A stretch of 64,000 bases of DNA from Prostheceraeus crozeri (taxonomy: Eukaryota > Platyhelminthes > Polycladida > Euryleptidae): contig CAJQUW010007812.1 of assembly GCA_907163375.1 (NCBI GenBank), positions 62,001 to 126,000 of the forward strand, given 5' to 3'. This document shows positions 1 through 64,000 of the stretch, in pieces; the first letter of the stretch is position 1, and the number at the start of each line of letters is the position of its first letter. Under the pieces are notes generated by a model that was given only the letters and a program-made list of their open reading frames with translations, was not told where the DNA came from and did no database searches. A program made the position numbers and the translations under genes.

Positions 1-587
1 TACTTTTTTCAATAGTGATCGGAAGGGCCAACATTATGGAGAAAACTTGTGCGCAGTGATCTGAATTCTTCGAATCTGAAGGAATTTTGGCAATCGAAGC
101 ACTTTGCTTGAACTCACATTTATCCGCAAGCGACGCACGACTTTTTTCCCATCTGTGTAAGGTATAAGGAATTCCTTTTTGCCACGTAATAGGTTCCTCG
201 ATGTGCCGTCGATTTCGAATTAATCGCACTTTTAGCAAACCGAAGCAGATAAACAAAATATTTGATTCTGTGATTGCAAGATTGCATCCGTCAATAATGT
301 TTCTATGAGGATAATGTTAACCCCCGCCCCGTTGACGCTTTCTCTGAACGTACCCGTTTGGGCTGGTGGGGGGAGTCGTCCCCCTTCCCCATCATGATCT
401 CCTTAACTACACGGTGGGACCAATTCAGAATAGGTGCTCAATATATTTCGGACGCGAGGAAAATTAATTTTTCATTGTCACAGATCTCCATTCTATAAAT
501 AGCATCCTATGACTTGACTTTCACTTATTGGAAAATATTCATTTCCATTACTATATGTTAAAAATTATGATTACTGAATGTTTATGG
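1..587. other. Intergenic, no gene recognised
   Basis: I see no supported coding region or RNA gene here. There is a locally GC-rich, C-run-containing patch around 320-400. The rest is ordinary host-like sequence. Confidence 0.5.
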
Positions 588-1297
588 CAGGAGTGGGCAA
601 GCGTTTTAGACTACTAGGCCTTTTCGGGGAGTCAAAATACGCACTAGGCCGGAGAAAAAAAGGTTTTCAAGAAAGGATAAATTTATTAAAATATGCGACA
701 CGATCAATTGGAAACATGTTTCTTCGAGATGGAAGCAACATCAGGATCGACTGAGGAAGCGCTCAAAAACAGAATTTCATTTAGGTCCTCGTCTGTTAGC
801 TCAGATCGCTTGCTCTAACAAAATTTCATTTTCGAAAAGAGCTGCTCGCACGAATAGGTGCTTACGAAAATTGCTATCAATCGCTTGGCACGGGCCTACA
901 GTAATGGAAACTGAAAGCGTGGCAATTGACTGTAGAAGTGAATGAGAGTGGTGCAAGAAGAAAACTTAGACGAGAGAACTTCGGAAGCTTGCAGATCAAC
1001 TAACTCAATTTGCACTTCAGTGGGAGTGTCGTCGTAAGGAAAGTCGAAAGGAGTGCTGACGAGCTTAAGCTCTTGCAAATTAGAAGGTACATCTGTGAAG
1101 CGTGAAGAGAATTCATTCCGAAATGTTGAGAGCACACAAGTGCATTCTTCGGGGTTTATGAGGGCTACATCACACTGAGCGATGTGCTACAAATCATTTA
1201 GGACGGATCCAGTTAGAAAAATCAAGGAGCCGCTAGGCCGGACTGGAATACTGGCGAGGCCGTATCCGGCCTATAGGCCGGAGTTTGTCGACTCCTG
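588..1297 (-). mobile_element. Internally deleted hAT transposon with TIRs and imperfect 8-bp TSD
   Basis: The ends are inverted: CAGGAGTGGGCAA at 588-600, and the right end at 1285-1297 reads CAGGAGTCGACAA on the minus strand. The flanking octamers are GTTTATGG (580-587) and ATTTAGGG (1298-1305), six of eight matching, as expected for the 8-bp duplication of hAT elements. Only about 710 bp remain, holding the 3' part of a hAT transposase on the minus strand. The element is non-autonomous. Confidence 0.8.
705..1135 (-). pseudogene. hAT transposase C-terminal remnant (ZBED5/SCAND3/GTF2IRD2-like lineage)
   Basis: The minus-strand frame from 1135 has the pattern of the pre-dimerisation region of ZBED5/GTF2IRD2-like hAT transposases: an F..EFSSRF.D stretch, a P.EVQIELVDLQ stretch, then a short segment ending in FPLL. 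Directly after it, across a stop, 895-710 reads a hATC dimerisation signature with STYSCEQLFSKMKF and SELTDEDLNEIL. The catalytic N-terminal part is missing. Stops interrupt the frame (after FPLL and within the KMKFC segment), so this is a pseudogene. Assignment to hAT is secure because motif, TIRs and TSD agree. The sub-lineage is inferred from memory of the family. Confidence 0.8.
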
Positions 1298-2233
1298 ATT
1301 TAGGGCTACCAGTTAGGGATCGTCCATGATCCACGTGGACAGAAGCATGAGCTCTTTTGACCCCCTCCCAAGCAGACAGTTTCATGGATACTGTCCCACA
1401 CCTCCTCCCCAACACCCACCCCGTGGACAGTGGACATCATTGTGGATATGTATTCAACTTTATTGATTTATTATTAATCTACAATGTGGATGTAGTGCTA
1501 AATTGTATTCTTCGTGATTGTTCGATAATCCTGCTTACAGTATTGGGCTGTCCTTCGAACTCTATTCACGAAAATAGGCCGCTAGTTTATGCCATAAGGT
1601 AGAGCATCATATATGATATCTTCTAAGCTAAATGCACAGGATTCAACAAAAAGTTAGGCCTATTGTGATAAGATATGCAAGTATATGCGGTATGGTATTC
1701 TAAAATCTCAAAACCAGACATTTATCAAGATTCAAGCTCATCATTGCAAAATGATAAAAAGTAGATTTACGGTACATGCGTATAAGAATAATTTTAACAC
1801 TTTCCTTCTAAGTGTCCAACGTGGACTCGTACCATTGCCACCCCTTCCTTCACATGGACACACAGTGGACAGCACTATAGAGCCACCATCCTCCCCTCTG
1901 CGCTGTTCACATGGATTATGAACGATCACTTATGAAAAGAATTATATTGTTATGATGCAGTTATGCAATCCTATAAATCCGGATATTCAATTGATGCATG
2001 CTATCTGAATGCAGCTCAACAACAACACATGAGTCTTTCAATTCTGGCGAATTTATCAAAATACGTCATCCCACACAGCAAGGTTAGTTTCGAGCGGATA
2101 CAAAGAGCTAGAAAATGCATAAAGCTCAGAACAATATGAAATAGCAAGGCTAAAACGAGGCAAGCATATTCAGACTATTTCGTGAAAAGGTAGTAATATT
2201 CTTTCACCTGCTTGAATACTACCATAGAGTAAG
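1298..2233. other. Non-coding stretch with recurrent GTGGACA motifs
   Basis: No gene is supported. The word GTGGACA or close variants recurs (about 1336, 1422, 1822, 1866 and again near 30950 and 63670), often beside CCCC- or CCACC-rich patches. This suggests an old dispersed repeat, but I cannot define a unit. Confidence 0.3.
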
Positions 2234-2496
2234 TATATTAGGTAGAGTAGCCACTCAGTATTAATAAAATTCCCAATGTGTATGCAGCTTCGATTTTATA
2301 AATGAACTCGAGTTGACTCCCAGTACCAAATATGAGACGAGCCAATTTTCGCAGCTTTAAGGAAATTACCACGCAATTGACTGATCATGACGGCAATACA
2401 GAAGGAAAAATAATATTTAACAAATCCTGTTGAATTGTAATGACAATCTTGCGCTGGTAATGTTTGTTAAATTAGCAATTCGCTCGGCTGCTTCTC
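2234..2496 (+). repeat. Left copy of ~250-bp direct repeat (partner 63694-63944)
   Basis: The sequence starting TATTAGGTAGAGT and running through ATGTGTATGCAGCTTCGATTTT, ATGAACTCGAGTTGA and ATTGACTGATCATGAC recurs in the same orientation at 63694-63944, diverged by scattered substitutions and small indels. The repeat overlaps the 3' end and downstream region of the minus-strand exon at 2467-2550. It may therefore be a duplicated gene 3' end rather than a transposon. Confidence 0.75.
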
Positions 2497-2550
2497 AGCC
2501 TTATTAGCAAGACTCTTCTTAAACGTGATCATATCACGAACGGCCTGCCA
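2467..2550 (-). CDS. Putative terminal exon of a host gene (unidentified)
   Basis: On the minus strand a pyrimidine-rich tract ending TTTCTTCTTTCAG (acceptor at 2551-2552) is followed by 27 sense codons and a TAA at 2467-2469. The peptide begins WQAVRDMITFKKS and ends SELLI; it is charged and lysine-rich. Good acceptor context, clean codons and conservation of the last few codons in the 63.9-kb copy support a real terminal exon. I do not recognise the protein and see no convincing upstream exon. Confidence 0.4.
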   Translation of the reverse strand, partial: WQAVRDMITFKKSLANKAEKQPSELLI

Positions 2551-3958
2551 CTGAAAGAAGAAAATATCACAATCAAAAACAACGATCGCAATCAACTTTA
2601 AACGATGTTTGGGTTTGCTATATTACTCAGATTCAAAAAGTGAAACACAAATTTAGTGAATCATGAAATCATGTCGATGAAAATTGAATTAAAACCCTGA
2701 AATTTCAGCCGAGGAAGCACAATATGATCTCAACTTTTCCGTGAAGACCTGCATTATAATGTGTTTCATGACGTGACATTTCCTTGATCATCAGCTTAAT
2801 TTCCGCTGAATTAAGACACCTGCTCGCAAATGTCCATTCACTTCGATATTTAATAAGTTTTATACTACTTATATAGGGCACCAAATTGCTTGTACATTCA
2901 TATAAACATAAGAACAATTTGCAAAATGTTGCTTGTTAAAAATCGATCGAATAATGTGTTGGACTACAGAAACGAAATCTACCAAAAAACTGAATCTTTT
3001 GATATAAAAATTTTCAGTGCATGCTGACATTGTTTTATGTCGGCACTACATACTTACTCTATGATTCCTACTAGCACATATATTTGTAGGACGAGTTGGG
3101 TATGTACCATAGGATCATTGTAGATCACTGGCATGAGGTCACATCATCGATGCATTTTGTAGCAAATCAAAAATAGCCGAAATCATCACATGATATTCTA
3201 GAAAACAAGAATATTCAATATTGTGCGAATGCGCGTTTGATTTAAAGTCATCAGCTTGACTTTTCAGAGGGCCATATTCATAAATATTTTACCATCCTAT
3301 CAAAAATGCGCGAAAAAAATAAGTTAGTGAGAAGGGCAGTGTCAAACATGAACTTTTATATGATATAACAGCTTTTATGAATATAATCTTCAGCGAATCT
3401 GAACAATATTGTGGACCTTTTACGTGGTAATCTGAAAGGCTTCCGAGATTGTCCTTTGCATTTCGATCGAAGGGCATAACCATGTTAGTGCACGATGATT
3501 TCGCAAGATCTTTGATGATCCAGGCCATCTGCTATCATGACCGCATAAGAAGGCGCATGCTTCTCCATTCGACGATGATTTTGGCTACCCTTCACTGCGT
3601 TGTAATTCGTTTTTCGGCAACAATCCAAAACATGTGCTAATGTGCATTCATAGCTTCTTTTGTGCCTTTCGATCTATTTGACCATCATTAGATCACATAT
3701 AAGCACCTCTGACTTGCACGCCACAGCAGACAGTCAAAATGCTGCTTGGTGTCAAAATCAAACAAAATTCACTCTCCATCATTTTTCCCATTGTCAGTTT
3801 GTGTTGTGCAAGCTGGGTGTGATGCATGCATCGGACTCAAAAGGCTCGGCACTTTTCTCCTTTCCTCATAATAATGCAGTGACAGTATAATCCTATTCTA
3901 TCTATACCCGGGCAACAACACACCAGCATATAACGCACACTTGGATATAGCGGACAGA
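2551..3958. other. No gene recognised
   Basis: Short open frames exist on both strands but none has recognisable motifs, and none agrees with splice signals I could defend. It could hold intron sequence of the gene ending at 2467. Confidence 0.4.
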
Positions 3959-4440
3959 AGTAATGGGAAAAAGACCGCTCCAGGACAAGACAAAAAAATT
4001 GGTATTTTTAAAAACGCCTAAATTTAAGAATTTTGGTCATTTTTCAGGTTATGAAGACCTAAATTTGTAAATTTAGGGGTATTTAAAATGTTATGATTTT
4101 TTTCAAAAAAAAATTGGTATTTTTAAAAACGACTAAATTTAAGAATTTTGGTCATTTTTCAGGTTATGAAGACCTAAATTCATAAATTTAGGCGTTTTTA
4201 AAAAAATACCTAATTTTTCAAATTTTTTCAAAATCTCAAATTTGTGATTAGAATTTTTTTATCCTGAAAATCATGACCGTTCCAGGACATCGAAAATCAT
4301 AAAAATTGAGAATCTCAAATTTGAGATTAGAATTTTTTTATCCTCAAAATCATGACCGTTCCATGACACAACATCAGAAAAATTGGTAAATTTAGGAGAA
4401 GTTAAAATATCCCTAATTATCCCTAAATTTATGAATTTTT
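3959..4440. repeat. Left TIR of Polinton B copy 1
   Basis: Matches the TIRs at 29274-29787 and 45994-46424. It is built of diverged tandem sub-units carrying AGACCG(T/C)TCCAGGACA and an AAATT(T/C)A(T/A)(G/A)AATTT core. The right TIR of this copy is not present in the window. Confidence 0.85.
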
Positions 4441-4479
4441 AATCATTTTTATTTTTAGGGGAAAAATATTTTTTTAAAA

Positions 4480-6048
4480 ATGGAAACCTCAAAAATGGAA
4501 ACCTCAAAAGTGGAAGAAACCTCAAGAATATATCCTTCGTTATCTCAATTAAAAATAACTGAAATGGATAAAGAAAAGCACAAAGATAGAGTACGTTATG
4601 TGAAAGATAAGGAATCTCAGTTATTATTAAGATTAGAACATTATAAAAAATTAAGAAAGAGATGGTCTAAAATTGAGAATGTAACACAAGGTATTGGAAT
4701 ATTTTTAACAATAAGTTTAGGTGCTTTAACAATTGTTATATCTTCAGGTGTTTTAGTAATTCCAGTAGTTGCTACAGCTTTAACAGGTACGGGTGTTTTT
4801 ACAACTTCACTTATTACAATGTTAGATAAATCTTTAATAACTAAGAAACGAAAATCATTAAAAACTAAGCATTTACATATTAAAGAAGTCTATGATAAAC
4901 TACATTACTACTTTCAAAGAGTATGTGATGATAATGTTATTACGTTAGATGAGATTGAAAAATTTGATCAAATAGCTAATGAAGCTAATAAAATATCATT
5001 TCAATTACAGTCAGAAAAAGTTGATGACAAGAATAATCAGGATGGTAAAACTTTTTTTAGAAGAATTGAAAACTTTATTAAACAAAACTTTAGACGAGAA
5101 AATTGTAAACGAAAAGATGTCAGACTCCAAAGGAATAAAAAAAATAATTTGTTCAGTAAAATGTTTTTGTTGTATTCCAATGTTACTACAAAATTCAAAT
5201 ATTATATTTTAAAAATGGATAAAATTAAAGCTGATAATCAAGAAAGAATCCAACAATTAGACGAGTTAATAAAACAAAGAAATATTATGAAAGAAAATCA
5301 TCTTCAACATAGAATGATAAAAGCTGGTATTCAATCTGATATGTTTGAAAAAATGCAGCAAACCGAGCAAGTAAAAACTGATTTTGAAAAAACTATGGAA
5401 CCATTTAAAACTCTTGAAAAAGAACTTACAAATAATGATAGACAAATTAATATAACTGCTCCAGCTCACAAAACTATATTAGATGACTATGGATTGCGAA
5501 AATCAAACATTAATAAGAAATTACCAAAATCTATGCAATTTGAACATTCTATTTCATTTATAGATGGAAAAACAATACCTAGATTTTATCTCGGACAAAA
5601 AGAAATCTTTCCACAACCTTTTCGAGGTTTAATTTTTTCACCAGATAAATCTCCTTTTAATTTAGATAGAAATTTTGTTAATCTTTTAAGAGGAGCAGCT
5701 TTAAATAATTATGCTGTAGAAGATCTCATAAAATATAAAGCTATGTTAGATAGAGTTGGTGCAGCAAAATCTCTTAGACGTTATAAACAATTAGAAAATT
5801 TATTATCAACGGGAGTTAAAGTAGGAAAAGGTTTCAAAACAGAAACAACTGTATTCTTACCAGATGATCCACAAGAATTACTAAATAGATTAAATATTTT
5901 AATATCTGCAATAAAAGAAGGACATAATTCTAGTTTCAATGAAATTCATGCTATATTGAAAAGACTGTTAGAAAAGAAGATTCTAAATGAAGAGGATTAT
6001 AAAAGTATAACGGGACATCGGAGATGTCTTCCAGGGCTTCGCCCGTAG
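4480..6048 (+). CDS. Polinton B protein 1: membrane/coiled-coil protein, DUF8207-like C-terminus (intact copy)
   Basis: 522 codons, uninterrupted here but broken in copy 2. Residues 71-113 form one long or two short hydrophobic helices (TISLGALTIVISSG...), followed by a charged helical region. Residues ~225-315 are coiled-coil-like, and residues ~350-520 contain an F.GLIFSPDK stretch, a DLIKYKAML stretch and a closing LPDDPQELLNRLN...EEDYKSI region. The arrangement resembles uncharacterised proteins of invertebrate Polinton/adintovirus-like elements carrying a DUF8207-type domain (from memory, not searched). ATG follows an AT-rich TTTTTTTAAAA leader. The last codons lie in a GC-rich double hairpin (6012-6047). 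Function unknown; a virion or membrane role is only a guess. Confidence 0.75.
   Translation: METSKMETSKVEETSRIYPSLSQLKITEMDKEKHKDRVRYVKDKESQLLLRLEHYKKLRKRWSKIENVTQGIGIFLTISLGALTIVISSGVLVIPVVATALTGTGVFTTSLITMLDKSLITKKRKSLKTKHLHIKEVYDKLHYYFQRVCDDNVITLDEIEKFDQIANEANKISFQLQSEKVDDKNNQDGKTFFRRIENFIKQNFRRENCKRKDVRLQRNKKNNLFSKMFLLYSNVTTKFKYYILKMDKIKADNQERIQQLDELIKQRNIMKENHLQHRMIKAGIQSDMFEKMQQTEQVKTDFEKTMEPFKTLEKELTNNDRQINITAPAHKTILDDYGLRKSNINKKLPKSMQFEHSISFIDGKTIPRFYLGQKEIFPQPFRGLIFSPDKSPFNLDRNFVNLLRGAALNNYAVEDLIKYKAMLDRVGAAKSLRRYKQLENLLSTGVKVGKGFKTETTVFLPDDPQELLNRLNILISAIKEGHNSSFNEIHAILKRLLEKKILNEEDYKSITGHRRCLPGLRP
6012..6047. repeat. GC-rich double hairpin at end of protein-1 gene
   Basis: Two adjacent perfect stems with 3-nt loops: GACATC-GGA-GATGTC (6014-6028) and GGGC-TTC-GCCC (6034-6044). 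The same structure occurs in copy 2 at 32880-32914. It sits in otherwise ~75% AT sequence and overlaps the stop region. Confidence 0.8.
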
Positions 6049-6112
6049 CTGAAATATGTTGTTGTTTTTAATTTTTTATAAAAAAATATTTATTCAAAAT
6101 TTTAACTAAAAA

Positions 6113-6608
6113 ATGTCTTCGAGAGAATTATCATCAGCAGATTTAGACAAAATTAATAATCATTTAGAAAATCTAACAGAGATTTTGGGTTCATCAAAAT
6201 TTAGTACGACGTTAAAAATTATAACAACTACTTCATCACACACTTGTAATTTAGAACCCATTCTACATTTGGAACAAAATAAAAATTATCAAATTGCATT
6301 GACTAGTTTCTCCACATTTAAAACTATTCAAAACGTTATCAAAGTTGTGAATGATCAATTTAGATATTCTACTGATAAAGGCAAAACGTGGAAAGTACTA
6401 ACTTTTCTTCCTGGTTCTTACGAAGTTGAATCAATATCAAATGAAATTAAAAGACATTTAGGTATACCATTTAAAGATAAGAAACAATTACATTTTGCAG
6501 TTGAACCGGCAGTTAATAAATTTTCTCTTACTTTAGACGAAAATCATCAAGTTGATTTTAATCATGATAGATCATTGTCAAAGCTATTAGGATTTAATAA
6601 ACAAACCT
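6113..6608 (+). pseudogene. Penton-like protein, 5' fragment (Polinton B copy 1)
   Basis: Nearly identical to the first ~165 residues of the complete gene at 32976-33779. After codon ~165 (FNKQT) the frame enters Polinton A terminal sequence and ends at 6634 with unrelated residues. The C-terminal jelly-roll half is lost. See the intact copy for function. Confidence 0.85.
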
Positions 6609-7475
6609 GTGTCAGAGTGGCTTTGTATGGGTAAAATTTTGAAAATTTTCCAAAGTGTGGAATTTCGACCAGGGACCTTCACCAAAACATTTTTCATCAA
6701 ATTTCACGGACCTACCCCCCCCCTACAGCAATCTTCTAACTTTGGTTCTAGTGAACGGATTTTGTCTTACAGCTACTCGTTTGAAAGAGGAGAAAAAACT
6801 GCTCGACGCCATTTTTGCCGCGAGTCAATCGGACCAGTCGTTCAAAAGTTAGAGCTGTTACAAGATTTTAGGTCGGAGCTCACCTGAAAAAATCCTAAGT
6901 GTCAGAGTGGCTTTGTATGGGTAAAATTTTGAAAATTTTCCAAAGTGTGTCATTTCGACCTGGGACCGTCACCAAAACATTTTTCATCAAATTTCACTGA
7001 CCCCCCCCCTCTGGCCGGCCGTCGTAGCGCGCGGTGATGTGCTGTCGAGGTTGGCGTGGTGTGCCGGCCAGGTTGGGAGGGTGGACTGTCGTAGCTCACC
7101 TGAAAAAATCCTAAGTGTCAGAGTGGCTTTGTATGGGTAAAATTTTGAAAATTTTCCAAAGTGTGGAATTTCGACCAGGGACCTTCACCAAAACATTTTT
7201 CATCAAATTTCACTGACCTCCCCCCCTCGGGAGAGCTCGCTTCGATCTTGGCTTCTAGTGGACGGATTTTGTCGTGCAATAGCTCGTTTGAAAGCTAAGA
7301 GTGAGACAAATTCAGTGAAAGAAACGGCTTGTTCATATCTGTCTTCGTTTAGATGTGAGACGCCATTTAAGATTTTGGGACATTGGCGAAAAACGACAGA
7401 GTTAGAATTTCCCAAGAAACAGCTCCAGCGGGCGAATGAAGGCTCGGATTGGTAAACGGAGGCCAGATTTGGAAT
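6609..7475. repeat. Left terminal region of Polinton A: three tandem modules plus TIR
   Basis: The module GTGTCAGAGTGGCTTTGTATGGG, continuing AATTTTGAAAATTTTCC and ending near ATCAAATTTCAC plus a poly-C run, occurs at 6609, 6900 and 7117. The second and third are preceded by GAGCTCACCTGAAAAAATCCTA or similar. From about 7000 to 7475 the sequence is an inverted copy of 25695-26190, including the GC-rich CTGGCCGGC patch. The true terminus may be the AGTGTCAG at 7116, which has the AGT start usual for Polintons. Confidence 0.75.
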
Positions 7476-7492
7476 CAGCTTGATGTTATTGT

Positions 7493-7538
7493 CCAATGAG
7501 GAACATTATCCAATGAGAATAAGCATTTCTATATAAAT
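7493..7538 (+). promoter_or_regulatory. Pol II promoter: two CCAAT boxes and TATA box
   Basis: CCAAT occurs at 7493-7497 and 7510-7514 and TATAAAT at 7532-7538, with spacing typical of an animal Pol II core promoter. Initiation would fall near 7560, about 80 bp before the start codon at 7640. It drives the leftmost rightward transcription unit of Polinton A. Confidence 0.7.
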
Positions 7539-7639
7539 AGCGAGCCTTCCACAGTGAGAATCATTCCATCGTTGAATCGCACGAGTGACGGACGCACATT
7601 TTCTCTCTCTCTACTTCCCTATTCTATTATCCAACTAAA

Positions 7640-8413
7640 ATGGTAAGTCGCTACTTTCGTCCCTCTCCTCCCTTGAACGTAAACTTAATACAATCTTTTC
7701 CATTTTCAGGCATCTACTCCATCTGCTGCACTAGTAGGACAAAATGGCGGTCAAACGTTACAAGGTTCGCTACGATCAGATCATCTACAACTGAGGCCAG
7801 TGGAAGAAACAACCAAGGTACATAATCCTACACCGCTACAGCGTAAATTTAAACAAGTCTTGCGTTATGACGATCATGGCGTAGTACTCCAAACGGGAAT
7901 GCTCCCTTCCACGGATGTCAAGATAATGCACAATCAGTATGGGGACTACATACTGATCCCCATGAGTCCGTACATTCGCCACCAACTTGATATTATTGAG
8001 GAGTACGTGACATTAAATATGGACATTCCTACTCCTCTTGCTCAAGAGTGGAAGGCGAGAGATGACAAGGATACTCCCTATAGAAAGATTTGGGATGGTA
8101 ATCAAATTTGCCTACCGTATCACATTGGTGCACTTACTATAAGAAGTAGGGAGATCATTCAACACCCATCACATGCGACGAGCTCGGAGAAGGTACTTGG
8201 GATATCCTTTTCAAAGTGAATGGGCTATATTATGGTCGGCATAAGGATAATAAAATAGCCTCTCTCTCCATGCATATGGAATCCATCCTATATATTCCAA
8301 AACCACCCAACGTGGACGACATAATTGATCAAATCCTTAACAGCAGTGGTACGAAGCGCAGGTCGGAGAAGAATGCTGCATCAAAACGCAAATCAAAGAA
8401 GGAGAATTACTAG
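7640..8413 (+). pseudogene. Polinton A gene 1: spliced, unidentified basic-tailed protein (frameshifted)
   Basis: The start codon ATG (7640-7642) is the whole coding part of exon 1; GTAAGT follows at once. A 67-bp intron ends at TTTTCAG (7709), and exon 2 opens in frame with codons for ASTPSAAL. The frame runs to 8219 but homology-like sense shifts frame at about 8145-8185: the alternative frame supplies GTWDILFKVNGLYYGR upstream of 8216. The protein would be ~230 residues and ends in a lysine-rich tail (KRKSKKENY). No known domain recognised; it occupies the position of a Polinton accessory protein. Either a sequencing or genuine 1-nt frameshift, or a short missed intron, could explain the break. 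Confidence 0.6.
7643..7709 (+). other. 67-bp intron directly after an ATG-only exon
   Basis: Donor GTAAGT, pyrimidine tract and TTTTCAG acceptor. Removing it joins ATG to GCATCT in phase 0. It is the same length as, and visibly similar to, the intron at 23585-23651 at the other end of the element (shared words include ACGT and ATCTT before the acceptor). Confidence 0.75.
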
Positions 8414-8447
8414 TCCTTTCCTAACTCTACCCTATGACAATTCGCTT

Positions 8448-8555
8448 ATGTGCTTTGAGTGTCGTAGACGTGGTCTTATTAGATACATTTTACTTCTTCG
8501 TTGCCATCATATCATTCGTGTATTTTGTCGTGAAAAGCATCGATGTAATTCTTAA
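8448..8555 (+). CDS. Possible Cys/His-rich micropeptide
   Basis: A 35-codon frame starting at ATG 8448 reads MCFECRRRGL... and has CxxC, CHH and C...C groups. It lies between gene 1 and the exonuclease acceptor, so it could be intronic. Too short to separate from chance. Confidence 0.15.
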   Translation: MCFECRRRGLIRYILLLRCHHIIRVFCREKHRCNS

Positions 8556-8607
8556 TTTTGTAATATGTTATAGAACGTTTCCTTAGATGTGTAAATTTCC
8601 GTTTTAG

Positions 8608-9156
8608 GCTTCTATCATCATTTTTATGGATTGTGAGGGTGAACCTGTACAGGAGCTCAATGCTATTGCTATGAACAATTGGACATATCAGATTGTCAGT
8701 GTCTATCATCAACATGCTAACTGCAATCCCAATGTTGATCAATGGGCGAGAAAACACATTCATGGACTTAATCTGAAATATTTGCAAGACTATGGCTTTT
8801 CTTGTGAGAGTGCTCTTCTTATTGACTTTAAACGATGGTTAGCTGCTTTCAATGTTATACGCATCTTTTGTAATAATCCTGGTAAGGAGAGGAAAGTATT
8901 TCCCAATCTAATCATTGATGATATTTTGCTCCCACCTTGGGATAGTAGAGTGAATCAACATTATCATGAAGTCACGAAACGTTTTAAGGATTTGTCTGTT
9001 CCTATTTTGTCTGTTCGTTGTAGTAGCTACGTTCATAACCAATGCTTCTTTCCTCCTTACCTCAGCACTGCCAAAGTCCTGTATGGTTATCATTGCTCGC
9101 TGTATGATAGTTACCAGCTGTATCTATTTTATCTCTTTCAAACCATTGATTTATAA
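8608..9156 (+). CDS. DEDDh-type 3'-5' exonuclease-like protein (start supplied by splicing)
   Basis: An acceptor CCGTTTTAG ends at 8607 and is followed by GCTTCTATCATC..., in frame with the downstream protein. An ATG-only exon such as 7640-7642 joins in phase 0, giving a hydrophobic strand ahead of the first motif. Motif I is IIFMDCEGEPVQEL (Asp and Glu of DEDD exonucleases). The end carries HCSLYDSYQLYLFY, like the His-x4-Asp third motif of the DnaQ class; motif II is less clear (IIDD region). About 183 residues, the size of a stand-alone DnaQ-like nuclease. The alternative is translation from the internal ATG at 8626, which would remove the first strand. Role inferred: proofreading, end processing or RNA degradation. 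Confidence 0.55.
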   Translation, partial: ASIIIFMDCEGEPVQELNAIAMNNWTYQIVSVYHQHANCNPNVDQWARKHIHGLNLKYLQDYGFSCESALLIDFKRWLAAFNVIRIFCNNPGKERKVFPNLIIDDILLPPWDSRVNQHYHEVTKRFKDLSVPILSVRCSSYVHNQCFFPPYLSTAKVLYGYHCSLYDSYQLYLFYLFQTIDL

Positions 9157-9240
9157 TGCATGCTTGTTACTATTATTCAATAAATGTTACTATGAGAAGA
9201 GTTGCTTTCATGCAATGGATGGGTTAGATAAAGGGCGATC

Positions 9241-9651
9241 ATGTCTTTCTCAAACGACTGCGGAACATTACATTTTCATAGGCAAAGTTTAAAAGGAGCT
9301 GTTCAAGATTATGTGATAAATTTTCATAAAGATGAGACCGACATCGAAGCAGTGGTCGATGATGCTAGCATTCTATTTCTAGAGTTAATGAATACATTCT
9401 CTGATAGCATTGTCATGGCGCGATTAGTTGCGAAAATTAAGTTTAGTCATTTTGGAAAGAAAGAGGTGGAAAGTCGCTCTTTCCATTTTGCTTCTTATTC
9501 AATGGAAGTGGTAGATCACCCCGAAGAATTTTTTAAAAGACATATGATAAAAATTGCTGAACGTCTTAATGCATTTAACCGTCATGGTAGCAGTCTAGTG
9601 ATTGAAGCGATTTCAGATATTCACATTCAACTTTCCATAAAGAAAAATTGA
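9241..9651 (+). CDS. Conserved Polinton-type hypothetical protein
   Basis: 136 residues, acidic in the first half. The pattern F.FAS...E.F....IKIAERL..F...GSSLVIEAISDIHIQL resembles, from memory, a domain common in proteins next to viral-type PolB genes of invertebrate Polintons (ending with GSGW...I..L). The protein is short and uninterrupted and ends two bases before the next gene's ATG (TGAAAATG), so the two may be co-translated. Function unknown. Confidence 0.6.
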   Translation: MSFSNDCGTLHFHRQSLKGAVQDYVINFHKDETDIEAVVDDASILFLELMNTFSDSIVMARLVAKIKFSHFGKKEVESRSFHFASYSMEVVDHPEEFFKRHMIKIAERLNAFNRHGSSLVIEAISDIHIQLSIKKN

Positions 9652-9653
9652 AA

Positions 9654-9977
9654 ATGCAGTGGTACTTGATTGTAGCACAACTGGTTTTCGAGCTATGTCT
9701 GCTCACTCTCGCAGTATATTCCTTCTGTACATGCGTCTATTATTTAGAAAAGGCTAGCAAATTCATATCTTCAAAAAGACTTGCTATAGACATCAGTAAC
9801 GGTGAAACTATGTGTTGTGATGTATGTAAGCGAAAGGATGGAAATGAAAAGCGCATCTTCAAGAGATGTAAGCACGCTTTTTGTCAACGCTGTTTCATAC
9901 GTAATTGCATTCAACTTTGCAAATGTAACCACTGTGATTATGCTCATTTCGAGTGTCACTTATGTCGCAATAGTTAG
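9654..9977 (+). CDS. Membrane-anchored RING-like zinc-finger protein
   Basis: About 107 residues from ATG 9654. An N-terminal hydrophobic segment (VAQLVFELCLLTLAVYSFC) would act as signal anchor. A Cys/His array follows: CDVC, then KRCKHAFCQRCF, then C...CKCNHC and CHLC. The CxxC...CKHxFCxxC core is what a RING-type E3 ligase shows. The predicted topology puts the zinc domain on one face of a membrane. Virus-encoded membrane RINGs often target host membrane proteins, but that is family knowledge and not shown here. Confidence 0.6.
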   Translation: MQWYLIVAQLVFELCLLTLAVYSFCTCVYYLEKASKFISSKRLAIDISNGETMCCDVCKRKDGNEKRIFKRCKHAFCQRCFIRNCIQLCKCNHCDYAHFECHLCRNS

Positions 9978-10028
9978 TACCTATGCAAATGTGGTAAAGA
10001 TTGGTTTTAGCAAATACTAACACGGAAA

Positions 10029-10394
10029 ATGGCGAAACGTAAAATGGCGAAACGTAAAAGACAAAAGTCTTCAAAGTTTTCTTCAGCCATTCAAGCTCTC
10101 CGACGAATGAAAGCAGATCAGCGATACAATGCTATACGACATGCCAACGATAAATTCATTCGTGAAATTATTTCTCATGTCAGAAAGTTGAGGACGAAGA
10201 AATTAGCGCCAAAACAACGAAAGTTACTTAAGCGATATGCCACAAAATCGCGTTTCATCTCCAATCCTAAAGTCACCCTTCAAAGAAAGAGGAAAACTCT
10301 AACACAAAAGGGCGGTTTCCTTTCAGCAATACTTCCAATGATAGCTCCTGCCGTGGGCAACCTATTGGGTAATATCTTTGGCTCTAAGCGTTAA
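10029..10394 (+). CDS. Basic core protein with adenovirus pX/pVI-like hydrophobic tail
   Basis: 121 residues. The first ~95 are very rich in Lys and Arg (MAKRKMAKRKRQKSS at the start), fitting DNA condensation. The end is GGFLSAILPMIAPAVGNLL followed by GNIFGSKR, a glycine-flanked amphipathic segment typical of Polinton and adintovirus virion core proteins likened to adenoviral pX. The start has a direct repeat of AAAATGGCGAAACGT, so translation could begin at either of two in-frame ATGs. It is followed 31 bp later by the ATPase. Confidence 0.65.
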   Translation: MAKRKMAKRKRQKSSKFSSAIQALRRMKADQRYNAIRHANDKFIREIISHVRKLRTKKLAPKQRKLLKRYATKSRFISNPKVTLQRKRKTLTQKGGFLSAILPMIAPAVGNLLGNIFGSKR

Positions 10395-10425
10395 TTATGC
10401 AAATGTTGAGTCTCAAAGTAATAAA

Positions 10426-11043
10426 ATGGATTTCAGACTTCAATGTGATAAAGTTCTGACTGTATCAGGTCCATCTCATGCAGGTAAAACAGTTTTCACG
10501 CTGAATTTATTGGATAAAAGAAGGGAGTTGTTTAAGGAACCTATCAATCGAGTGATTTGGTGTTATGGTATTTATCAACCGTCGCTGTTTCAGGAATTGC
10601 AAAGTCGCAACTTTATTCGACATGAAGGAATTATTGCAGTGGATAAACTTCAGTCTAATGATGTTGTTGTATTGGATGATTTATTAAAAGAAAGTAAGAA
10701 TTCAAAAGATGTTACAGATATGTTCACTCGCGCAGCACATCATAAAAGGTGTTTTATCATCTATATCACACAAAATTTGCTTCCTGATGGAAAAGAAGCT
10801 CGTACACGAAACCTGAATACACACTATTATGCTATTTTCAAGAATCCGCGAGATAAAAGTCAATTTGAAATTTTAGCGCGACAAGTTGCACCCAGAGGAT
10901 CAAAAGCCTTAATTGAAATTTTTCAAGCAGCTACTGAAAAACCATACGGTTACTTATTCATTGACTTTACGCAAGAGTGTCCGGAAGAATTTAGATTTCG
11001 AAGTGATATTTTGAAAACTCCCATGATTATCTACAAACTATGA
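10426..11043 (+). CDS. DNA-packaging ATPase (FtsK/HerA, A32-like)
   Basis: About 205 residues from ATG 10426; an upstream in-frame stretch exists but overlaps the previous gene. Walker A is GPSHAGKT (residues 15-22) and Walker B is VVVLDDLL (residues 80-87), followed by a CFIIYITQN segment like sensor strand motifs in the A32 family. This enzyme pumps DNA into the capsid. Its stop codon overlaps the next gene's start (ATGA at 11040-11043). Frame intact. Confidence 0.85.
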   Translation: MDFRLQCDKVLTVSGPSHAGKTVFTLNLLDKRRELFKEPINRVIWCYGIYQPSLFQELQSRNFIRHEGIIAVDKLQSNDVVVLDDLLKESKNSKDVTDMFTRAAHHKRCFIIYITQNLLPDGKEARTRNLNTHYYAIFKNPRDKSQFEILARQVAPRGSKALIEIFQAATEKPYGYLFIDFTQECPEEFRFRSDILKTPMIIYKL

Positions 11044-11948
11044 GTTCTTATTCTCGCATGATTGTTATTTCTCAGGATGAATATGTACAATTGACTGCCA
11101 TGCAGCAAGTAAAGCAACCTCTTGCAAATCAAATGTATAGGAAAGAAATAGATTATCAGCAAAATGTTCACATCAAAGATCCACATCGTGCTGTATTATT
11201 ACAATCGGAAACTGTTGAGCAATTGAAAAACTTGAAGAATAAGATGCGTGACTCTGTATCGACTGCTACACCTTTAGCATCTCGCGCACATGCCATATCT
11301 CTTTTCAACAGTATTGAACCCCATCTCAATGTAAATGATAGAGGAGAAATCATTACAGATGAAAATAAAGTGATTGATGCTTCACGTTATGAATACTTGA
11401 TTCAGTATGCGACACGTAGAAAGCGCCGTCAGGGCTATGTTCCACCTAGTTGGTCATACTTTCTTAAACTATTGAAAAAGCATAATGTACCAAAATTTGC
11501 TTTGAATAATGAGACATTGAAAGAACTTGATTCAACAGTGGCTACTGCTCCAATGCTTCAGACGATGAAAAAGCCAACAAATTGGTTTAAGACGTCACCT
11601 GCTACATCCCCTCTCACACTCACTAAGCAAACAAGAGGAAGAACTCGACGTAGATCTACATCGCCACTAAAACTAGTAAAAGGAAAACTTAAAACAGCTC
11701 CTCCAGGAAATACATGTTCTCAGACTATTAATATGAAGCAGATGTGTTGCTTGCCATGTAATGAGCCGCCAGAGGTGAATGTCGTTGTCACTTGCACTTG
11801 CTGCGCCAGCTCTCACAATGAAACCCCTAAGCAATGTGAACACGATCGCAAAACCGCTAAAGCTAAATGCTGCAGTTGTTGTAAATGTAGAAAGGCAAGA
11901 AAACAAAAAGATGAGAAGGAGAAAAAAGAGTCAGTCGTCATCGACTGA
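11040..11948 (+). CDS. Conserved Polinton hypothetical protein with Cys-rich tail
   Basis: 302 residues. Residues ~130-165 hold RRQGYVPPSWSYFLKLLKKH, a tryptophan-containing block I recall from other Polinton proteins placed after the ATPase. Residues ~205-215 are RTRRRSTSP-like, and the tail (~233-290) has many cysteines (MCCLPC, CTCCASS, CCSCCKCRK), possibly metal binding. It overlaps the integrase gene in another frame from 11911 on. The tail may therefore be partly a by-product of that overlap, although cysteine clustering argues for selection. Confidence 0.55.
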   Translation: MSSYSRMIVISQDEYVQLTAMQQVKQPLANQMYRKEIDYQQNVHIKDPHRAVLLQSETVEQLKNLKNKMRDSVSTATPLASRAHAISLFNSIEPHLNVNDRGEIITDENKVIDASRYEYLIQYATRRKRRQGYVPPSWSYFLKLLKKHNVPKFALNNETLKELDSTVATAPMLQTMKKPTNWFKTSPATSPLTLTKQTRGRTRRRSTSPLKLVKGKLKTAPPGNTCSQTINMKQMCCLPCNEPPEVNVVVTCTCCASSHNETPKQCEHDRKTAKAKCCSCCKCRKARKQKDEKEKKESVVID

Positions 11949-12999
11949 ACGTTTGAAGTCAATCTATTATGATGTAAAACATCCGGCAGGATTTGCATCT
12001 ATCAAGAAATTATCAAAAGCGAGTGGTCTTCCACAATCACAAGTGAAACGATGGTTAAAGGGTCAGGCTACCTATACACTCAACAACCAAGCGAAAAAGA
12101 AGTACCGCACCCGCCATTATATTGTTCATGACATCGATGAACAGTGGCAAGCAGATTTGTGTGATGTTGCCTCCATTTCAAAACATAACTCGGGCAATAA
12201 TTTTATTTTAACCGTCATTGATATTTTCTCGCGTTATGCGTGGGCTCAACCTTTAAAAACTAAAGAAGGGAAAGGAGTAGCAAAAGCATTCCAAACAATT
12301 TTTCGAGAAGGTCGCATTCCAAAAAGAATTCAGAGTGATCAAGGAAAAGAGTTTGAAAATCAGCATGTGAGAAGATTATTTGAGAGGCATGACATTGAGT
12401 TGTTTAGTGTAAAGAGTGCTTATAAATCTGCACTCGTTGAACGTTTTAATCGCACATTAAAAAATCGCTTGTGGCGACATTTTACTGCCAACTTGACACA
12501 AAATTGGACAAAGGTTCTACAAGATACACTCCATGCCTACAATCACTCTATCCATCGTTCTATTGGACTCAGACCAGTAGATGTAAATGCTGACAATGTA
12601 GATAAAGTGCGCGAATCATTCCAACGTAAACGCACTCATGTGAAAAGTGATGTGAAAATTGGTGATAAAGTTCGTATCTCAAAAGTGAAAAGTGTTTTTG
12701 CTAAAGGGTACCTTCCGAATTGGACAGAGGAGGTATTTACAGTATCAAGGATTAATCAAAAAGACTCTCCGACCACCTACAAGTTGAAAGATTACGATAA
12801 TGAAGAAATTGAGGGTAGCTTTTACCGCGATGAGATTGAGGTAGTCACTGAAAGTGAAACATATTTGGTAGAGAAAATCATTCGATGTAAAAAACGGCAA
12901 GGTGAAGAATGGTGTCTTGTTAAATGGACTGGTTATCCTTCAAGTATGAACTCTTGGATGCGTCGTGCCGACATCTTTCATCTAAGTGATCGACAGTGA
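11911..12999 (+). CDS. Retroviral-type integrase with C-terminal chromodomain
   Basis: 362 residues from ATG 11911, chosen because YYDVKHPAGFAS and WLKGQATYTL (typical Polinton INT N-terminus) follow it. The catalytic triad is Asp82 (WQADL), Asp143 (SDQGKEF) and Glu177 (LVERFNRT). An SH3-like segment (GDKVRISK) and a chromodomain (YLVEKIIRCK... WCLVKWTGYPSSMNSW) complete it. It inserts the element and makes the 6-bp target duplication; the chromodomain may steer insertion to marked chromatin. The frame is open, so the enzyme may still be functional. Confidence 0.93.
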   Translation: MRRRKKSQSSSTERLKSIYYDVKHPAGFASIKKLSKASGLPQSQVKRWLKGQATYTLNNQAKKKYRTRHYIVHDIDEQWQADLCDVASISKHNSGNNFILTVIDIFSRYAWAQPLKTKEGKGVAKAFQTIFREGRIPKRIQSDQGKEFENQHVRRLFERHDIELFSVKSAYKSALVERFNRTLKNRLWRHFTANLTQNWTKVLQDTLHAYNHSIHRSIGLRPVDVNADNVDKVRESFQRKRTHVKSDVKIGDKVRISKVKSVFAKGYLPNWTEEVFTVSRINQKDSPTTYKLKDYDNEEIEGSFYRDEIEVVTESETYLVEKIIRCKKRQGEEWCLVKWTGYPSSMNSWMRRADIFHLSDRQ

Positions 13000-13040
13000 T
13001 TCATGCAAAGTTGTAACTAACAATGTTTAGGGTTTGAGCT

Positions 13041-13495
13041 ATGAATCCAACTGCCTCATTTTATTCACGACCCTCCTATGTAAGTGGTGGAGGACAAATT
13101 TCCATCGGCGCTCGCCGCCAACGTGGAGGTAGCATACTTGGTGCACTGAAATCTGTTGTAGCATCTCTCATATCCAATGTCGGAAGATCTTTAAAACGAA
13201 ATGTTTTAAGTAATGCCGTTGGCTTTGCTGGTGATGTTGCTAGTGATCTTTCCAGAGGTAGAAGTTTAAGAGCAGTTTGTTGAATCGTGGGAAGGAACGC
13301 GGTTTAAAAACATTGAAGCAGACCTTTGCTGGTGTTACTCAAGGAAAGAAATCACCTAAACGAATGAAAAAAGGAAGGAGGAAACATCGCGGAGCTGGTA
13401 AGGTGCGATCTTCAGTCAAAAGGCATTCACGCAAACGTCGCAGAGGCTCTAATCATTCATCAGGCGCTAAACGACGACGCTGCCATAACTTCTAA
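13041..13495 (+). pseudogene. pVI-like minor capsid/core protein, frameshifted
   Basis: The first frame (13041-13283) has a glycine-flanked amphipathic core (RQRGGSILGALKSVVASL) and ends AGDVASDLSRGRSLRA. The second frame (from ~13277) resumes with LNRGKERGLKTLKQTF and a long Lys/Arg tail. In other Polintons these segments are continuous in one protein, so I read a one-base frameshift at 13277-13285. Likely internal virion protein. Confidence 0.6.
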
Positions 13496-13497
13496 TC

Positions 13498-14775
13498 ATG
13501 GAGTGTAAAACTTCCGGTTTTTGTTTGTTTGATCAACAAGCCATACAGACAGATATTCTTAGTTCAAGTATTGTAGATTATCATCCTCGAACAGCTGAGA
13601 ATACTGGCCCCATTGAATTTGTTATTCCTGGTGGTAGTGATGACTACATAGATTTGAGTTATGCGATGCTTGATTTGAGGTTTAGAATTCAGCAAGCAGA
13701 TGGAACTGCTATTGACGATGCACATAAAGTTGGACTGAACAATTTACCATTGACTACATTACTTCGTGATGTTTCTCTAACGATTGGAGAGCAGCAGGTG
13801 GAAGGTGGTCAAAGCGATTATCCCTATAAATCATATTTCAATCATGTATCACAGTTTCATCCAGCAGCACAAAAAAGTCATATGGAAGCCATGGGATGGT
13901 ATAGAGATGAAGCAGGAAAATTTGATGTTGAAACAAACAGTGGCTTTGTAAAGCGATCTGCCATGATTAAACATAGTAGAGTATGTCAGCTATATGGTCC
14001 GCTGAATTTAGACTTCTTTAGACAGTCAAAGTTTTTACTCTGTAATACCAGCATGCGACTCAAGCTGACATTGAATAAGCCTGAATTTGCGCTGAATGCA
14101 TTTGCTAAAGTTGACAATTTTAGAATTCATGTGGAAGATATTGCACTTTACATTCGTCGAGTAGTACCGAATCCAAGTGTCATTAGAGGACATGCTGAAG
14201 GTCTTAACCGCCAAAATGCCATTTACCCCGTTCAGCATACAAAGCTTCTCACCTTTACAATTCCAAAAGATCAAAAGAGTTTCATGAAAGATGGCCTCTT
14301 TCCATCGGAAGCACCGAAGCTCCTCATGATGGCAATGGTTGAAAATGATGCATTTAATGGTAATATAAAGAAGAATCCTTTCAATTTTAAACACAATCAG
14401 TTAAGTGAAATTGCTTTACGTGTAAATGGTGTGAGTCATCCTGGTCCACCCTACAAACCAGATTTTGCTGCGGATCAATTTATGCGCAGTTATGTTGATT
14501 TTATGGATGTCTTTGGCTTTTACAATACGGATGACACCAACGGACTCACTATGAAAGAGTTTAAGAGTGGATATACTATTTATGCATTTGATTTGACTGC
14601 TGACAGCGATATTAGTGCCCCCTATCGTCAAGCGAACGTGCCTCATAATATTCGTTTGGATTTGACGTTCAAAAGAACACTACCTGAGACGATCAATGTA
14701 TTAATTTATGCAGTCTTCGATTCAAATATTGAAATTACAAAGTATCGTGACGTGATTCTTCAGTATAATCGTTAA
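13498..14775 (+). CDS. Major capsid protein candidate (double jelly-roll, F54H12.2-like)
   Basis: 425 residues. The N-terminal pattern PIEFVIPGGSDDYIDLS, followed by LLRDVSLTIGEQQVEGG and DYPYKSYFNH, is the signature of the F54H12.2-like family found across invertebrate Polintons, which I take to be the major capsid protein. Near the end FDLTADSD and LDLTFKRTLPETINVLIYA are also typical. It is intact and sits directly before the protease with a TAATG stop-start overlap, fitting a morphogenesis cassette. Confidence 0.8.
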   Translation: MECKTSGFCLFDQQAIQTDILSSSIVDYHPRTAENTGPIEFVIPGGSDDYIDLSYAMLDLRFRIQQADGTAIDDAHKVGLNNLPLTTLLRDVSLTIGEQQVEGGQSDYPYKSYFNHVSQFHPAAQKSHMEAMGWYRDEAGKFDVETNSGFVKRSAMIKHSRVCQLYGPLNLDFFRQSKFLLCNTSMRLKLTLNKPEFALNAFAKVDNFRIHVEDIALYIRRVVPNPSVIRGHAEGLNRQNAIYPVQHTKLLTFTIPKDQKSFMKDGLFPSEAPKLLMMAMVENDAFNGNIKKNPFNFKHNQLSEIALRVNGVSHPGPPYKPDFAADQFMRSYVDFMDVFGFYNTDDTNGLTMKEFKSGYTIYAFDLTADSDISAPYRQANVPHNIRLDLTFKRTLPETINVLIYAVFDSNIEITKYRDVILQYNR

Positions 14776-15236
14776 TGAGTTGGTTGACTGCTGACGATAT
14801 TAAGACTAAAGTGCAGCGTAATGCAGACGAAGCGACGTTGAAAGCTTTCGATAATGTCTATTCACTCGATACCTTACCACCTGCAGTAAATCACTATCCC
14901 ATCTTTATTGTGCTAAACACTCATTCGCAGAATTTAGGCGGTGAGCATTGGAAAGCGATCTTTATTGGAGAAGACCGACGTGGTGAACTATTTGACTCTG
15001 TTGCTCAACCTCCAAATATACCAACACAACAGTGGTTGAGAAAACATACGCGTCAATATCAGCGAAATGAACGCATACTACAACATCCACTTTCATCAAC
15101 GTGTGGTGCTTTTGTACTGTACTTCATCTTAAAACGTTTACATGTATCTCGATTTGTATCTGTTATTCAAAACTTTTCATGTAATCCATCCTCTAATGAA
15201 AAAATGATTTGTAAGTTCTATCATGATTTGAAATAA
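14775..15236 (+). CDS. Adenain-type cysteine protease
   Basis: 153 residues. Catalytic candidates: His58 (GEHWKAI), Asp74 (ELFDS), Gln103 (LQHPLSS) and Cys110 (STCGAF), the order and spacing of adenovirus protease/Ulp1-fold Polinton PRO. Expected to mature virion proteins. Start overlaps the MCP stop. An AATAAA lies at 15233-15238, overlapping the stop. Confidence 0.9.
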   Translation: MSWLTADDIKTKVQRNADEATLKAFDNVYSLDTLPPAVNHYPIFIVLNTHSQNLGGEHWKAIFIGEDRRGELFDSVAQPPNIPTQQWLRKHTRQYQRNERILQHPLSSTCGAFVLYFILKRLHVSRFVSVIQNFSCNPSSNEKMICKFYHDLK

Positions 15237-15262
15237 AAACATCATGTTGGAAAAATTGTTTT
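15228..15262. terminator. Convergent poly(A) signals
   Basis: GAAATAAAAAC at the protease stop on the plus strand and AAAATAAAAAAC on the minus strand (15250-15262) abut the ends of two convergent genes, PRO and the TBP-like gene, only 26 bp apart. Confidence 0.6.
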
Positions 15263-15808
15263 TTATTTTACAATCCGCTGGGTACGTACATACTCGATCA
15301 GATAGTCTAGGATCACATTTGCTTGTACATGAGATTTTAATACAGTAATGATCACTATACTATTATGAAAGATTGCCACATGCACAGGTAACCAACAACT
15401 AATAAGAGCTGCAGGAAAAAGTTCGGGTTCATAACACAAATTGTAACTGCTGGTACGAATCTTCAAAAATGATACACTTTCACTCAATTGAGTAGAGATC
15501 ACCATATTGTCCACAGTCAGATTCGACATCACACACCTCTCCCTCTTCCATATCCGACGTAGTAGTCTTCGTAGCTCTAAGCTCATTGACTGCGCCGATG
15601 AATGAGAAAGGGCGCCGAGAATCTGTACAGTCCCATTTGGGAAGAGTTGAAGATTCCGTGAATTGTTCATCTTCACCACTAACATTTGAGGTCGGCCCGG
15701 GTAATACTTGCTGTTTGGAAGGTGTTGGTGTAATGTTGTGAGATCGATTTTGGTGTAGAGTCTGAAGCGACGGAGAATGTTGACGATGGTGTAGCGATGG
15801 CGCTTCAT
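15263..15808 (-). CDS. TATA-binding-protein-like protein (two TBP repeats)
   Basis: 181 residues from ATG 15808, almost exactly the size of the TBP core. Two repeats (residues ~5-90 and ~92-175) show the TBP plan. Repeat 1 has TIVN...KIDLTTLH, YYPGRP and LQLFPNGTVQILGA. Repeat 2 has LTVDNMV, then CYEPELFPAALIS and HVAIFHNSIVIIT. These align by eye with YNPKRF/IFSSGK...TGAKS and YEPELFPG/IFVSGK...TGAK of eukaryotic TBP. Of the four DNA-kinking Phe positions three are kept (F56, F131, F147) and one is Pro (P40). An in-frame extension to 15952 lacks motifs. Inferred role: promoter recognition for the element, or interference with host transcription. Confidence 0.78.
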   Translation of the reverse strand: MKRHRYTIVNILRRFRLYTKIDLTTLHQHLPNSKYYPGRPQMLVVKMNNSRNLQLFPNGTVQILGALSHSSAQSMSLELRRLLRRIWKRERCVMSNLTVDNMVISTQLSESVSFLKIRTSSYNLCYEPELFPAALISCWLPVHVAIFHNSIVIITVLKSHVQANVILDYLIEYVRTQRIVK

Positions 15809-16130
15809 GATGAAAGAATGAGTAAATTGAGCGATGTACCTTCCTTTTATACTTCTCCCAACTACCTTGATGAAATGTGAAGTTAGTATGAAGTTGGGAA
15901 TGATAGAGTTGAATTCGCCGATTGTTGACGCGCAGCCAGATGCGATTTCCAATACGTGAATGTCTTTTCATATAGAAGTATTTCAAATCCTTCATGATAT
16001 GATGTAGAGATTGAAAATGACGATAAGATAAAGCAAACTCTCTTCTCACATTTCCAGTTGAATCTTTGAAATAGACGTTTCGATCATGATCCGTTTCAAT
16101 ACGTTGTAGGGAATCTAATTTCCAACTCAT
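15480..16130 (-). CDS. PC4-like small DNA-binding candidate, copy 2, with overlapping tail
   Basis: Residues 1-~107 are a diverged paralogue of the protein at 16153-16509: LDSLQ.I, NV.FK, R...L..R.F..L, IMKDL.YF, WEKY.R..HRSI. Strand-rich blocks followed by a W/F-x2-L helix recall the PC4/Sub1 ssDNA-binding pattern, seemingly twice per protein. From 15808 on, the frame overlaps the TBP-like gene in another frame and is Ser/Pro/Thr-rich, so the last ~109 residues may be incidental. PC4 assignment is tentative. Confidence 0.5.
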   Translation of the reverse strand: MSWKLDSLQRIETDHDRNVYFKDSTGNVRREFALSYRHFQSLHHIMKDLKYFYMKRHSRIGNRIWLRVNNRRIQLYHSQLHTNFTFHQGSWEKYKRKVHRSIYSFFHHEAPSLHHRQHSPSLQTLHQNRSHNITPTPSKQQVLPGPTSNVSGEDEQFTESSTLPKWDCTDSRRPFSFIGAVNELRATKTTTSDMEEGEVCDVESDCGQYGDLYSIE

Positions 16131-16152
16131 GGTGCGTGGTAGTCATGTCTGA

Positions 16153-16509
16153 TTAAGATTTGCATAGTAGGGCGATGAACTCACGACGAATAAATGTCAT
16201 GATGGAGCGATGTATGTATCTTCTATACTTCTCCCAATTGTATTTGCGAAATGAGAAACAGTTTGCGGAATGAGAATGGCAGATTTGAATTTCATTGTTG
16301 CGACGTTGAAGCCAAACTTGATCACCCAAGGAGATGAATCTTAATGTTTCAAAATATTCCAAATCCTTCATGATATCATTGAGGTTGACAAATTGTCGCC
16401 ATGTTAATGTAATACCTCTTGATGAATGACCATGAGAATTTTTGAAGTGTACGTTTCCATTACGATCAACTCTGATATATTGTAGAGAGTCCAAAATCCA
16501 AGTCTTCAT
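16153..16509 (-). CDS. PC4-like small DNA-binding candidate, copy 1
   Basis: 118 residues from ATG 16509, preferred over the in-frame ATG at 16521 because the paralogue starts at the equivalent place. Pattern: YIRVDRNGNVHFKN, then SRGITLTWRQFVNLNDIM, like the beta strands and G-I-S/T-L-x2-x-Q-W/F-x2-L helix of PC4. A second similar block ends with NWEKYRRYIHRSI. Only 35 bp separate it from the divergent penton-like gene at 16545, so they share a bidirectional promoter. Confidence 0.5.
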   Translation of the reverse strand: MKTWILDSLQYIRVDRNGNVHFKNSHGHSSRGITLTWRQFVNLNDIMKDLEYFETLRFISLGDQVWLQRRNNEIQICHSHSANCFSFRKYNWEKYRRYIHRSIMTFIRREFIALLCKS

Positions 16510-16544
16510 GATGTTATGCAAAGTCGCAGATCAGCAATATAAAA
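16510..16544. promoter_or_regulatory. Very short bidirectional intergenic region with TATA-like motif
   Basis: ATATAAAAATG precedes the plus-strand start at 16545. Only 35 bp lie between divergent start codons, so any core promoter must overlap the minus-strand coding region. Confidence 0.35.
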
Positions 16545-17942
16545 ATGTCGTTTTATCATATTTTGCTTAGCAATGCGGCTACAAAGAGATTTGCTAGTAA
16601 TCGACCCGCACTCTTTTCTACTCCCATTGATCATACACAACAGCTAAATGGAAATTGGGAAGTGGGTATCACTCAACTTGTTTATAGCAACTGTGTCTAT
16701 ACTTTTGATCATGAGGTGATGACTATTAATATGAGACGCACAGCTGCTTACCAATGTGAAAAGGGCTGCCGAGTATACATTCCACAGTGGCCAAAGAAAG
16801 ATCTCTTATCATGTAAAAAGTTTATATATGATTTCTTGAATAAAGCGTGTAAACATATTGCCCAATTTACTCCGCACAATGATGATTATAATTATGTACA
16901 TCATGTAGTTGAGAAAGATTGGATTGTTGGTTTAAGTCCAAGTTTAAGAAATGATTTAGGTTACCTCGCTAGCGCCTTAACAAGCTATGATAATTTTAAC
17001 GTTAATTACCACATAAGTGGTCATAAACAGTTAATATATCGAGAGGAAGCTTATTATGTAGATCTTATTCCAAGAAATGAGAAGACGTTGGTGAAGAAGA
17101 TTGTGATTAAGCCAAGAAAGACAAACATGACTCCTGAAACATTATTGAAGAAATTTAATTATCTCCTTCGAGTTGATGGTAAAGAAGTGGCAACATTGAC
17201 TTATATCAAATCATCTAATCATATTGCAATAAGTAAATTAAATGATGATGATCTAGTATTAGTTTGTTCAAAAGATTTTCATCAGTTCTTACGACATCGT
17301 TCTGCAGCTGTTCATGGAAAATCTGATATGCAACATTTACCATGTGAAAGGCCAAATCAATTTGATACAGAATGGACCGTATCTTTATACAGAAAGTGTG
17401 TAGAGCCTTTCGGTGGTATCTTACATGAAACAAGAGTGTTGATGCCTCGCATTATTACTTCGGTTAAATTGGTTGTGGATTATTTAAATGAAGTGATTAA
17501 TGAGGAACATATTTTATTTTCTGAAAAAGAAGGTACTTTGTCTCTCACTATAAGTGGAAAAGGTATTGAACTAATTATGGATAAAACTCTAATGGACATT
17601 TTGGGTTTTGATCAAAATATCTTTAAAAGTGGTACTGTAACCAAAGCTAGTGCAGACATGTCGCTATCGCGTCGTATTAACTATTTTCAGATATATTCCA
17701 ATATTGGTGAAGATGTACGTGTGGGAGATGTTGAAGCTCCATTGCTAGCAATGATACCATACCAGCCAAAAAGCTGCAGTATTTTATCTGAGCATACTTT
17801 CAAGAAAGTGCATTATATAAAGGTGAAATCAAACTACATCCCACAAATTGATATTGCCATTTATGACGATGCTGGTGCGTTGATTCCTTTTCATAAAGAT
17901 GCTGTGACAAGTATCACACTCCATTTCCGAATGAAGAGTTAA
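16545..17942 (+). CDS. Penton-like virion protein 1
   Basis: 465 residues. The N-terminus has the block FYHILLSNAATKRFASN..., QQLNGNWEVGITQL, recurrent in Polinton penton-type proteins (LPSN...L.G.WEVG). The C-terminus ends with DIAIYDDAGALIPF and VTSITLHFRMK, matching the closing strands of the same family. Middle repeats (YVDLIPRNE, WTVSLYRK) suggest two or more related domains. Likely vertex or spike protein. Its stop overlaps the next ATG (TAATG). Confidence 0.65.
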   Translation: MSFYHILLSNAATKRFASNRPALFSTPIDHTQQLNGNWEVGITQLVYSNCVYTFDHEVMTINMRRTAAYQCEKGCRVYIPQWPKKDLLSCKKFIYDFLNKACKHIAQFTPHNDDYNYVHHVVEKDWIVGLSPSLRNDLGYLASALTSYDNFNVNYHISGHKQLIYREEAYYVDLIPRNEKTLVKKIVIKPRKTNMTPETLLKKFNYLLRVDGKEVATLTYIKSSNHIAISKLNDDDLVLVCSKDFHQFLRHRSAAVHGKSDMQHLPCERPNQFDTEWTVSLYRKCVEPFGGILHETRVLMPRIITSVKLVVDYLNEVINEEHILFSEKEGTLSLTISGKGIELIMDKTLMDILGFDQNIFKSGTVTKASADMSLSRRINYFQIYSNIGEDVRVGDVEAPLLAMIPYQPKSCSILSEHTFKKVHYIKVKSNYIPQIDIAIYDDAGALIPFHKDAVTSITLHFRMKS

Positions 17943-19501
17943 TGCAAAAGTATGCTAATATATTTTCCAATGTGAATAATATGGAAAGTGAAAATAAGGA
18001 CTCGTTTCTAATCTACTTGCCCAGTAATGCTTCTATGAATAAATTTCCCAAAAATAAACCATCAGACTATCGAGTAGAATTAAATCGTCCACTACATTTA
18101 GAAGGTGAATGGGAGGTTGGCGTTTCTAGTATTTGCTATGATAGCAATATTCAGAATGCGAATGATTTGGAAGAAATGATATTGACTCCTCGCACCCATG
18201 ATGGAATAACGATGAATAATGCATTCCAGTTCCCATACAATTTAACATCAGATGGAAAGTGGAACTATGAATGGATTCAGATAAAATCAGATTCTTATGA
18301 ACCATTTGGGAATGAGAAAATTATTAAGGCATTCAATAGTGGTAATACTTCCATCATGAAGAATAAAAATCAGAGAGCTTATGAGTTTACTATCTATCAT
18401 TGGAGTGGGAGACAGTTCCTTCGCTTTCATTCTTTTACTAAAGGTCTTACACTGAGGTTGGATAATAAATTCTATCCACATCTTGGTTTTGGTCATGGAC
18501 TACATCTAACGTCAATTGCTACTGCAAATGTTAAAAAAGTTTATTCAAATCGAATCAACAAATTTCATTATAGATTTAAAATATTTGATGAAGATGTTGT
18601 AGAATGCGAAGAACGCATCATTTTGAAAAAGCGTGGTGTTCAACCTTTATCATTTATTGAGTTAGTAAAACGATGGAATGAAACTGTGGGTAAGAAGTAT
18701 GGAGAAAAAATTATGGCGGACAAAAATAAGTTGGTTATTCAGAAATATAATGACAAACTTACAGTTTATTTCTCTCCAACCTTGCGCCATTTTGTAAGAC
18801 ATTATACACCTATTATTGGAAGCGGTGTGGTGTATGCTTCTCATGAATATCACACTAAAGCTGATTCAGTTAATGATGAATGGTGGGTGGACATCTATGG
18901 TGATCACATCAAGAAAATTTACCAGTCTTATGAAGAATCTAAAGTTGCTATCAATATAATGCCGCGTCTATATTATACAGTTGAAAGCTTCATTCATGTA
19001 GTAAATCCTTACATACAACAGAAGTTGAAGCATGTGATGAAAAGTAAATATGATGCAAAGACACACCACATTTCGTTTTCAATTGAAAATCAACGCGTTG
19101 TTCTGAAACTGGGCGATGACATTCAATGTCAATTGAGTAAAAATTTGAAAAAACTCTTTGGTTTTTCAATGCTACAAACTGTGTTTACTGCTGCGCATAC
19201 GATTGGTATAGAAACACCAATGACACTTGATAAACATGAACAGCACCTTTACATTCAAAGTGATTTGATTCTACCTATTTCTGTTGGTGAGAAAAAAGAA
19301 TACATTTTACGCGATTTCATTCATGATAAAGACGCTTCATATGGAATAGTTGAGAAGATGTTTGAATCTATTTTCTATCATCCCGTCGTCAAACAAACTA
19401 TACCCTCTATTGCTATCAAAATTACCAATGGTTTACAAGAGTGCATCCATGTGAAAGATACTAAATCCCTCGTAACTTTAGTGTTTCGGAAAACAAAGTG
19501 A
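17942..19501 (+). CDS. Penton-like virion protein 2 (tandem paralogue)
   Basis: 519 residues from 17942; a second in-frame ATG at 17981 gives MESENKDSFLIYLPSN, the more usual start for the family. Shared blocks with the upstream gene: HLEGEWEVGVSSICY, DEWWVDIYGDHIK, YYTVESFIHVVNPYI and a closing SLVTLVFRK. The two genes arose by tandem duplication and have diverged strongly. AATAAA at ~19525 ends the unit. Confidence 0.65.
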   Translation: MQKYANIFSNVNNMESENKDSFLIYLPSNASMNKFPKNKPSDYRVELNRPLHLEGEWEVGVSSICYDSNIQNANDLEEMILTPRTHDGITMNNAFQFPYNLTSDGKWNYEWIQIKSDSYEPFGNEKIIKAFNSGNTSIMKNKNQRAYEFTIYHWSGRQFLRFHSFTKGLTLRLDNKFYPHLGFGHGLHLTSIATANVKKVYSNRINKFHYRFKIFDEDVVECEERIILKKRGVQPLSFIELVKRWNETVGKKYGEKIMADKNKLVIQKYNDKLTVYFSPTLRHFVRHYTPIIGSGVVYASHEYHTKADSVNDEWWVDIYGDHIKKIYQSYEESKVAINIMPRLYYTVESFIHVVNPYIQQKLKHVMKSKYDAKTHHISFSIENQRVVLKLGDDIQCQLSKNLKKLFGFSMLQTVFTAAHTIGIETPMTLDKHEQHLYIQSDLILPISVGEKKEYILRDFIHDKDASYGIVEKMFESIFYHPVVKQTIPSIAIKITNGLQECIHVKDTKSLVTLVFRKTK

Positions 19502-22500
19502 AGTCATTGTGATATGTTTATTGAAATAAAAATATAAATATATGAAAAAGTCTTTTCACAGATATAGGGGGAATGAGCTGACTGCAGGCATATATTCACA
19601 AGGAAGAAACGATCTCATGCGATACATAAAACAACCATGTATATCTACAAAAAGCAACATCAAAATACTGAGTTAAAGTTGATTATGTCAATACATCTCC
19701 TGAATGTGGTAGCGTGATTTTTATTCTTTTGGGTGGAGGTATGTTTGTGTCAGGATGTCCATGTGGAAGAGATGTGTTATGTCCTATCCAACACCTCTTA
19801 TCCTCCCATGCTGAAAGTGCTCGTTTCTTGAACGTGTACGTTTTCACAGTATGAACTTGAGATTTTAAGATTGTCATATTGACAAACGTTATAGTTTTAT
19901 TTTTATAGGCCTTCTTATAGGACCGATGTTTCATTTTATGAACAATGGATTTTGATATACCTTTAGCACGCTTAATACTATCTGCACATTCTTTTAATTT
20001 CATGGAATACATTTTAGGACGGAGGAGAATCATTTCATCTATTTCCTTTCCTGCTGTTTCATCCTTAAAACAACCAAGTTTGGCTTTATTCTGTATGGAA
20101 TAGAGTGGATGAGTGGGATTGTAGTTAGATGTGTCGAAATATTTTTCTAATGACTTGCCTACGTCATTAAAATTTAAATCTTTTTGAGTGGTAATTCCTA
20201 AAAAGAAACTATCTGTATCACCACCCAGCAAGCGAACCTCTTTTACGAGAGGGCATGGTTTTAATATTTTGTAGAAGAGTTGATACATTTCAAGCTTGGA
20301 ATAATCTAAAACGGCTTGCCCAATATAGATGGGTTTGCACAACTCAACTTCTGATTTTATCATTTTAACACCTACAAGATCCTCATCGATGATGTCTCTA
20401 TCAATGAAAAGAGGTGATGAGGTCAATTTGTGATATTTTTGTTCATCAACGACTAGTTTGTAGTTCATACGTTTTCTAACATCCTCCATGGTCTTTCCGA
20501 AAAGACTGTTATTCTTATATTTATAAAAATCCTTTTCAAAATTATTTTGGGCGAGTGCACGTTTTTGACTGTTACTATCTATGTAGGGTTTGAGGAAGGC
20601 TTTCTGTCTAAATTTGATAATGCGGTGAACTGACTTTAGAAGCATGCCCATTTCTAAATAGAATTTTAATATGCAGAAGTGTACGAGATAATTTTTCTTA
20701 TCATATTGGGTGAGTAAAAGTTTGCGGCATGGTTTGTACCTTGGCTGTCCACACTCTGTTAAGTTATTATGAAATTGTGACATGAATGGTGAAAACATAT
20801 CTTCAGTCACTTCACCAGATTCAGGTGCGAGTGGGAAATCAGCAGTTTTATTTTTAATGCTATTTGGATAAATCAAATCCACTTCAAAATAATATCCCCA
20901 ATCACCTGCATCTGGAATCTTCAGTATGTTTGAAGGGTTGGAGTAATACTCAAGCTCATCTTGATTTAACCAACTAAACTCGGAATGAGGTAGTGGTTTA
21001 GACAGTGAACTGCCATATAAATTATTTTGGTCATAGTACTTTAGGTGGATATGATCATCACCTACTGTTTCAGATTTTATATGATGTTTATTTACAAATG
21101 TGAGACCACCGCGTATTCCGCGCTCAAATATATTATACATCTCCGGGTCTTGTAAGAGATGAATGGTCTCACCAGTCATTTTAAAGGCTGATTTAAAGGA
21201 CATGGCTGGTAGACTGACAAAGTGGACAGGATCTAATTTGTCTTCTTCTAATGCCACTCGTCGAAATTCCTGAAAGACATCAGCCGGCAAAATGACATCT
21301 AATTCTAAGTAAGCGATCATATAATCGCCAAACGTTTTACAATCAAATTTTAACCATGCCTCTTGAGCATGTTCATAATCTTCTACTGGACAATCTTCAC
21401 CCATCAAATCGTTTTGGAATTTGTCAATGGAAGGAAGGGTTGTTTCATTTAGTTTAGACATTGAGCTAAAATACGCATAAGGAAAGACTCTTTTGCGAGT
21501 GATTATTTCATCCGTTAAGTTTGGATAGTGTTTCTTCAAAGTTTGACTATGGGGAAGAAACTTGAGATTACGAACGAGAGAAGCTAGTGACGCTGACATG
21601 AATTGGAATGAATCTAAAAATTTTATTTCGAAGAAGACTGTCTTATTTTCTTTAGTTTTATCTACTAGTACTTTCGCTGTCATTGCCATGAATTTTTCCC
21701 TCGTTTGCGCTATTACATTAAACTACCACGATTTCATCTGGCTCAACCCTCCTTTTATGAGCATATGACTGTCATAGCCCTTAAAGTTATGAAAAATGAC
21801 GGGTAGTACACGACGTCTCAACCTAAGTGAAAAGTTACATTTGGAGCAGAGTGCGTTTCTAAATTTACCAGTGATGTGATCATGATCACGCACTTTCTTA
21901 ATTTTATCGTCATCAAACGTTTTATGACATTTAGGACAGGATGTGCAACTTTCAAATTTTTGTTTGTCTTCATCTGACATATGTAGTGACTTACGCTGCA
22001 ATTGGGAATCATATGATTGTTGAAATTTAGCAGCTTTATCGAGAAATTCTAGACATTTTGAAATGCAATCTTCACCTTGCCAAGTATGCATTTTGTTTTG
22101 TCTATTCCTAAAGTGGTCATGCCATACTTCATAGCAGGATATGGCTGCTAGCTTGTGGATGATGTCATCAATGTAGCATTCTATGTCTGCGTAAATGACA
22201 CGCAGGGGACTTAATTCGTCACCATTATCCCTATGTGAAAAAATTTTATCTTTGGGCATGCGTTCCATTTGTAATTTACCTCGCTTGCACCATTCATAGT
22301 GAGTTTCAAATTTATCTTTACTCCAAGAGGAGCGGATGCAGCGGTCGCATACAAAATGTTCACCTCTTTTAGAGTGCCCCAAGTGAGTGTACAAGCGAGA
22401 GATTTTGGGAATACCACAGTAGTGCCATTCCTCGCTATCATCTTGTTTTACTAATAAGAGGTTGACTACACGTTCATAACAAGTTGAACGTGAATCATAG

Positions 22501-23464
22501 CGGGCACCCTTCAACCCCTTCTCCCACACGTGAACGACAATTTTAATCTGATTATGTTTTTCGAACGTTTCTACATCTTTGATTTTCACGTTGTTACTAT
22601 CACAACCTTCAAAGCCTAGTTCATCCTCCGACTGTCTATAGCTATAGGTGCGATCTCGATGCGCGTTGACATCATTATAGTGAAGGATGGATAGGACTGC
22701 ATATATGAAACACTGTGATTTACAATCAACATTGATGACAGCTTTCTTATTATACAACGTTTTTGGTAGTTTAAATGTGCCTCGAGCTGCATGACTTTCT
22801 AATAGGGAAATTTTGAATATGGCTGAGTCCACACCATCAAAAATGAGAGCGCTATCGCGTTCATTGAATTTATCTACATTTGATTTTAAACATTGAATGT
22901 GAAAATTTAGCCAAGACTCGCAGTCTACAACTTCGGTTGCGGAAGAGGAAGGAACATGAAACTGTATTCTCTCCGTCACTTGACCCGTTTGAAAATCTAT
23001 CTTAATATATTTTAGTTTAAGGTAGATGAGCGCCTTCATTCTAAAATTGTCTAAATTGTTGAAGAGCGCTTCGATGTTAGAATTTTGAAGGAGCCACTCA
23101 GGAAAATCTACTATTTGAGTATTGGACTCCATGCAGTAGTCGCGTACTAAATTATTATGTGAAACATTAATGAGGGAGATGGTAGAGGTACCGTTGGTGT
23201 AGTGATCATTTGCATGCGTGTGTTGAAGTCTGTGCGAAGATCGCTGAAAGTGACTATCAAAAGAAAGAGGGCACAAATCGCAAGGAAAGGAGATGTCATC
23301 GTCATAATCAACTTCACCTCCGGAGATTGATGCCGCTTTGCGTTGACACACACGTTGTTTGATGTGTCGAAGGAGACTGTGCTTCCTTGTAAACATATGT
23401 CCGCAGTCGGCACATTCCCACTCGTTGCCTTGTCGCGAGAGTCCTGAGCTGGAACTCACATCAC

Positions 23465-23523
23465 CTGAAAGAGAAATCATTCTATCATCTCTGTTCAAGT
23501 CTCAGTGTATTGTTACAACCTAC
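23465..23523 (-). other. Putative second PolB intron, 59 bp
   Basis: Donor CAAA|GTAGGT and acceptor TTTCTCTTTCAG restore phase between exon 2 and the zinc-finger exon. Without it the exon-2 frame hits TAA. Confidence 0.55.
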
Positions 23524-23584
23524 TTTGACTCAACAACTCTAAACTTTCCTCGAGAAGGGAGGGCGTTGGTGATGAAGTTGATGC

Positions 23585-23651
23585 CTGAAATTGAGGAAGA
23601 TGCTATTAGCCACACGTTTGAGGGAGATGAGTGAAAAAATTTTCAACTTAC
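23585..23651 (-). other. 67-bp PolB intron after an ATG-only exon
   Basis: Minus-strand donor ATG|GTAAGT (23652/23651) and acceptor AATTTCAG|GCATCA (23585/23584). Same length, position and exon-2 opening (GCATC) as the intron at 7643-7709. Confidence 0.7.
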
Positions 23652-23861
23652 CATTTCAACGAAATCAAGTTTAAGGTTGATACTTCAACAAGATAGAGAC
23701 TTCACTCAAATAATACGTCTCAAATTTGGAATTCACGAGAGAGCATTTCACTTGTACGCCTCAAATATAGAATTCGCTAGAGAACACTTCACTTATACGT
23801 CTCAAAGACAGAGTGAAATGACACGAATGTCACTTTGCATATATATGATATATATGATAGA

Positions 23862-23871
23862 TATATTTATA
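23862..23871 (-). promoter_or_regulatory. TATA box candidate for PolB
   Basis: TATAAATATA on the minus strand about 210 bp before the PolB start codon, at the edge of the 371-bp tandem repeat. A second minus-strand TATA (CTATATAAGC) lies at 25424-25433 outside the repeat. Confidence 0.4.
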
Positions 23872-25008
23872 CCATGAGAAGACTGGCTCAGACATGAAAA
23901 CCTGTAGAGTTGGTAAGAGGTTGACAGACTTTGAGCAGCTTGATAGCAAGCCGTAGAGAGCTTGATTCACCAGCGTTTTGCAATGGAGATGTTTAGAGGC
24001 CACCCATGACAAGATAGCTAAGACTCAACCGATTGGCGTTGAAAGTGCTACGTTGAGAACTGTGTCAAATGCCCAACATGAGACATGAGATGTTCCAGCG
24101 TTTACGGTCTAAACTATGACACACTCCCTTGCCACACTTATCACTACGGCATCGTCCGCCGTCCCGAAGGAACACCCTGTCAGTGGAATATTACAGCAAA
24201 ACTCTCCATGTCTTGCTCGCTTTCAGTGAAAAGCCGCTTATACCATGAGAAGACTGGCTCAGACATGAAAACCTGTAGAGTTGGTAAGAGGTTGACAGAC
24301 TTTGAGCAGCTTGATAGCAAGCCGTAGAGAGCTTGATTCACCAGCGTTTTGCAATGGAGATGTTTAGAGGCCACCCATGACAAGATAGCTAAGACTCAAC
24401 CGATTGGCGTTGAAAGTGCTACGTTGAGAACTGTGTCAAATTCCCAACATGAGACATGAGATGTCCCAGCGTTTACGGTCTAAACTATGACACACTCCCT
24501 TGCCACACTTATCACTACGGCATCGTCCGCCGTCCCGAAGGAACACCCTGTCAGTGGAATATTACAGCAAAACTCTCCATGTCTTGCTCGCTTTCAGTGA
24601 AAAGCCGCTTATACCATGAGAAGACTGGCTCAGACATGAAAACCTGTAGAGTTGGTAAGAGGTTGACAGACTTTGAGCAGCTTGATAGCAAGCCGTAGAG
24701 AGCTTGATTCACCAGCGTTTTGCAATGGAGATGTTTAGAGGCCACCCATGACAAGATAGCTAAGACTCAACCGATTGGCGTTGAAAGTGCTACGTTGAGA
24801 ACTGTGTCAAATTCCCAACATGAGACATGAGATGTCCCAGCGTTTACGGTCTAAACTATGACACACTCCCTTGCCACACTTATCACTACGGCATCGTCCG
24901 CCGTCCCGAAGGAACACCCTGTCAGTGGAATATTACAGCAAAACTCTCCATGTCTTGCTCGCTTTCAGTGAAAAGCCGCTTATACCATGAGAAGACTGGC
25001 TCAGACAT
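23870..25008. repeat. 371-bp tandem repeat, about 3.07 copies
   Basis: The unit beginning TACCATGAGAAGACTGGC starts at 23870, 24241, 24612 and (partial) 24983, an exact 371-bp period with very few differences (one or two substitutions per unit). It lies between the PolB promoter and the right TIR. Open frames in it repeat identically and are not genes. Confidence 0.95.
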
Positions 25009-25009
25009 C

Positions 25010-25694
25010 ATTAAAAATGCTTTCATTGACTTCAGCAGGGTCGAAAACCCCAGAAAACCTCCAAAAATAGTGAATTTAAAATTTTCAACTTTTTAGCACT
25101 AATTATGAAATTTTATAAGTAGTCTATCACTTAGGGCAGGTCAATAGCGACCGAACCCTTTTTGAATCAAGTCAAACGGACTTGTAGAAGCAAAGTTACA
25201 AGCCTTTAAAGTTTTGGAGTCTTTTATGGCCTGGAGACGAAGGCCATCTCCTGGCGAACCTCTAAGTCTGACGCCTTAGCTGATATCAGCAATGAAATTT
25301 TCTAAGTCGGTTTCTTACAGAAACCCGGAATTTGGAATGTCCGAAGCTATCATCGGAGCTCAGAGAGACGACCTACCTCTGACAATCGCTCTTGTCTTAA
25401 TGACAAGTCTCTCTCGGTTCCCAGCTTATATAGTGTGTGGCGATCAGCTGATGACGTAATACCTATCTTTCAAATACTAAAAATCCCGTCTATCTCCGCT
25501 TCTAGTGCTCCGATTGAGCTGGAAATATACCATTTCCATGTAGAATTTGATGCTGAATCCGAATCTGGCCTCCGTCTTCTCATCCAATGCTTCGTTTTGG
25601 CTCTACAGTAGGCAGCCATCGCAAAAATTCTAACTCGTTTTTTCGAAAAATGTTGAAAATTTTTTCTCGCCGATTGCCTTGAAACTCACCATAC
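25010..25694. other. Non-coding subterminal region of Polinton A
   Basis: No gene. Contains a minus-strand TATA (25424-25433), a minus-strand GTAAGA donor-like site near 25313 and, from ~25545, an extra diverged copy of the inner TIR segment (ATCCGAATCTGGCCTCCGTC). Confidence 0.5.
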
Positions 25695-26190
25695 AGATAG
25701 AGAATTTCACGCTGATTCCAAATCTGAAATCCGTTTTCCAATCCGATGCTTCGTTTTGAAGCTACAGCCTAAAACGTCCAAAATTCTAACTCTGTCGTTT
25801 TTCGCCAATCTCCCAAAATCTTAAATGGCGTCTCACATCTAAACAAAGACAGATATGAACAAGCCGATTCTTTCAGTGAATTTGTCTCACTCTTAGCTTT
25901 CCAACGAGCTATTGCACGACTAAATCCGTCCACTGGAAGCCAAAATCGAACCTAGCTCTCCCGAGGGGGGGGACGACAGCGAAATTTGATGAAAAATGTT
26001 TTGGTGAAGGTCCCAGGTCGAAATTCCACACTTTGGAAAATTTTCAAAATTTTACCCATACAAAGCCACTCTGACACTTAGGATTTTTTCAGGTGAGCTA
26101 CGACAGTCCACCCTCCCAACCTGGCCGGCACACCACGCCAACCTCGACAGCACATCACCGCGCGCTACGACGGCCGGCCAGAGGGGGGGA
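25695..26190. repeat. Right TIR of Polinton A
   Basis: Inverted copy of ~7000-7475: AACTCTGTCGTTTTTCGCCAAT, AGATATGAACAAGCCG, the poly-G run, the CCACTCTGACACT module and the CTGGCCGGCACACC patch all match the left end in reverse. 26191-26317 continues outwards with two GGGGGGACGTCAGCGAA repeats. Confidence 0.8.
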
Positions 26191-26317
26191 CGTCAGCGAA
26201 CCTTTCGGACGCACTTGGCCGACACACCACGACACTCTGTCGTTCCAGGGGGGGACGTCAGCGAAAATTCTTCGATGGCGGCCATCTTGCGCGGTCCAGA
26301 AGTGGAGTTTTACTTAC

Positions 26318-26813
26318 TACTAAAATGAGTGAAGTGCTCCCATTAAATAAAAAAGCTTAAATTTAATCATCATCCAAATTTATCTAATAAAGTTTTGACA
26401 GTTATTTGTGGAAGATCAGGATGTGGAAAAACATATCTATTATTTAAAATTCTAACTACTCCAAATTTTTTGGATTATAACAATCTTATAATTTATACAA
26501 CAACAGCAGAACAACACGTCTATCAATTTATAAAATATGGATTTGAAAATAATCTTAAAAAACAGCAATTGCTTCATTATTCAAAGAATATGAAAAATCT
26601 GAATATGAAGAAGAAATAAGTTCGTGGTGTGAAGAAGCAGCAAAAACTAATCAGTTAGTAGAATATAATAAAAATAAACACATAAAGATACAATTAATAG
26701 ATGATAGTGGTAATATGCAAGATCCTAGTAAACTAGATAAAACAATGAAACGTTGTGTAATTTTTGATGATTGTGTTAATGATAGAAATCAGTCAGTTCA
26801 GAGAAATTATACT
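26318..26813 (+). pseudogene. ATPase 5' part of Polinton B copy 1 (resumed after Polinton A)
   Basis: Collinear with ~33864-34357 of copy 2. ATG at 26325 but a stop follows within 12 codons. The Walker A GRSGCGKT is kept, and the frame break after HYSKNMKNL is the same as in copy 2. Similarity ends at 26813 within the Walker B region, marking the right limit of copy 1 here. Confidence 0.85.
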
Positions 26814-27130
26814 GAAAAGATGACAGCCGTCAAGCAAGGTAGGGCAACACCTGATATAAAAATTGAAAGTACTGACAGAGAAAGAAATAAGAAATACACA
26901 AGACATTTTAATGCATCAAAGTTTAAACACATGAGTGGCTGCAAGAAACGCAAGAAACTGTTCCTCTTTTTTCTCGAGAAAATGTGGTCTGGACAGAGAG
27001 GGGATATAGTAATCTCAGCTCCTTGAGTAAGGCGTTTCGGCGACATGAGCAATTAACTTCTCATGTGCACATTCACTTGGCATTAAAAATGTTCGGGAAA
27101 TTGTTATTGAAAATTCATCTTTTATGAAAA
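26814..27130 (+). pseudogene. hAT-like TTF-type zinc-finger transposase fragment
   Basis: The frame reads KKYTRHFNASKFKHMSGC then KLFLFF, followed in another frame by SNLSSLSKAFRRHEQLTSHV and LALKMFGK. This order matches the TTF-type zinc finger of hAT-related proteins (W...GC...LFCFPCLLF ... HE.S..H). Cysteines are partly lost and the frame is shifted. Whether it is hAT DNA or a captured exon is open. Confidence 0.45.
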
Positions 27131-27313
27131 TTAATGCCATAACATAAAAAAGTCTGGTATAGAAATAGTATTCCAATGCCGAGCGAAGGCCTATGGTCTG
27201 GGAGCACGCGACGCCACTGACTGCGACCATCACTCAAAATGGCTCCCCAGACGAGGAATTTCCTACAATCGTCCTGACTCCTCGATGTAAAAAAACGATC
27301 AGGAACGACTTGC

Positions 27314-27541
27314 CTAGCAATTTGACCTGCGAGAGGTCAGCCTTGGTCGGCCAGAAGACCTTCCATCAGGCCGCTGACAACCTCTTCGCAACCAAAAGTA
27401 AATAGTAGTTTTGGGGACCGTTAATTGTTGCGACACAGTGGCAACTGGCCGGCCATTTCGGATCAAAGCCTCCGCTTGACCCCTACGATAGCCTTTCTGG
27501 TAAGCTTCCATGATAGCAGTTCGCATGAAACTGAAAGACAC
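27314..27541 (-). pseudogene. Tc1-like helix-turn-helix fragment
   Basis: The minus strand reads RNGRPVATVSQQLTVPKTT, IYFWLRR and SSGRPRLTSR, the paired-like HTH and GRPR linker of Tc1/mariner transposases. No catalytic domain follows. Confidence 0.5.
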
Positions 27542-27993
27542 AAAACAAATACAGTCAATGAATTCGATGTTTTTCGATTACACAGTATTGTGTGTGGAGA
27601 GAGAGTGATGAGTCACACTTTCTGGTTAGTGATGAAAATGAGAGATGAATTCCAAGCAAATTGCAAAAGATTGAAACATTATTTAGTCTACTGACTGCTA
27701 TATTTAAAGTATGGTCACGAAATTTTCACACGAGCAATTTCAGAACATGAGCTTTCTAAATACATAAAGTTTGTTGAATTAGGAAGCGACTTTCTATACA
27801 TAATTTACGTTTACGCATTTCAATTCTTTATGAAACAATCTGTAAATGGTAAAGATAGAAACAAGCTACCATGTAAAATTCCAATTTACGTTTACTTTCA
27901 TATCATTCACGAGGCACGCGTTTGATGAAACCCTATAACGGAAGCTTAATGAATTTAGACAATTGCTCATCATTTGGGCATGTCATTCTTTTG
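27542..27993. other. No gene recognised
   Basis: Short AT-rich stretch between the Tc1-like relic and the next transposon; nothing supported. Confidence 0.4.
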
Positions 27994-28554
27994 CACGGTG
28001 TCCCCGAACAAGGTTGAACCCTCAAAAAATTGTACACAACTTTTGTCAACGGTTTTAGGGACAGTTTTGCATCCTGTTTAAAGTTATGTAATTTTTAAAA
28101 TATTCTATTGAGGGCTTTTCGAGAAAAATCGATTTTTCGAAATTCAACTTCCATATATGGAAGGTAGAGGTGAAATAAACGCTAATTTACACATCTGTCA
28201 TTGTATAAATCAAATTCCATCTTTTCTAAGGTTATTGGAACCATTTTATAAAAATTTTGCAAAAAAGTAAGCTATCATTGAGGTTTCTAGTTTGAAATTC
28301 AAATTCAACTTCCATATATGGAAAGTAAACATGAAATAAACATTATTTCGTGTACCTGACATTGTATCAGCATATTTCCATACTTTGTAAGTTAAATGAA
28401 ACCGGTTGTTCTTGACCATATATGCATGAAAAATAAAATCAATCACAGAGGCATAAAATATGAAACTTATATCCAACTTCCATATACGGAAAGTACAATT
28501 ATCAATTGATTATCAGCTGTTATTTCTCAAATCTTCATCGTGGTTAATGAATCA
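27994..28554. repeat. TIR of the outer DNA transposon (left)
   Basis: 561 bp, nearly identical to the inverse of 48026-48627; the right copy has ~44 extra bp near 48065-48110. Three palindromes of the form TTCCATATATGGAA (28150, 28312, and 28483 with one change) are spaced about 165 bp apart; each contains a CC(A/T)6GG box. Confidence 0.9.
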
Positions 28555-28653
28555 AATTTTCACCGCAGATATAATTGCATATAGGCTCAATGAGTAACGA
28601 TCTAAAAAGACTACTTTTTAGAAAACATGAACAAGTTGTATTGATAGGCATTT

Positions 28654-29267
28654 TTAAAAAGAATGACAATACAGATTCTGACTATTGTATGCCACAATTG
28701 CTTTTAAAAGATTGTCCCCGAAATTTGGATGACATTTTTCTACCTTGTAATTTTGCCATTTTTCAGAAAAGTCATGGTGCACGCTTTCAGATGCTTGTTC
28801 GATGACTGGACCCAAAGAGCAATTCATTTGAAGGCAATACTCCTTCACATGATACATGACTGCATGTATTTTTGGGTAAATGGTGACATCTGACGACAGA
28901 ATACTTCTCTTGAAAACATCAATCTTAGTCTCAAAAGTTTGATCAAGCTTTTCACCGAAGCATGATTGGATGACTGCTCGAAATGATTCAAAACATTCAC
29001 AAATTGGCAAACAATTCAACGGGCAAATCGATCGTAATATGTCGATATTTCGAAGAAGTTGCCTACATGAGTTCCCATGGAACGTACCCCCATGCATAGC
29101 AGGACGTTGAACATTACATCGTTTGAGCCAGAAGTCAGCGTCAGGCCATCGACGTTGGAGTTCATTGAAGAGAGTGTTGGTGACACCGATGAAAAGATGC
29201 AATTCGGGGGAAGGATCACTTTCAAAATCGGCACTGTGTCTGGAACATTTGAGAAAACAGGCAGATG
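28654..29267 (-). pseudogene. Outer transposase, C-terminal part
   Basis: Minus-strand continuation of the gene at 46431-47875. 29267-29190 reads HLPVFSNVPDTVPILKV, then after a one-base frameshift near 29195 the frame ELHLFIGVTNTLFNELQRRW runs to 28654. Near the end KIHAVMYHVKEYC and IEQASESVHHDF resemble the last block of Chapaev/Transib/RAG-like transposases, where the final catalytic Glu sits in an EQ..E..H setting. Broken by frameshift and by the Polinton. Confidence 0.65.
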
Positions 29268-29273
29268 TACGAC
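29268..29273. repeat. 6-bp target site duplication (left), TACGAC
   Basis: TACGAC at 29268-29273 directly before AGTAATGGG; the identical hexamer follows the right TIR at 46425-46430. Six bp is the known Polinton duplication size. Confidence 0.95.
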
Positions 29274-29787
29274 AGTAATGGGCAAAAGACCGTTCCAGGA
29301 CACCACAAAATTCAAAAAAATAGTATCTTTAAAAACGACATAAATTCATGAATTTAGACCCTTTTTCAGATTTTTAAGACCTAAATACATGAATTTAGAC
29401 CGTTCCAGGACACCATAAAATACAAAAAAATAGTATCTTTAAAAACGACATAAATTCATGAATTTAGACCCTTTTTCAGGTCTTTAAGACCTAAATACAT
29501 GAATTTAGTCCATTCAAAAAGTACCATTTTTTCAAAAAATGGTATTTTTAAAAACGACATAAATTCATGAATTTGAACCCTTTTTCAGGTTATGAAGACC
29601 TAAATTCATAAATTTGGGCGTTTTTAAAAATACCCAATTTTCAAATTTTTCAAAATCTCAAATTTGAGAATTATAATTTTTACCTTGAAAATCATGACCG
29701 TTCCAGGACACCGAAAAAATCAGAAAAGTTAAGAAACCCAAATTTGAGAATTACAATTTTCTCGCTTAAATCATGACCGTTCCTGGC
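29274..29787. repeat. Left TIR of Polinton B copy 2, internally repetitive
   Basis: Contains repeated units of roughly 110-117 bp built on GACCGTTCCAGGACACC, AAAACGACATAAATTCATG and ATTTAGACC. Matches 45994-46424 inverted. Confidence 0.9.
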
Positions 29788-31190
29788 GTTCTTACAATTT
29801 ATCTACTGCTTTGCACTCAGATGAACACTCAATTGTAGAGAACATCTGCTTCACGCATTTATGAATAAAAGGCATTTCAGTGTAAAGAGCTGTGACTTCC
29901 CACTCAAACATTTGAAAGGAAACAATGTATGAAAGAACAAACAGCTGCTACACCCACTTAGACATTTGTAAGACGTGGAATATATAACCAGCAAATCCTA
30001 CTCCGGCTGCAATGCCGTGTAACAATACACAACAACAATAATCGATATGGCTATTTCAAACAATTGTGCTGAAGACTTATTTAATTTAACAGTGTTTCTT
30101 GTCAGTGAAGGTTGTGTCAAAACGCTCTCGTCATATATTTCTCAAAATGAGACAAGATCAATTTGAAGATAGAAGAAAACAATCGTTGCCAGGGAGGATG
30201 AAAAAATTACGGGAGGAATTGGAGAGGCATGAATTTACAGATTCTTGGAGTGATTTCATAGAGCCAAATGGTGGAGAGAATAATACAATTGTAAACTAAC
30301 ACAAATTCTTGTTACATGAAAAAAGAAACAATTCACTCAGTGTTATGTGTAAAATTTTTATCGGTAAGCACATCAACTATCTGCTCTCTGTTTGTGATGA
30401 TGACAAGTCTTATTTTTATAGTCTCTTGAAGCAAAATCATATCAATTATTCACGCACCGAAGTTTCATTTGCAATGAGATTAGGTAAATTAGCAGACAAT
30501 TTTCCTATGCTTTGTAGGGTGTCTAATTCTATCGTACTTTTAAAGTCACGACCTAACGTTATCGGAAGATTGACTTCATTGTGTAAAGCAATTATGTGAC
30601 ATTCCAAATGATTCCATTCTTCTCCCAAACAATGGTGCGTCATTTAGCGACAATACCGCGCTGACATATTCAATGGAATTTGGATGTTAAACTCCGCTAT
30701 TGTTATTGCGATACGGCCGCACGACACTTTATTTTCAATGTTAGACCTATGCCATTTCATTATATTCTCTTGAATAATGGTGCGCCATTCAGCTAAAATA
30801 CTGCGCCATTTAACTAATCAAATCAACGCGTTAACATTAGACGCGCTGTGAAGAAAATTTATCATTCTTGAAACCCCTCTGTTTTATATGCAATGTAAAT
30901 ACAATAGAGTCTTTCAACCAATTAAAACGTGTCCACCCGTGGACAGAAATCCCATTGTTTAGAAAACTTGTATCTGTCTGTTTTATATGCAATGCTATTT
31001 CCTGTTTTATATGCAATGTTATTTCCTGATGTAACCAAATTGAATGTATGCAAAGTGGTTGTAACCAAATTGAAATAACCATGTGTTGTTTTTAATTACA
31101 CATTTACGGGAATATAAAAGAAACATTTTGTCTTCTATAAAAATGAGAATGAAAATGAAAATGATATCTACGAAATTCTATTTAAATCGA
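29788..31190 (+). other. Extra 1.4-kb segment present only in copy 2; two small open frames
   Basis: Copy 1 passes from the TIR straight to gene 1, whereas copy 2 has this insert. Frames at 30147-30299 (RKQSLPGRMKKLREELERHE) and 30345-30599 (YLLSVCDDDKSYFYSLLKQN, FAMRLGKLADNFPML) may be one gene; the second resembles, vaguely and from memory, small proteins in other Polinton-type elements. Less AT-rich than its surroundings, with GTAACCAAATTGAA and TATATGCAATG direct repeats near 30960-31080. Either gained by copy 2 or lost by copy 1. Confidence 0.35.
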
Positions 31191-31239
31191 AATTCAGAAG
31201 ATTGTATTCAAAATATTTATTCAAAATATTTCTTTAAAA

Positions 31240-32914
31240 ATGGAAGAAACAAAAATGGAAGAAACCGCAAGAATATATCCTTCGTTATCATATGAACGTA
31301 GTTCTACTTTAATGGACATTGAAAAAATGAACAAAGAAAAACACAAAGATAGAGTTAGGTATATGAAAGATAAGGAATCTCAATTATTATTAAGATTAGA
31401 GCATTATAAAAAATTAAGAAAGAGATGGACGATAGCTAAGAATGTAACACAAGGCGTTGGAGCATCTTTAACAATAAGTTTAGGCGCTCTCACTATTGTT
31501 ATATCTTCTGGTGTTTTAGTAATTCCAGTAGTTGCTACAGCTTTAACAGGTACGGGTGTTTTTGCAACTTCACTTGTTACAATGTTAGATAAATCTTTAA
31601 TAACTAAGAAACGAAAATCATTAAAAACTAAGCATTTACACATTAAAGAAGTCTATGATAAACTACATTACTACTTTCAAAGAGTATGTGATGATAATGT
31701 TATTACGTTAGATGAGATTGAAAAATTTGATCAAATAGCTAATGAAGTAAATCAAACCTTTCAATTACAGTCCGAAAAAGTTGATGATAAGAATAAACAG
31801 GATGGCAAAATTTCTAGTGATGGTAAAATTTCTAATGAAGAAAATGACAAATTTTTTTTAGAAGAGCTAAAAACTTTAAGCGAAAATTTAAGCAAAACTT
31901 TATTAAACAAAACTTTATTAAACAAAACTTTATTAAACAAAACTTAAAACGAGAAAACTTTAAACGAAAAGATGTCAGACAACAAAGCAATAAAAAAATA
32001 ATTTGTACAGTAAAATGTTTTTGCTGTATTCCAATGTTACCACAAAATTCAAATATTATATTTTAAAAATGGATAAAATTAGAGCTGATAATTTTAAAAG
32101 AATAAAACAATTAGAAGAGTTAATAAAACAAAGAAATATTATGAAAGAAAATCATCTTCAACATAGAATGATAAAAGCTGGTATTCAATCTGATATGTTT
32201 GAAAAAATGCAGCAAACCGAGCAAGTAAAAACTGATTTTGAGAAAACTATGAAACCATTTAAAACTCTTGAAAAAGAAAGTACAAATAATGATAAACAAA
32301 TTGATATAACAGATCCAGAGCACAAAACTATATTAGATGACTATGAATTACTAGAATCAAACATTAATAAGAAATTACCAAAATCTATGCAATTTGAACA
32401 TTCTATTTCATTTATAGATGGAAAAATAATACCTAGATTTTATCTCGGACAAAAAGAAATATTTCCACAACCTTTTCGAGGTTTAATTTTTTCACCAGAT
32501 AAATCTCCTTTTAATTTAGATAGAAATTTTGTTAATCTTTTAAGAGGAGCAGCTTTAAATAATTATGCTGTAGAAGATCTTATAAAATATAAAGCTATGT
32601 TAGATAGAGTTGGTGCAGTAAAATCTCTAAGACGTTATAAACAATTAGAAAATTTATTATCAACGGGAGTTAAAGTAGGAAAAGGTTTATCTGAAAAACA
32701 GAAAACAGAAACAACCATATTTTTACCAGATGATCCACAAGAATTACTAAATAGATTAAATATTCTAATATCTGCAATAAAAGAAGGACATAATTCTAGT
32801 TTCAATAAAATTCATGCTATATTGAAAAGACTGTTAGAAAAAAAGATTCTAAATGAAGAGGATTATAAAAGTATAACGGGACATCGGAGATGTCTTCCAG
32901 GGCTTCGCCCGTAG
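31240..32914 (+). pseudogene. Polinton B protein 1, frameshifted copy
   Basis: Homologue of the intact 522-codon gene at 4480-6048. The first frame (31240-31947) covers the membrane segment and stops after a threefold repeat of TTATTAAACAAAACT; the second frame (32003-32914) covers the coiled coil and DUF8207-like end. The break lies in the repeat-rich linker, where polymerase slippage is likely. Ends in the same double hairpin. Confidence 0.85.
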
Positions 32915-32975
32915 CTGAAATATGTTGTTTCTAATTTTTTTATAAAAAATATTTATTTAAAATTTTAACTAAAAA

Positions 32976-33779
32976 ATGTCTTCGAGAGAATTATCATCAG
33001 CAGATTTAGACAAAATTAATAATCATTTAGAAAATTTGACAGAGATTTTGGGTTCATCAAAATTTAGTACGACGTTAAAAATTATAACAACTACTTCATC
33101 ACACACTTGTAATTTAGAACCCATTCTACATTTAGAACAAAATAAAAATTATCAAATTGCATTGACTAGTTTCTCCACATTTAACACTATTCAAAATGTT
33201 ATAAAAGTTGTAAATGATCAATTTAGATATTCTACTGATAAAGGCAAAACGTGGAAAGTACTAACTTTTCTTCCTGGTTCTTACGAAGTTGAATCAATAT
33301 CAAATGAAATTAAAAGACATTTAGGTATACCATTTAAAGATAAGAAACAATTACATTTTGCAGTTGAACCGGCAGTTAATAAATTTTCTCTTACTTTAGA
33401 CGAAAATCATCAAGTTGATTTTAATCATGATAGATCATTGTCAAAGCTATTAGGATTTAATAAACAAACCTATAGTCAAGGTTATCATTTAGGTGAGAAG
33501 ATTCCAAAAGTAACTGAAATAAATTCAATTGTTGTACATTGTGACATTATTGAAGGAGGATATATAAATGGTAAATTATCAAATTTAATATTCAGTTTTC
33601 CAGCTCTTACTGTACCCATTGGTTATAGATTAAATGTAATTCCACAAACATTAATATATTTCCCTATTACAAGAAAAACTATTAACAACATTAACATTAG
33701 AATCACTGATGAAAAAGGACAAGAAATAAATTTTGGAGGTGAAGAGATTATCATAGATCTTTTGGTTCGGGAGGTATAA
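32976..33779 (+). CDS. Penton-like capsid protein of Polinton B
   Basis: 267 residues. Blocks LEQNKNYQIALTSFSTF, LPGSYEVESISNEIKRHLG, SLSKLLGFN and DIIEGGYINGKLSNLIF, with a closing RITDEKGQEINFGGEEIII, follow the pattern of penton (minor jelly-roll capsid) proteins of Polintons and adintoviruses. Intact here and truncated in copy 1. ATG preceded by TTTTAACTAAAAA. It should form capsid vertices. Confidence 0.7.
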   Translation: MSSRELSSADLDKINNHLENLTEILGSSKFSTTLKIITTTSSHTCNLEPILHLEQNKNYQIALTSFSTFNTIQNVIKVVNDQFRYSTDKGKTWKVLTFLPGSYEVESISNEIKRHLGIPFKDKKQLHFAVEPAVNKFSLTLDENHQVDFNHDRSLSKLLGFNKQTYSQGYHLGEKIPKVTEINSIVVHCDIIEGGYINGKLSNLIFSFPALTVPIGYRLNVIPQTLIYFPITRKTINNINIRITDEKGQEINFGGEEIIIDLLVREV

Positions 33780-33870
33780 ACTCCTACGCGAAGCTAGAGA
33801 ACTTTAATTTTCTTCTTCTTCTTTAGAAACAAAAAATAAAAAAATAAAAATAAATTTATTTTATTAAAAA

Positions 33871-34643
33871 ATGAGTGAATTACCTCCATTTAATAAAAAA
33901 AAACTTAAATTTAATCATCATCCAAATTTATCTAATAAAGTTTTGTCAGTTATTTGTGGAAGATCAGGTTGTGGAAAAACGTATCTATTGTTTAAAATTT
34001 TAACGACTCCAAATTTTTTGGATTATAACAATCTTATAATTTATACAACAACAGCAGAACAACACGTCTATCAATTTATGAAATATGGATTTGAAAATAA
34101 TCTTATAAAACAGCAATTGCTTCATTATTCAAAGAATATGAAAAATCTGAAGATGAAGAAGAAATAAGTTCGTGGTGTGAAGAAGCAGCAAAAAATAATC
34201 AGTTAGTAGAATCTAATAAAAATAAGCATATAAAGATACAATTAATAGATGATAGTGGTAATATGCAAGATCCTAGTAAACTAGATAAAACAATGAAACA
34301 TTGTGTAATTTTTGATGATTGTGTTAATGATAGAAATCAGTCAGTTCAGAGAAATTATTTCACAAGAGGTAGACATAATAACTGTAGTGTTTTTTATTTA
34401 ACACAAAGTATGTATTCATTAGACGGAAGTGTTATTAGAAAGAATGCAAATATATTTATACTATTTGAAATAAATGCAAGAAACTTAAGTGATTTGTTTA
34501 GAGATTTATGCGTAAGAAATAAAGATGAATTTAAACACTCGTGTAACAATGCTTGGTCAAAAGATTATGGATTCATTACAATTAATATTGATAAAAAAAT
34601 TCATGAGAGTTATAGAAAATATTTTCGCGGAGTGACCGAATAA
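33871..34643 (+). pseudogene. Packaging ATPase of Polinton B (single frame break)
   Basis: Walker A is GRSGCGKT in the first frame (33871-34167). The second frame, entered before 34167, carries EYEKSEDEEEISSW and Walker B CVIFDDCVND, then FYLTQSMY and the C-terminal RNLSDLFRDLC region to 34643. The break near 34100-34130 is also present in copy 1. Motifs match the FtsK/HerA A32-like ATPase family. Confidence 0.8.
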
Positions 34644-34685
34644 TTTTTTCTTATAAATTTTTTGTTAATAAAAATTAAAAAAAAT

Positions 34686-35015
34686 ATGTTGAATGATTAT
34701 AAGATAGAGCATGTACCAGTTTTAAAAGATTATCGTCATCCTACAAATCCTGTAAATTCGAAGAAAGAAGTTAGATTTTATTATCATCATAAATACGTAG
34801 CGCTCGTTACGGATTATAAAGCAAAACATGGTATTAAACCGTGTGTTAAAACAAAAGACTTTCCACTTTGTTTAAGAAGTTTCCGAGTATTTTTGGCGTA
34901 TAATAATTTATGGTGGTTGGTTAAGAAAGAACATTTAACAGCACATGAATTAGAAACATTACATCAATTACATATTCCTGTGTATATGCAAAAACGGAAC
35001 CGAGGTTCTATGTAA
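34686..35015 (+). CDS. Conserved-looking small protein, unknown
   Basis: About 109 residues from ATG 34686. Aromatic-rich (RFYYHHKYVALV, FLAYNNLWWLVKKEH). Intact and flanked by Polinton genes. I recognise no family; position between ATPase and PolB suggests a Polinton accessory protein. Confidence 0.5.
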   Translation: MLNDYKIEHVPVLKDYRHPTNPVNSKKEVRFYYHHKYVALVTDYKAKHGIKPCVKTKDFPLCLRSFRVFLAYNNLWWLVKKEHLTAHELETLHQLHIPVYMQKRNRGSM

Positions 35016-36384
35016 AAATTAATTTTTTCTTTTAAAAAACATGAATCGTGAAATGTCTCTCGGACAAACGTCTAGGTTTGATGAATTAATCAAGAAACAA
35101 ACTGCTGAGTTTGATGCGCAAATTAAACATAGTAAACGTAGTAAACGTATTAAAAAACAGAAACGTACTAGGCGTAGTATTAGACGTAATACTAAAAAAA
35201 CAGAAAAGTGGAACAAAAGAAATATTAGAAACTCCTATTACTGATATCTTTTTTGATGATAGAATTAAGGATGAACTTGGTGATGATTTATGTAATTTAT
35301 TTAACCCAAATGAAATTAAATATGAAAATGTATCTTTTATTAATGTAGTAAATGATATGCGGAAACTTTTAGCAAATGGTAAAATTATTAATTTACTTGG
35401 AAAAGTTATTAAAGATCAGGAAAATATAATTCAAAAATTTTACGTAACCTTCTATAATAAAAAATCATTTGAAACATGGTTTTCGAATCTGGATGAGAAA
35501 TCCGATGCTAACGAATGGATTTTTACAGGTAATATTAAATATGAAGATTTTGGAATGAAGTTAGTACAAAGATCGCATAGAGGGGCAGGGATTAATATGA
35601 AATATAGAATCAAAGAATATTTCGGTGAATATTGTTATATTCCTTCTGAAGATTTTTGTTTTATTAAATGTTATAATGTTTTACGAGGTTTTAATGAAGA
35701 ACAAGGAGAAATGATGAAAGAAATGTTTAATAATTTTTTATATAAAGAGAAAGCCACATCTAGAACAGGAGTAATGTCAAACTGCAAATTTTCTCAATTC
35801 AATAAATATTTTGGAGAATGCGTTCAATATTATAGTCCTGCCAATCGTCATTTAAATCCTAGAGGAATTGAAACGTTTCATAATTATGTTTATTACAATT
35901 ATTTTCACGCAGGTTCAACAATTGGTCACTATTGTTTAATTAATAAATCTCATATATTAAAAGCTATTAGAGAAATTGAAAATAATTTCAAACCCATATA
36001 CAAAACAGTTACTGATGAAAATCTAACAACGCGTCCATATAAAATCATAACAAAGAAAAAAATTGACTATGGTTCAACATATATTTGGGATCTCGAAACT
36101 TTTCCCGATCCTAACTTTTCAACAGCTCATCCTATTCCTTATGCTGTAGGAGCTATTAATTTTAATAAATTTATATGTTGTTTACCGAAACAAAGATTGA
36201 AGGAATTAGAAACACGTTTGTTAAGTGATATGATTAAAATTAAACGATCAAAAGATGAAGATGAAATTAAAAAACTTAAAAAACAGATTAATGAGTATAA
36301 TAATTTAACTGAATTAGAATTTAATAAACCTCAAAATTGTGTGAAAATATTTACGAGAACTGAGGATGATGAATGTTCAATCAG

Positions 36385-36412
36385 GGGAAACCCAGAGGAC
36401 GTATGTCCGATC
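36385..36412. repeat. Double hairpin inside PolB
   Basis: GGG-AAA-CCC followed by GGAC-GTAT-GTCC, translated in frame (RGNPEDVCP). Confidence 0.55.
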
Positions 36413-37127
36413 CATCAATTTTTTAAAACTCTTGGAAAATTTAATTATTCGAGAGTAACTTTAATAGCTCACAATTCATCAGGTTTTGATTCCTATTTTC
36501 CGATAAAAGCTAATTTTAAATTATCTAAACCGCCTCTTAAAACTTCAAGAGGAATATTGTCTGCTTCATTACAAAATCCTTATACAACTGAATGTGTTAG
36601 TAGATACATTCAAAAATCTTTTAGATTTAAAAACAATATGAAAAAAGATTCACCTTCAGGTAAATTAGCACTTCAAACTATTATAATGAAATGTAGTTAT
36701 CAACATGTAAAAACAAGTCTTTCTAAATGGTGTGAGAATTTTAAAATTCCTACGAATGTGTGTAAATTAAATTATGAAATTGGAGACATAACACATGAAA
36801 ATTATGAAGAAAAAGAAAATGAATGGAGACCATATTTAGTTAACGATATTCTTTCCTTAGCTTTTTGTATCTACAAATATAATAATGTTATGCGAGATTT
36901 AGTTGGTGAAGATATAACTACTAATTTAACATCCTCTGCTTTAACATTTAACGGTCGGATGAAAAGCGTACAAAATGACAATATAAATATTCATTCTCAT
37001 ATAGATTTATGGGCTAGAAATTATATTAGAAAATCTGTTAAAGGTGGAAGAGTTTCAGCAAATATAAGAAAATACATATCGCCATTTTGTAGCATCTTGT
37101 TACCAATATTAAAACAGTGTTTACCTG

Positions 37128-37193
37128 GTCGCTGCGCTGGGGGGACTTTGTCCCTTGGTCGCTACGCTGGTGGGGCTTTGTCCCCTGGAAGTA
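37128..37193. repeat. GC-rich tandem hairpin insert inside PolB
   Basis: Two related ~31-bp units (TGGTCGCTGCGCTGG... and TGGTCGCTACGCTGG...), each with an AGCG-like stem and a GGGAC(A)/TTTGTCCC stem. In frame, encoding PGRCAGGTLSLG and GRYAGGALSPG, in a region otherwise ~75% AT. Confidence 0.75.
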
Positions 37194-38581
37194 ATTTAAT
37201 AGATTTAATGAAACAGTATCGAGATTTAGGAGATAAAACTGAAATTTGTAAGAAAATTTCAAATCAACTACTTGAACAAAAAAATGAATTTCTAATGGCT
37301 TTTGATGCAACATCTTTATATCCATCAGCTATGTATGATGAAAATTCAGAATACCCTAAAGCTGAATCAGCTAGAAAATTTCGTCAAGAAGAAGAGCGGG
37401 AAATAGTATATAAATTTAATACTCAAACATTTAGACCTAAAACTGGAATATTCTCTGTTGTGTTTCAATATCCGAATGATATGTTTTTCCAACCAGTTCC
37501 TATAAAAGATAAAGTTAAAAATCAAAATAATAATTCTCATGTAAAAGTAATCAGGTTTAGAAATGGTATATGTTATGATGTATTAACTTCTGTAGACATA
37601 CAAGAAATTGTTAGATGTGGGGGAAAAATCTTACATATTACTGATGGTATAATTTATGAAAAAAATTATCAAGTTTCACCATTTCGAAATTATATTGAAA
37701 AACTTTTTAATTTGAGAAAAAGATATAAAACAGAAGGAAATACTGTAGGTGATGAGTTAATTAAATTATTGATGAATTCCGCTATATGGCAAAATTGTGC
37801 AAAAAGATATAACCACTAAATATCATTTATGGAATGAGAATACATTGAGAAAAAATTTCACTCAAGAAGTAAAAGATTATGAAAAATTAAATGATGAACA
37901 ATATTTAGCGAAAGTAGAAATGGAAGATGATGAATTTCTCAAAACTAATATTTTTAAAAGATGGGAAGACGTCATTCATGCCATCACACTTAGGTTCTTT
38001 CATTCTTTCTCACTCTAGAAGAATCATGAATAACTTTATTTTAGAAATTAATGGTTTCAAAGAAAAATACATTCATTATACAGATACTGATTCAATATAT
38101 ATTTCCAATGAGCTCTTTAATAAATTAGACGCTGCTGGATATGTTGGAGGAGAATTGTGTCAAGGGAAAAAATGATTATGGAAATGGTGGAATTATTTTT
38201 GCAATGTTTATTGCACCTAAAGTAAAATACTGTATTACTGTGGATGAGCAAGGGAGACTTAGTGAAAAGAAAACATTCAAAGGATATTCACAAGATAAAG
38301 TAAAAGTAGAAGATTTTCTAAAATTATATTCGGGGAAAACATTATCGACTACAGTTAATAAACCATGGAAAAGATCTTTAGAAACTGGAATTAGTATTCC
38401 TGATAAAAATAATAATACTGAAGAAAAAAAATTTTCTGGTCAAATAAATATTCTTAAACGTCAAGCACCTGATGAAAATGAAATTATGTTACCTTATAAC
38501 GGAGAAGATATTCAAGCTGAAATATTTCAAACAATCATGTGTGAGAGTAATTTAAGTGATGATGATGACACGTGGGAATAA

Positions 38582-38757
38582 TAATTTTTTTATTACATCT
38601 AAAAATTTTATAACATCTAAAAAATTTATAACATCTAAAAAATTTATAACATCTAAAAAATTTATTACATCTAAAAACTTATTACATCTAAAAATTTTAT
38701 TACATATGAAAATATATTTATCGAATATTTTGGTATTTTCTATTAAGTTTTATCATA
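38582..38757. repeat. Short direct repeats TTATAACATCTAAAAAA
   Basis: The 18-19-bp unit (A)TTTATAACATCTAAAAAA recurs at least five times at 38590-38700 after the PolB stop, between convergent genes. Possibly transcription-termination DNA; function unknown. Confidence 0.7.
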
Positions 38758-39405
38758 TTAAGTTTCATCATATAATGTTTTATCAAAAGATAATTTAAAT
38801 TTATTTTCACTAACTATTGATTCTTCATCATCATCATCAATTGATTCTTCATCATCATCATAAATTGTTTCTTCAACATCATAAATTACACTTTTTGGTA
38901 TAGGATGCCCACCCATGATAGGATACCATTCTCTTATTGGAATATCTAATTCTAAATTACATCTTTTATCTGATAATAATATAATAGAGAAAAATATTGG
39001 TCTTTGATCTCTTTTGGAAAATTTAATAACACCACCATAATCTGAATCACTTTTAGTTTTTATTAAAGATGATAAAATTTTAAATTGATTAGATGTAAAT
39101 CCTAATTTAAATTTTGTAGACCTGACACATAGTTGTCTAACAGTATCTTCAACTATACCATCATTATTATTTTCAATTGTAAGAAAATGAAATTTAGATA
39201 AATTTTTATAATTACTAATATTTTTATAATCTTTTTTACCATTTACACCATTTTCAGATGTTTCTGAATCATCATCTATATTATCATCATCTATATTATT
39301 ATCATTATTATCATAAGATTCTTTAAGATCGGGCAAAGCCCTAGAACCTTCGGTTCGTTTATTATGATTATGGTCATTGTTAATAGTATAAGGTGTTGTC
39401 CACAT
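38758..39405 (-). CDS. Acidic, low-complexity protein of Polinton B, unknown
   Basis: 215 residues; Asp/Asn/Glu-rich stretches near residues 30-50 and 175-195 flank a folded-looking core (LCVRSTKFKLGFTSNQFKIL, KRDQRPIFFSIILLSDK). A double hairpin (39331-39357) is read in frame near the N-terminus. No family recognised. Confidence 0.5.
   Translation of the reverse strand: MWTTPYTINNDHNHNKRTEGSRALPDLKESYDNNDNNIDDDNIDDDSETSENGVNGKKDYKNISNYKNLSKFHFLTIENNNDGIVEDTVRQLCVRSTKFKLGFTSNQFKILSSLIKTKSDSDYGGVIKFSKRDQRPIFFSIILLSDKRCNLELDIPIREWYPIMGGHPIPKSVIYDVEETIYDDDEESIDDDDEESIVSENKFKLSFDKTLYDET
39331..39357. repeat. Double hairpin in acidic-protein gene
   Basis: GGGC-AAA-GCCC then GAACC-TTC-GGTTC, both with 3-nt loops, separated by TA. 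Confidence 0.75.
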
Positions 39406-39479
39406 ATAAATTTTCTCTTGTTGAGCTAAACCATTTATATAAGATTTAAATAAATTAATATTTAAGTTGGAATATAATC

Positions 39480-40076
39480 CTATATACGTATCATCATCAT
39501 ATCTTGGGGCATTTCTAATGTTTCTTGTTTATAAATTGTGTCTCTATAATAAACTAGACATAATAATTCTTCATTATGTTTTTTACTCTCTATGTGAATG
39601 TTATATTGATTTTGTTCATCAACAAATAATCTAATTTTTTCTTTGGAAAAAGATTTTAATTTTTTAACTAATTCTCTAACATTAATATAATTAATAATTT
39701 TATTTTCTATCCATTCAGTATTACTAATTGGTAACACTGCTCTAATAAAACCATAAACATTATTATGACCTATTATAACCATATTTTCTTTATTTAATTC
39801 AACATAAGCTACATCATTATATTTACTTACAATCTCCATAAATTTTATAAATGGATCACCTGGAAAAATACAATAATTAGTTTCTATAGAAGGTAAACCT
39901 TTTGTTTGTTCTCTAAATATTTCGGCTTGTAATTCGAATAAAAGATTTACATCTATACATGGATTATTATTATTATTATTATCAAAACATTTATTTTCAA
40001 ATCCCGTTGATCTCGTCGAATAAGAAGAACAGGATGATGCGGACGAATATAATTTTTTTAAATTTGGTTTTTCCAT
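39480..40076 (-). CDS. Hypothetical protein, possibly sliding-clamp-like
   Basis: 198 residues. After an Asn/Ser-rich start, FIKFMEIVSKYNDVAYVELN, VIIGHNNVYGFIRAVLPIS, YINVRELVKKLKSF and EKIRLFVDE follow an order of strands and helices reminiscent of one PCNA half (helix, 'dsshval' strand, 'inv..L.kiLk' helix). No PIP or catalytic motif confirms this. The weak idea of a clamp-like processivity or checkpoint factor is inference only. Confidence 0.4.
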   Translation of the reverse strand: MEKPNLKKLYSSASSCSSYSTRSTGFENKCFDNNNNNNPCIDVNLLFELQAEIFREQTKGLPSIETNYCIFPGDPFIKFMEIVSKYNDVAYVELNKENMVIIGHNNVYGFIRAVLPISNTEWIENKIINYINVRELVKKLKSFSKEKIRLFVDEQNQYNIHIESKKHNEELLCLVYYRDTIYKQETLEMPQDMMMIRI

Positions 40077-40189
40077 TTTTTATTTTTATTAGAAAAAATT
40101 TTATTTTTTTATTTTTTATTATTTTTATTAGAAAAGAAATATATTTTTTTCTCATTATATAAAAAAATTACTTTTTTATTGTCTTAAAA

Positions 40190-41077
40190 ATGATGTTACC
40201 AAATGTTGGTGGAGGTGCATATATCCCGAATAATCGTGAATTAGAAATAGAAATAGAAAATTATATTATGAAAACTGGAGACGTTTTATCTGGTCCATTG
40301 CATCTTTCTATTCTTCCGCAACAAAATACAGAGTTAACAAATAAACAATATGTTGATACACAAATCAATGACTTAAAAGAAAAATATATAAACGATGTTT
40401 TGGTTCCACTGATGAATGAATTGAAGTTGCTTAAACTTAATGACAAATCATTAAACGAAAAATTATTAAAACTTGATAAAAAGGATAGAGAGCTAGAAGC
40501 AGATATAGCAAAACTTTTTAAAAAGATTTCTGAACAATCAAAAATTTTAATATTACTTTCTATAAAGTTAAAATCTGCAGTCATTAAAAATAAACATCAG
40601 ATACAACTATTGAAAGAACAATTAGAAGATGAAATAGAAAAACTACCTGAAAGAATTAAAAAAAATTTAAAGCAGTTACAAACTACATTCCAAAAAAGTG
40701 TTGATGAATTAAGTTCTAAAATTACTCAACAAATGAAAAAGATGAATAGAATAATAAATGAAGTAAACTCGCTTAATCAAAAAGTTGATAAAATGAAAAC
40801 TCTTAAAATCAATTTAGAAAATGAATTAAAGAAAAATTTACAAGAAAACTCTAAAGAAAATAAAGAACAGTTAGATGCTGTTAAAAGACAATTAGATGTT
40901 CTTAAAATTAAGTAAAATGCACTTAAAACGGCATTGAAGATTAATCAGCAGAAAATGCAAGTTAACAGAAAAGAAATTAAAGTACATCACACGCTGCTTG
41001 ACGCAATAGATAAAGTGCAACAGTCAATTAATAAAGTTATCTCGAAGTTGTTGTCCATTCACAAACGTAAATCTTAA
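40190..41077 (+). pseudogene. Fibre-like coiled-coil protein with tail-fibre motif; in-frame stop
   Basis: Residues 27-56 read MKTGDVLSGPLHLSILPQQN and continue to NKQYVD, matching the GD.M.G.L.L...P....A..K.YVD element of phage tail fibres. Residues ~60-241 are almost pure heptad-repeat coiled coil. A TAA at 40913-40915 interrupts it; the same frame continues 53 codons of similar coiled coil to 41077. A trimeric fibre for host attachment is the natural guess. Either nonsense mutation or a real end followed by relic coding DNA. Confidence 0.6.
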
Positions 41078-41119
41078 CACGTAGATATTTTTCCTAAAAG
41101 TCAAATTTAATCTTAAAAA

Positions 41120-41686
41120 ATGCCTATAATTTATAAACACAATCTTAAACATTTTGCTTCAAATCAAAAAATTTCTCATGAACCATCTATGAAATCTGTT
41201 TACCATTATGACAGTGTAGAAACAATCGGAACACAAAAGTTCCTAGGCACCGCAGCTGCCGTCAAAAAAGAAGGGGATGGTATATTTTCTGGTATTGGAA
41301 GTATCGTTAACTTAATTAAAAATAATAAAGATTTGATTACATCTGCTGCAAAAGGAGCAGCTGCTATAGGTAGTACAGCTAGTGCAATATCAAATGCTGT
41401 TAAGTCTCAAAACGAATTAAAACAACTAGAAGCTATTCGTAAACTTAGGAATGATTCTGAAAAACTAAAAAATTTAAAAAAACTTTCAGAGGAAACAAAA
41501 AACAAAATTTCTAACATAGCTGTAGGGGAAACCTTGAGGAGCGGAGCTCCGTCTGATAGTAAACATAAGAAGAAATCAGGCGTAGCCATAAAACGTTCAA
41601 TTGAAGAAATAAGAGGCAATGGTATTAATAGCAACCTTCGGTCTAACCAGCAAAGCTGTAGCGGAGCTGGTCTAGCAAAATTCTAA
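41120..41686 (+). CDS. pVI-like minor virion protein
   Basis: 188 residues with an amphipathic/hydrophobic centre (GIFSGIGSIVNLIKNNKDLI, KGAAAIGSTASAI), then a charged coiled-coil stretch and a GC-rich-hairpin-coded tail (two hairpin groups at 41525-41560 and 41634-41672 read in frame). Similar in design to Polinton/adintovirus membrane-active minor capsid proteins. Confidence 0.5.
   Translation: MPIIYKHNLKHFASNQKISHEPSMKSVYHYDSVETIGTQKFLGTAAAVKKEGDGIFSGIGSIVNLIKNNKDLITSAAKGAAAIGSTASAISNAVKSQNELKQLEAIRKLRNDSEKLKNLKKLSEETKNKISNIAVGETLRSGAPSDSKHKKKSGVAIKRSIEEIRGNGINSNLRSNQQSCSGAGLAKF
41525..41672. repeat. GC-rich mini-hairpins in minor-capsid gene
   Basis: GGAGC-GGA-GCTCC at ~41536, ACC-TTC-GGT at ~41634, CAGC-AAA-GCTG at ~41649 and AGC-GGA-GCT at ~41660. 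3-nt loops of TTC, AAA or GGA as elsewhere in the element. Confidence 0.7.
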
Positions 41687-41775
41687 AATATATTTTTAGT
41701 AAATTTATTTTAGTAAAATTTTTTTAGTAAATTTTTTTAGACTAATAAAAAAAAGACAAATTATTTTTTATAAAA

Positions 41776-43141
41776 ATGTCTTCGCTTATCGAAAAAAAAT
41801 TTAGATTAGACGATCCTCCGTTCGTCAGTTATAATCAAAAAAAGAATGACTATATAAGAATTGCTATGAATCCCGGATCTTCCAGTAGAGTGAATACTGG
41901 TGGTGATTTAATTTTTGAAGTTGATAATCAACAAAGTTATTTATATCTACCTGATTCATTTTTACACTGTGAATATTCTTTATATAGTGATGCCAATTTT
42001 ACAACACCATTACCAGATACCGATAATATTGCACTAGAGAATAATTTTTTTCCAAAATTATTTACACAAATGCGTTTAGATGTTGCAACTCAAAATATAG
42101 AAACAATAAGTGATTCTCCAGGTGTAATTGATACAATGCTTAGATTTGTAACAATTGGTGAAAATAATAAAAAGTATGAAATCGAAGGTTGGTTTCCTGA
42201 TACTAATGATGGTATAATTGTTGATGATTTAACTTACGCTGGAACAGATGCAGCAGGAATTGCGAAAGATGTAGAAAATATTGCAAAACATTTAAATAAA
42301 ACAAATAATGATGCATATAAAGAAAGACGTGAATTTAACAAGAAAAGTAAACAGACAGTTAATTGGTCATTGTCTCCATTATTCGGATATTTAGATTATG
42401 ATAAAATATCATATCAATTAAAATTTAAATTAATAATTCATCGTACAGCAAATAATGAATTAATCTTTTTTGGTAAGACTGGAAAAAAAGCATATTTAAA
42501 AATTGATAGACTTGAATGGTGGATTAAGCATATTACTCCTAGTTTAGAGATTGAAACAGCTATTGCAAAAAGATTAAATACTAACAAACCAATTCCAGTT
42601 AATTTTCTAAAGCGTACTGCTAGTTCAGTAACTTTTTCCGAACAAAGATTTAACTGGCATTTTACTAGAACTGCGAATACTCCAAGATATTTATTACTAA
42701 CTTTTCAAAGAAATAATTCTCCAAGTTTTGATAAAAACAACAATCTTTTTCATATTAATACAATTCGAAGTTTACAAGTTTCATTAAATCAAACCCGATA
42801 TCCAATTGATCCATTAAGATTCGATGATACCAATAATCAATTTATGGAAGGATATGATTCTTATCGAAATCTTTGTATAGAATTTGGAGTTGAACCACAA
42901 TTAACTCCTGGAGATTGGAGACATTTATATCCTGTTTTCTGTTTCGATTTAAGTGCACAATCTGAAGATATTATCAAGACTGGTTGTGATGTAACAATTA
43001 ATATTGAAAAGAAAGATTCCACAACTTCATTAATGGCTTATGGTTTATTGCTAGAATATTTATTGCTAAATATTCTATTGAAATTCTTAATGGAAAGATG
43101 GCTAGGATCGGCTAAAGCCTCTGAACAAAGTTCTATAGGTT
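41776..43141 (+). CDS. Major capsid protein candidate of Polinton B
   Basis: 455 codons. An N-terminal strand-rich region (RVNTGGDLIFEVDNQQSYLY, LPDSFLHCEY), a central LNWSLSPLFGYLDYDK-like block, TPRYLLLTFQRN and QLTPGDWRHLYPVFCFDLS fit the hexon-type capsid proteins of adintovirus-like Polintons. The last ~28 codons look out of frame: an alternative frame from ~43055 ends at the TAA at 43110-43112 with a more typical terminus, so a late one-base indel is likely. ATG preceded by TTTTTATAAAA. Confidence 0.65.
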
Positions 43142-43200
43142 AGTAACCTTAGGACCTTTGGTCCGATCGGCTAAAGCCTCGAGGAGCTTCGCTCCGATAA
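43105..43200. repeat. Cluster of GC-rich mini-hairpins after MCP gene
   Basis: GGCT-AA-AGCC, GAAC-AAA-GTTC, GGACC-TTT-GGTCC, a second GGCT-AA-AGCC and GGAGC-TTC-GCTCC in under 100 bp. The block GGACCTTTGGTCCGATCGGC is repeated at 43865-43884. Confidence 0.85.
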
Positions 43201-43373
43201 GTTAATTAAAATTTTTGTTAACTTAAAATTTTGACAACTATAATAGATTTAAAATTTTTGTTAACTTAAAATTTTTCATAACTACAATAGATTAAAATTT
43301 TTTGGTAACTTAAAATTTTTTCATAACTAGAATAGATTAAAAATTTTGATAACTTAAAATTTTTTTATTAAAA

Positions 43374-43856
43374 ATGTCGCAAGCGAAAAGTAATAATAAT
43401 AAAACTGTTGAATTAAAATTACGTAATATTGTTGACAAAAATACCCCTAAAACTATTACGATTAACAAAAAAAAGTATTACATAAGTAAACCAATGATAG
43501 AGAATATTCAATTACAAGAAGAAAAGAATGGTGGAATTCTCCCATTAATTCCACTAATAATAGGTGGCATAGCTGCAGCAGGAAGTGTTGCAGGTGCGAC
43601 AGCTGCTATTGTCCAAGCAGTAAATAAAAATAAATCAGAGAAGGCAGCATTAGAAGAACAAAAACGTCATAATAGAGAGTTAGAGAAAGTTGCTAGGGGT
43701 GAAGGAGTAGTAGATAATTTTATTAGTAAATTAAATTTAGTTGATGAAGGAAAACGAGTTCTTAAAAATATTCTCCACAATGTTGATGATTTAATTGAAA
43801 TTAAAGAAACTAAAGATGGTTCTGGAATATATCTAAGTCCTAGTATGATTCGGTAA
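43374..43856 (+). CDS. pX-like core/minor virion protein
   Basis: 160 residues. Residues ~50-80 are GGILPLIPLIIGGIAAAGSV followed by AGATAAIVQAVN, then an EEQKRHNRELEKVA stretch. This Gly-flanked hydrophobic segment plus RHN..(M/L)E motif is what I know from adintovirus and Polinton pX-like proteins. Intact. Confidence 0.65.
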   Translation: MSQAKSNNNKTVELKLRNIVDKNTPKTITINKKKYYISKPMIENIQLQEEKNGGILPLIPLIIGGIAAAGSVAGATAAIVQAVNKNKSEKAALEEQKRHNRELEKVARGEGVVDNFISKLNLVDEGKRVLKNILHNVDDLIEIKETKDGSGIYLSPSMIR

Positions 43857-43861
43857 TAACC

Positions 43862-43912
43862 TCAGGACCTTTGGTCCGATCGGCTAAAGCCTCTGAACAA
43901 AGTTCTATTAGG
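43862..43912. repeat. GC-rich mini-hairpin group (second copy)
   Basis: GGACC-TTT-GGTCC, GGCT-AA-AGCC and GAAC-AAA-GTTC in the same order as at 43150. Confidence 0.85.
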
Positions 43913-43955
43913 TAAAACATTTATTTTATCTTTTAAATTTTTTTTATCTTTTAAA

Positions 43956-45245
43956 ATGAATTCTACAAATTCCGAAAATTTAATTAAATTAAAAATTGCT
44001 AATTTAGATTTATTAAATTATCTATTAAACAAAAATAAAAACTCAAATTGTCAGCATATTGGAGGTGACATACAAAAAACATTAGAAAACTTTCCTGGAT
44101 TTATTTGGAGTAAATATTCGAAAGAAAAACATCTTCCTGGTCATTCATATACCGGTCCAGGAACTCGATTAGATATAAGACTAGATGAGAATAATAATCC
44201 GAAACCAGGTGAAGAACCGATAAATAGAGTAGATGCCGCCGCTTACAGGCATGATTTAGCTTATCGAAATCATGATCTAAGTTCTCGACATGCAGCTGAT
44301 AAGAAGATGATACAAGAATTAGATAGTATTCAAAATCCTACATTTAGAGAAAAAATTGAAAGAATGTTTGTTAAGAAAGCTTTACAAGCTAAAATATTAT
44401 TCGGTCAGGGTTTAAATGAACTGACAGCAAAGCTGTCTGAGAGCAACGCTCGAACCTACGCGTCTGAAATTCATAAAGAATACAGAAGGCCTAAATATTT
44501 ATTGAAAGTAAAAGTATTTAATAAAGATGATATTTGGAGTGCTGATCTTATTCATATGCCGAATGAAAAAGATTATAAATACGCATTGACCGTTATAGAT
44601 TTATATACACGATACGCTTGGGTAAAGCCTTTAAAAAATAAAAGTGGTCTTTCAGTTAAATATGCGTTTGAAGAAATCTTTAAAGAAAGTAATAGAAAGC
44701 CAAGGAAATTGTTTGTTGATAAAGGATCGGAATTTTATAACAGAAACGTTCAGCCACTATTTGAAACTGTTTATTCAACTGAAAACGCTGGAAAAGCTGT
44801 AGTGATAGAAAGATTCAATCGGACGTTAAAAAATAAATTATTCAAGAAATTTACTGAGCAAAGAAATCAGAAATGGTTGAAGATATTACCAGGAATTGTA
44901 GAAGAGTACAATAATAAAGTTCATTCTGGTATTGAAGAAACTCCAAAGAATGCTTCTGACGACCATGATTTAATACGAAAGAAAATATTCGAGACTAATT
45001 ATTCGAATGAGAGTAATCCGAATTTGCAGAAACTTAAGCCGAAATTTAAGATTGGAGATAGAGTTAGAATATTTAAGTATAAGAATAAATTTGAAAAAGG
45101 CTTTGTTGGTTATTGGACTAAAGAGATATTTGAAGTTTGTAAAATAAACCAAACTTATCCGATTACTTACGAAATCAAAGATTTAGATGATGAAAATATC
45201 AGAGGCCGATTTTATCAAAATGAATTACAACGAACTGATTTTTAA
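43956..45245 (+). CDS. Phospholipase A2 - integrase fusion protein
   Basis: 429 residues in one open frame. Residues 45-125 form a parvovirus-type PLA2 domain: calcium loop YTGPGTRLD (65-73), PINRVDAAAYRHDLAY with the His-Asp pair at 99-100. Residues 185-330 are a retroviral-type integrase: Asp197 (WSADLIHM), Asp255 (FVDKGSEF), Glu285 (VVIERFNRT). An SH3-like end (GDRVRIFKYKNKF) follows, without chromodomain. Codons 156-170 between the domains lie in a double hairpin. PLA2 would open endosomal membranes at entry; integrase inserts the genome. Usually these are separate proteins. Confidence 0.85.
   Translation: MNSTNSENLIKLKIANLDLLNYLLNKNKNSNCQHIGGDIQKTLENFPGFIWSKYSKEKHLPGHSYTGPGTRLDIRLDENNNPKPGEEPINRVDAAAYRHDLAYRNHDLSSRHAADKKMIQELDSIQNPTFREKIERMFVKKALQAKILFGQGLNELTAKLSESNARTYASEIHKEYRRPKYLLKVKVFNKDDIWSADLIHMPNEKDYKYALTVIDLYTRYAWVKPLKNKSGLSVKYAFEEIFKESNRKPRKLFVDKGSEFYNRNVQPLFETVYSTENAGKAVVIERFNRTLKNKLFKKFTEQRNQKWLKILPGIVEEYNNKVHSGIEETPKNASDDHDLIRKKIFETNYSNESNPNLQKLKPKFKIGDRVRIFKYKNKFEKGFVGYWTKEIFEVCKINQTYPITYEIKDLDDENIRGRFYQNELQRTDF
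44422..44462. repeat. Double hairpin at the PLA2-integrase junction
   Basis: GACAGC-AAA-GCTGTC (44422-44436) then GAGC-AAC-GCTC, followed by a CCTACGCG patch. In frame; encodes the linker. Confidence 0.8.
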
Positions 45246-45264
45246 TTATCATTATTATCATTAT

Positions 45265-45345
45265 TATTGGAACTAACGTTTCGGGAATGAAATTCCCTTG
45301 TTAGGCGTAGCCATAGAACCTACGGTTCGTTCAATTCTAACACAA
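45265..45345. repeat. GC-rich mini-hairpins between integrase and protease genes
   Basis: GGGAAT-GAA-ATTCCC, GGC-GTA-GCC and GAACC-TAC-GGTTC in the ~75-bp gap between the fusion gene and the convergent protease. Confidence 0.75.
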
Positions 45346-45775
45346 TATCAAGAAATGGTACTCCTTTTTGTAATTTAAATAAAACATAAAGACATAATTG
45401 ACCACAGTAAGTAGTTCCCGGTTTTTGAATTTGAAATGTATCATAAGTTCCATTTTCAAGTAATTTTTTAACTTCGTTTGTAGGTGGAAGACCGTATGAG
45501 TCAAAATAGTAATTATCTCCATTTTTATTAGTCATACCTGCAGACCAATGTACACCTTTTTCATCTGACGTATGAAGATTTGTTATGAAATTTACAGTTT
45601 GAACTTTGTTCCGGGAACTGAAGGTTCCTGTTGGCTTATTTTTTACGAATTGTAATTCGTCTCTCATTAGAACATGAAAATTCTTTATTCCTAATTGATT
45701 TGCAATTTTCTTTAGATCAAAATTTGTAGTTGTTTGCGTTCCATATAATTTTAAAAACTCATTTATGTTGTTCAT
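45320..45775 (-). CDS. Adenain-type cysteine protease of Polinton B
   Basis: 151 residues. His76 (GVHWSAG), Asp92 (YYFDSYG), a Gln at 115/117 (FQIQKPG) and Cys124 (TYCGQLC) give the adenain order. A hairpin (GGAAC-TGA-AGGTTCC-like, ~45610) is read within the gene. The C-terminus ends in a GAACC-TAC-GGTTC hairpin, so the last residues may be altered. Processes virion proteins. Confidence 0.85.
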   Translation of the reverse strand: MNNINEFLKLYGTQTTTNFDLKKIANQLGIKNFHVLMRDELQFVKNKPTGTFSSRNKVQTVNFITNLHTSDEKGVHWSAGMTNKNGDNYYFDSYGLPPTNEVKKLLENGTYDTFQIQKPGTTYCGQLCLYVLFKLQKGVPFLDIVLELNEP

Positions 45776-45799
45776 TTTATAATAAAAAAATTTCTTAAG

Positions 45800-45845
45800 G
45801 GACCCCTAGAAGTCTGAAGGGACCCCTAGAAGTTAGAAGGGAGGA
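45800..45845. repeat. Short tandem GGGACCCCTAGAAGT repeat
   Basis: GAAGGGACCCCTAGAAGTCT / GAAGGGACCCCTAGAAGTTA, two units upstream of the protease start. Confidence 0.7.
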
Positions 45846-45993
45846 GGTAGTAGAACTACGTTCACATGATATTGAAGGATATATTCTTGCGGTTTCTTCC
45901 ACTTTTGTTTCTTCCACTTTTAAAGAAATATTATTAGACACATGATATATTTTAAAAACCTGAAAGAAGGATAAAATTCATGAATTTGAAATT

Positions 45994-46424
45994 CTCAACT
46001 TTTATGATTTTCGGTGTCCTGGAACGGTCATGATTTTAAGGGGGGTAAAAATTGTAATTCTCAAATTTGAGATTCTTAACTTTTATGATTTTCGGTGTCC
46101 TGGAACGGTCATGATTTTGGGAGTAAAAATTGTAATTCTCAAATTTTGAGATTTTGAAAAATTTGAAAAATTGGGTATTTTTAAAAACGCCCAAATTTAT
46201 GAATTTAGGTCTTCATAACCTGAAAAAGGGTTCAAATTCATGAATTTATGTCGTTTTTAAAAATACCATTTTTTGTATTTTATGGTGTCCTGGAACGGTC
46301 TAAATTCATGTATTTAGGTCTTAAAAACCTGAAAAAGGGTCTAAATTCATGAATTTATGTCGTTTTTAAAGATACTATTTTTTTGAATTTTGTGGTGTCC
46401 TGGAACGGTCTTTTGCCCATTACT
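45994..46424. repeat. Right TIR of Polinton B copy 2
   Basis: Inverse of the left TIR, ending CCCATTACT at 46424; contains four GTGTCCTGGAACGGTC units. Confidence 0.9.
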
Positions 46425-46430
46425 TACGAC
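46425..46430. repeat. 6-bp target site duplication (right), TACGAC
   Basis: Directly follows the terminal ACT; identical to 29268-29273. Confidence 0.95.
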
Positions 46431-47875
46431 ATTCCCAAAACTCCTTGCTTTCAAATGCCGCTCAAGAGTTTCTGGATAGTGATCATACAGATCCCAAAAT
46501 TGCTTTTTCAAAGAGCCGGCTGTTCGCAATTCAGATTCATTTTTCAAATCATTCTCATGAATGCTACACCACGAACAAGGATGAAGACATGCGTGTGTCA
46601 TTAATCCCAACAGAATGTTGCTCATTTTCAAATCACATGCGACAGTGAAATTGCTCAAACGATTCAATTTCAAGATATACCAAAGCTTCTTTAAATTTAC
46701 ATAATTTTCGGGTAAGTTGGGCGCAATAGCCAAAATCAATATCTTCTTAACACCTCGGTCATTGAACTTCTTCCCAAGTTTGTTTGAGATACTGCGCTCG
46801 TATGGATCACAACCAAATATATTTACGCATACTTTAAGGAATTCTCCTCCCGCATCTATTCGAAGTTTGATGTTTATTTCCTCTTCTGGAAGTCCTCTTA
46901 TATTACAAATTGTCTTAATCAAATTTTGGACATCAGTGCAGAAAACAACCGGGATTTTATTGTCTCTACCAATTTCCTTCTTTGAAAAATCAACATATTC
47001 CATGGTGAAATAATGCCTCAAACGATGATTGTTCGCGGAAAATTCATCCATAAGACCACTATCGATAATCAATCGATTTCCAGATGAAAAACGAATATGC
47101 TTTGCTAAAATGTTAGTTTTTCTGTCACTGAGAGACAGATCCTTTTGTATATCAATCATATTTGCCTTGCTGATACACTCATTTTCTTCAGTAAATTTGA
47201 TGGGATTCAATGACACTGTCATGGGTTTCCCACCCCTGTGTGACGTCAAAAGAAATTCAGTCCCGGATGTTTGCTTTTTCACATGTAAAAGGTTTGATGC
47301 TTGTTTATCAAGAACATTGTCACATCCAGTGTTTTCTGTCAAATGTAGCGCATTGTCACAAATGTTGGCATATGATCAAATGTGAGACTTTCCTTTAGAA
47401 ATTCCTGACAAGCACCTAGAGCATATTTTGATAACTGCAGGTTTTTTGCACTATTAGAATCCCCAGAAGCCGGTCTACCTGCACGTTTCGCTGTTAATTG
47501 TGATTTTAGTCCATTTGTTCTAGCTGTCTCACATACGTAGCAGTCACAGATTCCACCTTGGGATCGCGTTTGTGTACGCAGAGATTTCAAAGTAGAATAT
47601 TCGAATAGTTCAATCTTTCTTACAAAAATTCCTCTTTTGTATTCGTTAAGCGTCAACAAACATGTACCACAAATGACTCGAGGTAAACGATGGTCAAAAT
47701 AAAAATCAAGTCCATCTATGAAATGCTCCTGAATAGCTTGATGGTGTTCCTCCGTAAGTTTCCTAACAGTCGATGACTTTTTGAAGCACAAAATACAGAC
47801 AACGTCTCGAGCTTCATCATGCGATCTTGCATGATGCGGCATTGCAACAAAATGAGACGCACCTACAATGGTCAT
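46431..47875 (-). pseudogene. Outer transposase, N-terminal and central part
   Basis: From 47875 the frame has a zinc-binding-like start (VCILCFKK, VICGTCLLTLNEY, CDCYVCETART) and a basic KRAGRPAS linker. A one-base frameshift near 47350 leads to a second frame with KLRIDAGGEFLKVCVNIFG (possible catalytic Asp) and VACDLKMSNILLGL plus HPCSWCSIHEN (second Asp and a Cys cluster). It ends at the Polinton insertion (46424/46425) and resumes at 29267. The domain plan fits a DDE transposase; family inferred from termini. Confidence 0.6.
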
Positions 47876-48025
47876 ATTTTCAAATCATGCATACGTCACA
47901 AAAGAGAACGAGTATTCAAAAATTCCATAGATATTGAAAGAGTGTTAACAGGATACAGACGAGAAACCGTTGAAAGAAAATGCTGAATCGAACACAATTT
48001 GTTTGAGAAAATCTTTTACGCATAC

Positions 48026-48627
48026 TATTTATTAACCACGATGAAGATTTGAGAAAGGACATTTGACAACAACTAATAATGGTGCGATGCTGACTGAATG
48101 ACAGTTGATAATCAATTGATAATTGTACTTTCCGTATATGGAAGTTGGATATAAGTTTCAAATTTTATGCCTCTGTGATTGATTTTATTTTTCATGCATA
48201 TATGGTCAAGAACAACCGGTTTCATTTAACTTACAAAGTATGGAAATATGCTGATACAATGTCAGGTACACGAAATAATGTTTATTTCATGTTTACTTTC
48301 CATATATGGAAGTTGAATTTGAATTTCAAACTAGAAACCTCAATGATAGCTTACTTTTTTGCAAAATTTTTATAAAATGGTTCCAATAACCTTAGAAAAG
48401 ATGGAATTTGATTTATACAATGACAGATGTGTAAATTAGCGTTTATTTCACCTCTACCTTCCATATATGGAAGTTGAATTTCGAAAAATCGATTTTTCTC
48501 GAAAAGCCCTCAATAGAATATTTTAAAAATTACATAACTTTAAACAGGATGCAAAACTGTCCCTAAAACCGTTGACAAAAGTTGTGTACAATTTTTTGAG
48601 GGTTCAACCTTGTTCGGGGACACCGTG
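48026..48627. repeat. TIR of the outer DNA transposon (right)
   Basis: Inverse of 27994-28554 with a ~44-bp extra stretch; also holds three TTCCATATATGGAA-type palindromes. Confidence 0.9.
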
Positions 48628-48631
48628 TTTG

Positions 48632-49060
48632 ATAATGTTTTCAACTGAAGTTATGTCACAAGGAAGTCCACCATCAACATTGCATCAATGTCCGTGTTTT
48701 GTTACAGCTGCACATGTTTCATTGACGTCCAAAAGATATAATTGAGTTTTTAGATGCAAGCATTGCAACAATCATATTTCCTAAAGCTAGCCAAAAATGA
48801 AAAAGCCACTGTATTTGCTCAATAATTTCATACACATTGTACAATGACTTGATAACCATACCTAAATTTTTTCAAGTTTCATGATGCAACCCGTTTCTGA
48901 CAGCAGCATGCAAATTGTTGTGCAATGGGAGGGTGGTTTGGTAATAAACTTTTTCTATTGATTTTGGGTTGAAGCTGTGTGATTTCTTTTATTCAGTAAA
49001 CATTGTGCTTCGAGTGTTACCGAGTTTAGCAATGAAACCGACCTCAAAATCCCCGATTCG
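48632..49060. other. No gene recognised
   Basis: Possibly the 3' end of the Penelope-like element at its right; nothing specific. Confidence 0.35.
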
Positions 49061-49246
49061 CCTATGTCGTTATGTTTGCTTCTAATATGCTCGTACGAGG
49101 CACTAATGTACTTATCGATTTATCATTTATCGCCCTTTTGTGTTCATTGTGCTTAGGAATAAAATTGGGAGCAGTTTTGCCGATATAGAATTCGTTACAG
49201 CGTTGGCATGTGTACTTGTAAACTGCGAAATTATCATACACGAGTA

Positions 49247-50578
49247 CCGGGTGTTTCAAAAGTTTTAGTACAAGAACTTTACTAATATTTTATGAGTTTT
49301 ATCGGTGTTGAATCAACTTTATAGTACAAATTCAAACATACTAGCACATTGCTCGAAAACATTTCCTCGTGATTCACGACACAGATGCACTCTCTTCTCA
49401 AAATCTCTCATGGTGTCTCGATACATTAGCAAAGGAATTCCGTGAATTTTGTCTTCAATTGCAGATCTTAGGGACTGAAGATTTTCGTAGCGTCTATTGT
49501 TGGCAAACACTAAAGTCAACTTGGTGTCAAGAATTTCTCTCACTTTCACTGCGTAATGTGAAGAAGCGCCATCTTGCTGATAATGTGAACTTATGTTTCG
49601 GGAGAAGTAAGGGACAACATGTTCAGTCAAAATCACACAGTATCTATCCCCAGTCATTGTTTGTTCCGAAATAGCCAAACCAATTAGCCCATTCCATCCT
49701 ATTGCTGCCCATACAGTAAGGTACTGAGTAGCATGGGTCTTACTCTACAATTTCCAATGAGGATTTTCAGCTGCTCAATAATGAATATTGTGTTTGTTGA
49801 TGCTTCTCGACGACAGATAAAAATTGCACTCATCAGAGAAGACAATTTTTCTTGACCATGAAGGATCTCCGTGAAATCGGTCAATCATTATTTCGCAGAA
49901 TTGTAGGCGCCTGTCCTCATCCCCATCAAAGAGCAATTGGCAACAGCTGGCCTAATAGGGCTTCATTACAGATTTATTTAGGCAACAAAACACACTAGAT
50001 GGAGAGATGTCATTGTCACGAGCAATTTGGCGTATCGATGATTGTGGATTTTCATTCACTTCTTCTTGAGCGAGTTCAAGTGAATCATCACTGGATGCCG
50101 TTACAGGACGCCCTGATCTTGGTCTGTCTTTCGATAACGAACCGGTTTCCAACAGTTTCAATTTCCAATAACTAATCTGTGATCTTGATGGAGGATTTCG
50201 TCCGTACTTCTCTTCAAACTTTCGCTGACTTTCGCCTGAATTTTCGTAGGCGAGAGCCCAGGCACAGCACATGACTTGCTCTTCAAGCGAATACATTGTG
50301 AATGATTTCACGATGATAATTGCATCGTCAACTTTCATTAACAAAATTCAAAATCATCGTTGATTCGGCTGCTGTGTTGTAGTATTGAATCGATCATAGA
50401 CATCTTATTCAACAATTCAAGAATTTCAAACTATATGAATAGCTATCGAACATCTCATCCTCCACAGTCATGTAGATTGACTGAATAGTTTAGGCTACCT
50501 TTTTTACTTGATTCAACACCGATTAAACTCATACAATATTAGTAAAAATTCTTGTACTAAAACTTTTGAAACACCCGG
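49247..50578 (-). mobile_element. Tc1/mariner-type transposon with TA duplication
   Basis: The TIR CCGGGTGTTTCAAAAGTTTT starts at 49247 and its inverse ends at 50578; TA flanks both ends (49245-49246, 50579-50580). TIRs of roughly 65 bp, about 1.33 kb total, full mariner size. Confidence 0.92.
49319..50344 (-). pseudogene. Mariner-family transposase, broken
   Basis: 50344-49952 encodes an HTH region (EKYGRNPPSRSQISYWKLKL, RPRSGRPVTAS, SSIRQIARDNDISPS). In the middle (49860-49690) FSDECNFYL and VWAAIGWNGLIG appear in a shifted frame with a stop. 49678-49319 carries YQQDGASSHYAVKVREILD and the C-terminus. First and second catalytic Asp (FSDE, QQDG) are visible. At least two frame breaks; non-autonomous. 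Confidence 0.8.
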
Positions 50579-52033
50579 TATTTAACTAATTGAGAGCAAA
50601 TGTTAGTCACAATTATTACTATATTTCTTACTATTAAGATACTTGGCTGACCGTTTGCCATAATCGTTGGCAATTTTAATAGCTTTATTCAATAATTTAT
50701 TGCATTTATCGCTTATAGTAGTCTTTGTAACCATTTTCTTTGAGCATCACAGAGAAAGTTGTTAAACTGTCTCGAGGTGTGGATTCATCGTTGCAGCGTT
50801 TTTCTACACTTGCCATCCTATTTGTAATAAAGTTAGTCTTTACATGCGTCGAAACGAAGGAATCTTTTCTTAGAGTGATATTAGAATGACCAGTTTTATG
50901 GTGCCAAGAATATTTGATTTGTTTGTCTATAATTTTTATTTTTAGATCTAGGAACGGTAGCCATTCCTCAGCCAGATGTACTTCTATAGTAAATTCTATG
51001 TTTTAATTAATCGAATTGAAAATCTCTAACACATATTCAAATAAAGATTCGCTAGATTCTATAGGACCAAATATGACATCATCTATCTATCGGTTGTATA
51101 TTAATTAGGAAAAGCCGAGTTTATTTAAAGAATTAGTTTCTATACGACTCATAAAAATAACTCCGAACACTGGTGCAAAGTGATCACCCATGGAAACTCT
51201 ACTGCTCATAGACTTTATCATCGTATTTAATTTCATAGTTGTAACAGACAAATTTCAACATTTTTTCTATACTATCAATTGTGATACCAAAACAGTCAAT
51301 ATTACTCCAACATTCTTTAAAACTCTCCATAGTACTGTATTCCTAAATCGAGAGGAATGCTGGGATAAATTTTGACGACATCCAATGATAGAAAAGCGAG
51401 ATTGTTTTTGTCAAGGACTTCTACATCATTAATCTCATTTATTAAAGATTCTATATTTGTTAAATGATATTTAATGTGAGGAAGAAGACTGGTTAAAACG
51501 CTAAAAACTATCCATATAACTTTTTCGTTTGGAATGTTCCGGACAGAGGCAATCGGGCGAACCAGATATCATTATCATTATCATTTCTTATCATCTTTAA
51601 TAAAGGAAAAGAAATTAGCTGGACTTCCACCAATAGCTATTAATTGCTTAGTTTGAGATTCTAGACGAGAATTACGCGTACAAGTTTTAATCAAGGCATT
51701 TGCCCTTTTTTCGATTGCATCACTGCAACTTTTATTTGGTGGCAATTACGTGTTTATGTTCTTCAACACTTGTTCTTTCTTTTGGTTATGATTATCAGCA
51801 TTACAGACTACGAACCTATTAGTTTTATCTGAACTAAGGCACTTAAGTTCTTTATCGTCAACAAGCTCTATTGTAAGTTTACATGGATTGTTGGTTTTGC
51901 GATAGTTTTGGGATTTCTTTAACTTTCTGGTTTCACTCTCCAGTATAGTTTTTACTTCGCTACCGATGCGGCTAATTCTGCTTTCTAGATCTTCGCTCAT
52001 TTTTAGGATGGAGATAAGAATTATTTTCATCAA

Positions 52034-52979
52034 AAGGCACCTTAATTATATTGTCACTAGCACTGGCACTTTCGCTAGAAAATGTATGCTTCCACCGCAT
52101 GGTACAAACTAAGTTATCGAAATTTGAAAGAAACTTTATTCCAATAGTTCCTGTTAATAGTGTGTGACCACTGGTACTTAGGACCTTCGTCTAATAAATC
52201 ACAGACCACTTCAGGGACCCTCAAGTAGGTTTCATCAGCTAACTTCTATACATTAGGTGTATACGTATTCGTGTGGAGGTGTTATGTTCCATCCATCCGA
52301 ACATTCTAACATGAACAGTGCAGTCGCCGCTTTTCATTTTAAGGAAGTTCAAGCATTATGTGGTTCCAAACTTGAGATGATATATTCTCAGCCATGCAAA
52401 CTCTTCTCCGGTGCTCATCTCCAGAATCCGTTCACCTGCCATAACATCTTGAGAAAACACCGTATTGGTGAAGAAGTGTTCAAATTTTCAAATGATCAAC
52501 ATAATGTGTTGAAACACAAAGGCCTAATCCTAAAAAACGATGGAAGACAATCAGTATTAGACAATTCCAAAAAATCACCGCAGCCAGAGAGAGCATGCTT
52601 TGATTTGAAAACTTTTGTACAGTTATATACTCTAATCTGATCATAATTTTTTTATTTTAAGCTGTTTTCATTTTATCTGTACTACAATGTTGGTGTGTCA
52701 CATAATCCTCTGTCTGCATGATTCTCGCTTTGGCTTAAAATCCATATTTTTCTGCTATCACCACTATCTTTATATGAACGGAATAATAAAAATTTATGAC
52801 GTTTTATCCTCACGCACGATTTCCAACTTATGAAACTTCTTTAATTTATTCAATGCAGGTACCAGAAGATATTTTGCTCCAATCTTCCGTTTAAGTTTCT
52901 GCGTTGGATTATAAGTTTTCTTCAATGCCGAACACAACAGGTGATAGTTGAATGAGCTATCAGCAATTTAATGCCAATA
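52034..52979. other. Mostly unassigned; 127-codon open frame at 52257-52640
   Basis: The plus-strand frame at 52257 (KEVQALCGSKLEMIYSQPC, FTCHNILRKHRIGEEVF) has no recognised motif. Between Penelope and LINE relics it may be transposon-derived. Confidence 0.3.
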
Positions 52980-53760
52980 TGCTCTGGTGTTCCACAAAGT
53001 TCTAAACTTGCTCCTTACATCTTTTTTATTTAAACGGGTTCCCTTGAATACTACTTGGAATCATCTCGCATATTTATATACGCGGACGATGTGGGCATTA
53101 TCCTTCAAGTTTCGAAGACTGAAGACAAAAACGAGGAAATAGTAGCAGAATTTGAGAATGTAGAAAATTGGTGTTTTCTGAATGGACTAAAAATAAATAA
53201 TAAAAAAACAAGGCTGATTTTTTTCAAAAAGTCCAAATCCCTACAAGTACGAACTTGATTCTGGATGTCAGAGCTTGGTTGTAACTGAACATGAGATCTT
53301 GGGAGTTTTTTTCAAGGCATTTTTTTGCAAGGCATCATCTAGAAACATTTGCATTCTCAAACAATTCAAACATTGTGGCGTAGGCGAAGAAAATTAGAAA
53401 AGACTATATTGCTCCATTATTCGCAGCATTATGGAATACATCACTCCAATTTTTGTTGGTGCTTCGAAGACAAATGCAAGGAAACTTGATCGTGTGCAAA
53501 GTAGATGTCGTCGGATCATATGCAATTTCGAATTTAAATGTAGCAAGTATGTTGCTCTCCTTATCCGAACGTCGTGAAAGCGCTTCTCTGAAGTTACTGA
53601 AATTCTTGCAACCGAATTATTTGCTTCATTGACTGATGCCGAAGTACTTACCTTACAATAGACGACTCTTGGTGCCTTTATCCAAATCAGAACGCCGAGC
53701 AAGGGCATTTATTCCGTGCTGTTCGAGATTGTTTAACGCGTTATAACCGTCTTCAACTGA
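52980..53760 (+). pseudogene. LINE reverse-transcriptase remnant
   Basis: Frames in series read GVPQSSKLAPYIFF (RT block B), FIYADDVGIIL (YADD active site, 53076 on), NWCFLNGLKINNKKT and EYITPIFVGASK with KLDRVQSRCRRII further on. Typical non-LTR (Jockey/CR1-like) RT and post-RT segments. Stops and shifts throughout. Confidence 0.75.
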
Positions 53761-55301
53761 CAGACGTAATGTACATGTTTACCTTAATCGTTGACTTTAA
53801 TTTGAATTTTCATTTGAAGATTTGTACCTAACGATTATTATTCAATACATATATAGTATTTGTCCAGCAAGTTAAGCATGCTTACATGCATCTATTTTGT
53901 TTTGCCTGCCATCTCATTGAGTGTTATCTGAAATGATAACAATTAGGGTGTACAATCCCGGATTCTTCAAATATTTCCGAGATTCAAATTCGGGGATTGA
54001 CTTCGTCTTCTATCATCTTCAACGAATTGTTCGCTAAATGAGCCCTCCTCCATGGAATCCGTCGTGCGGAAGGAATTTGATCGTTTCCTTTGAGGTAAGT
54101 TCTTGTCATTTGTGGCTGGATGGCTTCATTCTGTGCCACCAACTAGTGTGGAGTGCCTTCAACGTCCCTGGAACCCTTGCTTCCATAAGAAATCGCATCA
54201 GCGATCGCACCTTGAATCAGGGATGCGGAGTCGGAGTCGGAGTCCTATCATTCTTGCTGGAGTCGGAGTCCTATCAAGTGATGGGACTCCGGACTCCGGC
54301 CTAAAACTAGGCCCAAAGTATAAAACAAGCAAATTATTCATCCTCGTGCATATAGCTGTCACTGTTTTGATGTGAACTTTCTCCGTCAAACAAAAGTACA
54401 GAGCCAGTGCTGCATGTAAAGCTTGTAATAGTTGAGGGAATGAACCGTGATACTGAAATAAGGATTGTCTTTTCACTCGGCGATTTAACAGGGAAGACAA
54501 ACCTTCCTAGCCTCGATCACACCTACGCACCAAAGGTCACATCAGAGACAAAAATAAAATACTACTTTGTTTGAGAACATTATCTATTAACCAAACGTTA
54601 ATCTTGTGTGATGGCTCCTGCAAGGCCCATATTAAAATAGTAAGTGTACTAATATTTTTTGGAGAAGGATGGGGATTTTCCTGCCTGGTGGAGAAAAATC
54701 ATGCGAAGCACACATCAGGGAGGACCCGAGTCGCATGCATTCAACTTGTAGCGACATTTGATAAACTTTCATCGAAAATGATTGATAATTGATGTAGCAA
54801 TGATCACTAAAGATAGGTTCAGGTAAGTCTATAATGATGTATGATGTAGGTTACCAGTTTTTTTAAAAAAAAATAGGCTATGTATACTTGTCACTCATAG
54901 TCGGAGTTGGAGGCCTATCAAAATGATAGGACTCCGCATCCCTGCCTTGAATGACAGGTGCATTTTGAAATGATATTTCTCATGCAAGTATAACTTCGTA
55001 GAGTTTCGGTTGATTAACCTACTAGTTTGTTATTCTTCAAATCACCTCACTTGATCATGTAATCAGTGCTTAAATTAAATGAACAAGAAAATTTTGTGCG
55101 AGTAAAGTTTAACTTTTCAAGAAATGTCTCATCTCGCAAAACGTGTCCGCACCTTACATGAGGTGCTTCATTACAAATAATGATTTAATTTCTTGATTTC
55201 AGTCACATTCGTAATCACAAATAAGGATTTGCAATTGCAGTTGATTATTAGTTTTTTTATTGCCATTTGGAGTCGGTAAACCTATTTAATTATTATGAAC
55301 G
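53761..55301. other. No gene; GGAGTC-rich simple repeat
   Basis: GGAGTCGGAGTC-type repeats occur at 54228-54300 and 54899-54945. No coding signal I trust. Confidence 0.4.
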
Positions 55302-55305
55302 TACA

Positions 55306-56139
55306 CACTGTAAACCGTAGACCGACAATTATCCTACAAAATCACTGACAAAATCAACCGACGATTGTCACCTCCAATATCCTGCGATATCCGACGAATT
55401 TGTAGGTTCTCCATCGACGGAATTCTGCAGGTTTTTGTCAGTTATCATTTTATTTATGTTATTTATATTGTCATTTGCTTAATAGTTTGTGAAGATTGAT
55501 GTCCGATATTCTATAGGATGCCTTTGCTCAATTTTATGCAATATTGGAATTATCATGTAAGAATATTGAAAATTCGTTTTTTTTGCGAAATATACTGCTC
55601 CAATTGATAGGAGATCATGTAAAAATACAAATTTACTGCAGGCATACAAAACAATTGATGATAACAATAATCTCAAAATGAATGGAATTGATTTGAAAAT
55701 CAAAAATAAGGTTGCCAACTTGGTTTTAAACAATCATAGTGTTTAATACATACAATACAATCATGGCTTTAAACAATCAATCAATGTTGGACTCGGATGA
55801 TAAATTAATTCCCGAGAAGCTAGAGACATTTTCAATCACAGTTCTGTAAGGTTATCACATAATTTGTAATTCAACAAAACTGTTAGATTAGTGATTGCTT
55901 GACTTTTGGGTAATCTGTATTATTGTGTGGCAAAACCATAATTATTTTGACATAATTTAATTAATTACCTACATTTTTGATATAATTTTAGCCATATTTC
56001 ATTGCTATTCATTTTGTCGCTTTTTGTCAGTTCTTGTAGGATGATTCAGTGGCGATCATCCTACAACAACTAACAATGACCGACAAGATAGATTTTGTAG
56101 GATGAATGTCTGTCAATTGTCAGTCAACGGTTTACAGTG
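55306..56139. mobile_element. Non-autonomous DNA transposon (MITE) with CACTGTAAACCG termini
   Basis: CACTGTAAACCGT at 55306 and ACGGTTTACAGTG ending at 56139 are inverted; TACA flanks both ends (55302-55305, 56140-56143). TIRs extend tens of bp with TCCTACAAAAT and GACAATT blocks repeated inside. No transposase. Termini and 4-bp duplication again fit the CMC/Chapaev type. Confidence 0.8.
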
Positions 56140-56377
56140 TACAAAGACAAAATCGTAGAAAGAAACCGCAATCTGTATGAATCTATGAACCTGATAGTGT
56201 CTTCTCAATCCCCGCATTGTACACCCCAATAATAATGGCAACTGCTTCCAGATGAAGCGGCCTGGAAGCAGCTGCCATTGTTCTAAAAACAAACAATTGG
56301 AAGTTTACGTCATAAGGCGTGCAGAGTACAGTGTACATGCTCCTGACAGTCCTGATAACTGTGCGCTTCACTTATCC

Positions 56378-56441
56378 TGGTGATATTCACGCCGTGTTAG
56401 CAGTTTGAGGACTGGGTTCGAATCCCAGTTGGCAAGCCGTT
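56378..56441 (+). repeat. Possible tRNA-derived SINE fragment
   Basis: GACTGGGTTCGAATCCCAGT at 56410-56429 is a perfect T-arm/B-box stem and loop. A convincing A box and acceptor stem are missing, so this is not a tRNA gene; a tRNA-derived SINE remnant is possible. Confidence 0.3.
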
Positions 56442-56449
56442 TTTCATGG

Positions 56450-58536
56450 CTGCGCCAGGAGCAAGGCGCAAAGAAGTATTGTTTCGACCTCGTGAAAGCC
56501 AGAGGCATTGAGTTGTGTAATTTGAAGTGATAATGCCATTTCTTAGGACCCACCCATCGTCATGACCAATTCCACTATTGTCTATCACGCCATTATCATA
56601 ACATTGCAGAAGGGACGCGTCATAGACCCTGACGCCATAGAGTAAATATACAGGCAGAGGGTCGACTCAAAAAATGTCAGCATAGTGAAAAGAAAGTTCG
56701 TGTATCAAATGATTCAATTTTTTTGTGCAGATCATGTTCCTGCGGTCTAAAAGATATTTGATCAATTTCAAAGAGCTAAGCATTTGCAAATTATTCCTGT
56801 GTTTATATACCAGCGATTTGGTGCTTCTATATAAGCGGTATGAAGCTCATTGGATATCGAAGGAATGAAAATTTACCAGTGAGAATCTTAATTAAACGGA
56901 AATTAAGCTGATTATCAAGCAAATTTCCTGAACTACATTATAATGCAAGTCTTCGTAGAAAGGTTGAGATTTTATCGTGCTTCTTGGCTGAGATTTCATG
57001 TTTTAATTCAATTTTTACCGGCATTATTTGATGTTTCACCAAATTTATGATTCATTTTTTATTGATTGCTTCATGATTTGTACTTAAATTTTATTACGTA
57101 ATATCTCCCATTAGTGATTTGACAGAAATGTCAGATTGCAGTCATGCCCCATCTAGATGCGACTAGATGTGGCCCACATGTAGTTAAAATTATAAGCACC
57201 TGACTAAAGTTAGGGCGCTTCCTGGCGATTATGCCCCTTTTTCAACATAGTAACTGCATCTAGACAAAGTAGGCTATGTCATATTGCCTTTTGGTATGCA
57301 ATAGATATTTTTCGACAATAGTCGAATAGATGATAGGTATATTGTCATTATTTTGAGCACAGAGATATAGAGAGTCGTCTGCATTTAAGCTTATCAAGCT
57401 GATTACAGCGTGTAGGCAAAGCTGATAAGTGTTTCCTTTGCCTTTTAATCAATAATGCTATCGGTATGACATATTTATGGAATACATGTGATATATTAAT
57501 GCTCTTTCATTCCCAGTCAATTTGAACTACTGAAATATGAATTAATTTTCACCAGTATGTGAAAAGATATGGATAGGCCTCTTTTAAAGCTAAAGCAACA
57601 TATAGCAAGTCGTGGAAAACTAGAATTAATGAAGCATCAAGCCAACAGTTTTCGAAACAAAAACTGTAAATTGTCAATATTATGCTGCAAACTGTCATGG
57701 ATTGATTTGTTGACCACTAATCGAGACGAATTGTATAGCAATCCGAATACAATCCCATTATTTTTACATCTCTGTTATTTGTAAGTTTAATCCTATAAAA
57801 TTTTCATCTACATTAATTTTGATACCTGTAAATCCATTAAAAAGTGATCCACACAGGGAGATTTGACGGGATTCGGGATCCCAATAAATTTTGACCGGGA
57901 CAGAGATCTCTAGCAATCATTGATGCAAGGGGATTTCATATTTGCAAACATTTGTCTTAAATATGATTTCTTCTAATTTTACTTTATGTGTTACGTACCT
58001 TATTCCCTAACTTAATGCTTCTGTTTGATTTGTCATGCGACATGTATACTGTAGATACTTGGTTCAGTCAATAGATAATGTCATATTCAAGTTTGCTATG
58101 TCAGATCTGTATTCCCACACTCTGTCAGACTATGAGACTACAATTATCATTCGTGTGCACAAAACTCTAAAGAACAGGCGAAGCGCCGTAAAACTGTGAT
58201 TTTCAAGGGTGGCGCACGTAAACCGCCGGATTTTAAACTTTTATTACTCCTCAAATATTCATCCGATCGTCATGAAATTTCGACTCATACTAGTTTGGAT
58301 TATAAGATTTATGATGATTATACCTGTTTTACTGAGAATTGTCAGAAAATTCTGATTCTGTTGACCGAATGACATGTACTCATTTTGTTGACATTGAAAA
58401 TCTAGATCAAGTTAATTAACTTAATATGAATCGTATTCTGCACAACGAATTGTGAATATTGTTCAGTTACTTCCATGTCATATAAAATACCATTCGACGA
58501 TTAAATCACTATCTGAAAAGAATCGAACATAGAAGA
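56450..58536. other. No gene recognised
   Basis: Short open frames only, e.g. 57569-57784, without motifs or splice support. Confidence 0.4.
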
Positions 58537-59340
58537 ATGTATGATTATTCGCTTGCAGAACGAGCAAAATGCGCGGCTTGGTACGAATGGCTCAAGAGTC
58601 CAGTGGAGGTACAAAGGCTTTATCATTCAGAGTATGGCAAGAACGCGAGAGCACCGGATGCCTGTACCATAAAGCGGTGGCACACAAACCTGTTGACCAG
58701 TGGTAGTGTGGTGACTGTCAAGCGGGACCGTTCATCTTCTGAACGAACGGAGCATAATGTGGAACGAGTTGTGCAGCACTTCGAGGGGGACCCAAACACA
58801 TCTACCCGTCGTGCATCTAATGCTCATCAAGTGAGTCGCCGCACTATCCAGCGCATCCTCCATGACTATGGATGGCATCCGTACAAGGTCCAGGTGGTGC
58901 AGCGATTACACGAAGAAGATCTGGAAAACCGAATTGAGTTCGCAGAACAGGAGCTACAGCGCATCCAAGCCAACCCGAGCCATTTAGTGGAACTAACTTG
59001 GTCCGATGAGGCTCACCTCCATCTGGATGGTGGTGTGAATCGCCACAATTGTCGTTATTGGGCCAAACAGAACCCTCACTGGATCAAGCAAGAGTCTATG
59101 CATTCGCCACGCACCACCGTCTGGGCGGCAATCAGCCAATCAGGTATCTACGGACCGTTCTTCTTCGACAACTCCGTCAACGAGGATCGGTATCTCAAGA
59201 TGCTACAGGAGGAATTTTGGCCAGCGCAGCAGTCGGACAGAAGATGCAGGAGCATCATATTCATGCAGGATGATGCACCTCCACACTGGGGACTTCCTGT
59301 ACGTGAGTGGTTGAACAAGAAGATGTCTAACAGATGGATT
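58537..59340 (+). pseudogene. Tc3/IS630-like transposase, 3'-truncated
   Basis: Starts YDYSLAERAKCAAWYEWLKS (HTH), then RRTIQRILHDYGWHPYKVQ, first catalytic block TWSDEAHLHLDGGVN (Asp) and second FMQDDAPPHWGLPV (Asp). After LNKKMSNRWI at 59340 similarity to the family ends, before the third catalytic residue and ~80-90 C-terminal residues. The remaining frame to 59457 passes into a hairpin. Strikingly intact until the break, so a young truncation. Confidence 0.85.
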
Positions 59341-59399
59341 TTACATGTTGAGATACATTGTTGGTATGTCAATTTTACCGAAGATAAACGCTGCTTGAA

Positions 59400-59476
59400 A
59401 ATCTACGAGTATCATAAGCTATCTATTCTCCTGGCCTCCGGCTCGGAGAATAGATAGCTTATGATACTCGTAGATT
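59400..59476. repeat. Perfect 32-bp hairpin with 13-nt loop
   Basis: Arms 59400-59431 and 59445-59476 (AATCTACGAGTATCATAAGC...) pair perfectly; loop TGGCCTCCGGCTC. Imperfect pairing continues outwards (TGTTTATCT versus CGTTTATCTTCG inverted). Confidence 0.95.
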
Positions 59477-62400
59477 CTCAGTGTTTATCTACTGAAATCA
59501 GTGCGATATACTATACATATATTTCAAGCGACAAATCTTTCCCTGTCTCTGGTGTTTGTCTTCTTTTCCTTCTCCACATCTTCATAATTTGTTCATACTT
59601 TCAATTTTCATTTTCTAAAGTGGTTTTCGAGTCATCCTAAAACTCCATCGTAATATTTGTTCAGACAGTCAGGTAGAATTTCTGGTAGCTGGCAAGCAGC
59701 TATGTGTTCCTGAATGTCCAAGCTAAATAAATGAAGCAAATTGCAGGAAAGCAAAATTTTCATGAAATTGAGCATTTGTTTAAGAGTATGATTTCGTTCA
59801 ATATTTGCCTTCATAATTGTTGCTAGTCACCATAATACGTCTGGTCAACTTAATCCAATTTTGACACATCGCTGCAAGCGTATCTCCTGGGACATATCTG
59901 CATTTCAAATCTACCAGCGGATAGGCCATAAACTGCCGGGTCGTCTCTCAAGGGATATTTATCAACGGGTGGAGGATTGAAGGATTGACCTATCCATTAA
60001 TACGAAATTGTCGAGAACTAGCTATAAACATGACAATCTGCTTGAGAAAGTAAACCATAACACGCAGAGTTTATTAGATTTTGATTGCTAAATGTCATAT
60101 ACACAGGAGAATGAGGAATGAAGAAGTTCGAATACTTAAATCTCTCTACTTCATCTATGGTGACTGAACTGATTTTCTCAAATCTACTTCACACGCTGAG
60201 AGGCATTATATCGATCCATTCGAAATATTAAGGGCGAACGAGCAAGTGCGTGTAGGTGCAAGAAGCAGAAATTCTTCTACCTTCAAAATTTGAAATTATT
60301 TTTTCTTCAATTATTCATTTTCTAATCATTTTTTGGTTGGAATTTCCCAATTGTGCTGCTTTTCATAGGAATTTTTAATGTTTTCAGTTGCCTTGCGCAC
60401 ACAAATTTCACCTTAGTTTAAGCATTTCCGTGTGCAGTGAATAATAAGAACTAATATTCTTTCCGTTTTCTAAATTATGACAAAAATAGAAAAGTACATT
60501 ATATTACTGCATGTTTTCTTGGCAAAAAATTACCGCAGTCTATTTACTATCAAAAATATTGTCAAAACTAATCTAAGCGTACTTCACTCAGTTTGCCGTG
60601 ACAATATCAGACACTCTAATCATCTAACATATAACCGCTCGATAAGCCTGGCATGCTTTAGTAGGCTTGTGACTTAGTTGGATACAGGGGCCACATAAGG
60701 TCGCAGTACAAAATCTAAAAAATCAAAACCTGTAGCTGTTCTTCAATTTTAAACTCCTTCAGGAGTAGATGCTTGGACGACACCTGAATTTTATTGGGTT
60801 ATTCATGTACGCAGAGTTAATTAAAAGTTTTCAGATTAGGACTTGAGATGCATCCAAGAATGGACTGAAGAGTTTGAATGCTAAACATGACAAGCGCCAA
60901 CTTGAAAAATCGGCGATAGTCCTCATAAATGGTCCGTAGGGATGGATCGATGTTTTGGGATAAATCTCATGTAATGAACCATCATTTATCATGATACAAC
61001 ATTGAACTGTGATTGTATATGTGTAGATTTTCAACATCTTGCACAGTCACGTTCATTGTAAGGTCAAATTATTTATTCCTCATTTCGAAAAGGCTGTTGC
61101 AGATAGCTATGATATATTCTATTTGCTATTTATCCTTTATAGACTAAACTGAATACGTTTTCTTATGACACTTTCCTTTCGCGGCTAACATGCATACCTT
61201 GCTCCTCATAAGCTTATTGCAAATAGGCCTATCATAATGATATAATTATTTTCAGAAAAAGCCTCCTGAATGGTCATCGATGAGAACACCGTGAGTGAAA
61301 TATTTTCTTATGAGAGTCTCATGAGACTCATAATAATCTCATGAGACTCTCATCAAAATCATTTCATGAGTTCTCATGAAAAATTTTCGGGTGGGATTCC
61401 TTGACCATATATTATTGTTGCATTCTGCGAGATGCATCACAGTTCCGTTGTTGTGACTCGTGCGCTCAAAACTCACATTGGTTGATATGCTGGAATTCCG
61501 TCGCGTCGCTTGCCCTCCCCCATCCTAATTGATAAGAAGTCTACCAAAAATGAACCACGAACAGACAAGCCCGAGGGAAACGCGGGACGTGTTCGTTGTG
61601 GATGCAACTTCCAGCACTGTAAAATACTAAAATTTTATGCAGCAAACCAAAACTTCATTGTCATTATTCAAATTTTCCTTCAATTTACTATGATCATACA
61701 ATTATCATGGAAAAGTCGTCTGATACAATCAAAGGTGTCCTAATAACGATAAAAGCTTTGTTCGCTTTCTCTGTTCTCTTTGTTCTGCTAAATTCATGAT
61801 TATGTTGGATAAAGTTAATTTCATGTTCCGTATGAAAAGACAGATCATGCTCAATGATGTAGAAATAAATGATTTCAAGTTTTATTGCGTAAGAAACTAA
61901 AGGAGTTGATCTAACCAAAATCTTGCAAATGAAACTCTGACAACTTGCTTTGAAGTATTCGAGATCTCGATTAGATGCTCTTTCAAGCAGAAACAGTCTT
62001 CTTTTGTCAGTTTGCATATCGGCTTTCCAGAAAGTTCAACTGGAAATGACAATTTCAAAATCAAAGGTTTTCTAACTTTCAGAAATATCGAAAACTTAGA
62101 GTTATCGCTTATTTCAGCCTAATGGCGAAAATGAAACAAAATTTATATACCGGCTCATGTTTGCTATCTGTCTTAATCTACTGTAAAATTACCAAGTCAC
62201 TTGCAACTGTTCGTCTTTCCGTAGAGACAATTTTAACTTCATTGCAAAATTAAAGGGTGGGTGGAATATAAAGAGGTTCTTAAACTTGGTAACATAATTT
62301 TGAAAGAAATGAGTTGTATTGTCTTCTGCTTATTGCTTATTTGTGGTTGTGATTCTGCCTTCTGTCGCATTTTTTGCTGTGGTGCTTTAAAATAAATCCT

Positions 62401-63693
62401 TTTAACGCGCTTTCGTTACTTTTTGCTTTGACGTATTTTCAAACTTTTCCTCAAACATTACCGACTTCAGGAAGGTCACATTGTGCAACCAATTTTGAAA
62501 GGTACTGTTTTCGAAGGTTTGAATTTTGAGCTTTCTGTGAACACTTTGTAAACACATTTGTCTAGATGATAACTTTCATCCAATTCGTCGATTTTCAACA
62601 TAAGTACAGCATTTTGCTAACATAAATCTAAAATTCATGTCATGATTATCAAGTATGTATACCACATAATATATATCGGCATTGTATGCATTTTTGATAA
62701 TTCAAATACTGTTAGCCTAATATTAACCTACTACTTATTAAAGATTTTGGTAGTTATGACACATTGCGTTATTTGCATCTTTTCCTAGTCATTTGAAAAC
62801 TTATGATATCTTCAAATCCTCGATCTTCTTTACAATTATAATTAAAAGAATTTAGATTTGAAGAATGCAATTTCACAAACATTGAAGCAGTCATTGCACT
62901 ACAGTCAACATAACTTATTACATTCTGCTTTAGACTCTTGCGCAAGACACCTTGCAAATAAGCTGCACAATTCTTGCAGGTTTGCGGGAGATCTTCTTCG
63001 TAAGATTTGTCACCAGATGTGTAAAAATAGCAAGCCATCTAAGCGAGGAATCTTTAACTCGAACTTCGCACTTGAATTATTGATAATGAGGTCAAATCTG
63101 AGTGTTTTGCCCGAACCTTTGCACTTCAACCGCATGATATGTGAAGAAGTCAACGCAAACTGCCATTACTTCATGAACAGAGAGGATTGAACTTTTATAA
63201 TTTCTTTTTTAAAATAATAAATTAATTAAAAAATATTAAAAAAGAATTGATTAAAATTACGAACTGCTCATCAGAAAATGAAATTGACTACAATTGTTTA
63301 TTACAGAAATTGCAGTTGCAATTAATTACAGCACTAGTCTGGCGGAGATAAGTCGCTTGAGTACATTAGTGTTTTATGATTGGTTCTCCGTCGCTATGTT
63401 TGACCTTGATTTCGCAGATACACACAGTGAAGAGGGTCTGTTAATCACTGACATATATCAAGTGATCTGATGCATTAGAATCTACGTAGCAAATCTTAAT
63501 AACAACAGTTTTGATACTAGAGGGCCTCTGCCTAGACCAACAAACTTGAATAAAAATGAAACTAAAGATGAAACCAGAAAAGGAAAGGATACTCATTTCA
63601 TTCACGCTTATAGCATGTGGGTAAGGGCATGTGGATCAGATGGCTCGTAGGTCAACGGCCGTGTGGATCACATGGACAGTGGCTTAGAGCATG
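59477..63693. other. No gene recognised
   Basis: Host-like AT-rich sequence. Only a near-palindrome at 61310-61353 (repeated CTCATGAGACTC) stands out. Confidence 0.4.
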
Positions 63694-63944
63694 TATTAGG
63701 TAGAGTCGCAACTCAGCATTAGTCAAATCCCCAATGTGTATGCAGCTTCGATTTTGTTAAATGAACTCGAGTTGAGACCCAGTCAGTACCAAATGTGAGA
63801 TAAGCAAATTTCTGCAGTTTTGAAAAAATTACCATGGAATTGACTGATCATGACAGCAACACAGACGGAATAATATCATAAATAGCAAATCCTCCGTGTC
63901 ATGACATCCTTGGAGAGGTTAAGCTTGTTCAATTAGCAATTCGA
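63694..63944 (+). repeat. Right copy of ~250-bp direct repeat (partner 2234-2496)
   Basis: Same orientation as the left copy. The end matches the last codons of the 2467-2550 exon (AATTAGCAATTCG) but the stop codon is changed, so this copy is either a paralogue or a relic. Confidence 0.75.
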
Positions 63945-64000
63945 TGGGTTACTGTTAAATTAATTCATTAATTAAATTAATTCGTTGTTACTGTTATGCT

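Follow-up and report, generated by a model that had tools for sequence, protein, structure and literature searches.

A lineage of Polintons in the genome of the flatworm Prostheceraeus crozeri encodes a divergent yet genuine TATA-binding protein (TBP), as judged from family membership, predicted fold, gene position, selection on the protein and separation from the host's own genes. Few promoter factors of archaea and eukaryotes are as highly conserved as TBP, which marks the sites where transcription of genes begins. In the window, that is the whole stretch of 64,000 nucleotides analysed here, the gene lies on the minus strand of a Polinton of about 19.7 kb, and the frame of 181 residues in which the initial annotation had recognised a TBP is present as claimed, with its ATG, its open length, its stop codon and the quoted sequence blocks of both repeats. 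Searched against Pfam-A at E <= 10, the protein matches a single family, TBP (PF00352, E=3.9e-18; 65.5 bits, cut-off 22.9), in two stretches that cover both repeats, and the family profile matches PF00352 at E=1.8e-23. The fold obtained by structure prediction is the two-repeat TBP saddle, and in structural alignments the protein is 19-25% identical to the cellular TBP core. Phe is found at three of the four DNA-intercalating positions (56, 131 and 147) and Pro40 at the remaining one, as first described, so that the full set of four is incomplete. With 55 homologues in the databases, 150 of 150 scored copies open and purifying selection on the protein, the frame is more than a chance occurrence.

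The element and its neighbourhood

The setting had been called an otherwise standard Polinton. The bracketing inverted repeats (about 490 bp at 91% identity, with a best stretch of 224 bp at 98%) and the integrase are clear, the capsid protein has moderate support, and protease, ATPase and polymerase are weak by profile (Table 1). The capsid protein is probably of the double jelly-roll type: a profile of 32 homologues aligns over 318 columns (hhalign E=2.4e-5, probability 75.6) with the protein at 41776-43143, which belongs to a second Polinton in the window and itself matches PF21738 at E=2.8e-18. Two of the 32 family members match PF21738 directly (best E=0.0005); the window's own member has no match to PF21738, and the PDB gave no hit for the capsid. 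Towards its N-terminus (21723-23498) the polymerase region has an Endonuclease_7 domain (E=5.3e-6) and weak C2H2 fingers, and the larger piece has no polymerase match in Pfam or the PDB, its motifs being seen by eye only. The short basic product of 10029-10394 shows a weak likeness to adenovirus core protein X (Adeno_PX E=0.0023, which misses the cut-off), and near the right end of the element a 371-bp unit is repeated in tandem (23867-25008, 99.5-99.7% identity).

Table 1. Features of the TBP-bearing Polinton, in positions of the window
Feature	Position	Strand	Remarks
Left terminal inverted repeat region	6609..7483	+	partial tandem copies
Packaging-type ATPase, weak	10378..11043	+	Pox_A32 E=0.015, below cut-off; Walker A by eye
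Integrase with chromodomain	11779..12999	+	rve E=7.3e-11, Chromo E=6.3e-7
Probable major capsid protein, double jelly-roll type	13498..14775	+	profile-profile match
Ulp1/adenain-type protease, weak	14775..15236	+	Peptidase_C48 E=0.0041, below cut-off
TBP-like gene, 181 aa	15263..15808	-	ATG start, 181 residues, stop
PUR-like ORF b	15801..16130	-	45% identical to PUR-like ORF a
TATAAAAGG	15843..15851	-	43 nt upstream of the TBP ATG, within the upstream PUR-like ORF
PUR-like ORF a, 118 aa	16153..16509	-	predicted two units of four strands plus helix
Polinton protein	16545..17942	+	divergent from PUR-like ORF a, 35 bp between
Second protein, by eye resembling the one at 16545-17942	17942..19501	+	
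Probable DNA polymerase B region, C2H2 and endonuclease VII domains	19683..23498	-	two pieces, one in-frame stop between
Right terminal inverted repeat region	25707..26321	-	end set by breakpoints against the second Polinton copy

In its inverted repeats, integrase, probable double jelly-roll capsid, weakly matched protease and ATPase, and polymerase region the element resembles Polintons (Mavericks) and adintoviruses. It differs from them in its TBP, of which no description in a Polinton, Maverick or adintovirus was found in the accessible literature covered. One paper contains no mention of TATA, TBP or transcription factor (PMC10120064), the accessible part of another mentions neither TATA nor TBP nor transcription (PMC4028283), and in the accessible part of a third the matching terms are confined to the reference list (PMC12220804).

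Upstream of the TBP gene, PUR-like ORF b forms the domain part of a 216-residue ORF (15480-16130) whose tail overlaps the TBP gene in another frame. In an overlapping-frame test of the two, the TBP frame is constrained and the tail of the ORF looks unconstrained. The PUR-like neighbours suggest nucleic-acid handling.

The element with the TBP appears to be an insertion within another Polinton, giving a nested pair, because an older copy of the second, AT-rich Polinton (about 31240-45775) is interrupted at 6608|26322, with counterpart breakpoints at 33471|33868. The flanks of the interruption are 97% and 95.5% identical to the second Polinton, the target lacks about 400 bp at this point, and the segments involved in the interrupted copy and its counterpart are 4463-6608, 26322-26810 and 31210-34358. 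The second Polinton carries a PF21738 capsid, a DNA_pol_B_2 match and, by eye, an integrase-like ORF, and no TBP match was found in it. Elsewhere in the window, a transposase (58537-59457) matches DUF4817 and, more weakly, Tc3-type and DDE_3 profiles.

Copies, selection and origin

The genome of the organism (2.05 Gb, 14165 contigs) holds many copies, and the counts, each taken from the best matches of a longer list, are lower bounds. All 150 copies scored with the TBP query (best of 11682) match residues 1-181 at 97-100% identity without stops, and all 99 scored with the capsid query (best of 19181) are open and 99-100% identical, a high copy number with little divergence that points to recent or ongoing amplification. 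The best 150 of 10972 matches to a distant homologue include more divergent subfamilies, some with stops, and may overlap with the set from the TBP query. In all 38 loci inspected for gene order, the window's own included, capsid and protease lie on one side of the TBP gene and both PUR-like ORFs on the other, and 37 of them match the first 200 residues of the product of the gene at 16545. The TBP recurs in a second Polinton lineage (L042-L044, of which L042 and L044 are near-duplicates on one contig), at 43-44% identity and with a different gene order; all three loci have PUR-like matches (31-40%, E 1.8e-5 to 1e-3) and a polymerase segment at 65-68%. A selected TBP is hereby confirmed as common to two Polinton lineages of this genome, together with a changed DNA surface across the wider protein family.

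Residence of the TBP in a Polinton is established for these own-genome lineages. For database homologues, co-residence with capsid or PUR-like proteins can be read from contigs of equal size (7106 for TBP P0007 and capsid P0138, 1771 for TBP P0002 and PUR-like P0178), which is only suggestive. Viral contigs gave no match to the TBP, the capsid or the alignments of either, and neither did phages and plasmids to the TBP or phages to the capsid. A collection of genome contigs gave no match in a first search and, with the capsid, one 31% fragment (L001) without a TBP match. This fragment, from an Ignavibacteria scaffold MAG, and a Pseudomonadota protein (P0058) are Polinton-like capsids filed under bacteria, and are probably eukaryotic contamination.

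Like the profile match and the predicted fold, the other two checks proposed in the initial annotation, conservation in related elements and dN/dS, come out in favour of a TBP: the gene is kept, and median dN/dS values of 0.19-0.30 between subfamilies indicate purifying selection on the protein. The Nei-Gojobori medians between the groups S1, S2 and S3 are 0.258 (84 pairs), 0.304 (56 pairs) and 0.186 (96 pairs; range up to 0.52). Of the 36 loci whose start was usable, 27 belong to these groups; the other nine, one of them the window copy, do not enter the medians. As these loci (L002-L039) had been chosen by TBP similarity, which partly accounts for the low dN, I sampled 20 copies by their capsid matches instead, hand-picked down the list of 99 and all young. 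The TBP gene is at its expected place in all 20, intact in 17 and split by frame changes in three; 11 synonymous and 13 nonsynonymous variants were counted, with nonsynonymous sites 3.19 times more numerous (mean pN/pS 0.386, binomial p=0.015).

In an alignment of 42 proteins, from which the 14 most distant of the 55 homologues (P0043-P0056) were left out, 19 columns are invariant, and most members share about 40-48% of their residues with the query. At two positions of repeat 2 the window copy deviates from this family: 156, where 41 of the 42 rows have Gly, and 151, where 35 have Lys or Arg. It differs at four residues, these two included, from all 17 intact capsid-chosen copies, and at a fifth from 16 of them. 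Because of the departures at 151 and 156 it may be slightly decayed, and it is not the family's best representative. Such deviations at conserved sites, the youth of the copies and the three split genes would agree with a neutral passenger, a frame that looks intact but goes unused and owes its survival solely to the youth of the copies. I consider this very improbable, as the dN/dS medians between subfamilies, the pN/pS of 0.39 in the capsid-chosen sample and the 19 columns kept invariant among such dissimilar proteins all speak against it.

The host genome encodes an exon-split TBP (C9306) and a TBP-related paralogue (C3829), which could have supplied the gene by recent capture, or as a chance host fragment in a single Polinton copy. 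However, over the matched stretch the fungal TBP of PDB entry 7z7n shares 79% of its residues with the host TBP and 40% with the paralogue, whereas the Polinton proteins reach 23-26% among the best 150 of 8035 candidates. A tree of 24 rows separates 19 element-type proteins (P0001 and L043 from Polintons of this genome, the remainder from the 18 database homologues used) from five cellular ones by a branch with 100/100 support, and the host's TRF-like protein, a long branch, falls on the cellular side; no grouping with animal TRF paralogues is seen. Recent capture is refuted by this split and by the identity gap, the gene position shared by 38 of 38 loci and the recurrence in a second lineage, and scarcely any credence is left to it or to a chance fragment. 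An ancient capture, whether of a eukaryotic or of a viral gene, is possible.

Giant viruses and mirusviruses, which are far larger than Polintons and many of which have their own RNA polymerase, also encode the TBP fold. The best match in BFVD has E 7.0e-11, and proteins of Heterosigma akashiwo virus 01, Terrestrivirus, ChoanoV1, iridescent viruses and ascoviruses follow with E 4.9e-10 to 4.4e-4. Identities lie at 7-21% for the 39 matches at E<=0.001, among them one herpesvirus and one poxvirus protein. According to the accessible parts of two papers, TBP occurs in 59% of mirusvirus genomes and, by that paper's clusters, in 0% of Nucleocytoviricota (PMC10132985), and also in mirusvirus-like elements (PMC10675990).

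The DNA- and TFIIB-facing surface and the promoter motifs

For the comparison with cellular TBP I take F99, F116, F190 and F207 of the yeast protein to be the four intercalating Phe, and the contact roles of the other residues are likewise assumed; yeast numbering is used unless stated. The Polinton protein shares with the cellular TBP core its saddle of two repeats, its length of about 180 residues and three of the four intercalating Phe, as well as the EPELFP stirrup and the Asn, Val and Thr of repeat 2. Across the family, Phe116, Asn159, Val161, Glu188, Phe207 and Thr215 are kept in 42 of 42 rows, Glu186 and Phe190 in 41 each, and Asn69 in all 35 covering rows. The repeat-2 DNA-contact residues N101, V103, F147 and T155 (own numbering) are kept in all 42. 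In the stirrup EPEL, the presumed contact with TFIIB, E127/E186 is present in 41 of 42, E129/E188 in 42 and L130/L189 in 37 (own/yeast numbering), so the residues presumed to face TFIIB are retained.

Unlike the cellular core, the Polinton version is encoded by a mobile element and has seven positions replaced. Of the 40 rows that cover Phe99, 39 have Pro there, and the loss of the first intercalating Phe is therefore no quirk of the window copy. All 42 rows have Gln for Leu114 and for Val122, both in repeat 1, Leu or Met for Thr124, Leu for Ile194 and His for Val203; Leu205 is Ala in 39. As the family also differs from cellular TBP at other DNA-contact positions, binding to an ordinary TATA box is no obvious default. 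I take the substituted positions of the classical altered-specificity TBP, which recognises TGTAAA, to be 194, 203 and 205. In the accessible part of a review, three second-repeat substitutions are said to switch the specificity of TBP (PMC10005294); the positions are not named there, and the specificity argument combines that passage with these assumed residue numbers. Since the replacements are near-invariant among proteins mostly at about 40-48% identity to the query, they argue for a new binding preference rather than decay.

The same residues could be read as those of an interfering protein, which would bind host TFIIB while binding TATA DNA poorly, titrate initiation factors and so lower host transcription as the element uses other promoters. 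Both the retention of the TFIIB-facing stirrup next to an altered repeat-1 DNA floor and the replacement of one intercalating Phe in 39 of 40 covering rows would suit it. There is a precedent among the animal TBP paralogues TRF1, TRF2 and TRF3, which are host-encoded, unlike the Polinton protein: in TRF2, TATA binding is gone along with the loss of a DNA-intercalating Phe, as stated in the accessible part of the review (PMC10005294). However, the constancy of N101, V103, F147 and T155, and that of the replacing Gln residues themselves, fits a new specificity better, and I regard interference as unlikely.

Ahead of the leftmost genes, the TATA box that had been reported initially is indeed found (TATATAAA at 7530). 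The motif TATATAAR occurs here (+) and at 25432 (-), each close to one of the terminal repeats and pointing into the element, as a mirrored pair of terminal promoters would; the scan also returned 17814 (+) and 16828 (-). Upstream of the TBP ATG lies the single occurrence of TATAAAAG in 7485-25551, and 33 of 36 displayed loci retain its TATAAAA. This is no proof of a promoter, as closely related copies are being compared and the stretch is also part of the PUR-like coding sequence. Among 11 aligned homologues with at least 12 residues before the start, nine have Ile-Lys at about the same distance upstream, which fits a kept TATAAA, although the coding of the PUR-like protein could explain it equally. 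No shared promoter motif was established upstream of 13 element genes, where the best 6-mer has a count of 5, reached in 116 of 300 random draws. TATAAA precedes two of the 13 genes (expected 0.61, p 0.12), TGTAAA one (p 0.58), and TATATTG, picked by eye, two (expected 0.14, uncorrected p 0.016).

Proposed role of the Polinton TBP

The reading I favour, and consider rather probable, is that the selected TBP is expressed by the host, binds promoter DNA and recruits host TFIIB and Pol II. The protein would be made from its own TATA box by the host machinery. Its saddle would then bind promoter DNA with a first-repeat floor re-specified by Pro for one intercalating Phe and Gln at two positions; the second repeat, with its intercalating Phe pair and Asn/Val/Thr contacts, would differ at the three presumed TATA-specificity positions. 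The retained EPELFP stirrup would bring host TFIIB and Pol II to the promoters of the element, possibly with the neighbouring PUR-like proteins acting together with the TBP. Both promoter recognition and TFIIB recruitment are inferred here, and the missing promoter motif upstream of the 13 genes and the two deviations of the window copy in repeat 2 count against this reading. The proposal of the initial annotation, by which the element would be partly independent of host initiation or would compete for TFIIA/TFIIB, is a hypothesis on which the retained stirrup bears for TFIIB but not for TFIIA. Full transcriptional autonomy of the element is unlikely, because no TFIIB-like or RNA polymerase gene is present in the element ORFs scanned.

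TBP-like folds are also known outside initiation, in repair and nuclease enzymes. The Polinton protein might accordingly be a non-transcriptional DNA-bending protein for replication, packaging or genome condensation, as the hint of nucleic-acid handling from its PUR-like neighbours and the lack of an established promoter motif upstream of the 13 element genes would allow. Yet the kept stirrup residues E127, E129 and L130 have no obvious use outside initiation, and such a role appears quite improbable. More tentative than the favoured role in initiation, and to my mind somewhat doubtful, is its extension to a promoter-switching module in these Polintons of about 20 kb, in which a re-specified TBP, from an ancient mobile-element lineage apart from the cellular TBPs, would work with two PUR-like nucleic-acid-binding proteins and redirect host TFIIB and Pol II to promoters of the element other than ordinary TATA boxes.

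The Polinton TBP is a selected gene product of a mobile element the size of a virus, and offers a naturally occurring TBP whose DNA surface has changed and which shares its nucleus with an ordinary TBP and a TBP-related paralogue; many natural variants are at hand for comparison. It makes testable how a small nuclear DNA element can separate its own promoters from those of its host by one protein. It also bears on the source of the TBPs of giant viruses and mirusviruses, and provides a marker gene for the Polinton lineage that carries it.
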